A stretch of 55,424 nt of DNA, from contig JASEHD010000001.1 in NCBI GenBank assembly GCA_030019075.1, positions 1 to 55,424 of the forward strand, given 5' to 3'. Position numbers and translations under genes: made by a program. How positions within the stretch are numbered: the stretch's first letter is position 1; each line of letters opens with the position of its first letter. This DNA comes from Bacteroidota bacterium. Its GTDB lineage: Bacteria; Bacteroidota; Ignavibacteria; UBA10030; SZUA-254. Shown piece by piece: positions 1 through 55,424 of the stretch. A model generated the notes under the pieces. It saw only the letters and a program-made list of their open reading frames with translations. It was not told the origin of the DNA and did not search any database.

Positions 1-9
1 TTTCTTCAT
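1..9 (-). CDS. Start of a TPP-riboswitch-controlled gene (cut by window edge)
   Basis: On the minus strand an AGGAG box lies about eight bases before an ATG at 9-7, followed by two lysine codons (M-K-K). The rest of the gene is outside the window. It sits directly downstream of a TPP riboswitch and its terminator, so by established knowledge it most likely makes or imports thiamine or a precursor. The M-K-K start would fit a signal peptide but does not identify the product. Confidence 0.5.
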
Positions 10-37
10 ATAGAATTCTCCTATAATAAAATACAAA

Positions 38-105
38 CGCCGTTTCCCTAATTCTTCCAGCGTAGAAAGAATCAGACCTGCCCGACGGCAGGCGGGAAAA
101 CGGCG
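38..105 (-). terminator. Riboswitch expression platform: intrinsic terminator with alternative pairing
   Basis: The minus-strand arms 105-94 and 48-38 form an 11-bp stem (CGCCGTTTTCCC with GGGAAACGGCG, one bulged base). A T-rich tail follows at 37-23. The large loop carries a small hairpin (93-76, CCTGCC/GGCAGG) and the segment 65-57. That segment is perfectly complementary over 9 nt to aptamer positions 138-130. Inferred switch: without TPP the 138-130/65-57 helix separates the terminator arms. With TPP the aptamer holds 138-130 and the terminator forms. Confidence 0.7.
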
Positions 106-120
106 TTCAAGAAATATATT

Positions 121-207
121 TCCATTTTCCTACGCTGGTATTATCCAGATCAGGTATTTAGGGTTTTATCTCAGACCCGGTTTTCTCTCCGGGACACCCC
201 TAACGGA
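121..207 (-). ncRNA. TPP riboswitch (THI element)
   Basis: Read on the minus strand, the segment contains the hallmark TPP aptamer blocks in the right order: AGGGGTG, CTGAGA, ACCCT, ACCTGATCTGGATAAT and CCAGCGTAGG. A closing P1 helix pairs TCCGTT (207-202) with AATGGA (126-121) with one G-T wobble. It lies upstream of a terminator and a gene start that leaves the left edge, which is the usual cis arrangement for thiamine genes. The match to the conserved core is close enough that I see no alternative class. Confidence 0.95.
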
Positions 208-289
208 TTACAGTTAAAATATAATGTTTGTCTAACTTGGATGCAAATCCACGATTTGAATCATCAGAAATCTAAAGGAAAAAGAAACG

Positions 290-1799
290 TTGCCTCATAT
301 AAGAATCTATATGAAAATTAATAAACTTAGGTTGTTATCCAACAAACATTACACGATTTGCTTGGCTATTAAGCAAATCAGGACATCCGTAAAGAATAAT
401 CTGACAAACCCACCAGAACGGCATTGTCGGGCTGGTATCAAAACAGGAGACAGCCATGAAACAATTAACTTTAAAGGAACGCAGAATTATGACTAAAGCA
501 TTTGCACGACGTTACCAGCAGGCAACGAAAAAACAAAAAACTCTTATCCTTGATCAATTCTGTTCAAGCACAGGATATGCACGAGCATATGCATCTTTTC
601 TTCTCCATAACTGGTGACGAAAAGTCAAACTTACCATCAGGGGTGTTAGAACAATATATGAGTTCGGTTGCCCAACAAAAAAACGCACCAGACGATATCG
701 TCCACGCAAATACGATGAGCGTGTCGACAGAGCTTTGAAACTCATCTGGTACATAGCCGATGGTATCTGTGGCAAACGACTTGCCCAATTCATTCGTGAT
801 ACCGTGCCTGTGCTCGAACGATTCGAAGAGATCACACTTGATGCCGATACTCGTTCTAAGTTGCTTACTATCAGTCCGGCAACAATTGATCGTCATCTCA
901 CTTCTGAACGGAAAAAGTCTCAGATAAAAGGTCGATCCACAACAAAACCGGGGACACTCCTAAAACACCACATCCCTATTCGCACATTCGCACAGTGGGA
1001 TGAACAAAAGCCAGGTTTTGTTGAAATCGACCTCGTATCGCACGAAGGTGGCTATTTTGAGGGTGATAATATCTACACCCTCGATGTTACTGATGTCTGT
1101 ACTACTTGGACTGAAACACGTGCCATAAAAAACAAAGCTCAAAAATGGGTCTTCGAAGCTCTCGAACAGATTATTACAAACCTTCCTTTCCCATTACGTG
1201 GCATCGATTCAGACAATGGTAGCGAGTTTATTAACAATCATCTCCTGCGGTACTGTCAACAACACAAACTCACTTTCACCCGCCACGGCGGGTTCACACG
1301 CAGTCGTGAGTATCGAAAAAACGATAACTGTTTTGTTGAACAAAAAAACTTCTCCATCGTTCGTAGAACTGTCGGCTATTACCGCTTCGACACCGACGAG
1401 GAACTCCAATTGATGAATAGCATTTACGATACCCTGCGGCTCTACACTAACTTCTTTTTACCTACTATGAAGCTCAAACAAAAAATTCGTACTGGCAGCC
1501 AAGTCAAACGTCTATATGACAAACCAGTTACTCCTTTTAAGCGTGTCCTCCAACACACGGCTGTCTCTAAGACACTCAAACAGAAACTTAGCATTCTATA
1601 TCCTACTTTAAATCCTGCTCAACTCAAACGGACACTCATTAAACTCCAAGATCGTTTGTTCTTTATCGCAGAATCAAAATCTAAACATAAACCGCTGAAC
1701 CGTAAACAATTATCATCGTTACCATATGACAAGCATTCTTCTTATATTTCTCATGCCTCTCACCCGGGGCCACTTCATCTAGAAATTTAAATGAGGCAA
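290..1799 (+). mobile_element. Insertion sequence with imperfect 25-bp terminal inverted repeats
   Basis: A DDE-type integrase-like transposase reading frame is bracketed by inverted repeats. The left end 290-314 begins TTGCCTCAT and the right end 1775-1799 finishes ATGAGGCAA. About 20 of 25 positions match when the right end is reversed. The element is about 1.5 kb. I see no convincing target-site duplication in the bases just outside (AAACG on the left, TAAAA on the right). It sits between the divergent TPP riboswitch leader and the serpin gene. The transposase carries an in-frame stop, so the copy is probably not autonomous. Confidence 0.75.
456..1790 (+). pseudogene. Integrase-core (DDE) transposase, interrupted by one TGA codon
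   Basis: One reading frame runs from ATG 456 (or ATG 489) to the stop at 1788-1790 and is broken only by TGA at 615-617. The first part has the N-terminal helices (TGYARAYASFLL); the frame resumes directly with R-K-V. The catalytic core follows with the first Asp in EIDLVSH, the second in DSDNGSEF and the Glu in NDNCFVEQKN. This is the arrangement of retrovirus-integrase-like transposases, probably the ISNCY type. A single change (for example GGA to TGA) explains the break. Internal re-initiation downstream, for example at TTG 735, would remove the N-terminal DNA-binding part. Confidence 0.8.
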
Positions 1800-1847
1800 T
1801 AAAATCCATTGTATCCAAAGACTTAATGTAAATAGAACTTTCTATGG

Positions 1848-3092
1848 CTAAGATGGATTACCGATCTTACTAATGAACAGCACGGTTGAAGATGGGGCAT
1901 CTCGGATAACAAACACGAAAGGTTTGTTCAAATTCATTATAATACGTGATGGCAATGAAACACGGTCAATTATCACAACCGTGACTGCGGCTGCTTCTGT
2001 TCCTTCTTCATTTACATCTACGTAAGATTTGTGTATGACCTTACTAATAAACAGTGGGACGTTTTTGTTAATACGGCTGAAATCAGCCATTCCTCCTGAA
2101 AACGCAATTCCCATACCCATGGAGGTTAAGACGTCATTCATAGTTAGATCATATTCGACTTTAAATTTAGGTAATGAAAGTTCAACTTCCGCACTATCAA
2201 GTTTGTTGATCCAATCAAGCAGCGATTGATCGTTCAATCCAGAAATGAAGGCATCAATCGAAACAGAAGGTTTGGGCAGCATTACCGTCATCCGAAAATC
2301 ACCAATACTGTATGGTAGGTCAATTACCTGAACATTACTATCTTCATAGTATAAATATTTACTCGTTTGATTCATCATCCGAACGGTTTTCTTTGATCCA
2401 TCGCTGCATGTAAATTCACCATCCCGTGTCTTTGTTGTATCAAACTGGAACGTCCATGTACCTTTGAAGTAAATAGCATTGATCAAGTACATCACCGTTG
2501 ACCAGGGAATTGGTGGTTGGATAACTTCCTTTATTTTTTCCCGCGTTTTCTTGCTTACCCAAGCATTGATTATATCGGCAGATGTTGGATTACTAAAATC
2601 TAACGAAGCCACTTCTGCATCAAAGTAAGTTCTATTAGTTTGAATAAATTCTTCTTCGACTGGAAAATCATTGCGATGCCAGATAGAATTTGCAATTGTG
2701 AAAATAACTTTGGTGTCAAGGTTTGTGAGAAGATTCGTCAGACCTTTATACGATTCATTGATCTCTTGATTAGTCAAACCGTTAAGTTCAAGTGTTTTTT
2801 GCATCGAATCATAAGTTGCACCGGATGCACCGTTGAGCGTCATGCCAAGAGCATACGATACACTAAGCGGAGAAATGAAAATATTTGGTTTGTTATCGAG
2901 TTCGTTAATTTTTCCAAAAAGTTTTAAGCCAAAAACATTTGTAGAACCAACGAGCTGCTGTTCATGTGTAGTAAGTTGACGCCTCGTTTGTTGGGGTGGT
3001 GGTTGGGGAACATTTGTTCCAGTATCCCTACATTCGATGTGAAGCATACTCAATAAGAGAATGCAAATAGTTAGAATTGGAATTCTATTCAT
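1848..3092 (-). CDS. Serpin family serine protease inhibitor, probable lipoprotein
   Basis: The 414-residue protein has the normal full length of a serpin. It starts with a hydrophobic export segment ending in Cys21 (LHIEC), so it is probably exported and may be lipid-anchored, although Glu at -1 is unusual for a lipobox. The serpin hinge is clear: EEGTEAAAVTVV from about residue 362, followed by a reactive loop with V-S or R-V as candidate P1-P1' bonds and then LNKPFVFVIRD and the final strand FISKIGNPS. The small-residue hinge is what inhibitory serpins need for loop insertion. The likely role is protection of the cell surface against host, competitor or self proteases. The gene is monocistronic and next to an IS. 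Confidence 0.95.
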   Translation of the reverse strand: MNRIPILTICILLLSMLHIECRDTGTNVPQPPPQQTRRQLTTHEQQLVGSTNVFGLKLFGKINELDNKPNIFISPLSVSYALGMTLNGASGATYDSMQKTLELNGLTNQEINESYKGLTNLLTNLDTKVIFTIANSIWHRNDFPVEEEFIQTNRTYFDAEVASLDFSNPTSADIINAWVSKKTREKIKEVIQPPIPWSTVMYLINAIYFKGTWTFQFDTTKTRDGEFTCSDGSKKTVRMMNQTSKYLYYEDSNVQVIDLPYSIGDFRMTVMLPKPSVSIDAFISGLNDQSLLDWINKLDSAEVELSLPKFKVEYDLTMNDVLTSMGMGIAFSGGMADFSRINKNVPLFISKVIHKSYVDVNEEGTEAAAVTVVIIDRVSLPSRIIMNLNKPFVFVIRDAPSSTVLFISKIGNPS

Positions 3093-3607
3093 GGTTTTTT
3101 CTCCTTATAAATATTAATCCGATTTCCTAAGGACTGAAGACGTTACTAATAAAATAGTAATTCCTACAATGAAAATCAACTGCAAAGCGCTGGTGTAGGT
3201 TATCAGCCAACAAAAGAAATAAAAACCCGACTCGGTTTAGGGTTAAGGGAAATTATCACAAACAAATACAATCAATATTCTGACGACCCTAAAACAACCG
3301 ATAAGGTTGAAAATACATCAATCGATGGCGGTATGGAATCGGTTACGAATGTTGAATTGTTCGTAATAATACCTCGATAACAGCTAAGATAAGTAAATAC
3401 ATCACAGCCATATTAAATCTTCGGTTGATTAACGAGAAGCGAGTATCGCCTCGCACCCAGATAAAAGAGACGATTGCTTTAGGTTTGAGTTACACGATTT
3501 TTTAACTAATATGTTTGATCCTGTGCCGAGAACAATCGCAGAATTGGAACTCTCTAAAAATTTTCTTATATTTTTACACAGTTTTTATATTAATAAGGAA
3601 ATTATTC
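3093..3607. other. Intergenic stretch between serpin and rpsT
   Basis: This 515-bp stretch holds a C-terminal gene remnant (3153-3380, listed separately) and the rpsT leader with an AAGGAA ribosome-binding site at about 3595-3600. No other gene or RNA is evident. Confidence 0.5.
3153..3380 (+). pseudogene. C-terminal remnant of an unknown (possibly outer-membrane) protein
   Basis: An open frame without a start codon begins just after an in-frame TAA (3150-3152) and ends at TAA 3378-3380. It translates to about 75 residues with protein-like composition: NSYNENQLQSAGVGYQPT, then GLGLREIITNKYNQYS, and a final strand NVELFVIIPR. The even composition, lack of low-complexity bias and aromatic/charged ending look like the tail of a real protein whose 5' part is gone. 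I cannot assign a family. The loss may be linked to rearrangement near the adjacent IS. Confidence 0.45.
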
Positions 3608-3862
3608 ATGGCAAAACATTTATCAGCGGAACGACAGGCAAGAAAAGCATTAAAAAGGCGAGCGATTAATAGAGCTTATATGTCGAAGATGAAGACTTCG
3701 CTTCGTCACGTCCGTGAATTACAAGATAAAGAAAAAGCAACAGGGGAACTAAAAAAGGCAGTTAAACTCCTGGATCGGCTTGCAGCGAAAGGTATTATTC
3801 ATAAAAATAATGCCGCTAATAAAAAATCGAGCCTAACGAAATTTGTTAACTCGTTAAAATGA
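3608..3862 (+). CDS. rpsT: 30S ribosomal protein S20
   Basis: The 84-residue, very basic protein starts MAKHLSAERQARKALKRRAI and ends in AANKKSSLTKFVNSLK. The AANKKS..T..VN pattern and the helical basic N-terminus are characteristic of S20, which binds 16S rRNA early in 30S assembly. The start at 3608 is chosen because AAGGAA lies 7-8 bases upstream and the family begins MA(K/N). An upstream in-frame start at 3515 would add 31 unrelated residues. The gene is monocistronic and closed by the bidirectional terminator at 3884-3910. Confidence 0.97.
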   Translation: MAKHLSAERQARKALKRRAINRAYMSKMKTSLRHVRELQDKEKATGELKKAVKLLDRLAAKGIIHKNNAANKKSSLTKFVNSLK

Positions 3863-3883
3863 TTTAGGGCATTGTACAAATTT

Positions 3884-3910
3884 AAAAGCCCCGATGATCA
3901 CGGGGCTTTT
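3884..3910. terminator. Bidirectional intrinsic terminator
   Basis: A perfect 10-bp stem, AAAAGCCCCG with CGGGGCTTTT, encloses a 7-base loop. T tracts fall on both strands. It serves rpsT on the plus strand and the TPR-protein operon on the minus strand, whose last stop codon lies in the stem edge. Confidence 0.92.
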
Positions 3911-4905
3911 TAATTCTGATTCTGGGAGAGCTCCCCCTGAATGTTTCCTTCCAATTCTAAAATTCTCTTCTCAATTTCTTCCCCAAGCTCAGGTCTATTT
4001 TGTTTAAGTAATCGGTATGTTAATATGGCTTCTATATATTCACCTTGCGAGGCGTAAATCTCGGCAAGTGTCCCGCTGACGATCCGACCATCATCTTCAT
4101 CCGTTTTTAGTATAACGGGTTCAATGTAAACATCATTGTCAGCTATCTGGTTCTCGGTTTGCGAATCAACGTCATGCTCTTGGTTTTCACTTATTTCTAT
4201 CGTGTCTTCGTCAGATGAAACTGGCTGCTCGATTTCTGTTTTCGCTTCGATTAATTCTAATTTATCGGATTCATTATTGGCGATAAATGTTTCTTGAGTG
4301 GAAGGAATATCTGCAACAGCTTGAATGATTTCATTTTTATCTGTGGATTCGATCGGGATTTCGGTTTCAATTGTTGGAACTGCGATCAAATTTTCCTCAG
4401 TACATGCAGATTCATGTCCAATCTCTAAAGATAGATTCGTTTCCTCAAGAATTTTTGATTGCTCGATTTCTATAGCAGGACATAAAACAATCGGTTCTTC
4501 AGTGTTGGTCGAATCATATTCCTCAACTGAAGGATATTCGATTAGCTGTTGGGCTGAAAGATTGTCTTCAATTTGTAGATTTGTGTTTAAACTATCGGGT
4601 GTTTGTTCTGAATCGATAAAATCTTGTATTTCAGATCGAAGCGAGATTAGTGTTGTCGTATTCGGGTTGAGTGAAATTGCGTAGTCGATTGATTCGAGTG
4701 CTGCAGTGTAATCTTGGTCTTTAACATAACACTCGGCTAATGCAAAATGTGCTGTTATGTATTGCGGATATATTTCTAATCCTGAGATGCAAAGTTTTTT
4801 CGCTTCCTGATTTTTTCCGGCCATCAGATACTCGTGGACAAGTCGTGCGAAGAGCGGTGAAAACGGGCGGCGTACCAGCTTATGTTCTAAGTATTCGATT
4901 GTCAA
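3910..4905 (-). CDS. Tetratricopeptide-repeat protein with acidic linker
   Basis: The protein has 331 residues and no signal peptide. Residues about 15-105 contain TPR-like helices (FARLVHEYLMAGKNQEAKKL, FALAECYVKDQDYTAALESI, DYAISLNPN). A long acidic, Glu/Ile/Thr-rich and probably disordered stretch spans about 110-270. A last TPR-like helix pair closes the protein (TLAEIYASQGEYIEAILTYR). TPRs are protein-protein interaction scaffolds; the partner is unknown. It is the last gene of the leftward operon, directly after the glycosyltransferase at 4906 with no gap, so a role tied to envelope glycan synthesis is plausible but inferred. Confidence 0.8.
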   Translation of the reverse strand: MTIEYLEHKLVRRPFSPLFARLVHEYLMAGKNQEAKKLCISGLEIYPQYITAHFALAECYVKDQDYTAALESIDYAISLNPNTTTLISLRSEIQDFIDSEQTPDSLNTNLQIEDNLSAQQLIEYPSVEEYDSTNTEEPIVLCPAIEIEQSKILEETNLSLEIGHESACTEENLIAVPTIETEIPIESTDKNEIIQAVADIPSTQETFIANNESDKLELIEAKTEIEQPVSSDEDTIEISENQEHDVDSQTENQIADNDVYIEPVILKTDEDDGRIVSGTLAEIYASQGEYIEAILTYRLLKQNRPELGEEIEKRILELEGNIQGELSQNQN

Positions 4906-6378
4906 TTATTTTACCATCGATAGTTTACGAGCCATCCAGGCATGTCGAATCGAAAGCCATGCGACGAGACCGAATCCCATCGTAAAAAGTAGCTGAAACG
5001 GCAGGGCGGCAATTTCTAAATAATAGATTGAGGATATCACACCAAAAAAACAATACATCGCTAAGAGCAGCTCGATGATGACGGTATAGTTAAACTTCTT
5101 GAGAACGTATTTTTTATCAAGCCAGGTATCTTTTTTGTCGATCACGGAATATTTTGGTGTTCTCACAAACTCAGATTTTTTCTTAATTAACCCTTCGATA
5201 ACAGCTTTTGTGTTGTTTACCGCGAATCCCATACTGCCTGCCATAAAGAGGGGGAAGAGCAGCATTCGTTTTCGCCAATCATGATAGACATCCTTTTGAG
5301 AGTAAAGGTAGAAGAGGAACGAGCCAATAAAAGCAAACACGAATATCGCCATGATAGCGAAGTATGTTTCGTACCCACCTTGATGTTTAATAAAAATAAG
5401 TGGAACGTTTAATATGCCTGCGAGTAAAATAAATGGGAAAACAATATTGTTAGAAAGATGAAATGTTGCGTGAAGTTTCTTTTCAAATGGAAGATCAGAT
5501 TTCCAGACGCGGGGAAGAATTTTTCGCGCCGTTTCAATTGCACCTTTCGTCCATCTAAATTGCTGTGATTTCAATGCATTGATTTCCGATGGCAGCTCGG
5601 CAGGAGATGTAACATCATTTAAGAATTTAAATTTCCATCCGCGCAATTGTGCCCGATAGCTTAAATCTAAATCTTCGGTTAGAGTGTCAGCTTCCCAGTT
5701 GCCCGCATCGAAGATACATTCTTTACGCCAGATGCCACCCGTACCATTGAAATTGATAAAGAACCCTGCTTTATTCCTTACATTTTGTTCAATAACGAAA
5801 TGTCCATCGAGCGCCATTGCCTGGATACGAGTCAGAAATGAATACTCTCTATTGAGATGTTCCCATCTGGTTTGAACCAGCCCAACTTTTCGATTTTGAT
5901 AGAAATATGGTAATGTATCATTAAGGAAATTTTTTGGTGGGATGAAATCTGCGTCAAAAATAGAAATAAACTCACCGCGTGCAGTGATGAGTCCATATTT
6001 AAGAGCACCCGCTTTAAAACCATCGCGTGAACCACGTCTCACATGCTTAATGTCGAATCCTTGGTTCTGGTATTGATCCACAAGCTCTTTTATGAGATCT
6101 GTTGTCTCGTCCGTAGAATCATCGAGCACTTGAAACTCAATCTTCTCTTTAGGGTAGTCGATTGCGCATGCTGCCTTCAACAACCTGTCGACAACATAAT
6201 ATTCATTATAGACTGGTAATTGAATTGTAACCTCAGGGAATTCCTTTAACTCACCCGCAGATTCATGTTTTTTATCTCTATGTTTGAGATAATAGAAAAT
6301 CATTACGAAGCCGCTCGAACCAAAAAGAAAGAGAATTGAAAGAGAGAAGAAATATGTACCAATTATAAAATCTTGCAT
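4906..6378 (-). CDS. Membrane processive glycosyltransferase, family GT2 (CESA-like)
   Basis: The 490-residue protein has one N-terminal membrane helix (residues about 8-30), a cytoplasmic GT-A catalytic domain and several C-terminal helices (about 310-480). All motifs of processive GT2 enzymes are visible: Asp-Asp at 86-87 (LDDSTDET), DAD at 142-144, TED at 234-236 (acid/base) and QQFRW at 272-276. Such enzymes polymerise or transfer a sugar from a UDP- or GDP-sugar at the inner membrane; relatives make cellulose, mannan or glucosyl lipids. The substrate cannot be read from sequence. It lies 29 bp after lptE and abuts the TPR gene. Confidence 0.9.
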   Translation of the reverse strand: MQDFIIGTYFFSLSILFLFGSSGFVMIFYYLKHRDKKHESAGELKEFPEVTIQLPVYNEYYVVDRLLKAACAIDYPKEKIEFQVLDDSTDETTDLIKELVDQYQNQGFDIKHVRRGSRDGFKAGALKYGLITARGEFISIFDADFIPPKNFLNDTLPYFYQNRKVGLVQTRWEHLNREYSFLTRIQAMALDGHFVIEQNVRNKAGFFINFNGTGGIWRKECIFDAGNWEADTLTEDLDLSYRAQLRGWKFKFLNDVTSPAELPSEINALKSQQFRWTKGAIETARKILPRVWKSDLPFEKKLHATFHLSNNIVFPFILLAGILNVPLIFIKHQGGYETYFAIMAIFVFAFIGSFLFYLYSQKDVYHDWRKRMLLFPLFMAGSMGFAVNNTKAVIEGLIKKKSEFVRTPKYSVIDKKDTWLDKKYVLKKFNYTVIIELLLAMYCFFGVISSIYYLEIAALPFQLLFTMGFGLVAWLSIRHAWMARKLSMVK

Positions 6379-6407
6379 GGATGTAATTTTACGCCTTTAT
6401 CTTGTTT

Positions 6408-6911
6408 TTACCAGTTAGTAACAGTCTGTAGCAGGATGTCTTCACACAACTTTTCGTTTGCGGTACTAATGCTCGCCTCACGATCTATTGCACCACCGCT
6501 GATCTGATAATCTGCCCACTGTGAAAATTGTTTTTCCCAAACCTTTTTTTTCAATTTCATATCTTGATAAGTTACTTTCACAGTAACAGTTATACGTGAT
6601 TTACTGACGGTTTCACCTGCTGTAACAACTTGTGGTTGATCTGTCATTGCTACGATGATTCCTTCGAGGATTGAATCTGCGGTTGTCTTATCGGCAATCG
6701 CCAAGCTGTTATCTTGTCGGAATTTTTCGATCAATTTATTAGTCAATATTTCACGTAAATTAGGTTCACCGGATCCACTTTGATCATCAAATAATGGAAT
6801 CGCTATAGTCTGAAGATGTGGTGGAACAGAAGCCCCTGTAAACGAGTAACATCCGATAAAATGTATTAACGAAAAAATTACCGCAGTTAGAATGACGTTC
6901 ATCTTATGCAT
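6408..6911 (-). CDS. lptE: LptE-like LPS-assembly lipoprotein
   Basis: The 167-residue protein has a short signal peptide with a good lipobox (HFIGC, Cys21). It continues with the pattern typical of this family in Bacteroidota-like bacteria: GCYSF, then [32 protein letters not shown] and a final [16 protein letters not shown]. LptE is the outer-membrane lipoprotein that plugs LptD and helps insert lipopolysaccharide. LptD is not in the window. The gene overlaps the preceding activator gene by 8 bp; ATG 6902 (M-N-V) is an alternative start. Confidence 0.85.
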
Positions 6912-8031
6912 CTAAATTGTACTCTTTTATTTTTCTGTACAATGTTCTCTCGCTTATGTTCAATGCTTTAGAAGCAAGGCGTCGATTCCCTTTAAAACGG
7001 TCTAACGCACCTATGATCGCCCTCTTCTCAATTTTTTCCACTGGTTCAATAGGGGGACCCTCATCAGGGTTAGCTGCATCGAATGATGCTTCGACGAAAC
7101 GTGAATCAATGCGTGTTCCATTTTGATGATTCAATATAGTTTTTATTTCATTGATATCGCTTTTCATCTCGAGCAATGCTCGAAGTATCAATTCTCGTTC
7201 AGCTTGGTCTAAACTTTTATGAGTATAGACGGGTAAATTTCTATTTTCTTCATGTACAGTATCTTTAATATACTTCCTAAGATCGGTGGCTTTAATCCGT
7301 TTACCGTGCTCGATAATAATTATGCTTTCAATTACGTTACGCAGCTCTCGAACGTTGCCGTGCCAGTGATAGTTTTTAAGCAATTCCCTGGCTTCGTTAG
7401 AAAAGCCCTCAAATACAATATTGTTTTTCTCACAAATTTGTTTTGCAAACTCATCTGCAAAAAGCAATATATCTTCTCTCCGTTCGCGCAGCGGTGGGAT
7501 GCGGATATTGATTGACCGCAATCGAAAATATAAATCAGCCCGAAAGTTTCCTTGTCGTACCGCAGATTCTAAATCTCTATTAGTCGCTGCTATTATTCTG
7601 ACGTCAACTTTCCTTGGTGTTGCTGAGCCGACTCGCATATATTCACCACTCTCAAGTACACGCAGGAACTTCACCTGTGTCGCCAAAGGTAATTCACCAA
7701 TTTCATCAAGAAGAATTGTTCCATCATCAGCAAGCTCGAAGTATCCTTTCCGTGTTTCTCCTGCACCGGTAAATGCGCCCTTTTCGTGTCCGAACAATTC
7801 GCTTTCAATAATTCCCTCAGGGATGGCGCCGGCGTTTACCGAGATCATAGGTTTAGAGGCACGCCTGCTCAATTGATGAATTGTTTTAGCGATAACTTCT
7901 TTCCCCGTTCCGCTCTCACCCGTTAATAGTACGGTTATATCAGTAGGAGCAACCTGCTGTATGACACTGAAAATTTCTTTTATCTCAACCGAATTGCCGA
8001 TGATACCAAATTGTTGTTGACGCTGATCCAA
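6904..8031 (-). CDS. Sigma-54-dependent transcriptional activator without sensor domain
   Basis: The 375-residue protein goes straight into the AAA+ domain. Walker A is GESGTGKE at 38-45, the sigma-54 contact loop GAFTGA is at 85-90 and Walker B is [12 protein letters not shown] Fis-type helix-turn-helix ends the protein ([20 protein letters not shown]). ATP hydrolysis by this domain opens promoters bound by RpoN. There is no receiver, PAS or GAF domain at the N-terminus, as in PspF, so activity must be set by expression level or a partner protein. It sits inside an operon with the SPOR protein (4-bp gap) and lptE (8-bp overlap), which suggests control of envelope genes. Confidence 0.95.
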
Positions 8032-8034
8032 TAT

Positions 8035-8865
8035 TCAATACCTCTCGACTATCATGGAATCTAATTTATATTTCTTCTTAATCTCTTTGACCATATCACG
8101 AGCTTCTTCGATCGTTGAGAAACTTCCAACCCAAACCAGGTACATGTTCCGCCCGTTTCGGATTTTATTCGTTATCTCAACTTTGTATCCCAGATCATCA
8201 AAATATTTTTTTTGCTTCTCAGCATTTACTATCGTAGAATACGCCCCAACCTGCACTGTATATGGTTCGCTTACCGATACCGGCAGTGTAGGAGTTTGCG
8301 TTGGTTGTTTACTCGGTGGCGGTTCTATTGTTTGGGGGATTTCTTGTGTTTCTGTTGTAATCACTTCTTTCTCAGGAAGTTTCACGGGCATTTCTTCTTG
8401 AGGAGGAATTATGGGTTCAGGTTTTCCGGTCACGTATGGGGAGTTTGGATATTCTTTCTTTAGCTGCTGCATTTTCAGGTCAGCGGTACGGTACAAACCA
8501 AGTGAATAGTAATACTGGTGAATCCGATAGAGTGCATCATCCGCCCACTCGCTTTTCGAGAAGTTATCAACGGTACCCTGATAAAATTTTACCGCTTCAA
8601 TACCATCGGTCGCTAATCTGCCCTGTAGATATAGGATGCCAGGTTCATTCTGATATTTTGAAACGAGGTCAGGTAAAATTTTTCGTACTTCTTCCGATTG
8701 TCCCTTATCTACCTTCTCAATCGCATCGCGAATTTCCTCTTCACGTGATTGTGCCAAGAGCGGTGAGCTGTGAGCAATGAGCAGAGAGCAGAGAGATAAA
8801 AATAACAAACCTAATATCCAATATCTAACATCTAACATCTTCTCAACGAGTTGAGTTGTCAACAT
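8035..8865 (-). CDS. Exported SPOR-domain protein with TPR-like region
   Basis: The 276-residue protein has an N-terminal export segment ending near LLAQ. TPR-like helices at about 45-140 follow (ILPDLVSKYQNEPGILYLQG, DDALYRIHQYYYSLGLYRTA). A Pro/Glu/Thr-rich linker leads to a C-terminal SPOR domain (YTVQVGAYSTIVNAEKQKKY, VWVGSFSTIEEAR). SPOR domains bind denuded peptidoglycan at division sites. The gene overlaps miaB by 7 bp. The DNA for the signal peptide contains short repeats (GATGTTAGATGTTAGATATT) that could make the exact N-terminus variable; ATG 8838 is an alternative start. Confidence 0.88.
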   Translation of the reverse strand: MLTTQLVEKMLDVRYWILGLLFLSLCSLLIAHSSPLLAQSREEEIRDAIEKVDKGQSEEVRKILPDLVSKYQNEPGILYLQGRLATDGIEAVKFYQGTVDNFSKSEWADDALYRIHQYYYSLGLYRTADLKMQQLKKEYPNSPYVTGKPEPIIPPQEEMPVKLPEKEVITTETQEIPQTIEPPPSKQPTQTPTLPVSVSEPYTVQVGAYSTIVNAEKQKKYFDDLGYKVEITNKIRNGRNMYLVWVGSFSTIEEARDMVKEIKKKYKLDSMIVERY

Positions 8866-10214
8866 AATGTTACCTCCTTGGTTTTGTTTTGTTCTATTGT
8901 TCCAAATAATGTCGCTGAATTTGTTTGATTGATTTTCAGATTTATGTAATCACCGATTTTAAACTCACCTTTTTGGAAAATAACCATTTTATTCCCTTCA
9001 TTTCGTCCCTGCCATTCAGAAGCAGATTTTTTACTCCTACCCTCAACCAGTACTTCAACAACTTTACCAATATTTGAATGATTAATCTGAGCGGAGATTC
9101 GGTTTTGTAAATCAATAATTTCATTGATCCGGCGTGTCTTAGTTTCATTTGATACATCATCCCCCATTTTATATGCCGGTGTATTTTCTCTTGCCGAATA
9201 TTGAAACATAAAAGCTCCATCGAATCGAATCTCTTCGATTAACTCTAAAGTCTTTTTATGATCTTCATCAGCTTCAGTCGGGAATCCTACAATGAAGTCG
9301 GTAGAAATGCTTACATTTGGCATCGCAGTTCTAATTTTATCAATGAGATACCGATAATGTTTGCTATCATAATTTCGATTCATCAACTCCAAAATTCTGT
9401 CGGAGGCAGATTGAATAGGTAAATGGATATATTTACAAATGTTTTTATGCTCGGCGATTGTTTCTATGAGTTCATCCGAAATATCTTGCGGATGGGATGT
9501 TGTAAATCTAATTCTCATCGTTCTATCAACCGAAGCAACTGCACTCAATAAGTGATCGAATTTATTATTTCGATCTTGATAAGAATTTACATTTTGTCCA
9601 AGGAGGGTAATTTCTTTAAAACCCCGTTTTGCAAGACTCTCAACTTCTTGAATTATACTTACGAGCGGACGACTCCGTTCCCGACCGCGTGTGAAAGGTA
9701 CCACACAAAACGAGCAAAATTTATCACAACCCCGCATGACTGAAATCCAAGCACTAATTCCATTGGTACGGAGTGGAGAAATATCATTATAAGTTTCTAT
9801 ACGTGAAAGCTGAACAGCAATTCCTTTTTCACCATGCCATGCTTTGTGTACAAGATCGGGAAGTTTACGATATTCATCAGGTCCGACGATCAAATCAACG
9901 ATCTGTCCAACACCCTTTGCTTTTTCGGTTGTTAGATTCGAGCGCAAACGTTCCGCCATGCAGCCAAGAACACCCACAACAACATCTGGATTTTTATTTT
10001 TTATTGATTTGAATTTTCCAAGTCGTCCATAAATACGCTGTTCAGCGTGTTCACGGACGCCGCATGTGTTTACAAGAATAACGTCAGCATCGGTGATGTT
10101 CTCGGTAATTGTATAACCCTCCTCGTTCAACAAACTAAGCACAAGCTCACTGTCTGCCATATTCATCTGACAGCCATAAGTTTCGAGGTATAGCTTTTTA
10201 TTAATTTCTTGCAA
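8859..10214 (-). CDS. miaB: tRNA-2-methylthio-N6-dimethylallyladenosine synthase
   Basis: The 451-residue protein is full length for MiaB. The N-terminal UPF0004 domain carries the three cluster-binding cysteines (YGCQMN at 15, NTCGVREHAEQRI at 51, and LGCMAERL). The radical-SAM motif CDKFCSFC is followed by VVPFTRGRERSRP, and a TRAM domain ends the protein (VLVEGRSKKS). MiaB adds the 2-methylthio group to i6A37 of tRNAs reading UNN codons. It is the first gene of the leftward operon that continues through the SPOR protein, activator, lptE, GT2 and TPR genes. Confidence 0.97.
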   Translation of the reverse strand: MQEINKKLYLETYGCQMNMADSELVLSLLNEEGYTITENITDADVILVNTCGVREHAEQRIYGRLGKFKSIKNKNPDVVVGVLGCMAERLRSNLTTEKAKGVGQIVDLIVGPDEYRKLPDLVHKAWHGEKGIAVQLSRIETYNDISPLRTNGISAWISVMRGCDKFCSFCVVPFTRGRERSRPLVSIIQEVESLAKRGFKEITLLGQNVNSYQDRNNKFDHLLSAVASVDRTMRIRFTTSHPQDISDELIETIAEHKNICKYIHLPIQSASDRILELMNRNYDSKHYRYLIDKIRTAMPNVSISTDFIVGFPTEADEDHKKTLELIEEIRFDGAFMFQYSARENTPAYKMGDDVSNETKTRRINEIIDLQNRISAQINHSNIGKVVEVLVEGRSKKSASEWQGRNEGNKMVIFQKGEFKIGDYINLKINQTNSATLFGTIEQNKTKEVTLC

Positions 10215-10427
10215 TGAATGGTTTTTATTGTTGTTTTTTCGCTATTAAAGATACTGAAAATCTGTCATACAGTCAAGGATTTTACAACCTATTAAAGTAA
10301 ATTAATATTATGCGACAAAAAGGCAGTGGAAAACACATATTTCAATATCTGCCGATATTTGACATCAGGATAAATTATTATTATCTTCTATTAACAGAAA
10401 ACTAAAACTAAAACAATGGAGGTTTAT

Positions 10428-11528
10428 ATGAATCGGATTGTTTTTTTGTTCGCGTTGTTGATTATTATTCTCGGTCTGAACTGCAATCAATATAAAGATG
10501 GCGTGATCGATCCGGGAACAAACCATAACATCGGTAAAGTCTCAATTTCAATTTCACAAGCGCCCGATGAAGTTACGAGTGTTATCGCAACATTATCTCG
10601 TCGTGGTTTTGAAGACCGTATTTTAATCTTAACGATTTCAGATAAAGGACAAAGTGCATGGGGTGAATTTACTGACGTACCTATCGGGATGTGGCACTTA
10701 AAAGTAGATGCGAGAAATGATTTAGGTATCGTTCGATATAGCGGAGAGAGAGATGTTGAGGTTTTACCTGGACAAACATCGGTGGTTGAGTTAGAGTTAC
10801 TGTCGACAAGCGGAGGTATCGAGATACACGTAACGTGGGGAGGTAAATGCACAACACCGCCTTCAGGTCTTGTTAGCTGGTGGAGTGGTGATGGAACAGC
10901 AAACGATGTTGCTGGCTCAAATCATGGAATGTTAATGAATGGAGCAACGTTTGGTCAAGGGAAAGTTCGGCGAGCATTCAGTTTTGATGGAATAGATGAT
11001 TATGTGAGAATACCACATTCACCTTCATTGAATCCGAGTGGGAGTTTTAGCGTTGAAGCCTGGATATATTTGTTAAAAGATGCATGGGGGGTTGTAATCG
11101 CAAAATGGGGTGATATTTATGATTGGAGAAATCAGCGATCTTGGGTATTGTGTGTTCGTGATAGTCTTATTATAGAATTTTCAATTGGAGATTCGACACA
11201 AAAAAATTACATATTTCATTATTTTGCAACACCACCATGGACACTAAAGACAAAAGTGTGGACTCACATCGCAGGTGTTTATGACCATAGTTCCGGAACA
11301 CATCGAATCTATGCAAATGGTATTAAGGTTGCAGAAAAAACCGAGCCACCCATAGTCGCATACGATGGCATAGCCGATGTCGCTATCGGGGCTGCGTTAA
11401 ATGCTTCGTTTTTACCTAAATATTTCTTCCCCGGTTTGATTGATGAGGTGAGTTTTTACCATAGAGCATTATCCGAGAAAGAAGTTAGGAACATTTATAA
11501 TGCTGGAGTTTCGGGGAAATGCCGATGA
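10428..11528 (+). CDS. Lipoprotein with shared N-terminal module and LamG-like domain
   Basis: The 366-residue protein starts at ATG 10428, preceded by GGAGG; an upstream ATG at 10416 would overlap that site. A signal peptide ends at Cys19 (ILGLNC). Residues about 25-140 form a module shared with two other proteins here (EDRILILTISDKGQSAWGEF, DVPIGMWHLKVDA, VLPGQTSVVELELL). The C-terminal part is a concanavalin-like LamG domain (GLVSWWSGDGTAND, RAFSFDGIDDYVRIPHSPSL, FPGLIDEVSFYHRALS). LamG folds usually bind glycans or proteins. It is the upstream copy of a tandem pair and sits at the start of the polysaccharide region, so surface glycan binding is a reasonable guess. Confidence 0.88.
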   Translation: MNRIVFLFALLIIILGLNCNQYKDGVIDPGTNHNIGKVSISISQAPDEVTSVIATLSRRGFEDRILILTISDKGQSAWGEFTDVPIGMWHLKVDARNDLGIVRYSGERDVEVLPGQTSVVELELLSTSGGIEIHVTWGGKCTTPPSGLVSWWSGDGTANDVAGSNHGMLMNGATFGQGKVRRAFSFDGIDDYVRIPHSPSLNPSGSFSVEAWIYLLKDAWGVVIAKWGDIYDWRNQRSWVLCVRDSLIIEFSIGDSTQKNYIFHYFATPPWTLKTKVWTHIAGVYDHSSGTHRIYANGIKVAEKTEPPIVAYDGIADVAIGAALNASFLPKYFFPGLIDEVSFYHRALSEKEVRNIYNAGVSGKCR

Positions 11529-11547
11529 TTTATCATTCACAGATAAG

Positions 11548-11625
11548 TCACCCTGAACTCGTTTCAGGGTCTAAAATCACTAAGATTCGGATCCCGCTCA
11601 GAGAGCGGGACGGAATGACTCGTTG
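11548..11625. repeat. Intergenic double-hairpin element
   Basis: Two hairpins lie between the tandem lipoprotein genes: CCCTGA(N7)TCAGGG at 11551-11569 and CCCGCT(N5)AGCGGG at 11593-11609. A linker resembling TCTAAAATCACTAAGATTCGG joins them. This looks like a dispersed palindromic intergenic element. It may also slow transcription between the two copies. Confidence 0.6.
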
Positions 11626-11706
11626 TTTCAAAAAGATATTTCAGAAGTTTAAATATTTTATCATAAAAACCCAAAATAATTTATAGACTAATATATGGAG
11701 GAAGTC

Positions 11707-12802
11707 ATGCGCAGGATTTCATTTATTTTTATCTTATTGATATTCGGTTTGAGTTGCAATCAATACAAAGAGAGTGTAACCGAACCGGGAACAATCGACA
11801 ACAGTAATACAGTCTCAATTTCAATTTCACAAGCGCCCGATGAAGTTACGAGTGTTATCGCAACATTATCTCGTCGTGGTTTTGAAGACCGTATTTTAAT
11901 CTTAACGATTTCAGATAAAGGACAAAGTGCATGGGGTGAATTTACTGACGTACCTATCGGGATGTGGCACTTAAAAGTAGATGCGAGAAATGATTTAGGT
12001 ATCGTTCGATATAGCGGAGAGAGATGTTGAGGTTTTACCTGGACAAACATCAGTGGTTGAGTTAGAGTTACTCCCAACAACCGGAACTATCGAGATATAC
12101 GTAACGTGGGGAGGTAAATGTACAACACCGCCCTCAGGTCTAGTTAGCTGGTGGAGTGGTGATGGAACGGCAAACGATATAGTCGGCTCAAATCATGGAA
12201 TGTTAATAAATGGTGCAACTTATGGTTCAGGGAAAGTTCGGCGAGCATTCAGTTTCGATGGAATAGATGATTATGTGAGAATACCACACTCACCTTCATT
12301 AAATCCGAGCGGGAGCTTTACAGTTGATGCGTGGATATATCCGACGAGAGATGCACATGCGACAATAATAGGTAAATGGGGTGATCGTGGAAGCTGGAGC
12401 GGCCAACGCTCATGGAATATCGCTGTTCGTCCTAATAGGAGAATTAATTTTAGTATCTCAGATTCTATACATCAAAACGATTCAACTTTCCATTCTTTTA
12501 AAACTAAGGTAAATGCAATTGTGTGTAATCAATGGAATCACGTTGCAGGAGTTTATGACCAATTAACAGGCACTCGTAGAATTTATATAAATGGTGTAAA
12601 TGTTGCTGAACGTGATGATCAACCCATATCAATTTTTAAAAGCATCGCTGATGTGTCTATCGGTACCGAATTATTTTCACCTTACACTATGGACTATTTT
12701 TTCCCGGGACGTATCGACGAGGTAGATTTTTATCATAAAGCGCTCACTGATGAAGAAATAAAAGCGATTTATTATGCAGGTAGGTCTGGGAAGTGTAGAT
12801 GA
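11707..12802 (+). pseudogene. Second LamG lipoprotein copy, frameshifted in a GA repeat
   Basis: This paralogue starts at ATG 11707 (GGAGG upstream) with signal peptide and Cys (FGLSC). It carries the same N-terminal module and a LamG domain ending FPGRIDEVDFYHKALTD. Bases 11812-12024 are identical to 10539-10753 of the first copy except at a GA tract, where this copy has one GA unit fewer. The loss moves the frame, giving a stop at 12028-12030; the remaining 249 codons continue in another frame to 12802. Either this is a broken gene, a slippage-switchable (phase-variable) gene or a sequencing error. Codons downstream remain well conserved, so the damage is recent. Confidence 0.8.
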
Positions 12803-13100
12803 GTAATAAATATTTTGTCGTTACGGTTGTTCTTGATTGAAGATAAAGTATAACGTTGTTATATTTTATTTTTAGTATTTATTTTATTGAAGCCTTAGTG
12901 TTGTGTATCAATACTCTATTTATTAGATCACTTCATACCATTTCAAGCATTTTAGTCTTTTCTATGCTTTGTAAATATGTTATAAATATATATATTGATT
13001 TTATTTCAATATAAATTTTATTGCTGTACCATTCTCTTTTGTACCATAACCTCTAAGAAATTCGAGTAAACTTTCGTGTTATATTCAATAATCGTTTCCG
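12803..13100. other. AT-rich intergenic region before the flippase gene
   Basis: About 300 bp of very AT-rich DNA without a plausible gene or strong hairpin. It presumably holds the promoter of the polysaccharide gene block that starts at 13101. I cannot place a confident promoter. Confidence 0.4.
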
Positions 13101-14660
13101 ATGTCCACTGCGATCCGCGATAAGATTATCCGTAATACTCTTTATTCAATCATAGGACGGATATGGACAATAATAATTGGGCTCTTGCTCATTCCTTATA
13201 TCGTCAATATAGTTGGTATCGAGCGTTTTGGTGTTTGGTCTTTACTATCGGTATTGGTGGGTTATTTTGCACTTTTGGATTTTGGTGTTGGTGTTTCTTA
13301 TACCCGCTTTATTGCAGAAGCTTATGCTCAAAAAAATGATATTGAAATCAATCGTATCGTAAATTCTGGTTTTGTTTTTTATTTTTTCATAGCGGTTCCC
13401 CTTTTTCTAATTAGCTATTTTGGGCAAGGAATTATATTTTCTTTTTTACAAATTGATGTTCATTCGTTACCTGATGCCGTCTTCGCTTATTATGGTGTGA
13501 TAATATTGTTTATATCGACTGCCGCAATGAGCGGTTTTAGCACTATTCTTCAAGGGATCCAAAGAATTGATATCACAAACAAAGTTGCAATAGTAGTTAC
13601 TATACCTAATGTAATAGCTACAGTTTATTTTCTCCAAAATGGATTCAAGTTAGACGGATTATTGTGGGCAACTTCGATATCGACCATGTTTGGTTTGGTA
13701 CTTTCGATTTATTTTGCAAAAAAATGTTTACCATCTTTACAGTTCAATCCGCTACTCTTTTCATGGAAAACTATCACTAGGATTCTTCCTTTTGGTTTAA
13801 AATTACAATTTGCAAAACTTGCTGACATCATAACTTTTCAAACTGACAGAGCCTTTGTTTCTTATTTTACCGGTGTTAGTTCAGTGACATATTATCATTT
13901 GGGATCACAACTTAACTGGCGGATTCGTGATATTCCATTGTTACTGCTTACGTCGTTATTGCCTGCCACATCAGAATTACACACATTGAACGAAAAAGAT
14001 AAACTCTATAACCTATATTTCAGAGGCACAAAATATCTCGCAGTGATTGCAATTCCACTAATGTTATTTATTGGAACCACATCACACCTTATTATGATGG
14101 TTTGGATGGGCCCTGGATATTCTTTATCTGGTTATATTTCACAGATATTAGTTGTCGGATATTTAATTAATGTTTTTGTTGGCGTTGGAGTTATTGTTGC
14201 TGCGGGTATGAATAAACCGGAGTATCAATTGCATTCAGCAATATTGACGAGCGTTGTAAATATTGTACTTGTAATATTTTGTGGGAAATTATGGGGTATA
14301 ATTGGTATTGCTTTTGCGATTTCGATCTCACTTATGGTTGGACCTGTTTATTTTGTTGTGACTTTTCACCGCCATATTCAAAATCCAGCAGGTCAATTTT
14401 TAAAAAATGCGGTTATAAAACCATTAAAAGCTGTATTGGGTGGAACAATCTTTTTTCTAGTTGTCAATATATATTATTTTAACTCTGTTGATAATCGGTT
14501 TACGGGGGGCGTGATTCTATTCCTTGAGCTAGTTATTTTTTTTTCTATTTATATTTTTCTTCTTATTAAATTATCTCATTTTGATGATGTTGACAAAGAA
14601 CTCTTTATGAATAATTATTTATGGTCTAAGTTTAAAAATAAATGGTTTCATATCAAGTAA
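13101..14660 (+). CDS. Polysaccharide flippase-like membrane protein (Wzx/MOP family)
   Basis: The 519-residue, very hydrophobic protein has about 12-14 membrane helices and the N-terminal pattern of the oligosaccharide flippase family (LYSIIGRIWTIIIGLLLIPY, VGIERFGVWSLLSVLVGYF, LDFGVGVSYTRF). Wzx-type proteins move undecaprenyl-linked sugar units across the inner membrane. It opens a run of plus-strand sugar-modifying and glycosyltransferase genes, which fits a Wzx/Wzy-type assembly route. No obvious Wzy polymerase is seen nearby; the YfhO-like protein at 20704 is the nearest large membrane protein. Confidence 0.85.
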   Translation: MSTAIRDKIIRNTLYSIIGRIWTIIIGLLLIPYIVNIVGIERFGVWSLLSVLVGYFALLDFGVGVSYTRFIAEAYAQKNDIEINRIVNSGFVFYFFIAVPLFLISYFGQGIIFSFLQIDVHSLPDAVFAYYGVIILFISTAAMSGFSTILQGIQRIDITNKVAIVVTIPNVIATVYFLQNGFKLDGLLWATSISTMFGLVLSIYFAKKCLPSLQFNPLLFSWKTITRILPFGLKLQFAKLADIITFQTDRAFVSYFTGVSSVTYYHLGSQLNWRIRDIPLLLLTSLLPATSELHTLNEKDKLYNLYFRGTKYLAVIAIPLMLFIGTTSHLIMMVWMGPGYSLSGYISQILVVGYLINVFVGVGVIVAAGMNKPEYQLHSAILTSVVNIVLVIFCGKLWGIIGIAFAISISLMVGPVYFVVTFHRHIQNPAGQFLKNAVIKPLKAVLGGTIFFLVVNIYYFNSVDNRFTGGVILFLELVIFFSIYIFLLIKLSHFDDVDKELFMNNYLWSKFKNKWFHIK

Positions 14661-14713
14661 ATACATCGTTTAAACTCTATAAATAACGTTGTGAGGATTA
14701 GTTTAAAATTAAA

Positions 14714-15432
14714 ATGTTAAATCAATTATTGAGATATTATCCGGTTGTAAAACTTATTAACAAATCATCACCTCGGAATATTTTAGAATTGGGAAGCGGT
14801 TCTCAGGGTATTGGAAAATATATTAACCAAAATTTTTTTGGTGTTGATATAAATTTTAAGGATTATTTTGATGTACAACAATCAATTATACCGAACCTTC
14901 AGGCTGTACAAGCTCAAGGGCATTATTTGCCATTTCGTGACAATGTTTTTGATTTAGTAATTTGTGTTGATATGCTGGAACATGTGCCTAAATTCTCACG
15001 AGAGCAATTAATTATTGAGTTAGTTCGAGTAGCGAGGGGGCAAGTATTTCTTTCTTTTCCCTGCGGTACGAATGCTCTTAAAATGGACCAAAAACTTTTT
15101 GCACTTTATAAAAAAAAGGAAAGAAAGTGCCGGGCTGGTTAGAGGAACACATAAACATTGAATTTCCAGATTATGAACATATCGGTAGTATACTACATAG
15201 ATATAATTTTCGATTTCGAACTAATAAAAATGAAAATATATTGTTTCATTACTTTGTCATGAAACTAGAAATGAGAGAGATTGGGAAAATCTTAACAATT
15301 ATATCTAAAGGGATTGCTTATTGTTTTTCGTATAACGCGAGTGGTAAGTTTTTAAATTATTGCGGAAGTTCATTACGACCTCTGTTATTTTTATTCTCCA
15401 AAGTTTTACTTTTAAAAGCTCATACCGAATAA
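14714..15432 (+). pseudogene. SAM-dependent methyltransferase split by a frameshift in an A8 run
   Basis: The first 142 codons encode a class I methyltransferase: LELGSGSQGIGKYI (motif I), FFGVDIN, and FDLVICVDMLEHVPKFSREQ. The frame then runs out at 15140-15142. The -1 frame continues at once with VPGWLEEHINIEFPDYEHIG and ends at 15432, as expected for the rest of this family. The switch point is TAT followed by eight A and GG (about 15109-15119). One extra A would restore KKKGKKVPGWLEEH. The site also contains A-AAA-AAG, a classic -1 slippery heptamer, so programmed frameshifting is possible. Confidence 0.75.
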
Positions 15433-15452
15433 TATTTACAATTGAGAAGTAA

Positions 15453-16376
15453 ATGATCATGATAGACAAACAACAAGAAAATAAATTTTTAGTATCAATA
15501 ATTATCCCAACCTATAATAGGAGAGATATTTTATTTAAATGTTTAGAAGTATTGAGTAAACAAGTATTTTATGGTTCTTTCGAAGTGTTGGTAATTGATG
15601 ATGGAAGTACTGATCAAACAGCCGAGCTATTAAATCAACGGCTGTTAGATTATCCATATTCGTTGAGATCTTATGAACAAAAAAAAAAGGGACCTGCTGC
15701 TGCTCGAAATATTGGAATCTCAGTAGCAAAAGGGGAAATTATTATATTCCTTGGGGATGATACCTTGGTTTCCGAGAGATTCATTCAGGAACACTATCTA
15801 TGGCAAATCGAGAAATATCCTTCGATACAAACTGCAATTCTTGGTAGGATCGAGTGGGATTCATCGTTGGAAATTACTCCATTGATGGAGTTTCTAAATC
15901 GAGGACCGCAGTTTAATTTTCCATCAATTGAACAAAAAATAATAGTTGATTTTAATTATTTTGTGTCATCGAACATATCATTAAAAAGAGAATTTATAAA
16001 AGATATGTTCTTTGATGAAAGCTTCTCTGGCGCAGCATGGGAGGATGTGGAATATGCTTTCCGTCTTTCAAGGCACGGAATGAAAATATATTACAATAAA
16101 AATGCAGTTTGTTTTCACCATCATCCAACTGATATGGAGTCGCTTATAAAAAGAAGCTACTTTGTTGGGAAAAATTTAAAGCTCCTGCATACAAAGTGGC
16201 CAGAGTTTTTACAATATAGAAAAGCACCATCCTTTGGTATTATCCAGAAAATGAAGAAGTGGATATTGCGTATTATATCTCCTTTTGGGAAATATAGTTT
16301 TATTAGACCATTACTCTTCCAATATTATGCCGTTCTTCACCGAGAGAATATGCATCGTGGTTATTATAACTTATGA
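15453..16376 (+). CDS. Glycosyltransferase family 2
   Basis: The 307-residue protein has a GT-A fold: SIIIPTYNRRDILFKCLEVL at the N-terminus, LVIDDGSTDQT, GPAAARNIGIS and a DXD-type metal site in IIFLGDDTLV. A WEDVEYAFRLSRHG segment resembles the ED motif of inverting GT2 enzymes. It lacks membrane helices except for a weak C-terminal hydrophobic patch. Donor and acceptor are unknown. It belongs to the plus-strand polysaccharide run. Confidence 0.9.
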   Translation: MIMIDKQQENKFLVSIIIPTYNRRDILFKCLEVLSKQVFYGSFEVLVIDDGSTDQTAELLNQRLLDYPYSLRSYEQKKKGPAAARNIGISVAKGEIIIFLGDDTLVSERFIQEHYLWQIEKYPSIQTAILGRIEWDSSLEITPLMEFLNRGPQFNFPSIEQKIIVDFNYFVSSNISLKREFIKDMFFDESFSGAAWEDVEYAFRLSRHGMKIYYNKNAVCFHHHPTDMESLIKRSYFVGKNLKLLHTKWPEFLQYRKAPSFGIIQKMKKWILRIISPFGKYSFIRPLLFQYYAVLHRENMHRGYYNL

Positions 16377-16611
16377 TGATTGATAAATGACAAATTATGT
16401 TTTTATTAAACATTTGGTTCTCAGCTATCAAGTTTCGCATGGTACATCGTTACGATAGAGCAGAAATGTTTAAAATATGGGATCGTGCCACGAGGACAAA
16501 TGTTGTTTAATGAACTCTATCCTCCTGATCAAATTATCGACTTAGTTTGGCAGTTGGAAGTATTTTTTGTATTATAAAATCATTTAACTGAGGTTCTCAA
16601 CATAGGGATGT

Positions 16612-17505
16612 ATGCAATCAGAATATAATTTTATTTTTAGATCATTTAGATATTTCCAAAAATTACTCCGTGGAAGTGGTCTTGGGAAGTATAAGATTTT
16701 TCGAGTTGTCAGGGATTTCATATACAGATCAACTCGCCCTGCAAAACCGTTAGTCATTGAGATATATGGGGTTAAAATGCTAATTGATCCAAATACTAAT
16801 GCAGTCGTCCCGGAACTTTTAAGGGATGGTGTATTTGAACAAGCTGAAACTGAGCTTATTAGAACTATACTGAAACCGGGAGATACTTTTATTGATATTG
16901 GTGGTAATATCGGGTATTATACCCTCATAGCAGCAAATATTGTGAAAGATTCCGGAAAAGTTATTGCGTTCGAACCTGAACCTAAGAACTTTGCGATACT
17001 GAATAATAATGTCGAGTTGAACAATTTTTATAACGTAACATTAATTCCAAAAGCCCTCTCAGACAAACGTGGGCATTTCAAACTTTTCTTGAATAGACTA
17101 AACACCGGTGCACATCATCTCTACGATACTGGTGATGGGTCGGAATTTCTTAATGTCGAGGTAACAACACTTGATGAATATCTATATGCCAATCCTTCAA
17201 AGGTTGACGTAATTAAAATGGATATCGAGGGTTACGAACCATTCGCTTTTAGGGGGATGAAAAATACAATTAAGATGAATCCAAATATAAAAATTCTCTC
17301 TGAGTTTTCACCCGAAATGATAATGAAAGCAGGAGATACTCCACTTGACTACATAAAAGATTTACGTTCTTTAGGGTTTATTATTAATATAATTGATGAG
17401 CACGAACACTTGATTAGCAATATATCAGATGGTTATCTTTTTGATTATTGTAAAATAAATTATCCTGTTAATCTGTTTTGTGTCAGACAAAATAAAACAG
17501 CCTGA
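16612..17505 (+). CDS. FkbM-family methyltransferase
   Basis: The 297-residue protein has the FkbM signature: TFIDIGGNIGYYTLIAANIV (SAM motif I), VIAFEPEPKNFAILNNNVEL and VDVIKMDIEGYEPFAFRGMK. FkbM enzymes O-methylate sugars or polyketides and are common in surface glycan loci. The 235 bp upstream (16377-16611) show no gene, so this gene may have its own promoter. Confidence 0.92.
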   Translation: MQSEYNFIFRSFRYFQKLLRGSGLGKYKIFRVVRDFIYRSTRPAKPLVIEIYGVKMLIDPNTNAVVPELLRDGVFEQAETELIRTILKPGDTFIDIGGNIGYYTLIAANIVKDSGKVIAFEPEPKNFAILNNNVELNNFYNVTLIPKALSDKRGHFKLFLNRLNTGAHHLYDTGDGSEFLNVEVTTLDEYLYANPSKVDVIKMDIEGYEPFAFRGMKNTIKMNPNIKILSEFSPEMIMKAGDTPLDYIKDLRSLGFIINIIDEHEHLISNISDGYLFDYCKINYPVNLFCVRQNKTA

Positions 17506-17535
17506 CACAAGAGTCTGGCAATTTGAAATTTAGAT

Positions 17536-18399
17536 ATGATAAAATTATCTATTATCATCGTTAATTATAAAACTCGTGAATATCTAAGAGAACTCCTTAA
17601 TTCCATTAAAGAGCATTTGTCGGCTGAAACCAAATACGAAGTATTTGTTGTGGATAATGCTTCAAACGATGGAAGTGTGGAGATGTTAAACAAGGGATCC
17701 TTAGATGTTACTCTTATCGAATCAAAAGAAAACCTTGGTTTTAGTAAAGCAAATAACTTAGCGATTGCACAATCAAGAGGAGAAATAATCTTATTACTGA
17801 ATCCAGATACGATGCTTCTTCCTGACCATAAATTCGATGAAATATTAAAACGGTTTGAGAATGATGTACGAATTGGAATAATTGGAGGCAGGGTGTATGA
17901 TCGCAACCTTATACAAGTATCGTCTTATGGGCGTGATCCCACACCTTTTACATTAGTTTTTCATTTCTCTTTTTTAGGTAAAGTACTTGCGAGATTAATT
18001 CCACCATTGCGAAAATACCGTTTTGCAAACTATTACAAAAAAGCATTTCAAATTGAAAAAGAAGTTGAAATAATTAATGGTTGTTGCTTTTTTATACGTC
18101 GAAAGACGATTGATGATATTGGAATGTTAGATGAAAGATTTTTTATATTCTTAGAAGAAGGAGATATATGTGTACGAGCACGAAGTTCAGGTTGGAAAGT
18201 AATTTACACCCCACTCAAAACAGTAATACATTTTGGTCAAGAGAGCACAAAACAAAATCGTATACAAATGTCCGAGCAATTTTTAAAGAGTTTAAAAATA
18301 TTCTATGAGAAGCATTATCCTTTTGATATGAAAAAACTTGAATGGATATTACGAATGGGAATTATTAAACCGAGAATAAAAAAAGGAATCAAACGATAA
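17536..18399 (+). CDS. Glycosyltransferase family 2, rhamnosyltransferase-like
   Basis: The 287-residue protein starts LSIIIVNYKTREYLRELLNS and has VDNASNDGSVEML, NLGFSKANNLAIAQSRG, LLNPDTML (metal site), INGCCFFIRR and FFIFLEEGDICVRARSSGW. This pattern is that of WbbL/RfbF-like rhamnosyltransferases, but specificity cannot be read with confidence. It is separated from the FkbM gene by 30 bp and from the GT9 gene by 2 bp, so the three are probably co-transcribed. Confidence 0.9.
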   Translation: MIKLSIIIVNYKTREYLRELLNSIKEHLSAETKYEVFVVDNASNDGSVEMLNKGSLDVTLIESKENLGFSKANNLAIAQSRGEIILLLNPDTMLLPDHKFDEILKRFENDVRIGIIGGRVYDRNLIQVSSYGRDPTPFTLVFHFSFLGKVLARLIPPLRKYRFANYYKKAFQIEKEVEIINGCCFFIRRKTIDDIGMLDERFFIFLEEGDICVRARSSGWKVIYTPLKTVIHFGQESTKQNRIQMSEQFLKSLKIFYEKHYPFDMKKLEWILRMGIIKPRIKKGIKR

Positions 18400-18401
18400 A
18401 A

Positions 18402-19496
18402 ATGAAACTGTTATTGGGAATAATAAAAAAGTTTTTTCGTTCCTATAAGACACCAATCTCAACAATGGATATAAGGAGTATATTAATTGTTGATCTCAAT
18501 CATATTGGTGACATGTTAATGTCTTCACCAGTATATCGGGCATTGAGTGAGAATATCCCAACCGTAAGAATACATGCATTGATTTATCCATCAGCGAAAA
18601 TGGCACTAGATGATAATCCATATATTGAATCTATTCATGAGTTACACGAGGGGGTATTGTTAATGCAGATTCGAACACTCTTTAAACTTAGAAAGCAAAA
18701 TTATGACTTAGTATTTCAACTGAATACGTCACTTCGAACGAATTTTTTAATGTGGATAATAGGGAAACGTTTTCGATTAGGATATGATTATGCGAACCGT
18801 GGCTGTTTCAATAATATACATGTTCCTATCGCTTGCCGTACAACTCAATCCCAATATCGAGTAGATGAGTGTATAGAGCTTTTAGAAAAAGCATTCGGAT
18901 GGCGTATAACTAATCGTTCGATGATTTTTAATATTCGTGATGAACACATAGAAAAAGTGAATATGCTATTAAAAAGCTATGAAGTATCTAGTGACGATCT
19001 TCTAATTGGTATTCAAACAAATTGTCACCCAGTATGGAAGGAACGGCGATGGGATCGGGATAAATTCGCAAGCTTATCGGATAGTCTCATAGAAAGATAT
19101 AGAGCAAAAATTATATTCACCGGATCAACAGCTGATCGGGAATACGTTCAACCTATAATTGATTCAATTAGGAATAGACAGAGTGCCGTAAATTTAGTTG
19201 GAGAAACGACTTTAACAGAATTAGGAGCTTTACTGCGACGAATAAATGTTTTTATTACAATCAATACTGGACCGATGCAAATAGCAATTTCTCAGAATAC
19301 TCCTACGATTGCTCTGATGGGAGTTACGCCACACCAAATTACTTTCCCCATGAATAATCCAATTTTTCAGCATATTTCAGGTAGTGAGTTTATTAAGGAT
19401 GAATTAGGCAGGTTTCATGCCCAAACTGAGGGTAGTATGAATAAAATTGAGGTTGTTCAGGTAATTGAAAAAGTTCGATTTTTATTAGAAAAATAA
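18402..19496 (+). CDS. Glycosyltransferase family 9 (heptosyltransferase-like)
   Basis: The 364-residue protein has the GT9 features: ILIVDLNHIGDMLMSSPVYR at the N-terminus (the IGD loop) and a C-terminal nucleotide-sugar site (LGALLRRINVFITINTGPMQ, then PTIALMGVTPHQ). GT9 enzymes add heptose or related sugars to LPS core. It follows the GT2 gene by 2 bp. Its presence suggests that the block modifies a lipid-A-linked core or outer polysaccharide. Confidence 0.9.
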   Translation: MKLLLGIIKKFFRSYKTPISTMDIRSILIVDLNHIGDMLMSSPVYRALSENIPTVRIHALIYPSAKMALDDNPYIESIHELHEGVLLMQIRTLFKLRKQNYDLVFQLNTSLRTNFLMWIIGKRFRLGYDYANRGCFNNIHVPIACRTTQSQYRVDECIELLEKAFGWRITNRSMIFNIRDEHIEKVNMLLKSYEVSSDDLLIGIQTNCHPVWKERRWDRDKFASLSDSLIERYRAKIIFTGSTADREYVQPIIDSIRNRQSAVNLVGETTLTELGALLRRINVFITINTGPMQIAISQNTPTIALMGVTPHQITFPMNNPIFQHISGSEFIKDELGRFHAQTEGSMNKIEVVQVIEKVRFLLEK

Positions 19497-19596
19497 GAAA
19501 AACGTGATTACTCTATTGACTTTCCATAATCATCTCATTATATTATACAAGAAAATAGTTAACCGAATAATAATTTTTAAGAACTTGGAGGTTCAG

Positions 19597-20577
19597 ATGA
19601 AAAAATATTATTTTTCAATAATCGTATTCATTTTTTTAATTAGTCTCAGTTGTTCTCGGTATGAGGACAATATCATAGATCCTAATATCCCGACTCAGGT
19701 AGGGAAGATTTCTTTATCAATTTCAGAAGCCCCGCATGATATTGTAAGTGTAGTTGCTAAACTCACGAGAAATAAATATGAAGATCGCATAGCGATTCTC
19801 ACAATCGCGGATACTGGTCAAAGTGCATCCGGAACATTTAACGATGTACCAATCGGAATTTGGCGGCTGAGTGTTGAAGCAATGAATGCTTTCGGTAAGA
19901 TTCGATATCGTGGAGGAACAAGTATTGAAATTCTACCTGGACAAACTTCGATGGTTGAACTCCATTTGTTACCCACTCATGGAAATATAGAAATTCGTGT
20001 ATCTTGGGGAGAAAGTAAAATTCTTGTACCCGATCATTCAAAGTGGGAATGGACACAAGATTCCCGCGGTGGAGGTTCGCAGAGTAAGTTAGTTAATAAT
20101 AATGGAATAATTGAAATTCATCCTGTTGACCACGTTCATTTTTTTAACCGATCTATTAATCAAGGTAAAGCAATTTATAAATTTAAATTTAAAGGTGTCA
20201 ATTTTAAATTCGCTTGGAGAATAACTCCTAATTTAAACGGTGGTACAGCATTAATTTTAGAAAAAGTTCCTGGAGGTGAATATGTTGGATTAATTCATGT
20301 GAATTGGTCGGGATTTTATTACGGATGGCATAACAATTATAGTGCATTTGGTAATCCCTCGAATGTCACTTTCGATAGTTCTTCTTGGCATGAAGTAGAA
20401 ATACGAGAAACTGGAAATGATCTTGAAATATATTTTGACCGTCAAAAATTGAACATGTTCGAAAATCAAATTCCTGCGAGCCAATTTTTAGCCGATGTCG
20501 GAAATGGATATATTGGCATCGGGAACGATGATTATTCAATCGTCTCTTATAAAGATTTTCAAATAATCCCATACTAA
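19597..20577 (+). CDS. Lipoprotein with the shared N-terminal module and a different C-terminal domain
   Basis: The 326-residue protein starts at ATG 19597, preceded by GGAGGT; an upstream start at 19504 lacks that site. A signal peptide ends at Cys (ISLSC). The module of the 10428 and 11707 proteins is repeated (EDRIAILTIADTGQSASGTF, DVPIGIWRLSVEA, ILPGQTSMVELHLLPT). The C-terminal half is not LamG as in those; it looks like a beta-sandwich (FKFAWRITPNLNGG, GYIGIGNDDYSIVSYKDFQI) and may resemble the DUF1080/laminin-like glycan-binding folds. The module seems to be a stalk or anchor with swappable surface domains. Confidence 0.8.
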   Translation: MKKYYFSIIVFIFLISLSCSRYEDNIIDPNIPTQVGKISLSISEAPHDIVSVVAKLTRNKYEDRIAILTIADTGQSASGTFNDVPIGIWRLSVEAMNAFGKIRYRGGTSIEILPGQTSMVELHLLPTHGNIEIRVSWGESKILVPDHSKWEWTQDSRGGGSQSKLVNNNGIIEIHPVDHVHFFNRSINQGKAIYKFKFKGVNFKFAWRITPNLNGGTALILEKVPGGEYVGLIHVNWSGFYYGWHNNYSAFGNPSNVTFDSSSWHEVEIRETGNDLEIYFDRQKLNMFENQIPASQFLADVGNGYIGIGNDDYSIVSYKDFQIIPY

Positions 20578-20646
20578 CTTTTAATACTCTGCTATCTCTC
20601 TGCGAACTCTGGACACCTCTCTCACCTCTGTCATACAGGGTCGCAG

Positions 20647-20677
20647 GGAGGGCGGAGTTTATTCCCTCCATTTTTTT
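20647..20677 (+). terminator. Probable intrinsic terminator after the lipoprotein gene
   Basis: GGAGGG (20647-20652) pairs with CCCTCC (20664-20669) across an 11-base loop. A run of seven T follows. It lies 70 bp after the lipoprotein stop and before the YfhO gene. Confidence 0.6.
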
Positions 20678-20703
20678 AATTCTTTCTAATTTTTCTGTAT
20701 ATT

Positions 20704-23220
20704 ATGCTAATGTCATCAAAAACTAAGCATCAGCAAAAAGCACAAATCGGTTATAAAGCATCATGGTTTGATAGTCTCTCATCTATGAAAAAAGATACAC
20801 TATGTGTCTTTATTCTCCTCTTGTTGGTTTATATACTTTTCTTCAGGATTATTACATCTGATATGATTTTTTCAGATTCAGGTGATACCGCTGCCGCACA
20901 TAGCTGGGGGAAATCATTCGAGAAATTAAAGGAGCAAGAACAAACGCCGCCTCATTGGATACCATATATCTTCAGCGGAATACCTATCGCCGCTGCTTTG
21001 ATGTTTCCGCACAATCCAAATTATTTAGAAATTATTGTACAATTTCCCGCACGGGTTATTTTCCTCAATGCTGAAATGTCGTGGATGGTACTGCATTTTT
21101 TCCTGATGGGCGTTTTTATGTTATTGCTGGCAAGGCAGATGAAGTTCTCACATTTACCATCGCTGCTCGCCGGGCTTACGTTCATGTTGAATCCGTATGC
21201 GATTGGGCTTGCACAGGGCGGTCATGGCACAAAGCTGATGACACTGACTTTCATCCCACTCGTATTCATGCTGACATATGCTTTATTTCAGCGGAAAGAC
21301 ATTTTGACCATTGGTTTACTTGCGGCGGCTCTCGGCACAATGTTTCTTAATAAACATCCTCAAATCGCTTTTTATGGATTGCTGTTTATCGGTAGTTATG
21401 TATTATATGAAATCGTAATAACTATCCGAAAGGAACCATCGTTAGTAATAAAAAAGATTTTGTTTTTAGCTCTTGCTTTAGGAATTGGATTTGCAATCTA
21501 TTCATATGAATTCTTACCAACTCAGGAATATTCTGCATATTCAATCAGGGGTGCTGGAAGTGGAGGTGAGGGGGCGACGAGCGGTCTATCGTACGATTAT
21601 GCAACCAATTGGTCATTCCATCCATTCGAGTTGATGAACTATTTCATCCCGTCGTTCTTTGGTTTTTCATCTCCTTTCTATTGGGGATGGATGCCATTTA
21701 CTGAAAGTACCGTATATATCGGTATAGTTCCAATTCTTTTAAGCATCGTCGCTTTGGTTTACCGCCGTACGAAACTCACATGGTTCCTGATAATATTCTC
21801 TATAATCATGTTCTTTATCTCGTTCGGGAAACATTTTGGAATACTATATAATTTATTTTTCGACTACATGCCTTACTTCAACAAGTTCCGGGTGCCAGTG
21901 ATGATATTGCATCTTATTCCGATCACATTCGGTATTCTGGCAGCAATAGGATTGACGGTGCTTGCCGATATGCAGAGCAGCGCAAAGTTGTTTAATCTTG
22001 AAAAGCTGCGCAAGCGACTTTATATAACTGTTGGTATTATTGGTGCAATACTACTTATCGGTTTCATTAGTAACGATTCCGTGTATTCAGCAGTTTCCGG
22101 TACGATGTTTCAACGCAGTGACGATATGCAGCAATTAAAACAGCAGTATGGCGGACAAGCCCAGCAGGTTCTTGAACAATTGAAACGGATGAGATTCGAT
22201 CTTTTATGGAAAGATTATATTAAGTTTGCTTTAATCAGCGGAGTGAGTATCGGTTTTATCATCATGTACATCAAACGAAAGATGAATTTTACAACACTGA
22301 CTTTAGGATTCCTCGTTGTTCTGATAATTGATCTTTTTATTCTTGATATGAAATTCATAGATCCCAAACCAAGAAGTTTATTCGAGGAACGTTTTCATCC
22401 CGATGCAACAGTTAAATTCTTTAAGACAGATACAACTCTCTTCAGAGTTTTTCCGATTGGACAAGACCTTTTTCAGGATAATACTTATATGTACCATCAG
22501 GTGGCTTCGATAGGTGGTTACAGTCCTGCTAAATTAAAAATCTACCAGGAATTATTAGAATCATCTCTTTACAGCGGTTCTGATCCTCAATTCCCTTTGA
22601 ACATGAATGTCGTTAATATGCTAAATGCGAAATATCTTGTTGCTCAAGGGAAATTACCAGAAGAACGATTCACTTTGGTATATGCTGATCAAGCCAAAGG
22701 TATCGCAACATTTCTAAATCCTGACCATCTCCCGCGTGCCTGGTTCGTGGATACAGCCATTATTGCTCATTCGAAAACCGAAACTTTTTCTTATATGAAT
22801 TTACCTTCCTGGAATCCGAGAGTAACCGCGATTCTTGAGAAATCACCAATCACAAAATTTACAAAATCAGTTTCTGCCAATGTTGTCATCGCGAAGCATG
22901 AATCTGGGAAAATCGTTCTTAGTACTTTTTCAAGCAACACCTCGTTGCTTGTACTGAGTGAGGTTTATTATCCCGCGGGATGGAAGGCATTTGTTGACGG
23001 GCAGGAAACCGAGATATACAAAACCAATTACGTGCTACGATCTATTGTTGTACCGGCGGGCAGCCATAATGTTGAATTCCGTTTTCAGTCATCAACTTAT
23101 GAGATGGGGTTGAATATTACAAATGGTGCTTGGATAATAACGGCAATTCTTATTATTATCGGTATGATACAAATACCATCTGTCCGACAGAAACTTCCGT
23201 TTAGAAAGATAGTAACTTAG
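20704..23220 (+). CDS. YfhO-family membrane protein
   Basis: The 838-residue protein has about 12 membrane helices followed by a C-terminal extracytoplasmic domain. The end is typical for YfhO proteins: LLVLSEVYYPAGWKAFVDGQ, YVLRSIVVPAGSHNVEFRF. An N-terminal loop has FSDSGDTAAAH, in the place where GT-C enzymes keep their acidic catalytic residues. YfhO in Gram-positive bacteria is linked to glycosylation of lipoteichoic acid, so a lipid-linked-sugar glycosyltransferase role is likely but inferred. It is flanked by terminators and seems to be monocistronic. Confidence 0.85.
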   Translation: MLMSSKTKHQQKAQIGYKASWFDSLSSMKKDTLCVFILLLLVYILFFRIITSDMIFSDSGDTAAAHSWGKSFEKLKEQEQTPPHWIPYIFSGIPIAAALMFPHNPNYLEIIVQFPARVIFLNAEMSWMVLHFFLMGVFMLLLARQMKFSHLPSLLAGLTFMLNPYAIGLAQGGHGTKLMTLTFIPLVFMLTYALFQRKDILTIGLLAAALGTMFLNKHPQIAFYGLLFIGSYVLYEIVITIRKEPSLVIKKILFLALALGIGFAIYSYEFLPTQEYSAYSIRGAGSGGEGATSGLSYDYATNWSFHPFELMNYFIPSFFGFSSPFYWGWMPFTESTVYIGIVPILLSIVALVYRRTKLTWFLIIFSIIMFFISFGKHFGILYNLFFDYMPYFNKFRVPVMILHLIPITFGILAAIGLTVLADMQSSAKLFNLEKLRKRLYITVGIIGAILLIGFISNDSVYSAVSGTMFQRSDDMQQLKQQYGGQAQQVLEQLKRMRFDLLWKDYIKFALISGVSIGFIIMYIKRKMNFTTLTLGFLVVLIIDLFILDMKFIDPKPRSLFEERFHPDATVKFFKTDTTLFRVFPIGQDLFQDNTYMYHQVASIGGYSPAKLKIYQELLESSLYSGSDPQFPLNMNVVNMLNAKYLVAQGKLPEERFTLVYADQAKGIATFLNPDHLPRAWFVDTAIIAHSKTETFSYMNLPSWNPRVTAILEKSPITKFTKSVSANVVIAKHESGKIVLSTFSSNTSLLVLSEVYYPAGWKAFVDGQETEIYKTNYVLRSIVVPAGSHNVEFRFQSSTYEMGLNITNGAWIITAILIIIGMIQIPSVRQKLPFRKIVT

Positions 23221-23250
23221 TCGGATAAGGGATGGCGAAATTTGAAAATT

Positions 23251-23279
23251 AAAAAGGTCGGTGGTGTGCCGACCTTTTT
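23251..23279. terminator. Bidirectional intrinsic terminator
   Basis: A perfect 11-bp stem, AAAAAGGTCGG with CCGACCTTTTT, encloses a 7-base loop. It ends the YfhO gene on the plus strand and rpsU on the minus strand. Confidence 0.92.
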
Positions 23280-23301
23280 CACATCCGGGAATAATGTTAG
23301 T

Positions 23302-23496
23302 TTACATTTCTTCCATACGAGTGCGATACGACCGACGGACGGCTTTAATCTTCTCCATCCGTTTTTTTACAGAAGGCTTGGTGAAATAGGAGCGTTTTTT
23401 GACCTCTTTTAAAATTCCAGAACGCTCATATTTTTTCTTAAACCTGCGGATAGCGCGGTCGATGTTTTCGTTTTCCTGTATAACAATCCCGACCAT
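23302..23496 (-). CDS. rpsU: 30S ribosomal protein S21
   Basis: The 64-residue basic protein (VGIVIQENENIDRAIRRFKK, then GILKEVKKRSYFTKPSVKK) matches S21 in length and pattern. S21 binds near the 3' end of 16S rRNA and helps initiation. ATG 23496 is chosen because a GGAGGTG box precedes it by 6 bases; the GTG of that box (23505) is another possible in-frame start but lies in the ribosome-binding site itself. It follows the zinc-ribbon gene on the same strand by 24 bp. Confidence 0.96.
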   Translation of the reverse strand: MVGIVIQENENIDRAIRRFKKKYERSGILKEVKKRSYFTKPSVKKRMEKIKAVRRSYRTRMEEM

Positions 23497-23520
23497 GCTG
23501 TTCACCTCCCTCCGTAACCG

Positions 23521-23934
23521 TTATTCATGTAGTACTACTCCTATTGTATTTTCAATCTCAACCGGTGTTTCCGGTTTAATGTTTTCTATTAACCGACGCT
23601 GACCAAGCTTTGTGAATGAAACAATAATCGCTTGGTTTCCATCGGATGTTTTTATTTTACTCAGCACCTTACCAACATCATTCCACTCGTTATGGAAAAT
23701 CGCTTCACCAATCTTGAAGCATTGTAGTGGATTGTACAACGTCGCATTTTCAGGATCAAGCTTGTTGGCTTTTGGGTCGGTAGATTCCGAGACTTCCAAT
23801 AAGCTTGTATGATGACAGCGGGTGCAGCGGAACCAAATTTTTCCCTGAATTCCCTCCATTGCCCCAACCATCTCCATGCGTGTATCCTTATGGCAGTAGC
23901 CACAAAATCGGTCAGAATATTTTGTACGAGTCAT
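23521..23934 (-). CDS. Zinc-ribbon protein with CarD-like C-terminal region
   Basis: The 137-residue protein begins with a zinc ribbon (CGYCHKDT, then FRCTRCHHTS; two CxxC pairs). The second half has a compact beta-rich pattern (FKIGEAIFHNEWNDVGKVLS, AIIVSFTKLGQRRLIEN) like the small beta-barrel of CarD/UvrD-C-type domains (DUF3553-like). These modules contact RNA polymerase or nucleic acid in other families. The function here is unknown; linkage to rpsU suggests a general expression role. Assignment of the second domain is tentative. Confidence 0.7.
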   Translation of the reverse strand: MTRTKYSDRFCGYCHKDTRMEMVGAMEGIQGKIWFRCTRCHHTSLLEVSESTDPKANKLDPENATLYNPLQCFKIGEAIFHNEWNDVGKVLSKIKTSDGNQAIIVSFTKLGQRRLIENIKPETPVEIENTIGVVLHE

Positions 23935-24186
23935 TCTAACTCCCTAAATTGTTGTAAAGATCTTTGAATAATAAGTGAATATCCGAGATGCGCAGGTTAA
24001 TGACTATGCAGACGAAAGATATTTTCACTTTGCGCTCACTTGATGATCTGAATGAATTAGCATCTCATTATTAATATATGCAATTCTTTGATTTTAGTCA
24101 ATGTTTTTTAACTGAAATAAATATTATTTTTGAATTTATGCTTAAAATAGATATATTTAACATAGTTTCTGATAAATTTGGATATG

Positions 24187-24260
24187 GGGCCCTTAGCTCA
24201 GTTGGTTAGAGCAGCAGACTCATAATCTGCGGGTCGTAGGTTCGAGTCCTACAGGGCCCA
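24187..24260 (+). tRNA. tRNA with CAU anticodon (tRNA-Met or lysidine-type tRNA-Ile)
   Basis: A complete cloverleaf is visible. The acceptor stem is GGGCCCT/AGGGCCC, the D arm begins GCTC, the anticodon stem is GCAGA/TCTGC with loop CTCATAA (anticodon CAT), and the T arm is GTAGG-TTCGAGT-CCTAC. Discriminator A is at 24260. CCA is not encoded. It is not initiator-like, because the anticodon stem lacks the three G-C pairs. Whether it is elongator Met or the lysidine-modified Ile(AUA) species cannot be settled by eye. Confidence 0.95.
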
Positions 24261-24307
24261 CGAAATGGATGGATCTTCACTCCCTCCGAATACTTTGTGG
24301 CAACCTC

Positions 24308-26281
24308 CTATTTTCTTTGATTTTGCAAAATTTGATATATTTTGTTCCTTGATTCACGTACTCTACTATCTGTTGAGTTTGTGGCAAGATAAACGTCATA
24401 GTTGCGGATAGCACGCTGATAATCTCCCAAAACTGCGGCAACATCACCTGCATACCTGAACAACAACGGCTCTCGCATCCCTAAGTTGATAGCGGTTGTA
24501 AAATGGTGATCTGCCCGTTCAAAATTCTTTTTACCTGAATACAACACACCTAAATTTGCGTGTGCTTTTTGCATTCCGGGATTTAATTGGATCGCCCGTT
24601 CATTATATACAATTGCATTTGCAGTGTCTCCTCGATTTGCATATTCAACACCGATATTAGAATATATGCCGGGGTCGGGACTACCGAGTGAAACAGCCCG
24701 CTGCAGCATCTCAAAATATTTTTCCCGCTCGTCTAATTTTCGATATACATCAGCGATGTTGCCAATGATGCGGGGATTTTTTGAATCAATAGTAATATAA
24801 TGCTCATAGTAGATGCGTGCATCAGCGTATTGCTGCGTGCCAAAGAAGAAATTTGCTAATGCCTCATCGTGATTCATCTGTGCAAGTTTTGACAATAATT
24901 TTTCACTATTCAATAGTCTCATTCTTGCGAGATGCCGCTCATCTGATGCATTAACGCCAATCCACGCACTGGTATGTACTAAAAGAACGACAGCTATAAG
25001 AAAAATAATTTCACGACGATGATTAAGAGTAGTAACTTGACTTAACAAATAGACAGGAAGGATCATCAATGGAACAAAGTAGCTTGAGAGCATATCCCAA
25101 TCGCGTGCCATACCAAGAGCGCTGTTTATAATCCAAGTGAAGAAGATACCACAGGCGGCTGATAATAATAAGAAGAGTGTGGTTGGGTTTTTTAACCTAT
25201 GTTCTTTTGGTAAAGTTGGAATAAGGGCGATTGCCAAAAATAATCCAAAAGGAGCTACAAGCATCATAAGGTTAAGCCAATCGAGGAGGTGAACAAAAGA
25301 AAACATTGGGTACGGAAAAACCCCAAACCCACCTTTGAATGGTTTTAGAAAATCTACACTCCCCGACTTCAGATGTCTTGTCAGGTCGACTAAATTAAAA
25401 CCGACCAAAAATAATACTGCAATCCCAAGTATCCCAACTGCACCCAACAAAATAATTAATTGAAGCTTGTTCCGTTTCCACTTGAAGATGATAAGAATAA
25501 TCAAAGTTGGTATAAATACTAAGTCTCCAAGATGCAGCATTGTCATTAACAAAAAGAATAAAATTGGCACTACTATCGAAACACGTTTTTCTAAACATAG
25601 CCATCCGGAAATAAAATAAGCTGTTGTTGTGATGTATTGAAGAATGTAATTTTCGACATAACCGAAGAAAAATTGCGATGTTGCCCCGAAGAGTAACAGA
25701 CATCCTAATAGAAATTTTTCAGGCAGTGGTATTTGTAAATTTCGAACACTCCAAAACACGAGTAGAAAAAATCCGATTGATGCAAGGATATCTATCGAGT
25801 AATAAACTGTATAAGAATTTGGAGTATTTTCGAATGGAACGATCGACATAGCCCACCGGTAAATCCAAAACATAAGCGGCTGATTTTTAAAACTCAGTGT
25901 AATCTCGTCACCCATGATCCCTAGTGGTACTGAGCGTAATAAAACTGCCCCGTCACCTAATAAATGAAATTTAACAGGGAAAAGATATATCAATATCAAG
26001 AATATTCCAACGGTAATAAGAAAATTAACAGCTAACGGTAGTCTTGAAAAGATTCTAAGTAATTTCCCCAAGTAATGTATGCTGGCAACCTGTACTTGAG
26101 GGATAAAAAGAATTAGAACAATAACCAATGTCAAGATTGCAATCGATGAATCGTAGAATGCAAAGAAATGTACCCCCCAATTGTAATGAGATGGATCGAT
26201 AGTTCCCCAGATGTGCAATCCAACAATGAGAAGACAAAATCCTATGATAATTTTGTAAGTATTTAGCATATTAGCTTTCAA
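24308..26281 (-). CDS. Polytopic membrane protein with C-terminal TPR domain
   Basis: The 657-residue protein has about 10-12 membrane helices over residues 10-440. The C-terminal TPRs span about 465-650 (NFFFGTQQYADARIYYEHYI, NIADVYRKLDEREKYFEMLQ, NIGVEYANRGDTANAIVYNE, NLGVLYSGKKNFERADHHF). The architecture, a GT-C-like membrane part plus periplasmic TPR, is seen in unstudied glycosyltransferase-like proteins of several phyla. The early acidic loop (LLGDGAVLLRS) is compatible with a GT-C site, but I would not claim activity. It is divergent from the neighbouring GT2 gene. Confidence 0.75.
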   Translation of the reverse strand: MKANMLNTYKIIIGFCLLIVGLHIWGTIDPSHYNWGVHFFAFYDSSIAILTLVIVLILFIPQVQVASIHYLGKLLRIFSRLPLAVNFLITVGIFLILIYLFPVKFHLLGDGAVLLRSVPLGIMGDEITLSFKNQPLMFWIYRWAMSIVPFENTPNSYTVYYSIDILASIGFFLLVFWSVRNLQIPLPEKFLLGCLLLFGATSQFFFGYVENYILQYITTTAYFISGWLCLEKRVSIVVPILFFLLMTMLHLGDLVFIPTLIILIIFKWKRNKLQLIILLGAVGILGIAVLFLVGFNLVDLTRHLKSGSVDFLKPFKGGFGVFPYPMFSFVHLLDWLNLMMLVAPFGLFLAIALIPTLPKEHRLKNPTTLFLLLSAACGIFFTWIINSALGMARDWDMLSSYFVPLMILPVYLLSQVTTLNHRREIIFLIAVVLLVHTSAWIGVNASDERHLARMRLLNSEKLLSKLAQMNHDEALANFFFGTQQYADARIYYEHYITIDSKNPRIIGNIADVYRKLDEREKYFEMLQRAVSLGSPDPGIYSNIGVEYANRGDTANAIVYNERAIQLNPGMQKAHANLGVLYSGKKNFERADHHFTTAINLGMREPLLFRYAGDVAAVLGDYQRAIRNYDVYLATNSTDSRVRESRNKIYQILQNQRK

Positions 26282-26382
26282 TATAATACATAATTTTATT
26301 TTAATGCAATATCTTGTTTATAAGATGAATAATGTGTAATTTTGGAAAAGTTTTTTTCAAAAAATCCCCTTGTTTATTAGTT

Positions 26383-27285
26383 ATGACATTTTCGGTGATA
26401 GTGCCGACATATAATCGACTTGAACGATTGAAAATTGCGTTAGAGGGTCTTTATTATCAAGATTATAAAGATTTTGAAATCATCGTGGTAAACGATGGAA
26501 GTAAAGATGGTACAGCCGAATACCTCGCCCAAGCAGTCCGTGAGCATGGCATCCGTGTAGTTGAGCTTTCTGACCTGGGCATTGCTGCGGCACGCAACCG
26601 CGGCGCCGAAGCTGCAATGGGGAATATCCTCGCTTTTCTTGATGACGACTGCAGCGTTTACCCAACTTGGCTGCGGGATCTTGAAACAGCACTCCAACGG
26701 CATCGTGCTTCTCTCGTTTTCGGTAATGTCTCAAATGCGTTAACCGATAGTGACTACTCATCCGTCCATCATGAGATGAATCAGTTTTTGATCAAGCGGA
26801 TGAATTGCGATCCGTTACATCCTCGATTTGTTCTCACATCTACGTTTGCCTGTGATCCTAAGGTTTTTAAACAGTACGGTGGATTCGATGAACGATTCTA
26901 TTTCGGTTCGGAAGATCGTGAGCTGATCGGTCGACTACTTGCTTCTGGAGAGCGACTTGCCTTCGAGAAAGATATTGTGGTCGAGCACCGCCACCAATTT
27001 ACGTTACGACCATTCCTCTTCTATTATTATCGCCTTGGGCGCGGGTCCCATCTTCTTTATAACGTTGCCAACAAGGAAAAACTGCTCGGTCTAAAAACAA
27101 ATCCTATCTGGAACATTATAACGATGATCTCGGCTGTTGGGAAAGGTAAGGGGCTGTTTCGCAGATTTCGGTTAATAATTCTCGCATTTATTGCTCAGTT
27201 TTTTATCTGGTTTGGCTTTATTCATGCAAGGGTCGTGGGGGTTTCAGACCTTCGTAGAAAAAACAATTCAGAAACGCAGCCGTGA
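26383..27285 (+). CDS. Glycosyltransferase family 2
   Basis: The protein has about 300 residues from ATG 26383 (FSVIVPTYNRLERLKIALEG); the longer form from 26332 would add a non-family leader. It shows VVNDGSKDGTAEYL, GIAAARNRGAEAAMG, a DXD site in LAFLDDDCSVYP and FYFGSEDRELIGRLLASGE. The C-terminus has one hydrophobic segment. The last 4 bp overlap the next glycosyltransferase gene, indicating translational coupling. Its GC content is locally higher than that of the block at 13-19 kb. Confidence 0.9.
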   Translation: MTFSVIVPTYNRLERLKIALEGLYYQDYKDFEIIVVNDGSKDGTAEYLAQAVREHGIRVVELSDLGIAAARNRGAEAAMGNILAFLDDDCSVYPTWLRDLETALQRHRASLVFGNVSNALTDSDYSSVHHEMNQFLIKRMNCDPLHPRFVLTSTFACDPKVFKQYGGFDERFYFGSEDRELIGRLLASGERLAFEKDIVVEHRHQFTLRPFLFYYYRLGRGSHLLYNVANKEKLLGLKTNPIWNIITMISAVGKGKGLFRRFRLIILAFIAQFFIWFGFIHARVVGVSDLRRKNNSETQP

Positions 27286-28481
27286 TGATGGCAGACTATG
27301 AAGTAAAACAGAAGATTATGTTCATCAGTTTGTATTCCGAAATCGGAGGTGGTGAGATTGGTTTATTTCATTTATTGAAAAATATAGATAAATCACTTTT
27401 TCAACCTATCGTTATGTTCAATAAGCATGGTCCGTTGGTAGAGAAGTTGGAAAAAATAGGAATCCAAACAACGATTGTACCGTTCGTTGTTGCAATGCTG
27501 CAACAATGTATTATTCCAAGAATATTTTGGAGTAATTTCAAAGCTTCATGGGAAATAAAAAGCTACATAAAAAAACAGCGAATCGAAATTGTCCAGTGCA
27601 GCGATGTTCTATCCCTTCTTCTGCTTTTTCCTTCTATGCTTTTAAATCGCACACCCATCGTATTTAGCGTTATCTTTTTTTATGAGAAACTGCGTGCCTT
27701 TCTTCTCACTTTGCTTTCTATGTTTAGTGTAAAGTATATTGTAACGTTATCTTCGATGGTGATGAATGATTTGACGGAAAAAACCTTCGGATTGAAAAAA
27801 AAGGTCAAGCTTATTTATTGGGGTGTCGATACTTCTAAATTTCATGGAAGAATAGTTGAGGAGAAACAGCGGCTGCGCGAAAAACTTGGATTACCTCTGA
27901 ATAAAAAGATTATTGGCTTTATCGGAAGATACGAGGTCTGGAAAGGACATGAGACGTTTCTGAATACTGCAAACCAGCTGATCAAAACAAGAAACGATTT
28001 ATTTTTTCTTATCGTTGGCGGTGCAATGACCGAGAATATTATTCCAAGTATTGCTAGTTACCGTAAAAAAGTGATCAAACGTATTGAAGATTTAAAACTG
28101 CAAGGTCGCTTAACGGTATGGGGACACAGAGACGATATTCCTGATGTAATGGGAAGCTTAGATGTTTTTGTCTGCCCGTCAGATCATGAGCCATTCGGAC
28201 TGGTGGTGCTTGAAGCGCTCGCGAGCGGTGTGCCTGTGGTTGTCAGCTCAACCGTTGGTGCGCTGGAAGTTCTCGATAGAATTGAAAACGTATTTGTCGC
28301 CGAGCCGCGCAATCCGATTTCTTTCTCGGACAAGATTACTGACGCATTGGAATTAAATAAAAAAATATTAAGCAGCCAACAATCGCAGCGTTTACTCGAT
28401 GTGCTAAATCAATTATCATGGACTGCCTATTCAAGTAAATACGAACAAATTTATCAAAATCTTTTATCGAATCCGATGTAG
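27282..28481 (+). CDS. Glycosyltransferase family 4
   Basis: The 399-residue GT-B enzyme has an N-terminal acceptor domain (SEIGGGEIGLFHLLKNI) and a C-terminal donor domain with IIGFIGRYEVWKGHETFL and the EX7E-type motif in DHEPFGLVVLEALASGVPVV. Such retaining enzymes use nucleotide-activated sugars. It overlaps the GT2 gene by 4 bp. Its TAG stop codon (28479-28481) is the TAG of the first GTAGCCGC of the REP array, so the repeat appears to provide the stop and the C-terminus may have been trimmed. Confidence 0.9.
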   Translation: MMMADYEVKQKIMFISLYSEIGGGEIGLFHLLKNIDKSLFQPIVMFNKHGPLVEKLEKIGIQTTIVPFVVAMLQQCIIPRIFWSNFKASWEIKSYIKKQRIEIVQCSDVLSLLLLFPSMLLNRTPIVFSVIFFYEKLRAFLLTLLSMFSVKYIVTLSSMVMNDLTEKTFGLKKKVKLIYWGVDTSKFHGRIVEEKQRLREKLGLPLNKKIIGFIGRYEVWKGHETFLNTANQLIKTRNDLFFLIVGGAMTENIIPSIASYRKKVIKRIEDLKLQGRLTVWGHRDDIPDVMGSLDVFVCPSDHEPFGLVVLEALASGVPVVVSSTVGALEVLDRIENVFVAEPRNPISFSDKITDALELNKKILSSQQSQRLLDVLNQLSWTAYSSKYEQIYQNLLSNPM

Positions 28482-28868
28482 CCGCAAGCTTATTTATCCG
28501 CTCGACGAGTCGAATCATCGACCTCCCGCCAAAAAAGGCGGCGGGCAAGCTGGCGGAATGCTTGCGTGGTTGCCAAATACGCAACCTACAAAAGATACCT
28601 GTCGTAGCCGCAAGCTTCACGCCTGCGGGTGCTGTCCACAACGCAACTATAAAGGCGATGTCCTGAGGATTCAGTCCGAAGGATCGCGGCTACAAAAGAA
28701 CCCCGTCGTAGCCGCAGGCTTCACGCCTGCGGGTGCTGTCCACAACGCAACTATAAAGGCGATGTCCTGAGGATTCAGTCCGAAGGATCGCGGCTACAAA
28801 AGAACCCCGTCGTAGCCGCAGGCTTCACGCCTGCGGGTGCTGCCCACAACGCAACTATAAAAGTTGCG
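28478..28868. repeat. REP array, left side of RAYT gene, with 104-bp tandem units
   Basis: Units start with GTAGCCGC at 28478, 28604, 28708 and 28812; the last three have a 104-bp period. Each short unit has a hairpin such as CCGCAGGC-TTCAC-GCCTGCGG (28712-28732), a second part CCTGAGGATTCAGTCCGAAG, and an end GCGGCTAC that is complementary to the start GTAGCCGC. The first unit is a long form with CCGCCAAAAAAGGCGG inside. Similar units recur at 29396 and 45726. The array lies between the GT4 stop and the transposase-like RAYT gene. Confidence 0.9.
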
Positions 28869-29348
28869 CTACGACCATTCGTCGAAATTGTAAACAGTGG
28901 AACCTTTGTGTGGGAATTGTTTCCAATCTACCACGATTCCTTTCCGGACAGGGTTTTGTAAAATGTATTCGATTTGTTTCCGAAGGTCTTCGCTGTTTCG
29001 TATGATATGGTCGTAATAATCCTTCTGCCAATGAAATTCATGTCGATGTTGATACAACCAATAACCGGTTCGTTGTTTGAATCCGTTAACCATTTTTAAA
29101 ATGTTTGCATCATCAGATTTTCCTTCGATGATCAGATGTAAATGATCCGGCATGAAAAGATACATGTGAATATCGCATTGTTGCCTGTGCGCTTCTTCTA
29201 ATAATGTATTTCTGAAATATTCCACGATGTTGTTATTCGTGAAAACCGATTTTCTTTCTTGAACGCACAGTGTAAATACAACGATTTGGTGCCCCGTATA
29301 ACACTCAGGTGTCAATCGATGATGTTTTTCCCGTATTATCTTTCCCAT
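28869..29348 (-). CDS. REP-associated tyrosine transposase (RAYT, Y1/HUH type)
   Basis: The 159-residue protein is a Y1 transposase of the IS200-like fold. It has the strand IVVFTLCVQERKSVF, the HUH motif in MPDHLHLIIEG (His69, His71) and the catalytic tyrosine in HWQKDYYDHIIR (Tyr111 or Tyr112), followed by ILQNPVRKGIV. RAYTs cut and move REP hairpins. Here the gene is flanked on both sides by REP units of one family, with a nearly identical 120-bp long unit at 28478 and 29396. That is the expected layout of a REPtron. The stop codon again lies in a GTAGCGC sequence. Confidence 0.93.
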   Translation of the reverse strand: MGKIIREKHHRLTPECYTGHQIVVFTLCVQERKSVFTNNNIVEYFRNTLLEEAHRQQCDIHMYLFMPDHLHLIIEGKSDDANILKMVNGFKQRTGYWLYQHRHEFHWQKDYYDHIIRNSEDLRKQIEYILQNPVRKGIVVDWKQFPHKGSTVYNFDEWS

Positions 29349-29395
29349 GGTTTTAATATATTACATTCAATTAAAAAAATCAAAGCCAACCCGCC

Positions 29396-29652
29396 GTAGC
29401 CGCAAGCTTATTTATCCGCTCGACGAGTCGAATCATCGACCTCCCGCCAAAAAAGGCGGCGGGCAAGCTGGCGGAATGCTTGCGTTGTTGCCAAATACGC
29501 AACCTACAAAAGATACCTGTCGTAGCCGCAGGCTTCACGCCTGCGGGAGTCGCCTCCACACGCAACCATAAAGGCGTTGTCCTGAGGACTCAGTCCGAAG
29601 GATCGCGGCTAAAAAAGAACTCCGCCGTAGCCGCAGACTTCTTTATCCACCC
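29396..29652. repeat. REP array, right side of RAYT gene
   Basis: A long-form unit (29396-29519) matches 28478-28603 almost base for base. A short unit with hairpin CCGCAGGC/GCCTGCGG and tail GCGGCTAA follows. A truncated third unit begins GTAGCCGC at 29628. These are the partners of the array left of the RAYT gene. Confidence 0.88.
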
Positions 29653-29734
29653 CCAACCTCCTGTTTAAATAATCCATTAGGGGAAGGGGTCAAATTGTTA
29701 TCATCATAAAGCATCACCAACTGCTTGTGACAAA

Positions 29735-29780
29735 ATATTAAAATTAATGCTTGAACTCCATCAAAAAAGTTGGTAAATTA
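29735..29780 (+). promoter_or_regulatory. Sigma-70-like promoter of the MntA/HepT pair (copy 1 of a 46-bp repeat)
   Basis: A TTGAAC box and a TAAATT box are separated by 17 bases. The second box ends 23 bases before the MntA start codon. The whole 46-bp segment recurs with one mismatch at 31024-31069, ahead of the ABC exporter genes. Duplication of the entire segment supports a regulatory function; the box assignment is by pattern. Confidence 0.6.
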
Positions 29781-29802
29781 AGTACACATCCTTTTCCCAT
29801 TT

Positions 29803-30198
29803 ATGCTTGAGCAGAAAATTATACAATTTTTTAAAAACATAGACGCAGCAGTCGCAGTTTACCTGTTTGGTTCAGCAGGAACTGAGCATGAGCGATCTGA
29901 CAGCGACATCGATGTGGCAGTCTTATTTATAGCCGATACTGTGCCAGATGGTTTGCAGCTCGTTCAAATGCAGCAAGATCTCACTGATTTTTTAGTGAAC
30001 GAAGCCGATATCGTTTGCTTGAATAAAGCTAATGTTATTTTGAAAATGCAAGTCTTAAAAAAGGGGAAAAAGTTGATTGATCGCGACCCCCGCACTACAA
30101 ACATGTTCTTCACACGGACGATTAATGAATATGATGATTTGAAACGTATTCGCAAGCCAATCGAATCGCAAATTCTAAGAGGAGGGCTGCATGGTTGA
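29803..30198 (+). CDS. mntA: MntA-like minimal nucleotidyltransferase (antitoxin)
   Basis: The 131-residue protein has the minimal nucleotidyltransferase motif GS-X10-D-X-D (Gly23-Ser24, Asp35, Asp37) in LFGSAGTEHERSDSDIDVAV. Characterised MntA proteins AMPylate a tyrosine of HepT and so silence the toxin. It overlaps the HepT start by 8 bp. It lies directly after the REP arrays and between two polysaccharide blocks, as is common for accessory toxin-antitoxin modules. Confidence 0.9.
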   Translation: MLEQKIIQFFKNIDAAVAVYLFGSAGTEHERSDSDIDVAVLFIADTVPDGLQLVQMQQDLTDFLVNEADIVCLNKANVILKMQVLKKGKKLIDRDPRTTNMFFTRTINEYDDLKRIRKPIESQILRGGLHG

Positions 30199-30616
30199 TA
30201 ACGATCTTATCATTTCGAAAATTAAAAGCATTCAGAAATGTCTTAAGCGGATTAAAGATGTAACCCGCTTTGACCCGAAAAGTTTAGAAGATATTGACGT
30301 GCAGGATATTTTTACTTTAAACCTCCAACGCGCAATACAATCGACTTTGGATTTGGCATCACATATCGTTGCATCGGAAGGATTTGGTATGCCGGATTCT
30401 CTTAAAGAAGATTTCATCATCCTCGAAAAAGCGAATATCATTTCTCGTGAGCTAACGAATAAAATGGTGAAGATGGTTGGCTTCAGAAACATTGCCGTTC
30501 ATGAGTACCAGGAACTTGACGTTGAAATGCTCAAATCTATTCTTCAATATCATATTACCGATTTGGAAGAGTTTTATACAGCCATCGTAAAACATTTTGC
30601 CGTAAATCATCCCTAA
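30191..30616 (+). CDS. hepT: HepT-like HEPN ribonuclease toxin
   Basis: The 141-residue all-helical protein belongs to the HepT (DUF86) group. The active site RX4HXY is intact: Arg99, His104 and Tyr106 in FRNIAVHEYQELD. Known HepT toxins cleave RNA, and the tyrosine is the site AMPylated by MntA. GGAGG lies before ATG 30191. Both genes look intact, so this pair is probably functional. Confidence 0.9.
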   Translation: MVDNDLIISKIKSIQKCLKRIKDVTRFDPKSLEDIDVQDIFTLNLQRAIQSTLDLASHIVASEGFGMPDSLKEDFIILEKANIISRELTNKMVKMVGFRNIAVHEYQELDVEMLKSILQYHITDLEEFYTAIVKHFAVNHP

Positions 30617-30719
30617 GATGCTAAACGATTGCGTTCATAATAAAATCATCTCCAACTATTTATTATCAGATATGTTAATAACTGATATTACGCATGGGTA
30701 CCAAGATACACATTAATAG

Positions 30720-30760
30720 CCCCACGATTCCTGCCCGTCCGGCAGGCGGGTATCGTGGGG
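30720..30760. repeat. Nested palindrome with GCCTGCC-type core
   Basis: The outer arms CCCCACGAT (30720-30728) and ATCGTGGGG (30752-30760) pair perfectly. Inside, CCTGCC and GGCAGG form a second hairpin. The inner core is the same small hairpin as in the TPP riboswitch terminator loop (76-93) and in the 47.8-48.0 kb repeats. No T tract follows, so it is probably a mobile repeat rather than a terminator. Confidence 0.75.
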
Positions 30761-31023
30761 TTTAGTAGAATCCAAACAATAGCGGGGCTTCAGCCCACAA
30801 ATTATGAGGTTAAATCCCTCGCGGTTAAGTCTTTTGTATTTCCCCGAACTGAAGTTCAGAGATATTGAGTGACAAAAGACTTCTATGAACATAACCAATC
30901 TTTGAATGAAACACAGTGTTTGCTCTCTGAACTCTGAGTCTCTGCGTTGAAAATAAAAAAAACGGGGTCGCGGAGTATCCTAATTGCACAAATAGATAAA
31001 ATCATGGTCTTATCTAAATCCAG

Positions 31024-31069
31024 ATATTAAAATTAATGCTTGAACTCCATCAAAAAAGTTAGTAAATTA
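31024..31069 (+). promoter_or_regulatory. Promoter-like repeat (copy 2) upstream of the Wzm/Wzt genes
   Basis: This is the second copy of the 46-bp segment at 29735, with one base change. It keeps TTGAAC, the 17-base spacer and TAAATT. It is 123 bp before the ABC permease start, with a palindromic element in between. If active it would give a long leader to the exporter operon. Confidence 0.5.
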
Positions 31070-31098
31070 TAGAGCCAATTTATAGTATTTTACGCTTT

Positions 31099-31156
31099 GT
31101 AGAACGAACTTCAGTTCGTTAAATATTTATCAAGAACGAAATAAATTTCGTTCTAC
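31099..31156. repeat. 58-bp palindromic element in the exporter leader
   Basis: The ends GTAGAACGAA (31099-31108) and TTCGTTCTAC (31147-31156) are perfect inverted repeats. Two inner hairpins, AACGAACTTCAGTTCGTT and AGAACGAAATAAATTTCGTTCT, can form instead. The AACTGAAGTT core also occurs near 47060. It lies in the predicted transcript leader of the Wzm gene. Confidence 0.75.
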
Positions 31157-31192
31157 ATTTTGGAATTGTAAAACTTAGATAGTCAAAACATA

Positions 31193-32020
31193 ATGACAGA
31201 CATACAAACCACGACTGCAAATATAACAGCCGATAACGCTCCTGCTGTTCGTAAGTTCACCAAATGGCGGCAATATTACAACATAGTGAAAGAGCTTGCC
31301 ATTGTAGATTTCCGTAAAAAATATCACGACTCGACACTCGGCTATTTCTGGTCGATGCTTAATCCGCTTCTCAGGTTCGGTGTCTACCATTTTGTATTTT
31401 CATATCTCTTCGTCAGTAAACTTCACAAGTTCACACTCTATTTACTGACAGGTGTATTCTTCTATAATTTTTTTTCGGATATAACTTCAAGTGCAATAAA
31501 TGCAGTTCGAAGCCGCTCAAGATTAACAAAAACAATCTATTTCCCAAGGTATCTTTTAGTATTTTCTTCTAGTTTAACTGCTGTCTTTTCATTTACTATT
31601 AATGTGGCACTAATCTGGGTAGTAGTAATGATTTTTGACCATGTATCTTTTTATCAGATATTTACTGTAGTTCCATTTGTTTTATTAATCCTTTTTGGTA
31701 CCGGTATTGGTTTGATTCTTTCTATCCTTTTTGTTCACTTCCGCGACATTACAGAGATTTGGGGAGTCCTGCTCACACTCGGTTTCTGGCTCACACCTAT
31801 CATGTATGATCCAAAGTATGTACCAGAACCACTGGCAAACGTTGCGCTGCTTAATCCCATAGGACGAATTCTCGTTCTACTTCGTGCTTATTTAGTCTAT
31901 GGCGATGTCCCTTCGCTGCCGTTTTTCCTCTCGACTTCATTGCTATGTATTGGTATTTTTATTTTTGGACTGTGGCTTTTCCAGCGGTACGAACATAGAA
32001 TACCGGAGTACGTTTCATGA
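31193..32020 (+). CDS. wzm: ABC-2 type polysaccharide export permease (Wzm-like)
   Basis: The 275-residue protein has six predicted membrane helices and the family start: YNIVKELAIVDFRKKYHDST, LGYFWSMLNPLLRFGVYHFV. A late segment reads TLGFWLTPIMYDPKYVPE and LNPIGRILVLLRAYLVYGD, all typical of the O-antigen/teichoic acid ABC permeases. It overlaps the ATPase gene by 4 bp. With the ATPase it would export an undecaprenyl-linked finished polysaccharide. Confidence 0.93.
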   Translation: MTDIQTTTANITADNAPAVRKFTKWRQYYNIVKELAIVDFRKKYHDSTLGYFWSMLNPLLRFGVYHFVFSYLFVSKLHKFTLYLLTGVFFYNFFSDITSSAINAVRSRSRLTKTIYFPRYLLVFSSSLTAVFSFTINVALIWVVVMIFDHVSFYQIFTVVPFVLLILFGTGIGLILSILFVHFRDITEIWGVLLTLGFWLTPIMYDPKYVPEPLANVALLNPIGRILVLLRAYLVYGDVPSLPFFLSTSLLCIGIFIFGLWLFQRYEHRIPEYVS

Positions 32021-33636
32021 TTATTCTTGAAAATGTTTCTAAAGTCTTCCGGATCCCGCATGAACGTACTAAAACGTTGTACCACAAATTGCTTTCGTTT
32101 ACAAAGGCAGGTTATTCATACGAAGATTTATACGCATTGAAAAATATAAATATTCATGTTAAATCGGGCGAGTTCCTTGGTATAATCGGCAGAAATGGCT
32201 CGGGGAAGTCCACGCTACTCCGCATCATAGCCGGTGTGTATCGACCGACAGGTGGTAAGGTAATCGTCAACGAAGAAATTTCACCACTGTTGGAGCTTGG
32301 TTTGGGTTTCGATAACAGTTTTTCATGCCGAGATAATATTTATGTTTATGGTGCGCTGCTTGGTTATTCACGAAAACAAATGTCGGTGAAGGTTGATGAG
32401 ATATTGGCATTTGCAGAACTTGAACGATTTGCAGATGCAAAATTGGATACACTTTCTTCTGGTATGCGGGTGCGGCTTGCTTTTTCGATTGCAATCCAAT
32501 CTGTTGCACCAGTAATTTTAGTCGATGAAGTACTTGCAGTTGGCGATAAAGTGTTTGCCGAAAAATGCCGAAATGTTTTTAGAGCATTACAAAAAGAGGG
32601 CAGAACAATAGTATTTGTTTCTCATGATACAACTTCTATAAAGGAATTTTGCAATAGGGTAATAGTTATACACCAAGGGGAAATTGTTGGTGATGGTGAA
32701 CCAACGGAAATGGTAGAGTTTTACAACAAAAGAGTATTACCTGCTATAGACACAGTTGTACCTTACAATGCAAAGACAAGAAGTGCAGTATCCGTATTCG
32801 AGAAATCCTCCGATGGGGACTCACCTCCACAGTCGTTATCACAGGTTAAAGTTGAAGCAGTGATTGAAAAACCTGTTGTTAAAAAATCGAATGGATACAA
32901 TCTAAAGGAATTTTGGGAAAAACGACTTACTGATAATTTTAACTTGAGCGGTGTCGGTAATATCTCATTCGACGAGCGATACAACGAGTACCTTTACCAC
33001 CAGCGACTTACTGTTCTGAAGAAGGTTCTAAAAAAATACAAAATTATTCTTGAGGGAAAGAAAGTTTTAGATGTTGGATGCGGTATCGGATATTTTACGA
33101 AGTTCTATCTTGACCGGTCGGCAAAAGTAACGGGCTTAGACATCGCTCCGGTTGTCATCGATCGGTTGAAAAAATCTATCCCGAGTGCCGAATTCATTCG
33201 GGCGGATATTTCAAGCGCTGATGGACGTTTAAAGAAAATGTTCGATGTTATTCATTCCTTCAATACTATCATTCATATTACAGACGATGAGAAGTTCCAA
33301 ACAACATTGATGCATTTGTGTAAGATGTTGAAGATGGGTGGTTATTTATTTATCACAGATTATTTTGGGAAAACCGACTATGCACCTGCACCGCACGTTA
33401 AGTTCAGGAGCTTGGAACGTTACAAGATGATGAAAGAGCATGGAGTTGATATTCTTGAGGTATGTCCGATACACCGCTTCCTGAATAATAAACTAAAATC
33501 GTCTTCAATAAAAATTAAACCTGCAGTTATACCGATATTTCTACTTTTCGATAGCGTGCTCAACTTTATGAACATTCCGGGTGGTTTTGATTTGAAGTTG
33601 ATGATTGCTAAGAAAGTGGGAGGGAATAAAGAGTGA
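32017..33636 (+). CDS. wzt: Wzt-type ABC ATPase fused to a SAM-dependent methyltransferase
   Basis: The protein has 539 residues. Residues 1-245 form the ABC ATPase: Walker A GRNGSGKS at 58-65, signature LSSGMR at 146-151, Walker B VILVDE at 166-171 and H-loop His203. A Ser/Pro/Val-rich linker (about 250-290) leads to a class I methyltransferase with motif I LDVGCGIGYF at 351-360, TGLDIAP and a C-terminal LFITDYFGK strand. Normal Wzt proteins have a beta-sandwich glycan-binding domain there instead. In E. coli O8/O9a a separate methyltransferase caps the chain and Wzt recognises the cap. Here the capping enzyme (inferred) is joined to the exporter ATPase. Confidence 0.93.
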   Translation: MIILENVSKVFRIPHERTKTLYHKLLSFTKAGYSYEDLYALKNINIHVKSGEFLGIIGRNGSGKSTLLRIIAGVYRPTGGKVIVNEEISPLLELGLGFDNSFSCRDNIYVYGALLGYSRKQMSVKVDEILAFAELERFADAKLDTLSSGMRVRLAFSIAIQSVAPVILVDEVLAVGDKVFAEKCRNVFRALQKEGRTIVFVSHDTTSIKEFCNRVIVIHQGEIVGDGEPTEMVEFYNKRVLPAIDTVVPYNAKTRSAVSVFEKSSDGDSPPQSLSQVKVEAVIEKPVVKKSNGYNLKEFWEKRLTDNFNLSGVGNISFDERYNEYLYHQRLTVLKKVLKKYKIILEGKKVLDVGCGIGYFTKFYLDRSAKVTGLDIAPVVIDRLKKSIPSAEFIRADISSADGRLKKMFDVIHSFNTIIHITDDEKFQTTLMHLCKMLKMGGYLFITDYFGKTDYAPAPHVKFRSLERYKMMKEHGVDILEVCPIHRFLNNKLKSSSIKIKPAVIPIFLLFDSVLNFMNIPGGFDLKLMIAKKVGGNKE

Positions 33637-33679
33637 GTTGTATTCTTCATACTTTCTATTCTGAGAATAAAAGGATTAT

Positions 33680-35593
33680 ATGAAAATTACATATATCGTT
33701 GGTGTTTTTCCGAAATTATCTGAGACTTTTGTTCTGAGCCAGATCGTTGCTCTTATTGAGAGAGGGCATGAGGTCGATATTATTTCACTTACGCGATCCG
33801 GTGAACAAAAAGTTCATGATGAGGTAGGGAAATATGATCTAATCACAAAAACAAACTTTATCACCAGGAATTCATCGTACCTTGGGTTCGTGCTATCAGA
33901 AAAGCTTATTTCCTCACTAATATTTACCGATATTATCCACTCACACTTTGCTGCTGAACCGACGAACACCGCGTTAAAACTTTCGCGCGTATTTAATATT
34001 CCCTACGTATTTACTGCTCATGCATACGACATATTCATTAATCCCGATGCAACAAATCTCCGCGAGCGTTGTAATTTAGCTACGAAAATCATTACTGTTT
34101 CCGATTACAATAAAAAGTATCTCCTTAAAATGCTCGGCGATGATCTTGTCGGGAAGATGGAGATCATCCGTTACGGAATTAAAACTGATCGGTTTAAGTA
34201 CATAGCGAGGCACACCAAAGATCGATTGAGAATATTGCTCATCGGCAGATTCGTCGAGAAGAAAGGAATTCCGTTCGCCATCGAAGGTTTTGCGGAGTTC
34301 GCGAAGGAACAAGATAATGCCGAATTGAGGATTATCGGCGACGGTGCCCTAAGGGATGAGATCGTGGATCTTATAGCAAAACACAATCTGACAGAAAAAG
34401 TTATTTTGTTAGGAGATCAGCCACAGACCGCTGTTATCAAAGAAATGAATAAAGCGGATATATATCTCTTGCCGTCGGTGACTGCAGCTAACGGTGATAG
34501 TGAAGGTGTTCCCGTTTCGCTTATGGAGGCAATGGCAACTGGCTTACCCGTTGTTTCTACGTATCATACCGGTATTCCCGAGCTTGTTACCGATGGAGAT
34601 TCGGGGTTCCTTGTTCCCGAAAAGGATGCACATGCGATTGCGGACCGGCTGAAGCGGCTGGCTAAGGATGCCAAGCTTCGCACAGATATGGGACGCCGCG
34701 GTAGAAAAATGATTGAAGATGTTTATAACCATCCCAGGGAAATCGATCAATTGGAGAAACTGTTCACAAACCTTCTTGCGAAGAAATCTCTCGTCTCATC
34801 TATTTCCTTGGAGCAGCGTGCTCATCTCCAGCGGCGTATCGCCGACACCGTTGCCCAAATCATCGGTCAGCGTGAAGAACAAACGAAGAAATTTGATGAA
34901 AAGCTCTGTCCTTTAGGCGATCTGCTCAAAACGTTAGGTGATGTGAATCAGAAGAATGCTCTCTTGCAGCAGAAGGAACTTGAGATTACTCGTTTGCAGA
35001 CTGAGATGACAGAGCGCGAGAAACAATTGCGTGAATTTTCTGAGCGGTTAAAACGGGTCGAGGGTGAGCAGAAGAACACAAGCGATGCACTCTCGCGTGA
35101 GAAAGCAGTTCTCGCAGAGCGGAACGAACAATTAAAAGAGAGGAACAGTACCATCGATAAACTACAACAAACCCTCATTGAACGCGAAGGTTCCTTGCAG
35201 CACCTCACGGAACGTTTATCGGCTTCCGAATCTGAAGTGAGTTGGCGGAAAGATGAAATTGTAAAGTTACAGTCTGTGGTAAAAGAACGCGATGATCTAA
35301 TCAAACAAAAGGATAGGTTGATTCAAGAACGGGAAGATGAGCTACGCTTGAAGAGCGAGTTGATTCGGCAAAGAGACGAACAAATCAGTGAGCGTGATAA
35401 TGCGATAATGGAAAAAGATGACCAGATTCATCAACGAGTTGAGAAGATTCATAATCTTAACACCAAAATTCAGAATAAGAACCAGGATATAAAAGTTCTC
35501 CAGACTTGGCTTGACAACATCACCCGAAGTATCCCCTATCGGATCTATGCGGCTACTCTTCGTCCTATACTGATGCGAAAGAAGAAATTATAG
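33680..35593 (+). CDS. Family GT4 glycosyltransferase with a C-terminal coiled coil of about 200 residues
   Basis: The protein has 637 residues. The GT-B enzyme covers about 1-370 (YIVGVFPKLSETFVLSQIVA, HAYDIFINPD, LLIGRFVEKKGIPFAIEGF, GDSEGVPVSLMEAMATGLPV), like WcaL-type colanic acid enzymes. From about 410 to 612 the sequence is a long charged coiled coil (KELEITRLQTEMTEREKQLR, RDEQISERDNAIMEKDDQI). A basic, aromatic tail follows (ITRSIPYRIYAATLRP) that may touch the membrane or a partner. In E. coli O9a a coiled coil acts as a ruler of chain length; position next to the Wzt-methyltransferase makes a similar role here plausible. Confidence 0.93.
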   Translation: MKITYIVGVFPKLSETFVLSQIVALIERGHEVDIISLTRSGEQKVHDEVGKYDLITKTNFITRNSSYLGFVLSEKLISSLIFTDIIHSHFAAEPTNTALKLSRVFNIPYVFTAHAYDIFINPDATNLRERCNLATKIITVSDYNKKYLLKMLGDDLVGKMEIIRYGIKTDRFKYIARHTKDRLRILLIGRFVEKKGIPFAIEGFAEFAKEQDNAELRIIGDGALRDEIVDLIAKHNLTEKVILLGDQPQTAVIKEMNKADIYLLPSVTAANGDSEGVPVSLMEAMATGLPVVSTYHTGIPELVTDGDSGFLVPEKDAHAIADRLKRLAKDAKLRTDMGRRGRKMIEDVYNHPREIDQLEKLFTNLLAKKSLVSSISLEQRAHLQRRIADTVAQIIGQREEQTKKFDEKLCPLGDLLKTLGDVNQKNALLQQKELEITRLQTEMTEREKQLREFSERLKRVEGEQKNTSDALSREKAVLAERNEQLKERNSTIDKLQQTLIEREGSLQHLTERLSASESEVSWRKDEIVKLQSVVKERDDLIKQKDRLIQEREDELRLKSELIRQRDEQISERDNAIMEKDDQIHQRVEKIHNLNTKIQNKNQDIKVLQTWLDNITRSIPYRIYAATLRPILMRKKKL

Positions 35594-35613
35594 GTTGTGA
35601 GTTGAGGTAAAGA

Positions 35614-36738
35614 ATGAAAATTTCGATACTAAGTTTCGATATGGGTCATAATTGCCTTGGGCGGGCATATCTTCTTGGGAAAGTCTTACAGCGACGCTAC
35701 GATGTCGAGATCCTCGGGACGCAATTCCCCTCGTTCGGTTCCACAATTTGGAAACCTTGCGATACCGGTGAGTTTAAATATTACACGGTCAAGGGTGGGA
35801 AATTCCCCGATTATTTTGGGTCGGTAAGGGACCTTCTTAAACATATTTCGGGCGATGTAATTTACGCATCTAAACTTCGCTTCTCAAGTTATGGGATTGG
35901 GTTTCTCAAGAAATTATTCTCATGGAAGCCGCTTGTTCTTGATATAGATGATCTCGAAACATCGTGGTATGTACCTGAAGAGTGGAAGAAAAGAAGAGCT
36001 TATTCATTTCGAGATCCAACAGGTTATCATCACACAAAATGGATTCAGAGGTTTAAATGGTTTGCAAATGAAATCACAACAGTTTCTACTCAGTTACAGG
36101 AACGATATGGTGGGATTATAATTCCCCATGGAAGGGACACTGATTATCTAGATCCTTCTAAACACGATGGTTATGATCTCCGCTGCAATTTAGGAATCGA
36201 GGAAAAGAAAATTATCATGTTCCTGGGTACTCCAAGACCTCATAAGGGTCTGGAGGATGTAATTCGTGCGCTCGCATTTATCAGAAGGTCAGATATACGT
36301 TTTATTATAGTTGGCAAGGATTCCGATCTAAGTTATGAACAGAAATTACGGGAGTTGGGAGGCGATAGAGTCATCCTCTTGGATCAGATACCCTTCACTG
36401 AGGTTCCACGATACCTGAGTATTGCTGATCTCGTTGTCATCCCCCAGAGGCGGCATGAACAATCGTCGGGGCAGATCCCGGCGAAAGTTTTTGATGCTAT
36501 GGCAATGGCGAAACCTATTATCGCAACAAACGTCTCCGATCTCCCGAATATTCTTGACGGATGCGGTATCGTTGTCGAGCCGGGAGACATCGAATCTCTT
36601 GCATATGAAATTGAGTGGGTGTTCTCTCATCCTAATGAAATACATGAACTTGGTGAAAAAGCACGTGCTAAGTGCATCGCTGAATATAGTTGGGATGTAA
36701 TGGAAGAGCGACTTAAAAATATCTTTGATCGATTATGA
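35614..36738 (+). CDS. Glycosyltransferase family 4
   Basis: The 374-residue GT-B protein has an N-terminal domain (ILSFDMGHNCLGRAYLLGKV), a central KLFSWKPLVLDIDDLETSWY and a donor-binding C-domain (IIMFLGTPRPHKGLEDVIRA, EQSSGQIPAKVFDAMAMAKP). The usual EX7E motif is modified (Q-S-S-G-Q-I-P-A-K). It starts 20 bp after the coiled-coil GT and overlaps the next gene by 4 bp, so the set is one operon. Confidence 0.9.
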   Translation: MKISILSFDMGHNCLGRAYLLGKVLQRRYDVEILGTQFPSFGSTIWKPCDTGEFKYYTVKGGKFPDYFGSVRDLLKHISGDVIYASKLRFSSYGIGFLKKLFSWKPLVLDIDDLETSWYVPEEWKKRRAYSFRDPTGYHHTKWIQRFKWFANEITTVSTQLQERYGGIIIPHGRDTDYLDPSKHDGYDLRCNLGIEEKKIIMFLGTPRPHKGLEDVIRALAFIRRSDIRFIIVGKDSDLSYEQKLRELGGDRVILLDQIPFTEVPRYLSIADLVVIPQRRHEQSSGQIPAKVFDAMAMAKPIIATNVSDLPNILDGCGIVVEPGDIESLAYEIEWVFSHPNEIHELGEKARAKCIAEYSWDVMEERLKNIFDRL

Positions 36739-39700
36739 GTAACCGCAAGCACATATGTATTATCTCTCGAAGTCTTCCTTGGTACGACCGCGGTTCAGGA
36801 CACTTGCGATTCATTACTGCTATCGAGCTGATGCGAAAACACTTTGATGTTACTTTTGTTACGGAACGGTACTTCGAGGACGATGCCCATGCCGATTACC
36901 GATATGTTCAAGCTTTACAAAAACTTGGTGTCACCGTCTTGTTTAAAAATTTCAAACTCGAAAATGTTCTGCAAAACGATTTTGATGTAATAATATTCGA
37001 GTTTTTTGATACAGCTCTCCGCAACTTGGCATTCGTTAAGAAGATTCGTCCTGACCTTCCTGTGATTATTGATACTGTAGATGTTCATTTTGCACGTGAG
37101 CTTCAGATGGCAGAGGTGCTTAAGAGCGAAGATTTACTACGTAAAGCTTTGGAGACGAAAAGTAAGGAATTAAAGGTGTACGGGGATTCGGATGTTATTT
37201 GGACTGTGACGGATCATGATAGACAAATATTGCTGAAAGAGAATCCGCAGCTGTGTGTTAACGTTATACCAAATATCCATAAGCTAAAACCCATAAATAG
37301 AAACAATAACAACATAGAACGCAATACATTGCTGTTCATCGGGGGTTTCTGGCACCAACCTAACGAAGACGCTGTCTTATTTTTTCACGAGAAAATATTT
37401 CCCCATATAAGAAAGGAAATATCTGAGGCAAAACTTATCATTGTGGGTAATTCACCAACAGAAAAAGTGAAAGCACTAGCAAGCGAATCTGTGCAAGTTG
37501 TTGGTTGGGTTCCTGAAACGGAACCGTACTTGCAAAAAGCACACGTTTCAATAGTTCCCTTGCGTTATGGTGCGGGATTGAAAGGAAAAGTTGGTGAAGC
37601 GATGATGTCCGGTCTTCCAATAGTAACAACATCAGTTGGTATTCAGGGAATGGATGTTACTGATGGAGTGCATTTATTGGTTGCTGATGCACCAATTGAT
37701 TTTGCAAATAAAACAATCCAACTTCTCAAAGACGTTGAATTACAGAATGCATTATCGAAAAATGCTTATGACTATATTCGTACTCACTACACACCTGAAA
37801 TAGTAGAAGAAAAACTTCTTTTATCGATTGGGAAAGCAATAAACACACGCCAGCTCAGAGAAGAACAAATAAATGTCACAGAAAAAAGACAAGATCATGT
37901 ATTATCAATGGAGGACGGTTTACCATTTGTTTCGATTATCGTTCCAGTCTTCAATTCATCTTGCACTCTTGACCTATGTATACAAGCACTTTTAAATCAG
38001 AATTATCCGAAAAGTAATTATGAAATTATTATGGTAGATAATAACTCGACTGATGATTCTGTTGATATTATTAAAAAATACCCTGTTTCCCTTTATTTCG
38101 AAAAGAAAAAGCAAACATCATACGCAGCAAGGAACCAGGGCATTAAAAATTCAAAGGGAGAAATACTTTGTTTCACTGATTCTGATTGTATTACTGATAA
38201 TAACTGGATTGCAGAATTAGTAAAGTGTTTCTCCGAACCTAACATTGGAGGTATCGGTGGTCCTATCCTTGCCTATGAACCAACAACCCAAGTGGAAAAA
38301 TATATTGATGAGAATAGTTTAGTCACACATTCAAAAAAAACACATTTTCTTCCATTTGCCGCTACTGCAAATGCAGCTTACAGACGAATCATTTTTGAAG
38401 AGGCTGGTTTGTTTGAGGATAAATTTATAACGGGCAGTGATATGGAAATGTCTTGGAGGATGCAATCGAAAACACATTTCTCGATGGGTTTTACTGAAAA
38501 AGCGATCATTTTTCATAAACATAGAACAAATTTAAAAGATTTTACTTTCCAGAGAAGGCGAAATGGTCTAGCGAGCATCATACATGCCACTATGTTCGGT
38601 ATAAATAAAGAATATCCAAATGAGCGATATTCAAACAAATTCATTAAACAACGACTATCAACCGAGTTAAAGGGCTTTATTAAAAACTTTTTAAAAGTGA
38701 TTAGAATAATTATTTCGAAATGGAATCATAGTGAAGTAAATGAAAATATACTCATTCATCATATCGATAGATTAAGTTTTATCATGGGACAAATTGAAGG
38801 GATAATGAAGTATAGAATTCTTAAAATATTTTTCAGAATTCAACCTATTAAAGTAAATATAAGTCGTGTAGATGCTTTTAATGTTATGAAAGATTCAGTT
38901 AATTTAAATAAAATGAATTGGCAAACACGGGATATTGAAAATGATAAAACTAAGAACTTAGAATACAATAAAATGGTTGGAGAAGAAATAACAGAATATA
39001 AAAAAGTCCCAATCACAAAAGAATTGAAATTAGGTGGAATACATGATCAGGAAGCATGGCATTATTACTGGAGGCATGTAGATGCTAGGGTCAAAGAGCT
39101 GCTTGGGAATAAATATTGGTATCAGTTAGAGAGAAATGCTAATAGATTGAATTCCCCCAAGATCCTTAGTCTTGGTTGTGGGCACGGGGGATATGAAATT
39201 GCACTTGCAAAAAAATTACAATCGAATTATGAAATCATAGGGCTAGACTTAAATGAAGATATCTTAAAAAAGGCAGCAGAAATAGCTGATAAAAGTAAAT
39301 TAAATATAAAGTTTAATAAAGTAGATCTTAACTATATTAATCTCCCCAAAAATTATTTTGATATTGTTTATGCTCAAGCTTCTTTACATCATGTTATTAA
39401 TTTGGAACACTTATTTCATCAAGTATATGATGCGTTGAAAGACAAAGGTCAATTTTTCGTTGCCGATATAATCGGAAAAAATAGAGTGATATTGTGGGAT
39501 GAGAATTTGGAGTTTATTAATAAGATTATATTAGATATTCCAGAAAGTTATCGTAAAGATAAAGATGGTCGAATCGTTGAATTAATTAAGCTATATGCAA
39601 ATCCTGGTATGGAGGGTATACGTCAAGAGGAGATCCTCGGTCAACTATTGAAAATTTTTAGAAGTGAGTTTCTATATCTTCATAATGCATTTATTCGTTT

Positions 39701-39857
39701 TATCGCAACTCATCCAATTATAGGTGAAAATTTATCTGCTAATATTGAACAAAGTCAACAAATATTAAATCACCTAATAAGCGAAGATGATGATCAAATA
39801 GAAAAAGAGAAACTTCGCCCAACGGAAATGTTAGGAATTTTTAGAGTGAAAAAATAG
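36735..39857 (+). CDS. Three-domain protein: GT4 + GT2 + methyltransferase
   Basis: The 1040-residue protein combines three enzymes. Residues about 1-385 are GT-B/GT4 (ICIISRSLPWYDRGSGHLRF, LLFIGGFWHQPNEDAVLFF, PLRYGAGLKGKVGEAMMSGL). From about 396 a GT2 domain follows (FVSIIVPVFNSSCTLDLCIQ, VDNNSTDDSVDII, AARNQGIKNSKG, FTDSDC). From about 810 comes a class I methyltransferase (ILSLGCGHGGYEIAL, IIGLDLNEDILKKA, FDIVYAQASLHHV). Two transferases plus a modifying or capping methyltransferase in one chain would couple sequential steps on one glycan. Base composition becomes more AT-rich in the last two domains, which suggests assembly from different sources. Confidence 0.92.
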   Translation: MSNRKHICIISRSLPWYDRGSGHLRFITAIELMRKHFDVTFVTERYFEDDAHADYRYVQALQKLGVTVLFKNFKLENVLQNDFDVIIFEFFDTALRNLAFVKKIRPDLPVIIDTVDVHFARELQMAEVLKSEDLLRKALETKSKELKVYGDSDVIWTVTDHDRQILLKENPQLCVNVIPNIHKLKPINRNNNNIERNTLLFIGGFWHQPNEDAVLFFHEKIFPHIRKEISEAKLIIVGNSPTEKVKALASESVQVVGWVPETEPYLQKAHVSIVPLRYGAGLKGKVGEAMMSGLPIVTTSVGIQGMDVTDGVHLLVADAPIDFANKTIQLLKDVELQNALSKNAYDYIRTHYTPEIVEEKLLLSIGKAINTRQLREEQINVTEKRQDHVLSMEDGLPFVSIIVPVFNSSCTLDLCIQALLNQNYPKSNYEIIMVDNNSTDDSVDIIKKYPVSLYFEKKKQTSYAARNQGIKNSKGEILCFTDSDCITDNNWIAELVKCFSEPNIGGIGGPILAYEPTTQVEKYIDENSLVTHSKKTHFLPFAATANAAYRRIIFEEAGLFEDKFITGSDMEMSWRMQSKTHFSMGFTEKAIIFHKHRTNLKDFTFQRRRNGLASIIHATMFGINKEYPNERYSNKFIKQRLSTELKGFIKNFLKVIRIIISKWNHSEVNENILIHHIDRLSFIMGQIEGIMKYRILKIFFRIQPIKVNISRVDAFNVMKDSVNLNKMNWQTRDIENDKTKNLEYNKMVGEEITEYKKVPITKELKLGGIHDQEAWHYYWRHVDARVKELLGNKYWYQLERNANRLNSPKILSLGCGHGGYEIALAKKLQSNYEIIGLDLNEDILKKAAEIADKSKLNIKFNKVDLNYINLPKNYFDIVYAQASLHHVINLEHLFHQVYDALKDKGQFFVADIIGKNRVILWDENLEFINKIILDIPESYRKDKDGRIVELIKLYANPGMEGIRQEEILGQLLKIFRSEFLYLHNAFIRFIATHPIIGENLSANIEQSQQILNHLISEDDDQIEKEKLRPTEMLGIFRVKK

Positions 39858-39864
39858 TAAAATA

Positions 39865-41643
39865 ATGCGGATTGTTGAGAGAAAATATTTTTGGGTCATT
39901 GTCTTCTTCTTTATCATTATCCTTTTTTCTTTAATTAAGGCGGATTCTATTTTCAATTATTCTGTTTTTGATATAGATGAAGAATACACTGTTAAATTTG
40001 CTGTAGGATTCTTAGGGTATGATTTTAATCCTCGATGGTTTGGGTACCATACATTACCGATGTATCTACTTTCTACCGTCTATTTTATTATATATGGTAT
40101 TTATTCTATTTTTAATATTGTTTCTTCGAAGGTCGAGTTTGTTTCTCTGCTGTTCGATGATAATGGTGTCTTTTTTATTAGTGCAAGGATTGTATGTAGT
40201 TTAATCTATACTATAGGGTGTTTCGTACTTTCGATAATCATTTATAAGTCTTATCGCTCAAAAATCGGAGCAATATTTTTTTTCTTGGTTGCTAATTTTA
40301 TCCCTGATGCTATTTATGCGTCGAACAATATTCGAGTTGATACTTTCGTTTTTCTTTTCTTGAGTCTAACTATTTATTTTAGTACATATGCAGAAAAAAA
40401 ACCAGCCAATTTTGTTCTATCGATTATTTTTTGTGCTGCGGCATTTGCTTCAAAGATACCGGCAATAGTATTTTATCCGATATTATTTTTACAAACATTG
40501 ATTGATGTAAGATCGAAGATTTATCCAAAAAAGTACCTTATATATATTATTGCTTTACTTCCAACTTTCACTTTCATCTTCATGCCGTTTGCTTTTTTAG
40601 ATTTTAATTCTTATCGTCCGATCATTGATCAGTTAACTAATAGAGCATCAGGAGAATTTATACATGTAGGTAAAGTACATTTTTTTGATCTCGTAAGCCG
40701 ACTTAATGCTCTTATAAATATAATTGTTAATCAGGTGGGTGTATTTTCAATTATTGGTATGTTTTTTTCATTTGTTTATTCGATTATTTATGATAGAAAA
40801 CTTATTCTGCCTTTTCTATACTGCATTCTTTATGTCGCATCTTTCACAACAAGTCTAACGATTGATCATTACTGGCTCAGGCCAATATATCCCTTCTTCA
40901 TATTTTTTACAATTGTTTTATTGACAAGGAAAGATATTCTTAATAAACTCAGTGTAAAATTTGATAGATATTCAGGAAGTAAAAATGTTAAGTATAAATT
41001 GATTGCATTCACCACTTTTGGGATATTTATTTTCTTTATTATTTACTATTCTTTAAGTTTATATGGAAATGTTTTACTATATTACAAACATTGGCCAAAA
41101 AATGAAAAAGATACTCGTGTTGAAGCGAACAATTGGATTCAGCAGAATTTTTCTACAAATGATAAAATATGGTTAGAGGGTCAAATCCCACACTATTTAC
41201 CGAAGGTTTTTTCTAATGATACAATTACTAATAGGATAATTCCCCTGGGTTTTTATCTAAAACAAAATCAAAATAAAATATTAGATGATGCTTTCGAATA
41301 CTATTGTTCACAATCGAAAACGAAGTACAAGATTTTGAATGTGAGATTAATTGGCAATCATGCTGCAAATCCGTTCACCGTTAATATTTTAGAGAGGGTA
41401 CAAAAAATCAAACCGGGTGATTATGTGGTAATATCAAGTTATATTTATTCTAGATATTATAAAACTAATACTATGCAACAGTTATCTCGTATAACTTATG
41501 ACGCGCAAAAATATTACGCATTTTTAAGAAAACAAGAACTTAAAAAATCTTTTAAGGGTAGTGGACCCAATATCGATATTTATCAAATACGTGATTCGCT
41601 TTCTACAATCATGGCAGACACATTGTATAATCATAAAATGTGA
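39865..41643 (+). CDS. Membrane glycosyltransferase-like protein (GT-C, PMT/ArnT type)
   Basis: The 592-residue, AT-rich and very hydrophobic protein has about 10-11 membrane helices. An acidic first loop is present (FDIDEEYTVKFAVGFLGYDF), the place of the catalytic Asp in GT-C enzymes that use polyprenyl-phosphate sugars. The later loop ANNIRVDTFVF and the C-terminal periplasmic domain (EANNWIQQNFSTNDKIWLEG) fit this class. The following gene makes a polyisoprenyl-phosphate sugar synthase-like protein, which would supply the donor. The pairing is typical for periplasmic side-branch addition. Confidence 0.8.
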   Translation: MRIVERKYFWVIVFFFIIILFSLIKADSIFNYSVFDIDEEYTVKFAVGFLGYDFNPRWFGYHTLPMYLLSTVYFIIYGIYSIFNIVSSKVEFVSLLFDDNGVFFISARIVCSLIYTIGCFVLSIIIYKSYRSKIGAIFFFLVANFIPDAIYASNNIRVDTFVFLFLSLTIYFSTYAEKKPANFVLSIIFCAAAFASKIPAIVFYPILFLQTLIDVRSKIYPKKYLIYIIALLPTFTFIFMPFAFLDFNSYRPIIDQLTNRASGEFIHVGKVHFFDLVSRLNALINIIVNQVGVFSIIGMFFSFVYSIIYDRKLILPFLYCILYVASFTTSLTIDHYWLRPIYPFFIFFTIVLLTRKDILNKLSVKFDRYSGSKNVKYKLIAFTTFGIFIFFIIYYSLSLYGNVLLYYKHWPKNEKDTRVEANNWIQQNFSTNDKIWLEGQIPHYLPKVFSNDTITNRIIPLGFYLKQNQNKILDDAFEYYCSQSKTKYKILNVRLIGNHAANPFTVNILERVQKIKPGDYVVISSYIYSRYYKTNTMQQLSRITYDAQKYYAFLRKQELKKSFKGSGPNIDIYQIRDSLSTIMADTLYNHKM

Positions 41644-41652
41644 GTGTATAAT

Positions 41653-42561
41653 ATGTTATCAGTAGTTATTCCCGTTTATAATAGTGAATCGACTCTTTCA
41701 GAATTGTACAATCGGTTACAGCCAATTCTTCTTAATGTAAAAGAAGAATCCGAAATCATCTTTGTTGATGATGCGAGTCGGGATAATTCATGGAAGGTCC
41801 TTGAAGAATTGCACAAGCAAGACACGAGGGTAAAAATAATTCAGCTTATGCGCAACTTCGGTCAGCATAATGCCATCATGTGCGGATTCCACTATGCTCA
41901 GGGTGAGTATGTCATCACTATGGATGATGATCTTCAGAACCCACCCGAAGAAATCCCGAAACTCATTAGAAAAATAGATGAAGGATATGATTTGGTATAT
42001 GGAGAATATATCACAAAGCACCATGGAGGTATTCGCAATCTTGGTTCTGGCATTATTCAATTTATCTACAAGAAAGTTTTCAAGATGCATTCAAATATAA
42101 CAGCATTTAGGATCATCAGGAAAAAATTAGTTGAATGTGTAATAAAGCATGATAGGAGTTATGTTTTTCTTGATGGATTGCTCGCCTGGAATACAATTAA
42201 TATCGGGACAATTCCCGTAATGCATAACGCTAGAATTTCCGGTAAATCGGGATACGGTTTTTCCAAGCTACTTACTCTTGCTATGAATATGATTACGAAT
42301 TTTTCTATATTACCACTCCAGTTTGCGACCTGGTTTGGATTCAGTTTTGCGATTATTGGTTTCATATTAGCCGTATACTTTCTTTTTAAAAAGATTTTTT
42401 TAGGTATCCCAGTGGAAGGATTTACTGCTCTGATTGTCGCTGTGACAATTTTTTCCGGGATGCAATTGATTACCGTAGGTTTAATAGGAGAATACCTGGG
42501 ACGAATTCATATAAATATTAATGCAAAACCCCAGTACGAAATAAGGGAAATTATTGAATGA
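41653..42561 (+). CDS. Polyisoprenyl-phosphate glycosyltransferase (GtrB/DPM1-like GT2)
   Basis: The protein has about 302 residues from ATG 41653; GTG 41644, directly after the previous stop, is an alternative. Motifs are LSVVIPVYNSESTLSELYNR, IIFVDDASRDNSW, the family-specific MDDDLQNPPEEIPKL, and two C-terminal membrane helices (about 230-290). These enzymes move a sugar from a nucleotide to undecaprenyl phosphate. It likely feeds the GT-C protein just upstream. The acyltransferase gene overlaps its end by 4 bp. Confidence 0.92.
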   Translation: MLSVVIPVYNSESTLSELYNRLQPILLNVKEESEIIFVDDASRDNSWKVLEELHKQDTRVKIIQLMRNFGQHNAIMCGFHYAQGEYVITMDDDLQNPPEEIPKLIRKIDEGYDLVYGEYITKHHGGIRNLGSGIIQFIYKKVFKMHSNITAFRIIRKKLVECVIKHDRSYVFLDGLLAWNTINIGTIPVMHNARISGKSGYGFSKLLTLAMNMITNFSILPLQFATWFGFSFAIIGFILAVYFLFKKIFLGIPVEGFTALIVAVTIFSGMQLITVGLIGEYLGRIHININAKPQYEIREIIE

Positions 42562-43409
42562 ATCTAAAACAACTGTTAAGAGGAAATAGATATGTCCCTC
42601 TACAAAATCATAAAATGAATATTTTAAATCCAGTGGCCGAGATAACAATTCATCCTCGTGTATTAATTGGTGAGAATGTTACTATTGGGAAAAATACCAA
42701 AAAGGTCGATATCGGCTACGGTACTTTTCTGGGGAACAATATTTATATTGATACTCCGGAACTCTCCATCGGTGAGTACACAACCATTCATCACTCTACA
42801 ACAATTCATGGATATGAGAATATAAAAATAGGACATAATTGCTGGTTTGGACAATTTTGTATAATCGATGGAATTGGTGGTACAACAATCGGAAATAATG
42901 TCGGTGTTGGTGCACATTCACAACTTTGGTCACACATGAAATTCGGCGACATGACAGCTGGATGCAAATGGCATAATACGAAGAACCTTATTATTAAAGA
43001 TGATGTTTGGTTTGTAGGTCATTGTATTGTGTGTCCAATTACTGCTGAAGAAAAAGCGATGTTAATGGTCGGGGGTGTTGTATCGCAGGATATGAAGGCG
43101 AATCATATTTATGGAGGTGTACCCGCAAAAGATTTAACAGATAGAATTGGAACACAATTCAAAGAAGATATTACGATTCAAGAAAAGTTGGAAATATTTA
43201 ATAATTATTTACGCGAGTATGAGAAAATGGGAAATAACGTATCGTTTGTACGCATTAAGGATACCGAAGCTGCAAGTTACGTTCCTAGGAAACATACTCT
43301 GTTTTCAATTTCAGATCGGTCATATGTTCCGACGCGTTCGGAGGAAGAGTACCGTCTAATGAAATTTTTATTATATGAAAAAGCTAAGTTTATTCCAGTT
43401 AATAAATAA
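42558..43409 (+). CDS. Left-handed beta-helix (hexapeptide) acyltransferase
   Basis: The 283-residue protein shows hexapeptide repeats over about 25-180 (LIGENVTIGKN, LSIGEYTTIHHSTTI, IKIGHNCWFGQFC, TTIGNNVGVGAHS) and the closing GGVPAKDL. Hexapeptide transferases O- or N-acetylate sugars using acetyl-CoA. Directly following is an RffA-type aminotransferase; in several pathways the amino sugar made by such an enzyme is then N-acetylated by a hexapeptide enzyme, so the two may act in sequence. A C-terminal extension of about 90 residues is unassigned. Confidence 0.88.
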   Translation: MNLKQLLRGNRYVPLQNHKMNILNPVAEITIHPRVLIGENVTIGKNTKKVDIGYGTFLGNNIYIDTPELSIGEYTTIHHSTTIHGYENIKIGHNCWFGQFCIIDGIGGTTIGNNVGVGAHSQLWSHMKFGDMTAGCKWHNTKNLIIKDDVWFVGHCIVCPITAEEKAMLMVGGVVSQDMKANHIYGGVPAKDLTDRIGTQFKEDITIQEKLEIFNNYLREYEKMGNNVSFVRIKDTEAASYVPRKHTLFSISDRSYVPTRSEEEYRLMKFLLYEKAKFIPVNK

Positions 43410-43429
43410 AATTCAGTTTGTGATTTTTT

Positions 43430-44572
43430 ATGATTAAAATTCCATTCAATCGTCCATCAATCATAGGTAAAGAATTAGAGTACATTGCACAAGCGGTACA
43501 AGGCGGGCAAATCTCTGGCGACGGGCTATTCACAAAAAAATGCCACGCTTTGATTGAAGAAAAGTTCGGTGCTAAGAAAGTTCTCCTAACAACATCGTGT
43601 ACCTCGGGACTTGAGATGTCTGCTCTGCTTTGTAACATACAATCCGGGGACGAGGTTATTCTGCCATCGTTCACGTTTGTCTCAACGGCAAATGCCTTTT
43701 GTCTTAGGGGAGCTAAACCTATCTTTGTGGATATCGAACAAAAAACACTTAATATCAATCCTGATTTAATAGAAGCGAAAATCACAAATAAGACAAAAGC
43801 TATTGTTCCAATTCATTATGCAGGTGTTAGCTGTGATATGGATATAGTTATGGATATTGGGAGGAAGTATAAGATTCCTGTAATCGAAGATGCAGCTCAG
43901 GGTGTGAATGCAAAATATAAGGATCAATATCTAGGTACAATTGGACAGCTCGGCGCTTATTCCTTCCATGAGACTAAGAATTTCATCTCCGGGGAAGGTG
44001 GTGCTCTTGTCATTAACGACGAGCAGTACATCGAGCGTGCCGAGATTGTCCGTGAGAAGGGTACCAACCGAAGCAAGTTCTGGCGTGGTCAGGTGGATAA
44101 ATATACATGGGTGGATATAGGATCGTCGTATCTACCTTCAGATATCTTAGCGGCTTACCTTTACGCGCAGTTAGAGTCGATGGAACAGATCACAGCTGTA
44201 CGCAGAAAAATCTACAAGTATTATCTTAAAAAATTATCACCGCTCGAAGAGCGCGGGCTGCTCCGGCTTCCCCGCATACCCTCTTGGTGTCAGCCAAACT
44301 ATCACATGTTTTACATTCTTCTACAAACGCAGAAGATGCGAGATGGGCTGATGAAGACACTGAAAGATAACGGTATCATGGCAGTGTTCCATTATCTCCC
44401 ACTGCATACGTCTCCGATGGGGAAGAAATTCGGTTACAAAGAGGGAGAATTTCCCGTGACGGAAGATGTAAGCAAGCGGCTGTTGCGTCTTCCATTCTAT
44501 AATGATTTAACTGAGAGTGATCAGGAACGGATTGTTACGATAATAAATAATTTTGTTTCAGAAATTTCTTGA
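43430..44572 (+). CDS. rffA: dTDP-4-amino-4,6-dideoxygalactose transaminase (RffA/WecE type)
   Basis: The 380-residue DegT/DnrJ/EryC1-fold protein is close to WecE over its whole length (IPFNRPSIIGKELEYIAQAV, KVLLTTSCTSGLEMSALL, LPSFTFVSTANAFCLRGAKP, FRGQVDKYTW-like FWRGQVDKYTW). The PLP lysine is Lys183 in SFHETKNF. WecE converts dTDP-4-keto-6-deoxyglucose to dTDP-4-amino-4,6-dideoxygalactose (TDP-Fuc4N). No rmlA or rmlB is present in this window, so its substrate must come from elsewhere in the genome. Confidence 0.94.
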   Translation: MIKIPFNRPSIIGKELEYIAQAVQGGQISGDGLFTKKCHALIEEKFGAKKVLLTTSCTSGLEMSALLCNIQSGDEVILPSFTFVSTANAFCLRGAKPIFVDIEQKTLNINPDLIEAKITNKTKAIVPIHYAGVSCDMDIVMDIGRKYKIPVIEDAAQGVNAKYKDQYLGTIGQLGAYSFHETKNFISGEGGALVINDEQYIERAEIVREKGTNRSKFWRGQVDKYTWVDIGSSYLPSDILAAYLYAQLESMEQITAVRRKIYKYYLKKLSPLEERGLLRLPRIPSWCQPNYHMFYILLQTQKMRDGLMKTLKDNGIMAVFHYLPLHTSPMGKKFGYKEGEFPVTEDVSKRLLRLPFYNDLTESDQERIVTIINNFVSEIS

Positions 44573-44587
44573 TAAATCAAACGTTCT

Positions 44588-45316
44588 ATGTACAATAAAG
44601 AGTCTTGGAAACCGAGTAAATTTCAAAAAGATGCCAACTCCGGTGGATACATTCCGAATCCTTCATACGTTGGTGTTGGTTCCCGTTATGTATGCCAGCT
44701 CTACATAAACGATTATGTGAAACTTATACAGGAACATTGTTCTGGCTATCTGCTCGATTGCGGTTGCGGTGATGTACCGTATTACGAAATCTATCGAGAT
44801 AAAATCTCGGATGTTTATTGCATCGATTGGGAAAACTCACTCCACAAAAATCCCTACGTCGATCAGTGCGTAGATCTGAACAATCCGTTTCCGCTTGAAA
44901 GCAATTCATTCGATACTGTCCTCGCTGCGGATGTCCTTGAGCACATCTACAACCCTATGCTTTTTATGAATGAGGTCGCCCGTGTTGTTAAGCCCGGTGG
45001 CAAAGTTCTCATCATGGTTCCATATTACTACTGGGTCCATGAAGCACCGCACGATTATTATCGCTATACCGAGTATGCACTGAAAAAATTCTGTGATGTA
45101 AATAAACTCAACGTCGTATATCTTCAGCCCTACGGCGGTTATCCAGACATTCTCCTTGATTTGTTCAATAAAAAATATGTAACAAAAGAAACAGGCGTCC
45201 GGAGATTCTTAAAATTCAGCCGTTGGCTCCAGTCGACGAAATATTATAAAAATCTTTGCCAATCAACTGAACGACAATTCCCGCTTGGTTATTGTCTCGT
45301 TGCCCAAAAACCGTAG
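44588..45316 (+). CDS. SAM-dependent methyltransferase
   Basis: The 242-residue class I methyltransferase has YLLDCGCGDVPYYEIY (motif I), YCIDWENSLHKNPYVDQCV, NSFDTVLAADVLEHIYNPML and VVKPGGKVLIMVPYYYW. The HEAPHDYYRYTEYALKKFC segment is common in glycan-locus Methyltransf_11 proteins. It probably methylates a sugar of the polysaccharide; the target is unknown. It starts 15 bp after rffA. Confidence 0.9.
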   Translation: MYNKESWKPSKFQKDANSGGYIPNPSYVGVGSRYVCQLYINDYVKLIQEHCSGYLLDCGCGDVPYYEIYRDKISDVYCIDWENSLHKNPYVDQCVDLNNPFPLESNSFDTVLAADVLEHIYNPMLFMNEVARVVKPGGKVLIMVPYYYWVHEAPHDYYRYTEYALKKFCDVNKLNVVYLQPYGGYPDILLDLFNKKYVTKETGVRRFLKFSRWLQSTKYYKNLCQSTERQFPLGYCLVAQKP

Positions 45317-45368
45317 CTGTGGATTTCCCCGCTCATTGTAGTAAAATAACCGGCTTGAGAAGATAGAG

Positions 45369-45701
45369 ATGATGGAAGATAAGTTATTTCAAAATAAAAT
45401 AGATAAGGGTGGTTATAAAATCCATCGTGAAATGAAAGCGATGTGTTATCACGGGCACACGTACACCGTTAGTGAACTCGTGAAACGTTGTACAAATGAA
45501 GGTCTTGGCTGGAGATTGGTTGAGCAGAGATATTCGTTCACAGAAATGGTAAGAGATTTATTCAGTTTTAAAATTTACCGTCAATTACTTAATGGTATAA
45601 AGAATAATCAGATCAAGCATATTTCAGAATTGATGTTTCCTACCATCCGTCCATTGTTCGTATATATTGGGAATCGTTTTATTAAGCGGTATGTCAGGTA
45701 G
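45369..45701 (+). CDS. Small protein of unknown function, maybe a methyltransferase C-terminal fragment
   Basis: The 110-residue protein is not recognised with confidence. The middle part (YHGHTYTVSELVKRCTNEGL, GWRLVEQRYSFTEMVRD) resembles the segment after the catalytic core of class I methyltransferases, where YT.EEL is common, so it could be the tail of a lost methyltransferase. It has no export signal. The stop lies 25 bp before a REP cluster. Confidence 0.5.
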   Translation: MMEDKLFQNKIDKGGYKIHREMKAMCYHGHTYTVSELVKRCTNEGLGWRLVEQRYSFTEMVRDLFSFKIYRQLLNGIKNNQIKHISELMFPTIRPLFVYIGNRFIKRYVR

Positions 45702-45725
45702 CTACAGCGTGGAAACAAACCTGAT

Positions 45726-45921
45726 GTAGTCGCGGACTTTTTTATCCGCCTCCCGCCAAAAAAGGCGGCGGGCAAGCTGGCGGAATGTCTGCGTGGTTGC
45801 CAAATACGCAACCTACAAAAGATGCCTGTCGTAGCCGCAAGCTTAATGCTTGCGGGAGTCGCCTCCACACGCAACCATGAAGTCGTTGTCCTGAGGACTC
45901 AGTCCGAAGGATTGCGGCTAC
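45726..45921. repeat. REP cluster of the first RAYT family, far from the transposase
   Basis: It contains a long-form unit starting GTAGTCGC and a short unit whose hairpin is CCGCAAGC-TTAAT-GCTTGCGG (45835-45855). Both are variants of the units at 28.5-29.6 kb, 16 kb away. Changes in the stems are compensated on the other side, so pairing is kept. Confidence 0.88.
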
Positions 45922-45979
45922 ATTCAGATAACACCCACGACTTGTAAAAGTGATAATCAATTCCTACATTTGGCTTGTT

Positions 45980-46942
45980 ATGGAACGTACAACATCAGAA
46001 AAATTAATTTTCATCATCATCCCAGCTTACAACACGGCTCACCTCATCGGTCGTTCCATAACGAGCGTGCTCTTGCAAACCTATCAACATTTCGAGGTCA
46101 TCATTGTCGATGACGGTTCAACCGATAATCTCAACTATGCACTGGCTCGGTTCAAGGATAATCGTATTCGATCCATCCGTCACGAAGCAAACCGGGGCGG
46201 CTCGGCTGCCCGCAATACCGGCATCAACGCTGCAAGGGGTGAATACATCGCCTTCCTTGATAGCGATGATGAATGGCTGCCGGAGAAATTGGAGAAACAA
46301 ATTGAAGTATTCCGAAAATCTTCAAATGATGTTGGAATGGTATACACCGGCTGGCGCTGGATAAGAGAAAAGGATGGTAAAATAATTCAGGATAAAATTC
46401 CTGCTCAGCGCGGTAACCTTCATCAATTGTTACTGAGCATCGATTGCATTGGCTCAATGTCAACGCCATTAATAAGGACATCTCTTTTGCATGCCATCGG
46501 TGGCTTTGATGAGAAACTCCCCGCCCGGCAAGATTGGGATTTATGGCTGCGACTTTCAAAAGTTTGCAGATTTGATTTTGTTCCCGAAGTTTTAGTCAAT
46601 TACTATGTCCGTACGGAAAGTATATCGGGCAATACTTTGAATAAGATCAAAGGTACTGAGATTGTACTTGAAAAATATCTTGATGAATTCAAATCATTGC
46701 CATCAGCGCTTGCCGGTAATTACATCGTGCTAACGATTCTTTATCTGATCGATGGTGATGTTACCAAAGCACGTGAGATGATGAGGAAATCAATTCAAAG
46801 TGATTCACGTAACTGGAAGATGTACTGGAAGAATCTTGTACACGTTACACTCTCTTTTCTGCCAAGAGCCGTTCGTATTAAATTTTTTAAGGTGATGCGG
46901 TTGATGAATAAAGATTTTTATTGGATAGTAACTCAAAAGTAG
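45980..46942 (+). CDS. Glycosyltransferase family 2
   Basis: The protein has 320 residues from ATG 45980; an upstream start at 45950 gives ten extra residues without family similarity. Motifs are IIIPAYNTAHLIGRSITSVL, IIVDDGSTDNLNYAL, GGSAARNTGINAARG, IAFLDSDDEWLPEK (DXD) and RQDWDLWLRLSKVC. This is a soluble inverting GT2 of surface glycan loci. It is isolated between repeat regions. The sequence is less AT-rich than the exporter block. Confidence 0.9.
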   Translation: MERTTSEKLIFIIIPAYNTAHLIGRSITSVLLQTYQHFEVIIVDDGSTDNLNYALARFKDNRIRSIRHEANRGGSAARNTGINAARGEYIAFLDSDDEWLPEKLEKQIEVFRKSSNDVGMVYTGWRWIREKDGKIIQDKIPAQRGNLHQLLLSIDCIGSMSTPLIRTSLLHAIGGFDEKLPARQDWDLWLRLSKVCRFDFVPEVLVNYYVRTESISGNTLNKIKGTEIVLEKYLDEFKSLPSALAGNYIVLTILYLIDGDVTKAREMMRKSIQSDSRNWKMYWKNLVHVTLSFLPRAVRIKFFKVMRLMNKDFYWIVTQK

Positions 46943-47009
46943 AAATATTTTGCCATGTCTGATTCACAAAAACCTCTTTGGGACTAACGAGCGCTACTGG
47001 GCATGCAAA

Positions 47010-47031
47010 TTCCCAATCGGGAGATTGGGAA
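47010..47031. repeat. Perfect 9-bp hairpin element
   Basis: TTCCCAATC and GATTGGGAA pair around the tetraloop GGGA. It has no T tail, so it is likely a dispersed palindromic repeat rather than a terminator. Confidence 0.7.
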
Positions 47032-47118
47032 CGAGCGGGGTGAAATCGTAGAGACAAAGCGAACTGAAGTTCGCCCTACTCCATCACTCCATTACTCATC
47101 TACTGTCCCATTACACCC

Positions 47119-47147
47119 AAGCATTTTTCACAATAATTCTTTATATT
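47119..47147 (+). promoter_or_regulatory. Leader shared by two nucleotidyltransferase genes (copy 1)
   Basis: A 29-bp stretch (AAGCATTTTTC, then AATTCTTTATATT) is identical to 48911-48939. Each copy precedes a nucleotidyltransferase gene. TATATT is a plausible -10 box; the upstream box is unclear. Confidence 0.5.
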
Positions 47148-47217
47148 ATTTCGTGTGGATAGTTAAGTACTATTCCAAATAAATGGACATTAGTTCAAAA
47201 TATTGGACGATCAATCA

Positions 47218-47754
47218 ATGAATAAAATAAAAGACATACTAATAAATACAAATGCACAGCGAGTCATAAATATATTATTGGATTATCCGAGGGAAGAATT
47301 TCTTGAGAAAGAGATTCAGCGTAAATTGAGAATCAGCAAATCAGGAACCAATTATGCGTTAAAAGAATTGGTTGGTGCAGGGTTATTAATAAAAAATAAT
47401 CGTGGCAAACAAAATCATTGGTCGCTCAATTTCCATAATCCCATTGTGAAACAGATGAAAGTTATTTTATTACTCAATGCTCTATTCGATAAGCTGAAGA
47501 AGGTTTCTAAATCAATAATTCTATTTGGAAGCTCTTCACATGGTGGAGATGTAAACGACAGTGATATTGATTTGTTTATTATCAGTCATAACAGAGAGGA
47601 AATAGAAAGACTTGTTAAGAATCATAAATCAGAACGGAAGATACAAGCTATAATCCGCACAGATTTGCAATTTATCGAGATGAAACATACGGATCCGGTA
47701 TTCTATGATCAAGTAGAGCACGGAATCGTTATTTGGGAGGAAAAAAGTGAATAG
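47218..47754 (+). CDS. Winged-helix plus minimal nucleotidyltransferase protein (antitoxin-like)
   Basis: The 178-residue protein starts at ATG 47218; TTG 47203 is an alternative. Residues 1-70 form a winged helix (FLEKEIQRKLRISKSGTNYA, LVGAGLLIKNNRGKQNHWSL). Residues about 98-125 hold the GS-X10-D-X-D motif (Gly104-Ser105, Asp116, Asp118). In known modules such proteins pair with a HEPN toxin and may bind their own promoter. A strong GGGAGG box near its 3' end precedes a GTG that starts a HEPN-like frame now cut off by repeats. Confidence 0.87.
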   Translation: MNKIKDILINTNAQRVINILLDYPREEFLEKEIQRKLRISKSGTNYALKELVGAGLLIKNNRGKQNHWSLNFHNPIVKQMKVILLLNALFDKLKKVSKSIILFGSSSHGGDVNDSDIDLFIISHNREEIERLVKNHKSERKIQAIIRTDLQFIEMKHTDPVFYDQVEHGIVIWEEKSE

Positions 47755-47866
47755 TGAATTTGATGAATATAGGAGGTCAGCAGTAGAACTGCTTCCCAGC
47801 ATGGCGACTAAGAAGTCAGCAGTAGACCAGCCCAACCCGCCTGCGGCAGGCAGGCATCTTAGCTGA
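47747..47866 (+). pseudogene. Start of a HEPN partner gene, truncated by repeat insertion
   Basis: GTG 47747 lies 6 bases after GGGAGG and overlaps the nucleotidyltransferase stop by 8 bp. The first codons (M-N-S-E-F-D-E-Y-R-R) look like the beginning of a HEPN protein. The frame then enters the repeat cluster at about 47771 and stops at 47864-47866, giving only 39 codons. Inference: a HEPN toxin gene lost almost all of its body when the repeats arrived. Confidence 0.5.
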
Positions 47867-48110
47867 CGGGACTGCCTCATAGCTTTCTTAGCTGGGAGGA
47901 TGTTCTACATCCGACCTTTGGTGTCAGGAAGGTCAACTTTCAGCAGTCCTTAGCTGGGAGGGGGTTCACACCTCCGACCTGTTCGGCGGCGAGGGTCAGC
48001 AGTAGACCAGCCCGACACCAGCCCGACCCGCCTGCGGCAGGCAGGCATCTTGGCTGGCGGGACTGCTTCCCAGATTGGGCGGGACAGTTTCCCAGTTTTT
48101 GGGTTTTAGA
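47771..48110. repeat. Second REP-like family, array left of the second RAYT gene
   Basis: Hairpins with conserved flanks recur: GCAGT-AGA-ACTGC (47780-47792), GGATGT-TCT-ACATCC (47898-47912) and GGGGGT-TCAC-ACCTCC (47960-47975). The last two share the 5' flank TTAGCTGGGA and the 3' flank CGACCT. Two blocks with CCCGCCTGCGGCAGGCAGG (47836 and 48026 regions) contain the GCCTGCC-type core. The array separates the broken HEPN gene from the second RAYT gene. Confidence 0.85.
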
Positions 48111-48152
48111 AAAAATTATTTACATTCAATAAAAAGTCAACACAGGGAAATT

Positions 48153-48698
48153 ATGTCACACTGGAAATTTATATCTGGAACAGAAGACCAATTATATTTT
48201 CTAACATCAAGCATTGTTGATTGGACATATATTTTTACCGAACCTGATTATTTCGAAATTATAATCGAAAGCTTAAAACACTGTCAGCAGCACAAATCGC
48301 TCATCATTGCTGGATACGTCATAATGCCAAATCATCTTCATCTTATCTGTGTTGGATCGAAGGAAGATAAACTTGTTGATACCATGCGTGATTTTAAACA
48401 TTACACAGCCTGTAAAATACTTGACAATTTGCATTTAGGTCAACGATGGAAGGAATTAGAAATTTTCCATAGGGCAGCAATCGAGGAAGGTAAAGGAAAT
48501 GAACAGAGGTTTTGGAATGAAGGTATGCATCCAATTTTGGTTTCCAATGAAAAAATGTTTCAAGAAAAATTAAATTACATGCACAATAATCCGGTTAGAA
48601 AAGGATTTGTTGCTGCACCAGAGCATTGGTTATATTCAAGTGCGAGGAATTATATCCTCGGAGATCATTCGATTATGAAGATTGAATGTTATAATTAA
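48153..48698 (+). CDS. RAYT-like transposase protein lacking the usual catalytic tyrosine
   Basis: The 181-residue protein starts at ATG 48153 (AGGGAAATT upstream). It has the Y1 fold signs: YFLTSSIVDWTYIFTEPDY, HUH motif in VIMPNHLHLICVG (His61, His63) and the C-terminal EKLNYMHNNPVRKGFV. The position that holds tyrosine in typical members (WQ.DYYDH) reads RFWNEGMHPILV, with Met and no Tyr. Such HP variants are common in Bacteroidota genomes. Either a different tyrosine serves or the protein binds but cannot cut DNA. Hairpin repeats lie on both sides. Confidence 0.87.
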   Translation: MSHWKFISGTEDQLYFLTSSIVDWTYIFTEPDYFEIIIESLKHCQQHKSLIIAGYVIMPNHLHLICVGSKEDKLVDTMRDFKHYTACKILDNLHLGQRWKELEIFHRAAIEEGKGNEQRFWNEGMHPILVSNEKMFQEKLNYMHNNPVRKGFVAAPEHWLYSSARNYILGDHSIMKIECYN

Positions 48699-48720
48699 TT
48701 CGATGAACTTATCGGGGTCG

Positions 48721-48784
48721 GTGGAGTCGGTAGTAGAACTACCTCATAGCTTTTTTAGCTGGGAGGATGTTCCACATCCGACCT
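48721..48784. repeat. Second REP-like family, unit right of the second RAYT gene
   Basis: The unit has GTAGT-AGA-ACTAC (48730-48742) and GGATGT-TCC-ACATCC (48765-48779) with the same flanks AGCTGGGA and CGACCT as the left array. Compared with the left copies, the first stem has two paired changes that keep base pairing. Confidence 0.85.
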
Positions 48785-48910
48785 TGAGAAGAAATGCAAA
48801 TCTGTTGGCGTTTAATACGGCAAGCCTTATATCCACACCCTCAATGGCAGGCAGAAATCCTGAATCTTAAATCCATCCTTACAGCACTTCATCATTCATT
48901 TTACTCCACT

Positions 48911-48939
48911 AAGCATTTTTCACAATAATTCTTTATATT
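48911..48939 (+). promoter_or_regulatory. Leader shared by two nucleotidyltransferase genes (copy 2)
   Basis: Identical over 29 bp to 47119-47147. If TATATT at 48934-48939 is the -10 box, transcription would begin only a few bases before the ATG at 48952, leaving almost no leader. Confidence 0.5.
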
Positions 48940-48951
48940 GTGTCGTATCCT

Positions 48952-49398
48952 ATGATTCGTTTTACAAAAATAACGCACAACGTTCGAGAGCTATTTCCAA
49001 AACTTCTTGAATATTTTTCGACTCGTCAGGATGTGGAGTTTGCATATCTCTTTGGTTCATACGGTATCGGTTACGAAACTCCAATGAGCGATGTAGATAT
49101 TGCTGTGTATCTTATGAGCGAAGTACCAAAGGATAAATATTTCGACATACGGTTAAGGATCATTCAAGATGCTACGGAAATTCTCCATACAGATGAAGTT
49201 GATTTGAGTATTTTAAATGACGCTGATCAACTCTTCGCTTTCAACATTATTTCTACAAGTACAATTTTGTATGATCGTAATCCCGTATTGCGTATCGATT
49301 ATGAAGTCAGAATAATTGATCGATATTTGGATTTTGATCCATACAGGCAGATTCAGGATAATGCTTATCTTAATAATTTGATTCTGAGATCGGAATGA
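48952..49398 (+). CDS. MntA-like nucleotidyltransferase (antitoxin)
   Basis: The 148-residue protein starts at ATG 48952; GTG 48940 would add four residues. The GS-X10-D-X-D motif is intact (Gly35-Ser36, Asp47, Asp49 in LFGSYGIGYETPMSDVDIAV). It overlaps the HepT-type gene by 4 bp. The family is the same as at 29803, but the proteins differ clearly in sequence, so this is not a recent duplication. Confidence 0.9.
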   Translation: MIRFTKITHNVRELFPKLLEYFSTRQDVEFAYLFGSYGIGYETPMSDVDIAVYLMSEVPKDKYFDIRLRIIQDATEILHTDEVDLSILNDADQLFAFNIISTSTILYDRNPVLRIDYEVRIIDRYLDFDPYRQIQDNAYLNNLILRSE

Positions 49399-49823
49399 TG
49401 AAACGCGAATCAATAGTTGCGAAACTTCAGAAACTTGATGAAACGATCAAATCACTGGAACAATTAAAATCACATTCAAGGGGAAAAATTCTTGATGATT
49501 ATTTATTGCAAGCCGCATTAGAGCGGAATCTGCAAATTGCATCACAAGTTGTGCTTGATATCGGAAATAGTATTTTAGCTGAACGCGGCATTAGAGGGAT
49601 TCATGAATACAAAGATATTATTATCCGTTTAGGTTCGGAAGGGATCATACCAAAGGAGTTTTCCGAAAAGATTTTTCCAATAGCAGGTTTAAGGAATTTA
49701 TTAGTGCACAATTATCTTGAGATCGATCCTAACCGCCTTGTAGATATTTTATTTAATGATCTTGATGATCTCAAAAAATATATGAAAATTATTGCAACTT
49801 ACCTCAATAATCAATTAAAATAA
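49395..49823 (+). CDS. HepT-like HEPN ribonuclease toxin
   Basis: The 142-residue helical protein has the intact RX4HXY site (Arg100, His105, Tyr107 in LRNLLVHNYLEID). The start overlaps the nucleotidyltransferase stop by 4 bp (ATGATG region), so translation is coupled. With the upstream gene it forms a complete MntA/HepT-type pair. It stands directly before gmd (18 bp), within the polysaccharide genes. Confidence 0.9.
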   Translation: MMKRESIVAKLQKLDETIKSLEQLKSHSRGKILDDYLLQAALERNLQIASQVVLDIGNSILAERGIRGIHEYKDIIIRLGSEGIIPKEFSEKIFPIAGLRNLLVHNYLEIDPNRLVDILFNDLDDLKKYMKIIATYLNNQLK

Positions 49824-49841
49824 TCATTGATCGAAGTTTAA

Positions 49842-50846
49842 ATGAAAAAAGCACTCATAACAGGAATTACAGGTCAGGACGGCTCGTATCTCGCAGAGCT
49901 TTTACTGAATAAAGGATACGAAGTTCATGGAATAATGCGACGTGCAAGCACTTTTAACACGGGTCGCATCAATCATCTCTACACCGATCCGCATGTCAAT
50001 GGTGTAAAATTCTTTTTGCATTATGGCGACATAAGCGATTCAACCAATCTCATTAAGCTCCTTTACAATCTTAAGCCGGATGAAGTGTATCATCTCGCTG
50101 CTCAAAGTCATGTGCGTGTAAGTTTTGATATCCCGGAATATACAGGAGATGTATCAGGAATTGGTACAGTTAGAATATTAGAAGCGATCCGGGAGACTGG
50201 TATCAAGACTAAATTCTATCAAGCTTCAAGCAGTGAAATGTTTGGAATGGTAAGGGAGATTCCTCAGAAAGAGACAACTCCGTTTTATCCGAGAAGTCCA
50301 TATGGCTGCTCAAAAGTATATGCTTATTGGATAACTGTGAATTATCGGGAATCGTATAATATATTTGCATGCAACGGTATTCTTTTTAATCATGAATCAC
50401 CGCGTCGTGGGGAAACGTTTGTTACGAGAAAAATAACTCGTGCACTTGCCCACATCAAAGCTGGGATTCAAGATTCTCTCTATCTCGGGAATTTGGATGC
50501 AAAGCGCGACTGGGGTTATGCAAAAGAATTCGTGGAAGCAATGTGGCTTATGATGCAACAAGATATACCGGATGACTACGTAATAGCAACAGGTGAAACA
50601 CATACCGTGAGGGAGTTTCTTGAAGAAGCTTTTTCGTATGCGGGTTTAGATTGGAAAAAATATGTGAAGATTGATCGTCGATATTTCCGCCCTGCTGAAG
50701 TTGACGTACTTATCGGAGATGCAAGCAAAGCGAAACAGAAACTTGGCTGGCAGCCGAAGACAACATTTAAACAATTAGTGCGATTGATGGTTGACGCTGA
50801 TATTGAATTGCTGAATAAAGAACGTCATCTGAATATCAAAGTTTAA
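49842..50846 (+). CDS. gmd: GDP-mannose 4,6-dehydratase
   Basis: The 334-residue extended short-chain dehydrogenase starts [20 protein letters not shown] (NADP-binding GxxGxxG). It has the family marks [45 protein letters not shown], the catalytic YxxxK in [10 protein letters not shown] and [18 protein letters not shown]. It turns GDP-D-mannose into GDP-4-keto-6-deoxymannose, the substrate of the fcl product encoded 360 bp downstream. Confidence 0.97.
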
Positions 50847-50860
50847 ATAGACGTCACCTG

Positions 50861-50887
50861 TCACGTTGAGCGCAAGTCGAAACGTGA
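50861..50887. repeat. Palindromic element next to gmd
   Basis: TCACGTT (50861-50867) and AACGTGA (50881-50887) form a 7-bp stem with a loop GAGCGCAAGTCGA. There is no T tract, so a dispersed repeat is more likely than a terminator. Confidence 0.6.
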
Positions 50888-50918
50888 TATTGGTTAGAAC
50901 TTAGCTGAATGCGGGGTA

Positions 50919-51121
50919 ATGAAAAGAGCCTGGGTGTACATACTCGAATGTTCCGATGGTTCTTATTATACTGGATGCACCACAAATATTGAGAAGAGAA
51001 TATCGGAGCATCAGTTAGGTGTATACAATGGATATACTTCAATGAGAGATTTGATTTACTCCATGAATTTGCGCAGTCGAAGGAGATGATAGAAAGGCGG
51101 GAAAAAAGAGATGCAAAGTAA
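50919..51121 (+). pseudogene. Degraded GIY-YIG endonuclease-like gene (UPF0213 type)
   Basis: ATG 50919 opens with the GIY-YIG core: WVYILECSDGSYYTGCTTNI, then EKRISEHQLG and GYTS. The conserved central part is then shortened and a frame change occurs near 51055-51063, after which another frame gives HEFAQSKEMIERREKRDAK and a stop at 51119-51121. That is the expected family C-terminus. The gene is therefore a remnant with an internal deletion and frameshift. Confidence 0.75.
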
Positions 51122-51207
51122 GTCTTAGACTTCGTTCATCCCGTCTGCCGACGGGATTCACTGCGCTCAGACAGACAGTGCGTTTTATTAATAAAATTGA
51201 TAATCAT

Positions 51208-52263
51208 ATGAATAAAAACTCTAAAATATACGTTGCAGGGCATACCGGACTTGTCGGCTCTGCACTTGTCAGGAAGTTGAAAGAGAAGGGATACACAAAT
51301 CTCATCTTCCGTGAATATCCGCCGTTCAATTTAATAAATCAGCACAAAGCTGAAGAACTTTTCAGAGCTGAAAAACCTGAATACGTTTTCCTTGCTGCTG
51401 CCCGTGTCGGTGGTATACTTGCAAACAATACTTACAAAGCAGATTTCATCTACGATAATCTCGCTATCGCGATGAACGTGATTAAATCTGCATACAAGTT
51501 CGGTGTTAAGAAGTTACTCAATCTCGGTTCGTCGTGTATTTACCCAAAACTTGCACCACAACCGCTGAAGGAAGAATATCTCCTCAGCGGATATCTTGAA
51601 TCGACGAACGAGCCATATGCCATAGCGAAGATCGCTGCAATAAAATTATGCCGATACTTTAACGAACAATATGGAACGAATTTCATTTCCATCATGCCCA
51701 CTAATCTTTACGGTCCGTACGATAACTTCAATCTTGAAACCGCGCATGTTTTACCTGCACTGATCCGCAAGTTCTATTTAGCTAAATTACTTCAAGAGAA
51801 AAAATATGATCTGATTTTAAAAGATGTACATGCTTATCGCCTCGGTTTCGGAACTCAGGTTGAAGATGATATTGAAAGTCTAACTAACACTCTTCAACGA
51901 ATTGGAATAACTGATAAAGCTGTGGTTTTATGGGGGAGTGGTTCACCTTATCGTGAATTTTTATATGTAGATGATTTAGCAGATGCTGCCGTGTACTTAA
52001 TGGAACGGTGCGAATACAAAGATATAGGCGAGTTCATAAACGTTGGGAGTGGTGTTGATATTACTATCAGGGACATCGCACTCATGGTGAAAGATATTGT
52101 TGGATTTACAGGTGACATAGAGTACGATCCATCCAAACCAGATGGAACCCCGAGGAAGTTATTGGATGTCAGTCGGCTCATGAAGTTAAATTGGAAACCA
52201 TCGATATCATTAGAAGAAGGGATAATTCGTACGTTCGAGTGGTATTCGGTACGTGTGCAATAA
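51208..52263 (+). CDS. fcl: GDP-L-fucose synthase
   Basis: The 351-residue protein starts at ATG 51208; GTG 51178 would add ten residues without similarity. It has IYVAGHTGLVGSALVRKL, the family loop LAAARVGGILANNTYKADFI, LGSSCIYPKLAPQPLKEEYL and the catalytic YAIAK. An insertion of about 35 residues after LIRKFYLAKL (QVEDDIESLTNTLQRIG) is typical of longer versions in Bacteroidota-like bacteria. It makes GDP-L-fucose by epimerisation and NADPH reduction, so gmd and fcl give a complete route from GDP-mannose. Confidence 0.96.
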   Translation: MNKNSKIYVAGHTGLVGSALVRKLKEKGYTNLIFREYPPFNLINQHKAEELFRAEKPEYVFLAAARVGGILANNTYKADFIYDNLAIAMNVIKSAYKFGVKKLLNLGSSCIYPKLAPQPLKEEYLLSGYLESTNEPYAIAKIAAIKLCRYFNEQYGTNFISIMPTNLYGPYDNFNLETAHVLPALIRKFYLAKLLQEKKYDLILKDVHAYRLGFGTQVEDDIESLTNTLQRIGITDKAVVLWGSGSPYREFLYVDDLADAAVYLMERCEYKDIGEFINVGSGVDITIRDIALMVKDIVGFTGDIEYDPSKPDGTPRKLLDVSRLMKLNWKPSISLEEGIIRTFEWYSVRVQ

Positions 52264-52270
52264 CTTCTCT

Positions 52271-53110
52271 ATGTATTTCCCGAAAATATCAATTGTTACA
52301 CCCTCGTTCAATCAAGCTCAATTTATCGAGGCAAATATTCAAAGCGTCGTTTCACAAAAATATTCCGATGTAGAACATATCATTATTGATGGGGGATCAA
52401 CAGACGGGACATTGGACGTTCTAAAAAAATATAATCACTTGCACTGGATTTCAGAGCCAGATCGTGGGCAGTCACATGGTTTGAATAAAGGATTTAAGAT
52501 GGCAGCGGGTGAAATTATTGGATGGTTAAACTCGGACGATACATTTTGCCCGAACGTTTTTCAGCTTGTGGCAAGCAAGTTTGAGGATAGAGATGTAATG
52601 GTTGTTTATGGGGATGGTTTTGAAGTTGATGAAAATGATAAAATAATTCGCCCGCTGTATTCCCTTGGTGCCTCGCCTGAAGTTTTAATAAGATACTGGA
52701 AGTGGAAATACGAATTTGTACAACCGGCGTTTTTTTTCCGTCGTAATGTTTTTGATGAGATAGGATATTTGGACGAAAGATTGTATTATGCTATGGATTG
52801 TGATTTTTTTATCCGGTTAGGGAAACGATATAAACTCTGCCATGTTGAGAAGCCGATAGCAAACTTCCGGCTCTATCCGGAATCAAAGACGGGCAAACAT
52901 TTTTTAAAATTCTTGCCGGATTATATCTGGGAAATGCACAAAGTTTCGTATCGTTATTGGGGAAAACCTTCATCACTAAAATATTATAGTTATCTCTTTT
53001 CTTTTCTCACTGCGATTGGTTATTCTTTCTTAAAGAATCTGTTTTTTAGTCCAACCTCTAAATCTCGGGCAGCAATCAAGCGTAAATTTTATAGAAACGA
53101 TAGATTATGA
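52271..53110 (+). CDS. Glycosyltransferase family 2
   Basis: The protein has 279 residues from ATG 52271. Motifs are ISIVTPSFNQAQFIEANIQS, IIIDGGSTDGTLDVL, GQSHGLNKGFKMAAGEIIGW and LNSDDTF (metal site). These are typical of WcaA/PgaC-like GT2 enzymes that follow GDP-sugar genes; a fucosyltransferase role is possible but not shown. It overlaps the oxidoreductase gene by 4 bp. Confidence 0.9.
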   Translation: MYFPKISIVTPSFNQAQFIEANIQSVVSQKYSDVEHIIIDGGSTDGTLDVLKKYNHLHWISEPDRGQSHGLNKGFKMAAGEIIGWLNSDDTFCPNVFQLVASKFEDRDVMVVYGDGFEVDENDKIIRPLYSLGASPEVLIRYWKWKYEFVQPAFFFRRNVFDEIGYLDERLYYAMDCDFFIRLGKRYKLCHVEKPIANFRLYPESKTGKHFLKFLPDYIWEMHKVSYRYWGKPSSLKYYSYLFSFLTAIGYSFLKNLFFSPTSKSRAAIKRKFYRNDRL

Positions 53111-54246
53111 AGATTGAAGTCTTAGTTATTGGTGGTGGAATTGTTGGGCTTTCTTGTGCTGCGGAGAGTGCGAAGAATGGCTTTTCAACACTTCTTGTTG
53201 AACGCCACGAATCCTTCGGTCAGGAAACAAGCAGTCGGAACAGTGAAGTAATACATTCAGGAATTTATTATCAGCCCGGCTCGTTGAAAGCAAAATTGTG
53301 CGTTACTGCAAACCACAATCTTTATAAAGAGTGCGAACGGTCTGGTGTGTGGACTAAACGCTGTGGTAAATTGATTGTAGCTGTTACACAAGAAGAACGG
53401 AAACCATTAGAAGAACTCTACAAGCGTGGACTGGCAAATGGAGTTGGTGAATTGGTTTTGTTGGATGCTATTCAGGCAAAGCGGATTGAACCATACATAA
53501 AATGTTGTGCCGCTATTTATGTTTTATCTACAGGTATAATTGATTCCCATCAGTTGATGAAATCATATCTTTCGGAAGCGAAATCGTTTGGTGCAGATTT
53601 TGCGTTTAATGTTAATTTTGTCGGCGGTGAGAGAAAAAATTATTTGTTTGATGTCCGGTTAAGAGATACGGATGGTCACTTAACCACTCTCGAAGCTGAG
53701 TATGTGATAAATGCGGCGGGTTTGCAGTCGGATAAAGTTGCTCAAGCATTTGGAATCAATATTGATACAGCAGGTTACCGTTTGCACTATAATCGCGGAC
53801 ATTACTATTCGGTATCGCCATCGAAGGGAAAACTTATTTCTCATTTGGTGTATCCAATTCCGCTCAAGCATCTTGTAAGTGTTGGGATCCATACTGCAAT
53901 TGATAAGGCGGGACGTGTAAGACTCGGACCCGACCATGAGTACCTCGATCAATCAATTCCAGAGATCGATTGGTACAAATTTGATGATACCCGGAAGGAA
54001 AAATTTTTAAAAGCTGTGCAGTCGTATTTTCCCGCTCTTCAATTAAGTGATCTGTCTCCCGATCAAGTAGGTGTTCGTCCGAAACTTAAAGGATCGGAAA
54101 GTGAGGTGAAAGATTTTATTATTCAGGAAGAGAGTGTAAAAGGTCTATCTGGATTAGTTAATCTTATCGGAATTGAATCTCCGGGATTGACATGCGCACG
54201 TGAGATAGCGCGTGAGGTGATCCGAAGAATTGTAGATATTTCATAA
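53107..54246 (+). CDS. FAD-dependent oxidoreductase, L-2-hydroxyglutarate oxidase-like (DAO family)
   Basis: The 379-residue protein starts with an FAD-binding Rossmann fold (VLVIGGGIVGLSCAAESAKN, LLVERHESFGQETSSRNSEV, then IHSGIYYQPGSLKAKLCVT). It continues with NAAGLQSDKVAQAFG and ends in LIGIESPGLTCAREIA. The pattern matches LhgO-type enzymes, which oxidise L-2-hydroxy acids and pass electrons to quinones. It is translationally coupled (4-bp overlap) to a glycosyltransferase, so a substrate in sugar metabolism cannot be excluded. Confidence 0.9.
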   Translation: MKIEVLVIGGGIVGLSCAAESAKNGFSTLLVERHESFGQETSSRNSEVIHSGIYYQPGSLKAKLCVTANHNLYKECERSGVWTKRCGKLIVAVTQEERKPLEELYKRGLANGVGELVLLDAIQAKRIEPYIKCCAAIYVLSTGIIDSHQLMKSYLSEAKSFGADFAFNVNFVGGERKNYLFDVRLRDTDGHLTTLEAEYVINAAGLQSDKVAQAFGINIDTAGYRLHYNRGHYYSVSPSKGKLISHLVYPIPLKHLVSVGIHTAIDKAGRVRLGPDHEYLDQSIPEIDWYKFDDTRKEKFLKAVQSYFPALQLSDLSPDQVGVRPKLKGSESEVKDFIIQEESVKGLSGLVNLIGIESPGLTCAREIAREVIRRIVDIS

Positions 54247-54321
54247 GAATCACACCATAAAGAACGGTCTTTGTTTTTCCCATCGCTTTTCTCTATATTT
54301 TTACGGTGATACTACATTTTT

Positions 54322-54654
54322 ATGGAACGGTTGAATCAAATAGAGAAACAACTCCTTAGCGAATTGAAAGAATCGCTGCAAAAACAACTTGGTACCCGTT
54401 TGAGTAAGTTTGTCCTCTTCGGATCGAAAGCTCGTGGTGATTCCAATTTCGATTCTGATTTGGATGTTGCTATCGTAGTGGATGGTTTAGATAGGAACTT
54501 GAAAAGAGAAATATTCGACCTGGTTGCCGATCTTGAATTGAAGTATTTATATGCAATTTCATCTCTGGTGTTATCAACGGAAGAATTCAATCAACTTCTA
54601 AATCGTGAGCGAAGAATTGCAATGGATATTGTTAATGAAGGAGTTCCATTATGA
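54322..54654 (+). CDS. Minimal nucleotidyltransferase (MNT antitoxin-like)
   Basis: The 110-residue protein has the GS-X10-D-X-D motif (Gly34-Ser35, Asp46, Asp48 in LFGSKARGDSNFDSDLDVAI) and ends NRERRIAMDIVNEGVPL. It overlaps the HEPN gene by 4 bp. It is the fourth nucleotidyltransferase of this kind in the window and belongs to the MNT/PF05168-HEPN type rather than the HepT type. Confidence 0.9.
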   Translation: MERLNQIEKQLLSELKESLQKQLGTRLSKFVLFGSKARGDSNFDSDLDVAIVVDGLDRNLKREIFDLVADLELKYLYAISSLVLSTEEFNQLLNRERRIAMDIVNEGVPL

Positions 54655-54947
54655 CGGAAGGTAATAAATATATGAATATCAGTGAAGAACTTGATCGAGC
54701 AGCATCATCAATGGCATCTGCAGATATTCTAATACATAGTGGCTACTATAATGATGCTGTCTCCCGATTGTATTATGCAATATTTCATACGATGAAAGCT
54801 TTGTTACTCTCTGAAGGTTCGGAACCGAAAACACAAGAAGGTGCGTTAACATTGTTTGCTAAACATTTTGTAAAAACCGGAGTTTTTGCACCGCAAGATT
54901 CGCATACTTTTTCACGGTTAATGAAATATCGTGAGGAAGCTGATTAA
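54651..54947 (+). CDS. HEPN-domain protein (PF05168 type), probably C-terminally truncated
   Basis: The 98-residue protein has the HEPN start SEELDRAASSMASADILIHS, then GYYNDAVSRLYYAIFHTMKA and KHFVKTGVFAPQ. It ends MKYREEAD with TAA exactly where the family normally continues ADY and a further helix. The following codons (R-L-S-stop) give only a short extension if the TAA were a tyrosine codon. So the protein may lack its last helix and part of the active site, or may be a natural short form. Confidence 0.8.
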   Translation: MTEGNKYMNISEELDRAASSMASADILIHSGYYNDAVSRLYYAIFHTMKALLLSEGSEPKTQEGALTLFAKHFVKTGVFAPQDSHTFSRLMKYREEAD

Positions 54948-54977
54948 AGATTATCTTAGGCAAAAAAAATATATCGA

Positions 54978-55424
54978 ATGATTTCAACTATCATGTCCAC
55001 TAATCCAATCTCAACATACAATCCACTTGTTTCGGTAATCATACCGGTGAAGAACAGCAGTAAGACTCTAAGTCAATGTCTCCGCTCGATAAAGAGGTCG
55101 TATTATAAAAACTATGAGATAATCGTAGTTGATGATCGTTCGACTGACAATTCAATTGAAATTGGGAAAGCTTATAGTTGCACAGTCATCCAGGTGAAAG
55201 AAGGTAATGGTGCAAACAACGCACGCAATGTTGGTTCGTCATCTGCAAAGGGCGATATCCTAATGTTTGTGGACTCGGATATCGTTATCGGGAGAGAAAC
55301 TATGTTGGGAATCGTAGAATCTTTAGAAGAAAATCATACCGATGCAGTGGTAGGAATTTATACAGCAAAGCATCGCAATGAGTCGTTTGTGAGTCAGTAT
55401 AAAAATCTTTGGGTGCGGTATTCA
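54978..55424 (+). CDS. Glycosyltransferase family 2 (cut by the right window edge)
   Basis: At least 149 codons are present from ATG 54978 (ATG 54993 is an alternative). Motifs are LVSVIIPVKNSSKTLSQCLR, IIVVDDRSTDNSIEI, GANNARNVGSSSAKGDILMF and VDSDIVIG (metal site). It belongs to the same sugar-transfer gene set. The C-terminal part is outside the window, so membrane helices cannot be judged. Confidence 0.88.
   Translation, partial: MISTIMSTNPISTYNPLVSVIIPVKNSSKTLSQCLRSIKRSYYKNYEIIVVDDRSTDNSIEIGKAYSCTVIQVKEGNGANNARNVGSSSAKGDILMFVDSDIVIGRETMLGIVESLEENHTDAVVGIYTAKHRNESFVSQYKNLWVRYS

What the first reader, a model, noticed from the sequence alone, without database searches (positions are those of the whole stretch)
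32017..35593. Possible rearranged cap-and-ruler system: Wzt-methyltransferase next to a coiled-coil glycosyltransferase
In E. coli O9a one protein carries kinase/methyltransferase plus a coiled-coil ruler that sets chain length with the polymerase. Here the methyltransferase is joined to the ATPase, and a coiled coil of about 200 residues with a basic tail is joined to a GT4 enzyme. The same functional parts seem to be wired together differently. I know of no description of this arrangement.
Basis: inference. Interest (0 to 1): 0.65.

Follow-up and report, generated by a model that had tools for sequence, protein, structure and literature searches.

The report
Glycan exporter-methyltransferase fusion beside coiled-coil glycosyltransferase
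In an uncultured bacterium of the Bacteroidota group, the motor of a sugar-chain exporter carries its own methyl-adding enzyme, and the next gene joins a sugar-adding enzyme to a 30-nanometre coiled-coil rod; this looks like a known way of measuring and finishing surface sugar chains, with the parts joined in an unusual way.

Summary
32017-33636 is one ORF: Wzt ATPase (1-~240), variable linker, intact class-I SAM methyltransferase (~290-539), no Wzt_C carbohydrate-binding module. 33680-35593 is a WcaL/EpsE-type GT4 head, one unbroken heptad coil (415-616) and a basic tail. Both recur, in the same syntenic block, in one other genome (G013), where the coil is exactly six heptads longer and a second GT4 follows the tail. 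In searches of the class (about 390 genomes) the Wzt-MT fusion was seen nowhere else. In the same family 5 further Wzm/Wzt loci have coil proteins, each with a methyltransferase head and a Wzt without one: methyltransferase on the coil or on Wzt, never both. 'Same parts, wired differently' is therefore partly supported. Corrections: a GT on a ruler coil is already known (WbbB of Klebsiella O12, ORF7 of O4); by the published rule the distal head is the terminator, so the GT4 is a candidate terminating transferase; there is no kinase; the methyltransferase was added to an already CBM-less Wzt. The new element is the methyltransferase on the exporter ATPase. Chain-length control and capping are inferred, not shown. 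New variant of a known kind.

The parts
31193..32020 (+). Wzm-type ABC-2 permease, 275 aa
   Evidence: ABC2_membrane 6.6e-12; galactan Wzm model 1e-18, below its cut-off; 76-78% identical to G013 and G004
32017..33636 (+). Wzt ATPase fused to a class-I SAM methyltransferase, 539 aa (ABC 1-~240, linker ~241-289, MT ~290-539); no Wzt_C module
   Evidence: G013 orthologue 61% identical over the full length
32881..33636 (+). methyltransferase half; N-terminal signature EFWEKRL..NF.L.GVGNISFDERYNEYL, motif I VLDVGCGIG
   Evidence: elsewhere mostly a stand-alone 225-310 aa enzyme
33680..35593 (+). GT4 glycosyltransferase (1-~370), linker, coiled coil (415-616), tail (617-637), 637 aa
34922..35527 (+). 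coiled coil, residues 415-616, unbroken heptad register, about 30 nm if fully extended (arithmetic)
   Evidence: period 3.5, 0/2000 shuffles; single helix 417-616
35528..35590 (+). basic tail SIPYRIYAATLRPILMRKKKL, candidate membrane or partner contact
   Evidence: tail region 41% identical in G013; helix 620-632 in the model; hydrophobic moment only at the 89th percentile here, 99.6th in G013
35614..36738 (+). GT4 glycosyltransferase, 374 aa, candidate chain-building enzyme
   Evidence: Glyco_trans_1_4 3.2e-23
36735..39857 (+). three-module protein GT4-GT2-methyltransferase, 1040 aa, candidate polymerase or modifier

Best explanation
This is a variant of the coiled-coil (ruler) type of ABC-transporter-dependent surface-glycan assembly. 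Shown by sequence: the parts, their order, their co-inheritance in two genera, and coil length changing by whole heptads. Inferred: the coil protein is a membrane-bound scaffold whose basic tail sits at the membrane and holds chain-building GTs (in G013 a GT4 is covalently attached just past the tail). The N-terminal GT4 is held about 30 nm away at the distal end and adds a terminating sugar once the chain reaches it. The methyltransferase, carried on Wzt rather than on the coil, then O-methylates the finished or terminal sugar of chains presented to the exporter. Wzm/Wzt exports the product. My estimates: ruler/scaffold role of the coil protein 0.6; GT4 as terminator rather than chain builder 0.5; methyltransferase acting on the exported glycan 0.6, and on its terminal residue specifically 0.4.
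For: Head-coil-tail proteins lie in 10 of 39 Wzm/Wzt loci against 0 of 21 GT4 control loci without Wzt (p 0.008); in the family itself 7 of 8 against 0 of 7 (p 0.0012, or 0.0023 without one positive locus, the window). [quoted passage not shown] G013 is GT4-coil-tail-GT4 and G007 is MT-coil-tail-GT4, the same layout as WbbB and O7 ORF6. The coil differs between G000 and G013 by +7 and +35 residues in two anchored segments, whole heptads both times. In the family the methyltransferase is on the coil (G003, G004, G007, G008, G010) or on Wzt (G000, G013), never on both. Motif I of the methyltransferase and EX7E of the GT4 are intact. The genome has two Bac_transf-family matches as candidates for the first step and two Wzy_C/WaaL-type proteins.
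Against: No glycan structure is known for this uncultured organism. Only two genomes carry the arrangement. Wzt lacks the cap-reading CBM; its 11-member clade is CBM-less and includes loci with no long coil protein, so export here may not depend on a cap. Other methyltransferases in the cluster (36735-39857, 44588-45316) could make any methyl group. The GT4 head resembles ordinary exopolysaccharide GT4 enzymes, so it could be a chain builder. The tail's amphipathicity in G000 is not exceptional. The seven-locus association is small and the loci are related (2 against 5, about 1 in 21 by counting).
Confidence: 0.45

Rival explanations
1. The coil is only a scaffold and membrane tether that multimerises an ordinary chain-building GT4; it does not measure length. 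Chain length is set by the balance of synthesis and export, as in CBM-less galactan systems.
For: CBM-less Wzt clade; best NCBIfam match of Wzt is the galactan Wzt model, though below its cut-off; GT4 head is WcaL/EpsE-like.
Against: In the characterised coil proteins the distal head is the terminator (PMC11231755); methyltransferase heads sit in the same position in five relatives; coil length differs by whole heptads.
Confidence: 0.33
2. The Wzt-MT fusion is an incidental gene fusion: the methyltransferase decorates internal sugars and its place on Wzt has no role in capping or export.
For: The same methyltransferase type is otherwise mostly stand-alone, once fused to a GT4 protein (G155), and was not found beside Wzt in the neighbourhoods examined. 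In G004 an unfused Wzt of the same clade has a separate FkbM-like methyltransferase gene next to it (FkbM-like by eye, not scanned).
Against: The fusion is kept in two genera although the linker has diverged; it goes together with the GT4-headed coil, and both are absent from G004, whose Wzt groups with that of G013.
Confidence: 0.3
3. The fusion or the gene pair is an assembly or frameshift artefact.
For: The window comes from a draft genome in 226 contigs.
Against: Full-length 61% identical orthologue and the same neighbours in an independent assembly.
Confidence: 0.01

Closest known systems
WbdD/WbdA/Wzt of E. coli O9a and O8 (Klebsiella O3/O5)
   Same: ABC-dependent glycan locus; methyltransferase plus long coil with a C-terminal membrane/partner region among the parts
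   Different: Here the coil carries a GT4, not the methyltransferase; no kinase; the methyltransferase is on Wzt; Wzt has no CBM
WbbB of Klebsiella O12 (N-terminal terminating Kdo GT, coil, C-terminal polymerase GTs)
   Same: A GT at the distal end of a coil; G013 also has a GT after the coil, the same order of modules
   Different: GT4 head instead of GT99; in the window the C-terminal GT is missing or encoded separately; a methyltransferase on Wzt is additional
ORF7 of Klebsiella O4 (GT137-coil)
   Same: A single GT on a coil, with chain-building enzymes in separate proteins
   Different: Unrelated GT family; no methyltransferase-Wzt fusion described
ORF6 of Klebsiella O7 (MT-kinase-CBM-coil-GT2-GT2)
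   Same: Multi-module coil protein; relatives G007 (MT-coil-GT4) and possibly G179/G222/G282 (unassigned head-coil-GT2) have this layout
   Different: No methyltransferase on the coil in the window and no kinase
WsaE of the Geobacillus stearothermophilus S-layer glycan (MT-GT-GT; PMC2943079)
   Same: Methyl cap made by an enzyme encoded beside wzm/wzt
   Different: The methyltransferase is fused to GTs, not to Wzt

Membership tests
Coiled-coil ruler/terminator proteins of ABC-dependent glycans | gene lies in a wzm/wzt glycan locus | tested here: met
   wzm and wzt directly upstream
Coiled-coil ruler/terminator proteins of ABC-dependent glycans | long uninterrupted coil with a catalytic head at its N-terminal end | tested here: met
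   coil 415-616 after a GT4 head
Coiled-coil ruler/terminator proteins of ABC-dependent glycans | C-terminal membrane-associated amphipathic helix / partner recruitment site | tested here: inconclusive
   basic tail with a predicted helix, conserved in G013; moment at the 89th percentile in G000, 99.6th in G013
Coiled-coil ruler/terminator proteins of ABC-dependent glycans | head adds the terminal residue and coil length sets chain length | not testable with these tools
   needs mutants and glycan analysis
WbdD (methyltransferase-kinase or methyltransferase on the coil) | methyltransferase at the head of the coil protein | tested here: not met
   head is GT4
WbdD (methyltransferase-kinase or methyltransferase on the coil) | kinase domain (O9a type) | tested here: not met
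   no kinase family in the Wzt-MT, the GT4-coil or the eight other operon proteins scanned
WbdD (methyltransferase-kinase or methyltransferase on the coil) | methyltransferase sequence related to WbdD | tested here: not met
   no WbdD structure among 53 solved-structure matches at E<=0.01; sequence comparison only, so a shared fold is not excluded
Cap-reading Wzt | C-terminal Wzt_C carbohydrate-binding module | tested here: not met
   absent here; present in 20 of 24 long Wzts scanned
Wzt ATPase of O-antigen/teichoic-type exporters | ABC domain of Wzt type, paired with Wzm | tested here: met

The most novel reading that the evidence does not exclude
The methyltransferase on Wzt does the work of the missing cap-reading module: it captures the terminal sugar placed by the GT4 at the end of the ruler, methylates it, and so licenses export. 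Capping and export quality control would then be one catalytic step on the transporter itself, with the ruler protein carrying a GT terminator.
Probability: 0.18. Interest if true: 0.75.

Novelty: new variant of a known kind. Interest (0 to 1): 0.45.

Why it matters
Coiled-coil rulers are the best understood way in which bacteria set the length of ABC-exported surface glycans. A lineage in which the methyltransferase sits either on the coil or on the exporter ATPase gives a natural experiment on which couplings between polymerising, capping and exporting are essential. If the methyltransferase on Wzt gates export, cap recognition would be catalytic rather than lectin-like. The pair G000/G013, differing by exactly six heptads of coil, is a ready test of the ruler model outside Enterobacteria.

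Tried and rejected
AlphaFold of Wzt-MT with two sequences failed (mean pLDDT 35.7) and was not used. G013's C-terminal GT4 is not an orthologue of the window's next gene (27% over 164 aa, generic GT4), so a Rosetta-stone fusion was rejected; nor is it specifically related to G007's C-terminal GT4. 'MT replaced the CBM' was rejected: the fusion lies inside a clade of Wzts that already lack the CBM (100/100 support). 'The MT moved over from the coil' is not supported by sequence: the Wzt MT is closer to stand-alone MTs (best BLAST E about 1e-28) than to the coil MT heads (1e-6 to 1e-5). Coil proteins of about 760-796 aa near Wzt in G022, G032, G062 and G065 were taken as Wzz/Wzc-type chain-length determinants and not counted; only the G065 one was scanned (Wzz, GNVR, AAA_31), the others were judged by length and ending. 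The coil proteins in controls G047 (Wzz, scanned), G023 and G071 (edge fragments, not scanned) and a 296 aa coil ORF at the edge of a G028 Wzt locus were likewise not counted. A 619 aa Wzt in G318 carries no Pfam methyltransferase. The single genome-contig scan found only the G013 copy and distant methyltransferases. The Wzt loci were picked as best matches, so their number is not a census.

Full report
WHAT IS THERE. The window carries an operon-like glycan block from wzm (31193-32020) to a small methyltransferase gene (44588-45316), all on the + strand with short gaps or overlaps. Downstream of wzm are wzt fused to a methyltransferase (32017-33636), a GT4-coiled-coil protein (33680-35593), a GT4 (35614-36738), a GT4-GT2-MT protein (36735-39857), a GT-C-like membrane protein (39865-41643), an ArnC-like GT2 (41644-42561), a hexapeptide acetyltransferase (42558-43409), a WecE transaminase (43430-44572; 599.7 bits against a cut-off of 375) and a methyltransferase. 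The nearest named genome is filed as a 'Chlorobiaceae bacterium' metagenome assembly.

WZT-MT. The ABC half has all motifs and aligns to solved Wzt-type ATPases only over residues 34-239. The C-terminal half is a class-I SAM methyltransferase with an intact motif I and an N-terminal signature (EFWEKRL..GVG..YNEYLY). Among 24 long Wzts from the class, 20 carry the Wzt_C carbohydrate-binding module and only two, matching the two fusions, carry a methyltransferase. In searches of 100 relatives and 294 genomes of the class (the sets overlap) the fusion was seen only in G000 and G013. A methyltransferase search of 395 genomes of the phylum and 288 of the class found this enzyme type mostly as a stand-alone protein, once fused to a GT4 protein, and no further Wzt fusion.

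GT4-COIL. The head is an ordinary retaining GT4 by family models (WcaL, EpsE; below the equivalog cut-offs) and fold (BshA-type GT4 structures), with EX7E at 275-283. Residues 415-616 form one coil with an unbroken heptad register: hydrophobic power 3.46 at period 3.5 against 0.16 or less at 3.4 and 3.6, and no shuffle of 2000 reaches it. The COILS matrix was re-entered from memory, so its probabilities are relative; the periodicity test does not depend on it. AlphaFold, with two sequences only, draws a single helix 417-616, a break, and a short tail helix. At about 0.1485 nm per residue the coil would be about 30 nm long (arithmetic).

THE RELATIVE. G013 (also L048) has the same order: GT2, GT4, a nucleotidyltransferase gene, wzm, wzt-MT, then one unassigned 390 aa gene, then GT4-coil-tail-GT4 of 1049 aa; the GTs after that have diverged. 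Identities to the window: Wzm 76%, ABC half 74%, MT half 55%, GT4 head 57%, coil about 31%. Between fixed anchors G013 is longer by 7 and by 35 residues, six heptads in all, as expected if the register from head to tail must be kept.

OTHER LOCI. In the same family, the Wzm/Wzt loci of G003, G004, G007, G008 and G010 each have a coil protein with a methyltransferase head and a C-terminal tail after the coil: G003 MT-coil (518 aa), G004 MT-coil (549), G007 MT-coil-GT4 (952), G008 MT-coil (728), G010 MT-coil (747). G006 has none. In another family, G179, G222 and G282 have a head without a Pfam match, a coil and a GT2 (G179 and G282 scanned; G222 by its close match in length and ending). Counted together: 10 of 39 Wzt loci against 0 of 21 GT4 control loci without Wzt (p 0.008), and 7 of 8 against 0 of 7 in the family (p 0.0012). 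I set the criteria for counting after seeing the first loci, and Wzz/Wzc-type coils were left out by hand. In the family the methyltransferase is on the coil or on Wzt, never on both. That is seven related loci, so the association is suggestive only. G004 is informative: its Wzt groups with G013 (support 96/85), yet it lacks both the fusion and the GT4-headed coil, so the two features come and go together in this small sample.

ORDER OF EVENTS. The Wzt tree puts both fusions and G004 in a clade (100/99) inside an 11-member clade (100/100) whose other members are all short, without a CBM. The methyltransferase was therefore probably added to a Wzt already without the module; it did not directly replace it.

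HOW IT PROBABLY WORKS. [quoted passage not shown] PMC3482155). Applied here, which is inference, the GT4 is a candidate terminating transferase and the tail a membrane and partner contact; G013 has a GT4 just where WbbB and O7 ORF6 have polymerase modules. The methyltransferase on Wzt would methylate the finished chain at the exporter. The main alternative is that the coil only tethers a chain-building GT4 and that export in this CBM-less lineage does not depend on a cap.

COMPARED WITH WHAT IS KNOWN. A GT on a ruler coil, and varied distribution of modules, are published. I found no description of a methyltransferase fused to Wzt among the held papers that my searches returned, but two key papers were not held and I could not survey protein databases, so absence is weak evidence. 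Verdict: new variant of a known kind, moderate interest.

Noticed in passing
window 29803-30616, 48940-49823, 47203-47754, 54322-54654: Two MNT/HepT-like gene pairs and two further lone nucleotidyltransferase-type genes are scattered through the glycan locus; one pair lies between the upstream GTs and wzm, and a homologue of its nucleotidyltransferase sits in the same place in G013 (L036:14134-14565).
   Followed up: partly
window 28869-29348 (-) and 48075-48698 (+): IS200/Y1-type transposase-like genes flank the block (the second is only a weak match); the first is 78% identical to one near the end of the G013 contig (L036:106-582), hinting at exchange of the block.
   Followed up: no
window 39865-42561: PMT_2/GT-C-like membrane protein next to an ArnC/PgfS-like GT2 with two C-terminal hydrophobic stretches: two parts of a possible three-component periplasmic side-chain system; no flippase gene recognised nearby.
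   Followed up: partly
window 42558-44572: Hexapeptide acetyltransferase plus a strong WecE match (dTDP-4-amino-4,6-dideoxygalactose transaminase) suggests an acetamido-dideoxyhexose such as Fuc4NAc in the glycan.
   Followed up: no
L069:9537-12395 (G007): Coil of the MT-coil-GT4 protein is built from near-identical 21-residue (three-heptad) repeats such as RLVKELDGVRSDRAAKQEIVD, a plausible way for ruler length to change quickly.
   Followed up: no
L085, L086, L087; also L044:8016-8939: Coil proteins in Wzt loci whose N-terminal head (PLDIFVETGTFEGETIE...) has no Pfam match in the ones scanned; it may be an unrecognised class-I methyltransferase or a new terminator head.
   Followed up: partly
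L036:9768-10940 (G013): Unassigned 390 aa protein with a signal-like N-terminus between wzt-MT and the GT4-coil gene; no Pfam or NCBIfam match.
   Followed up: partly
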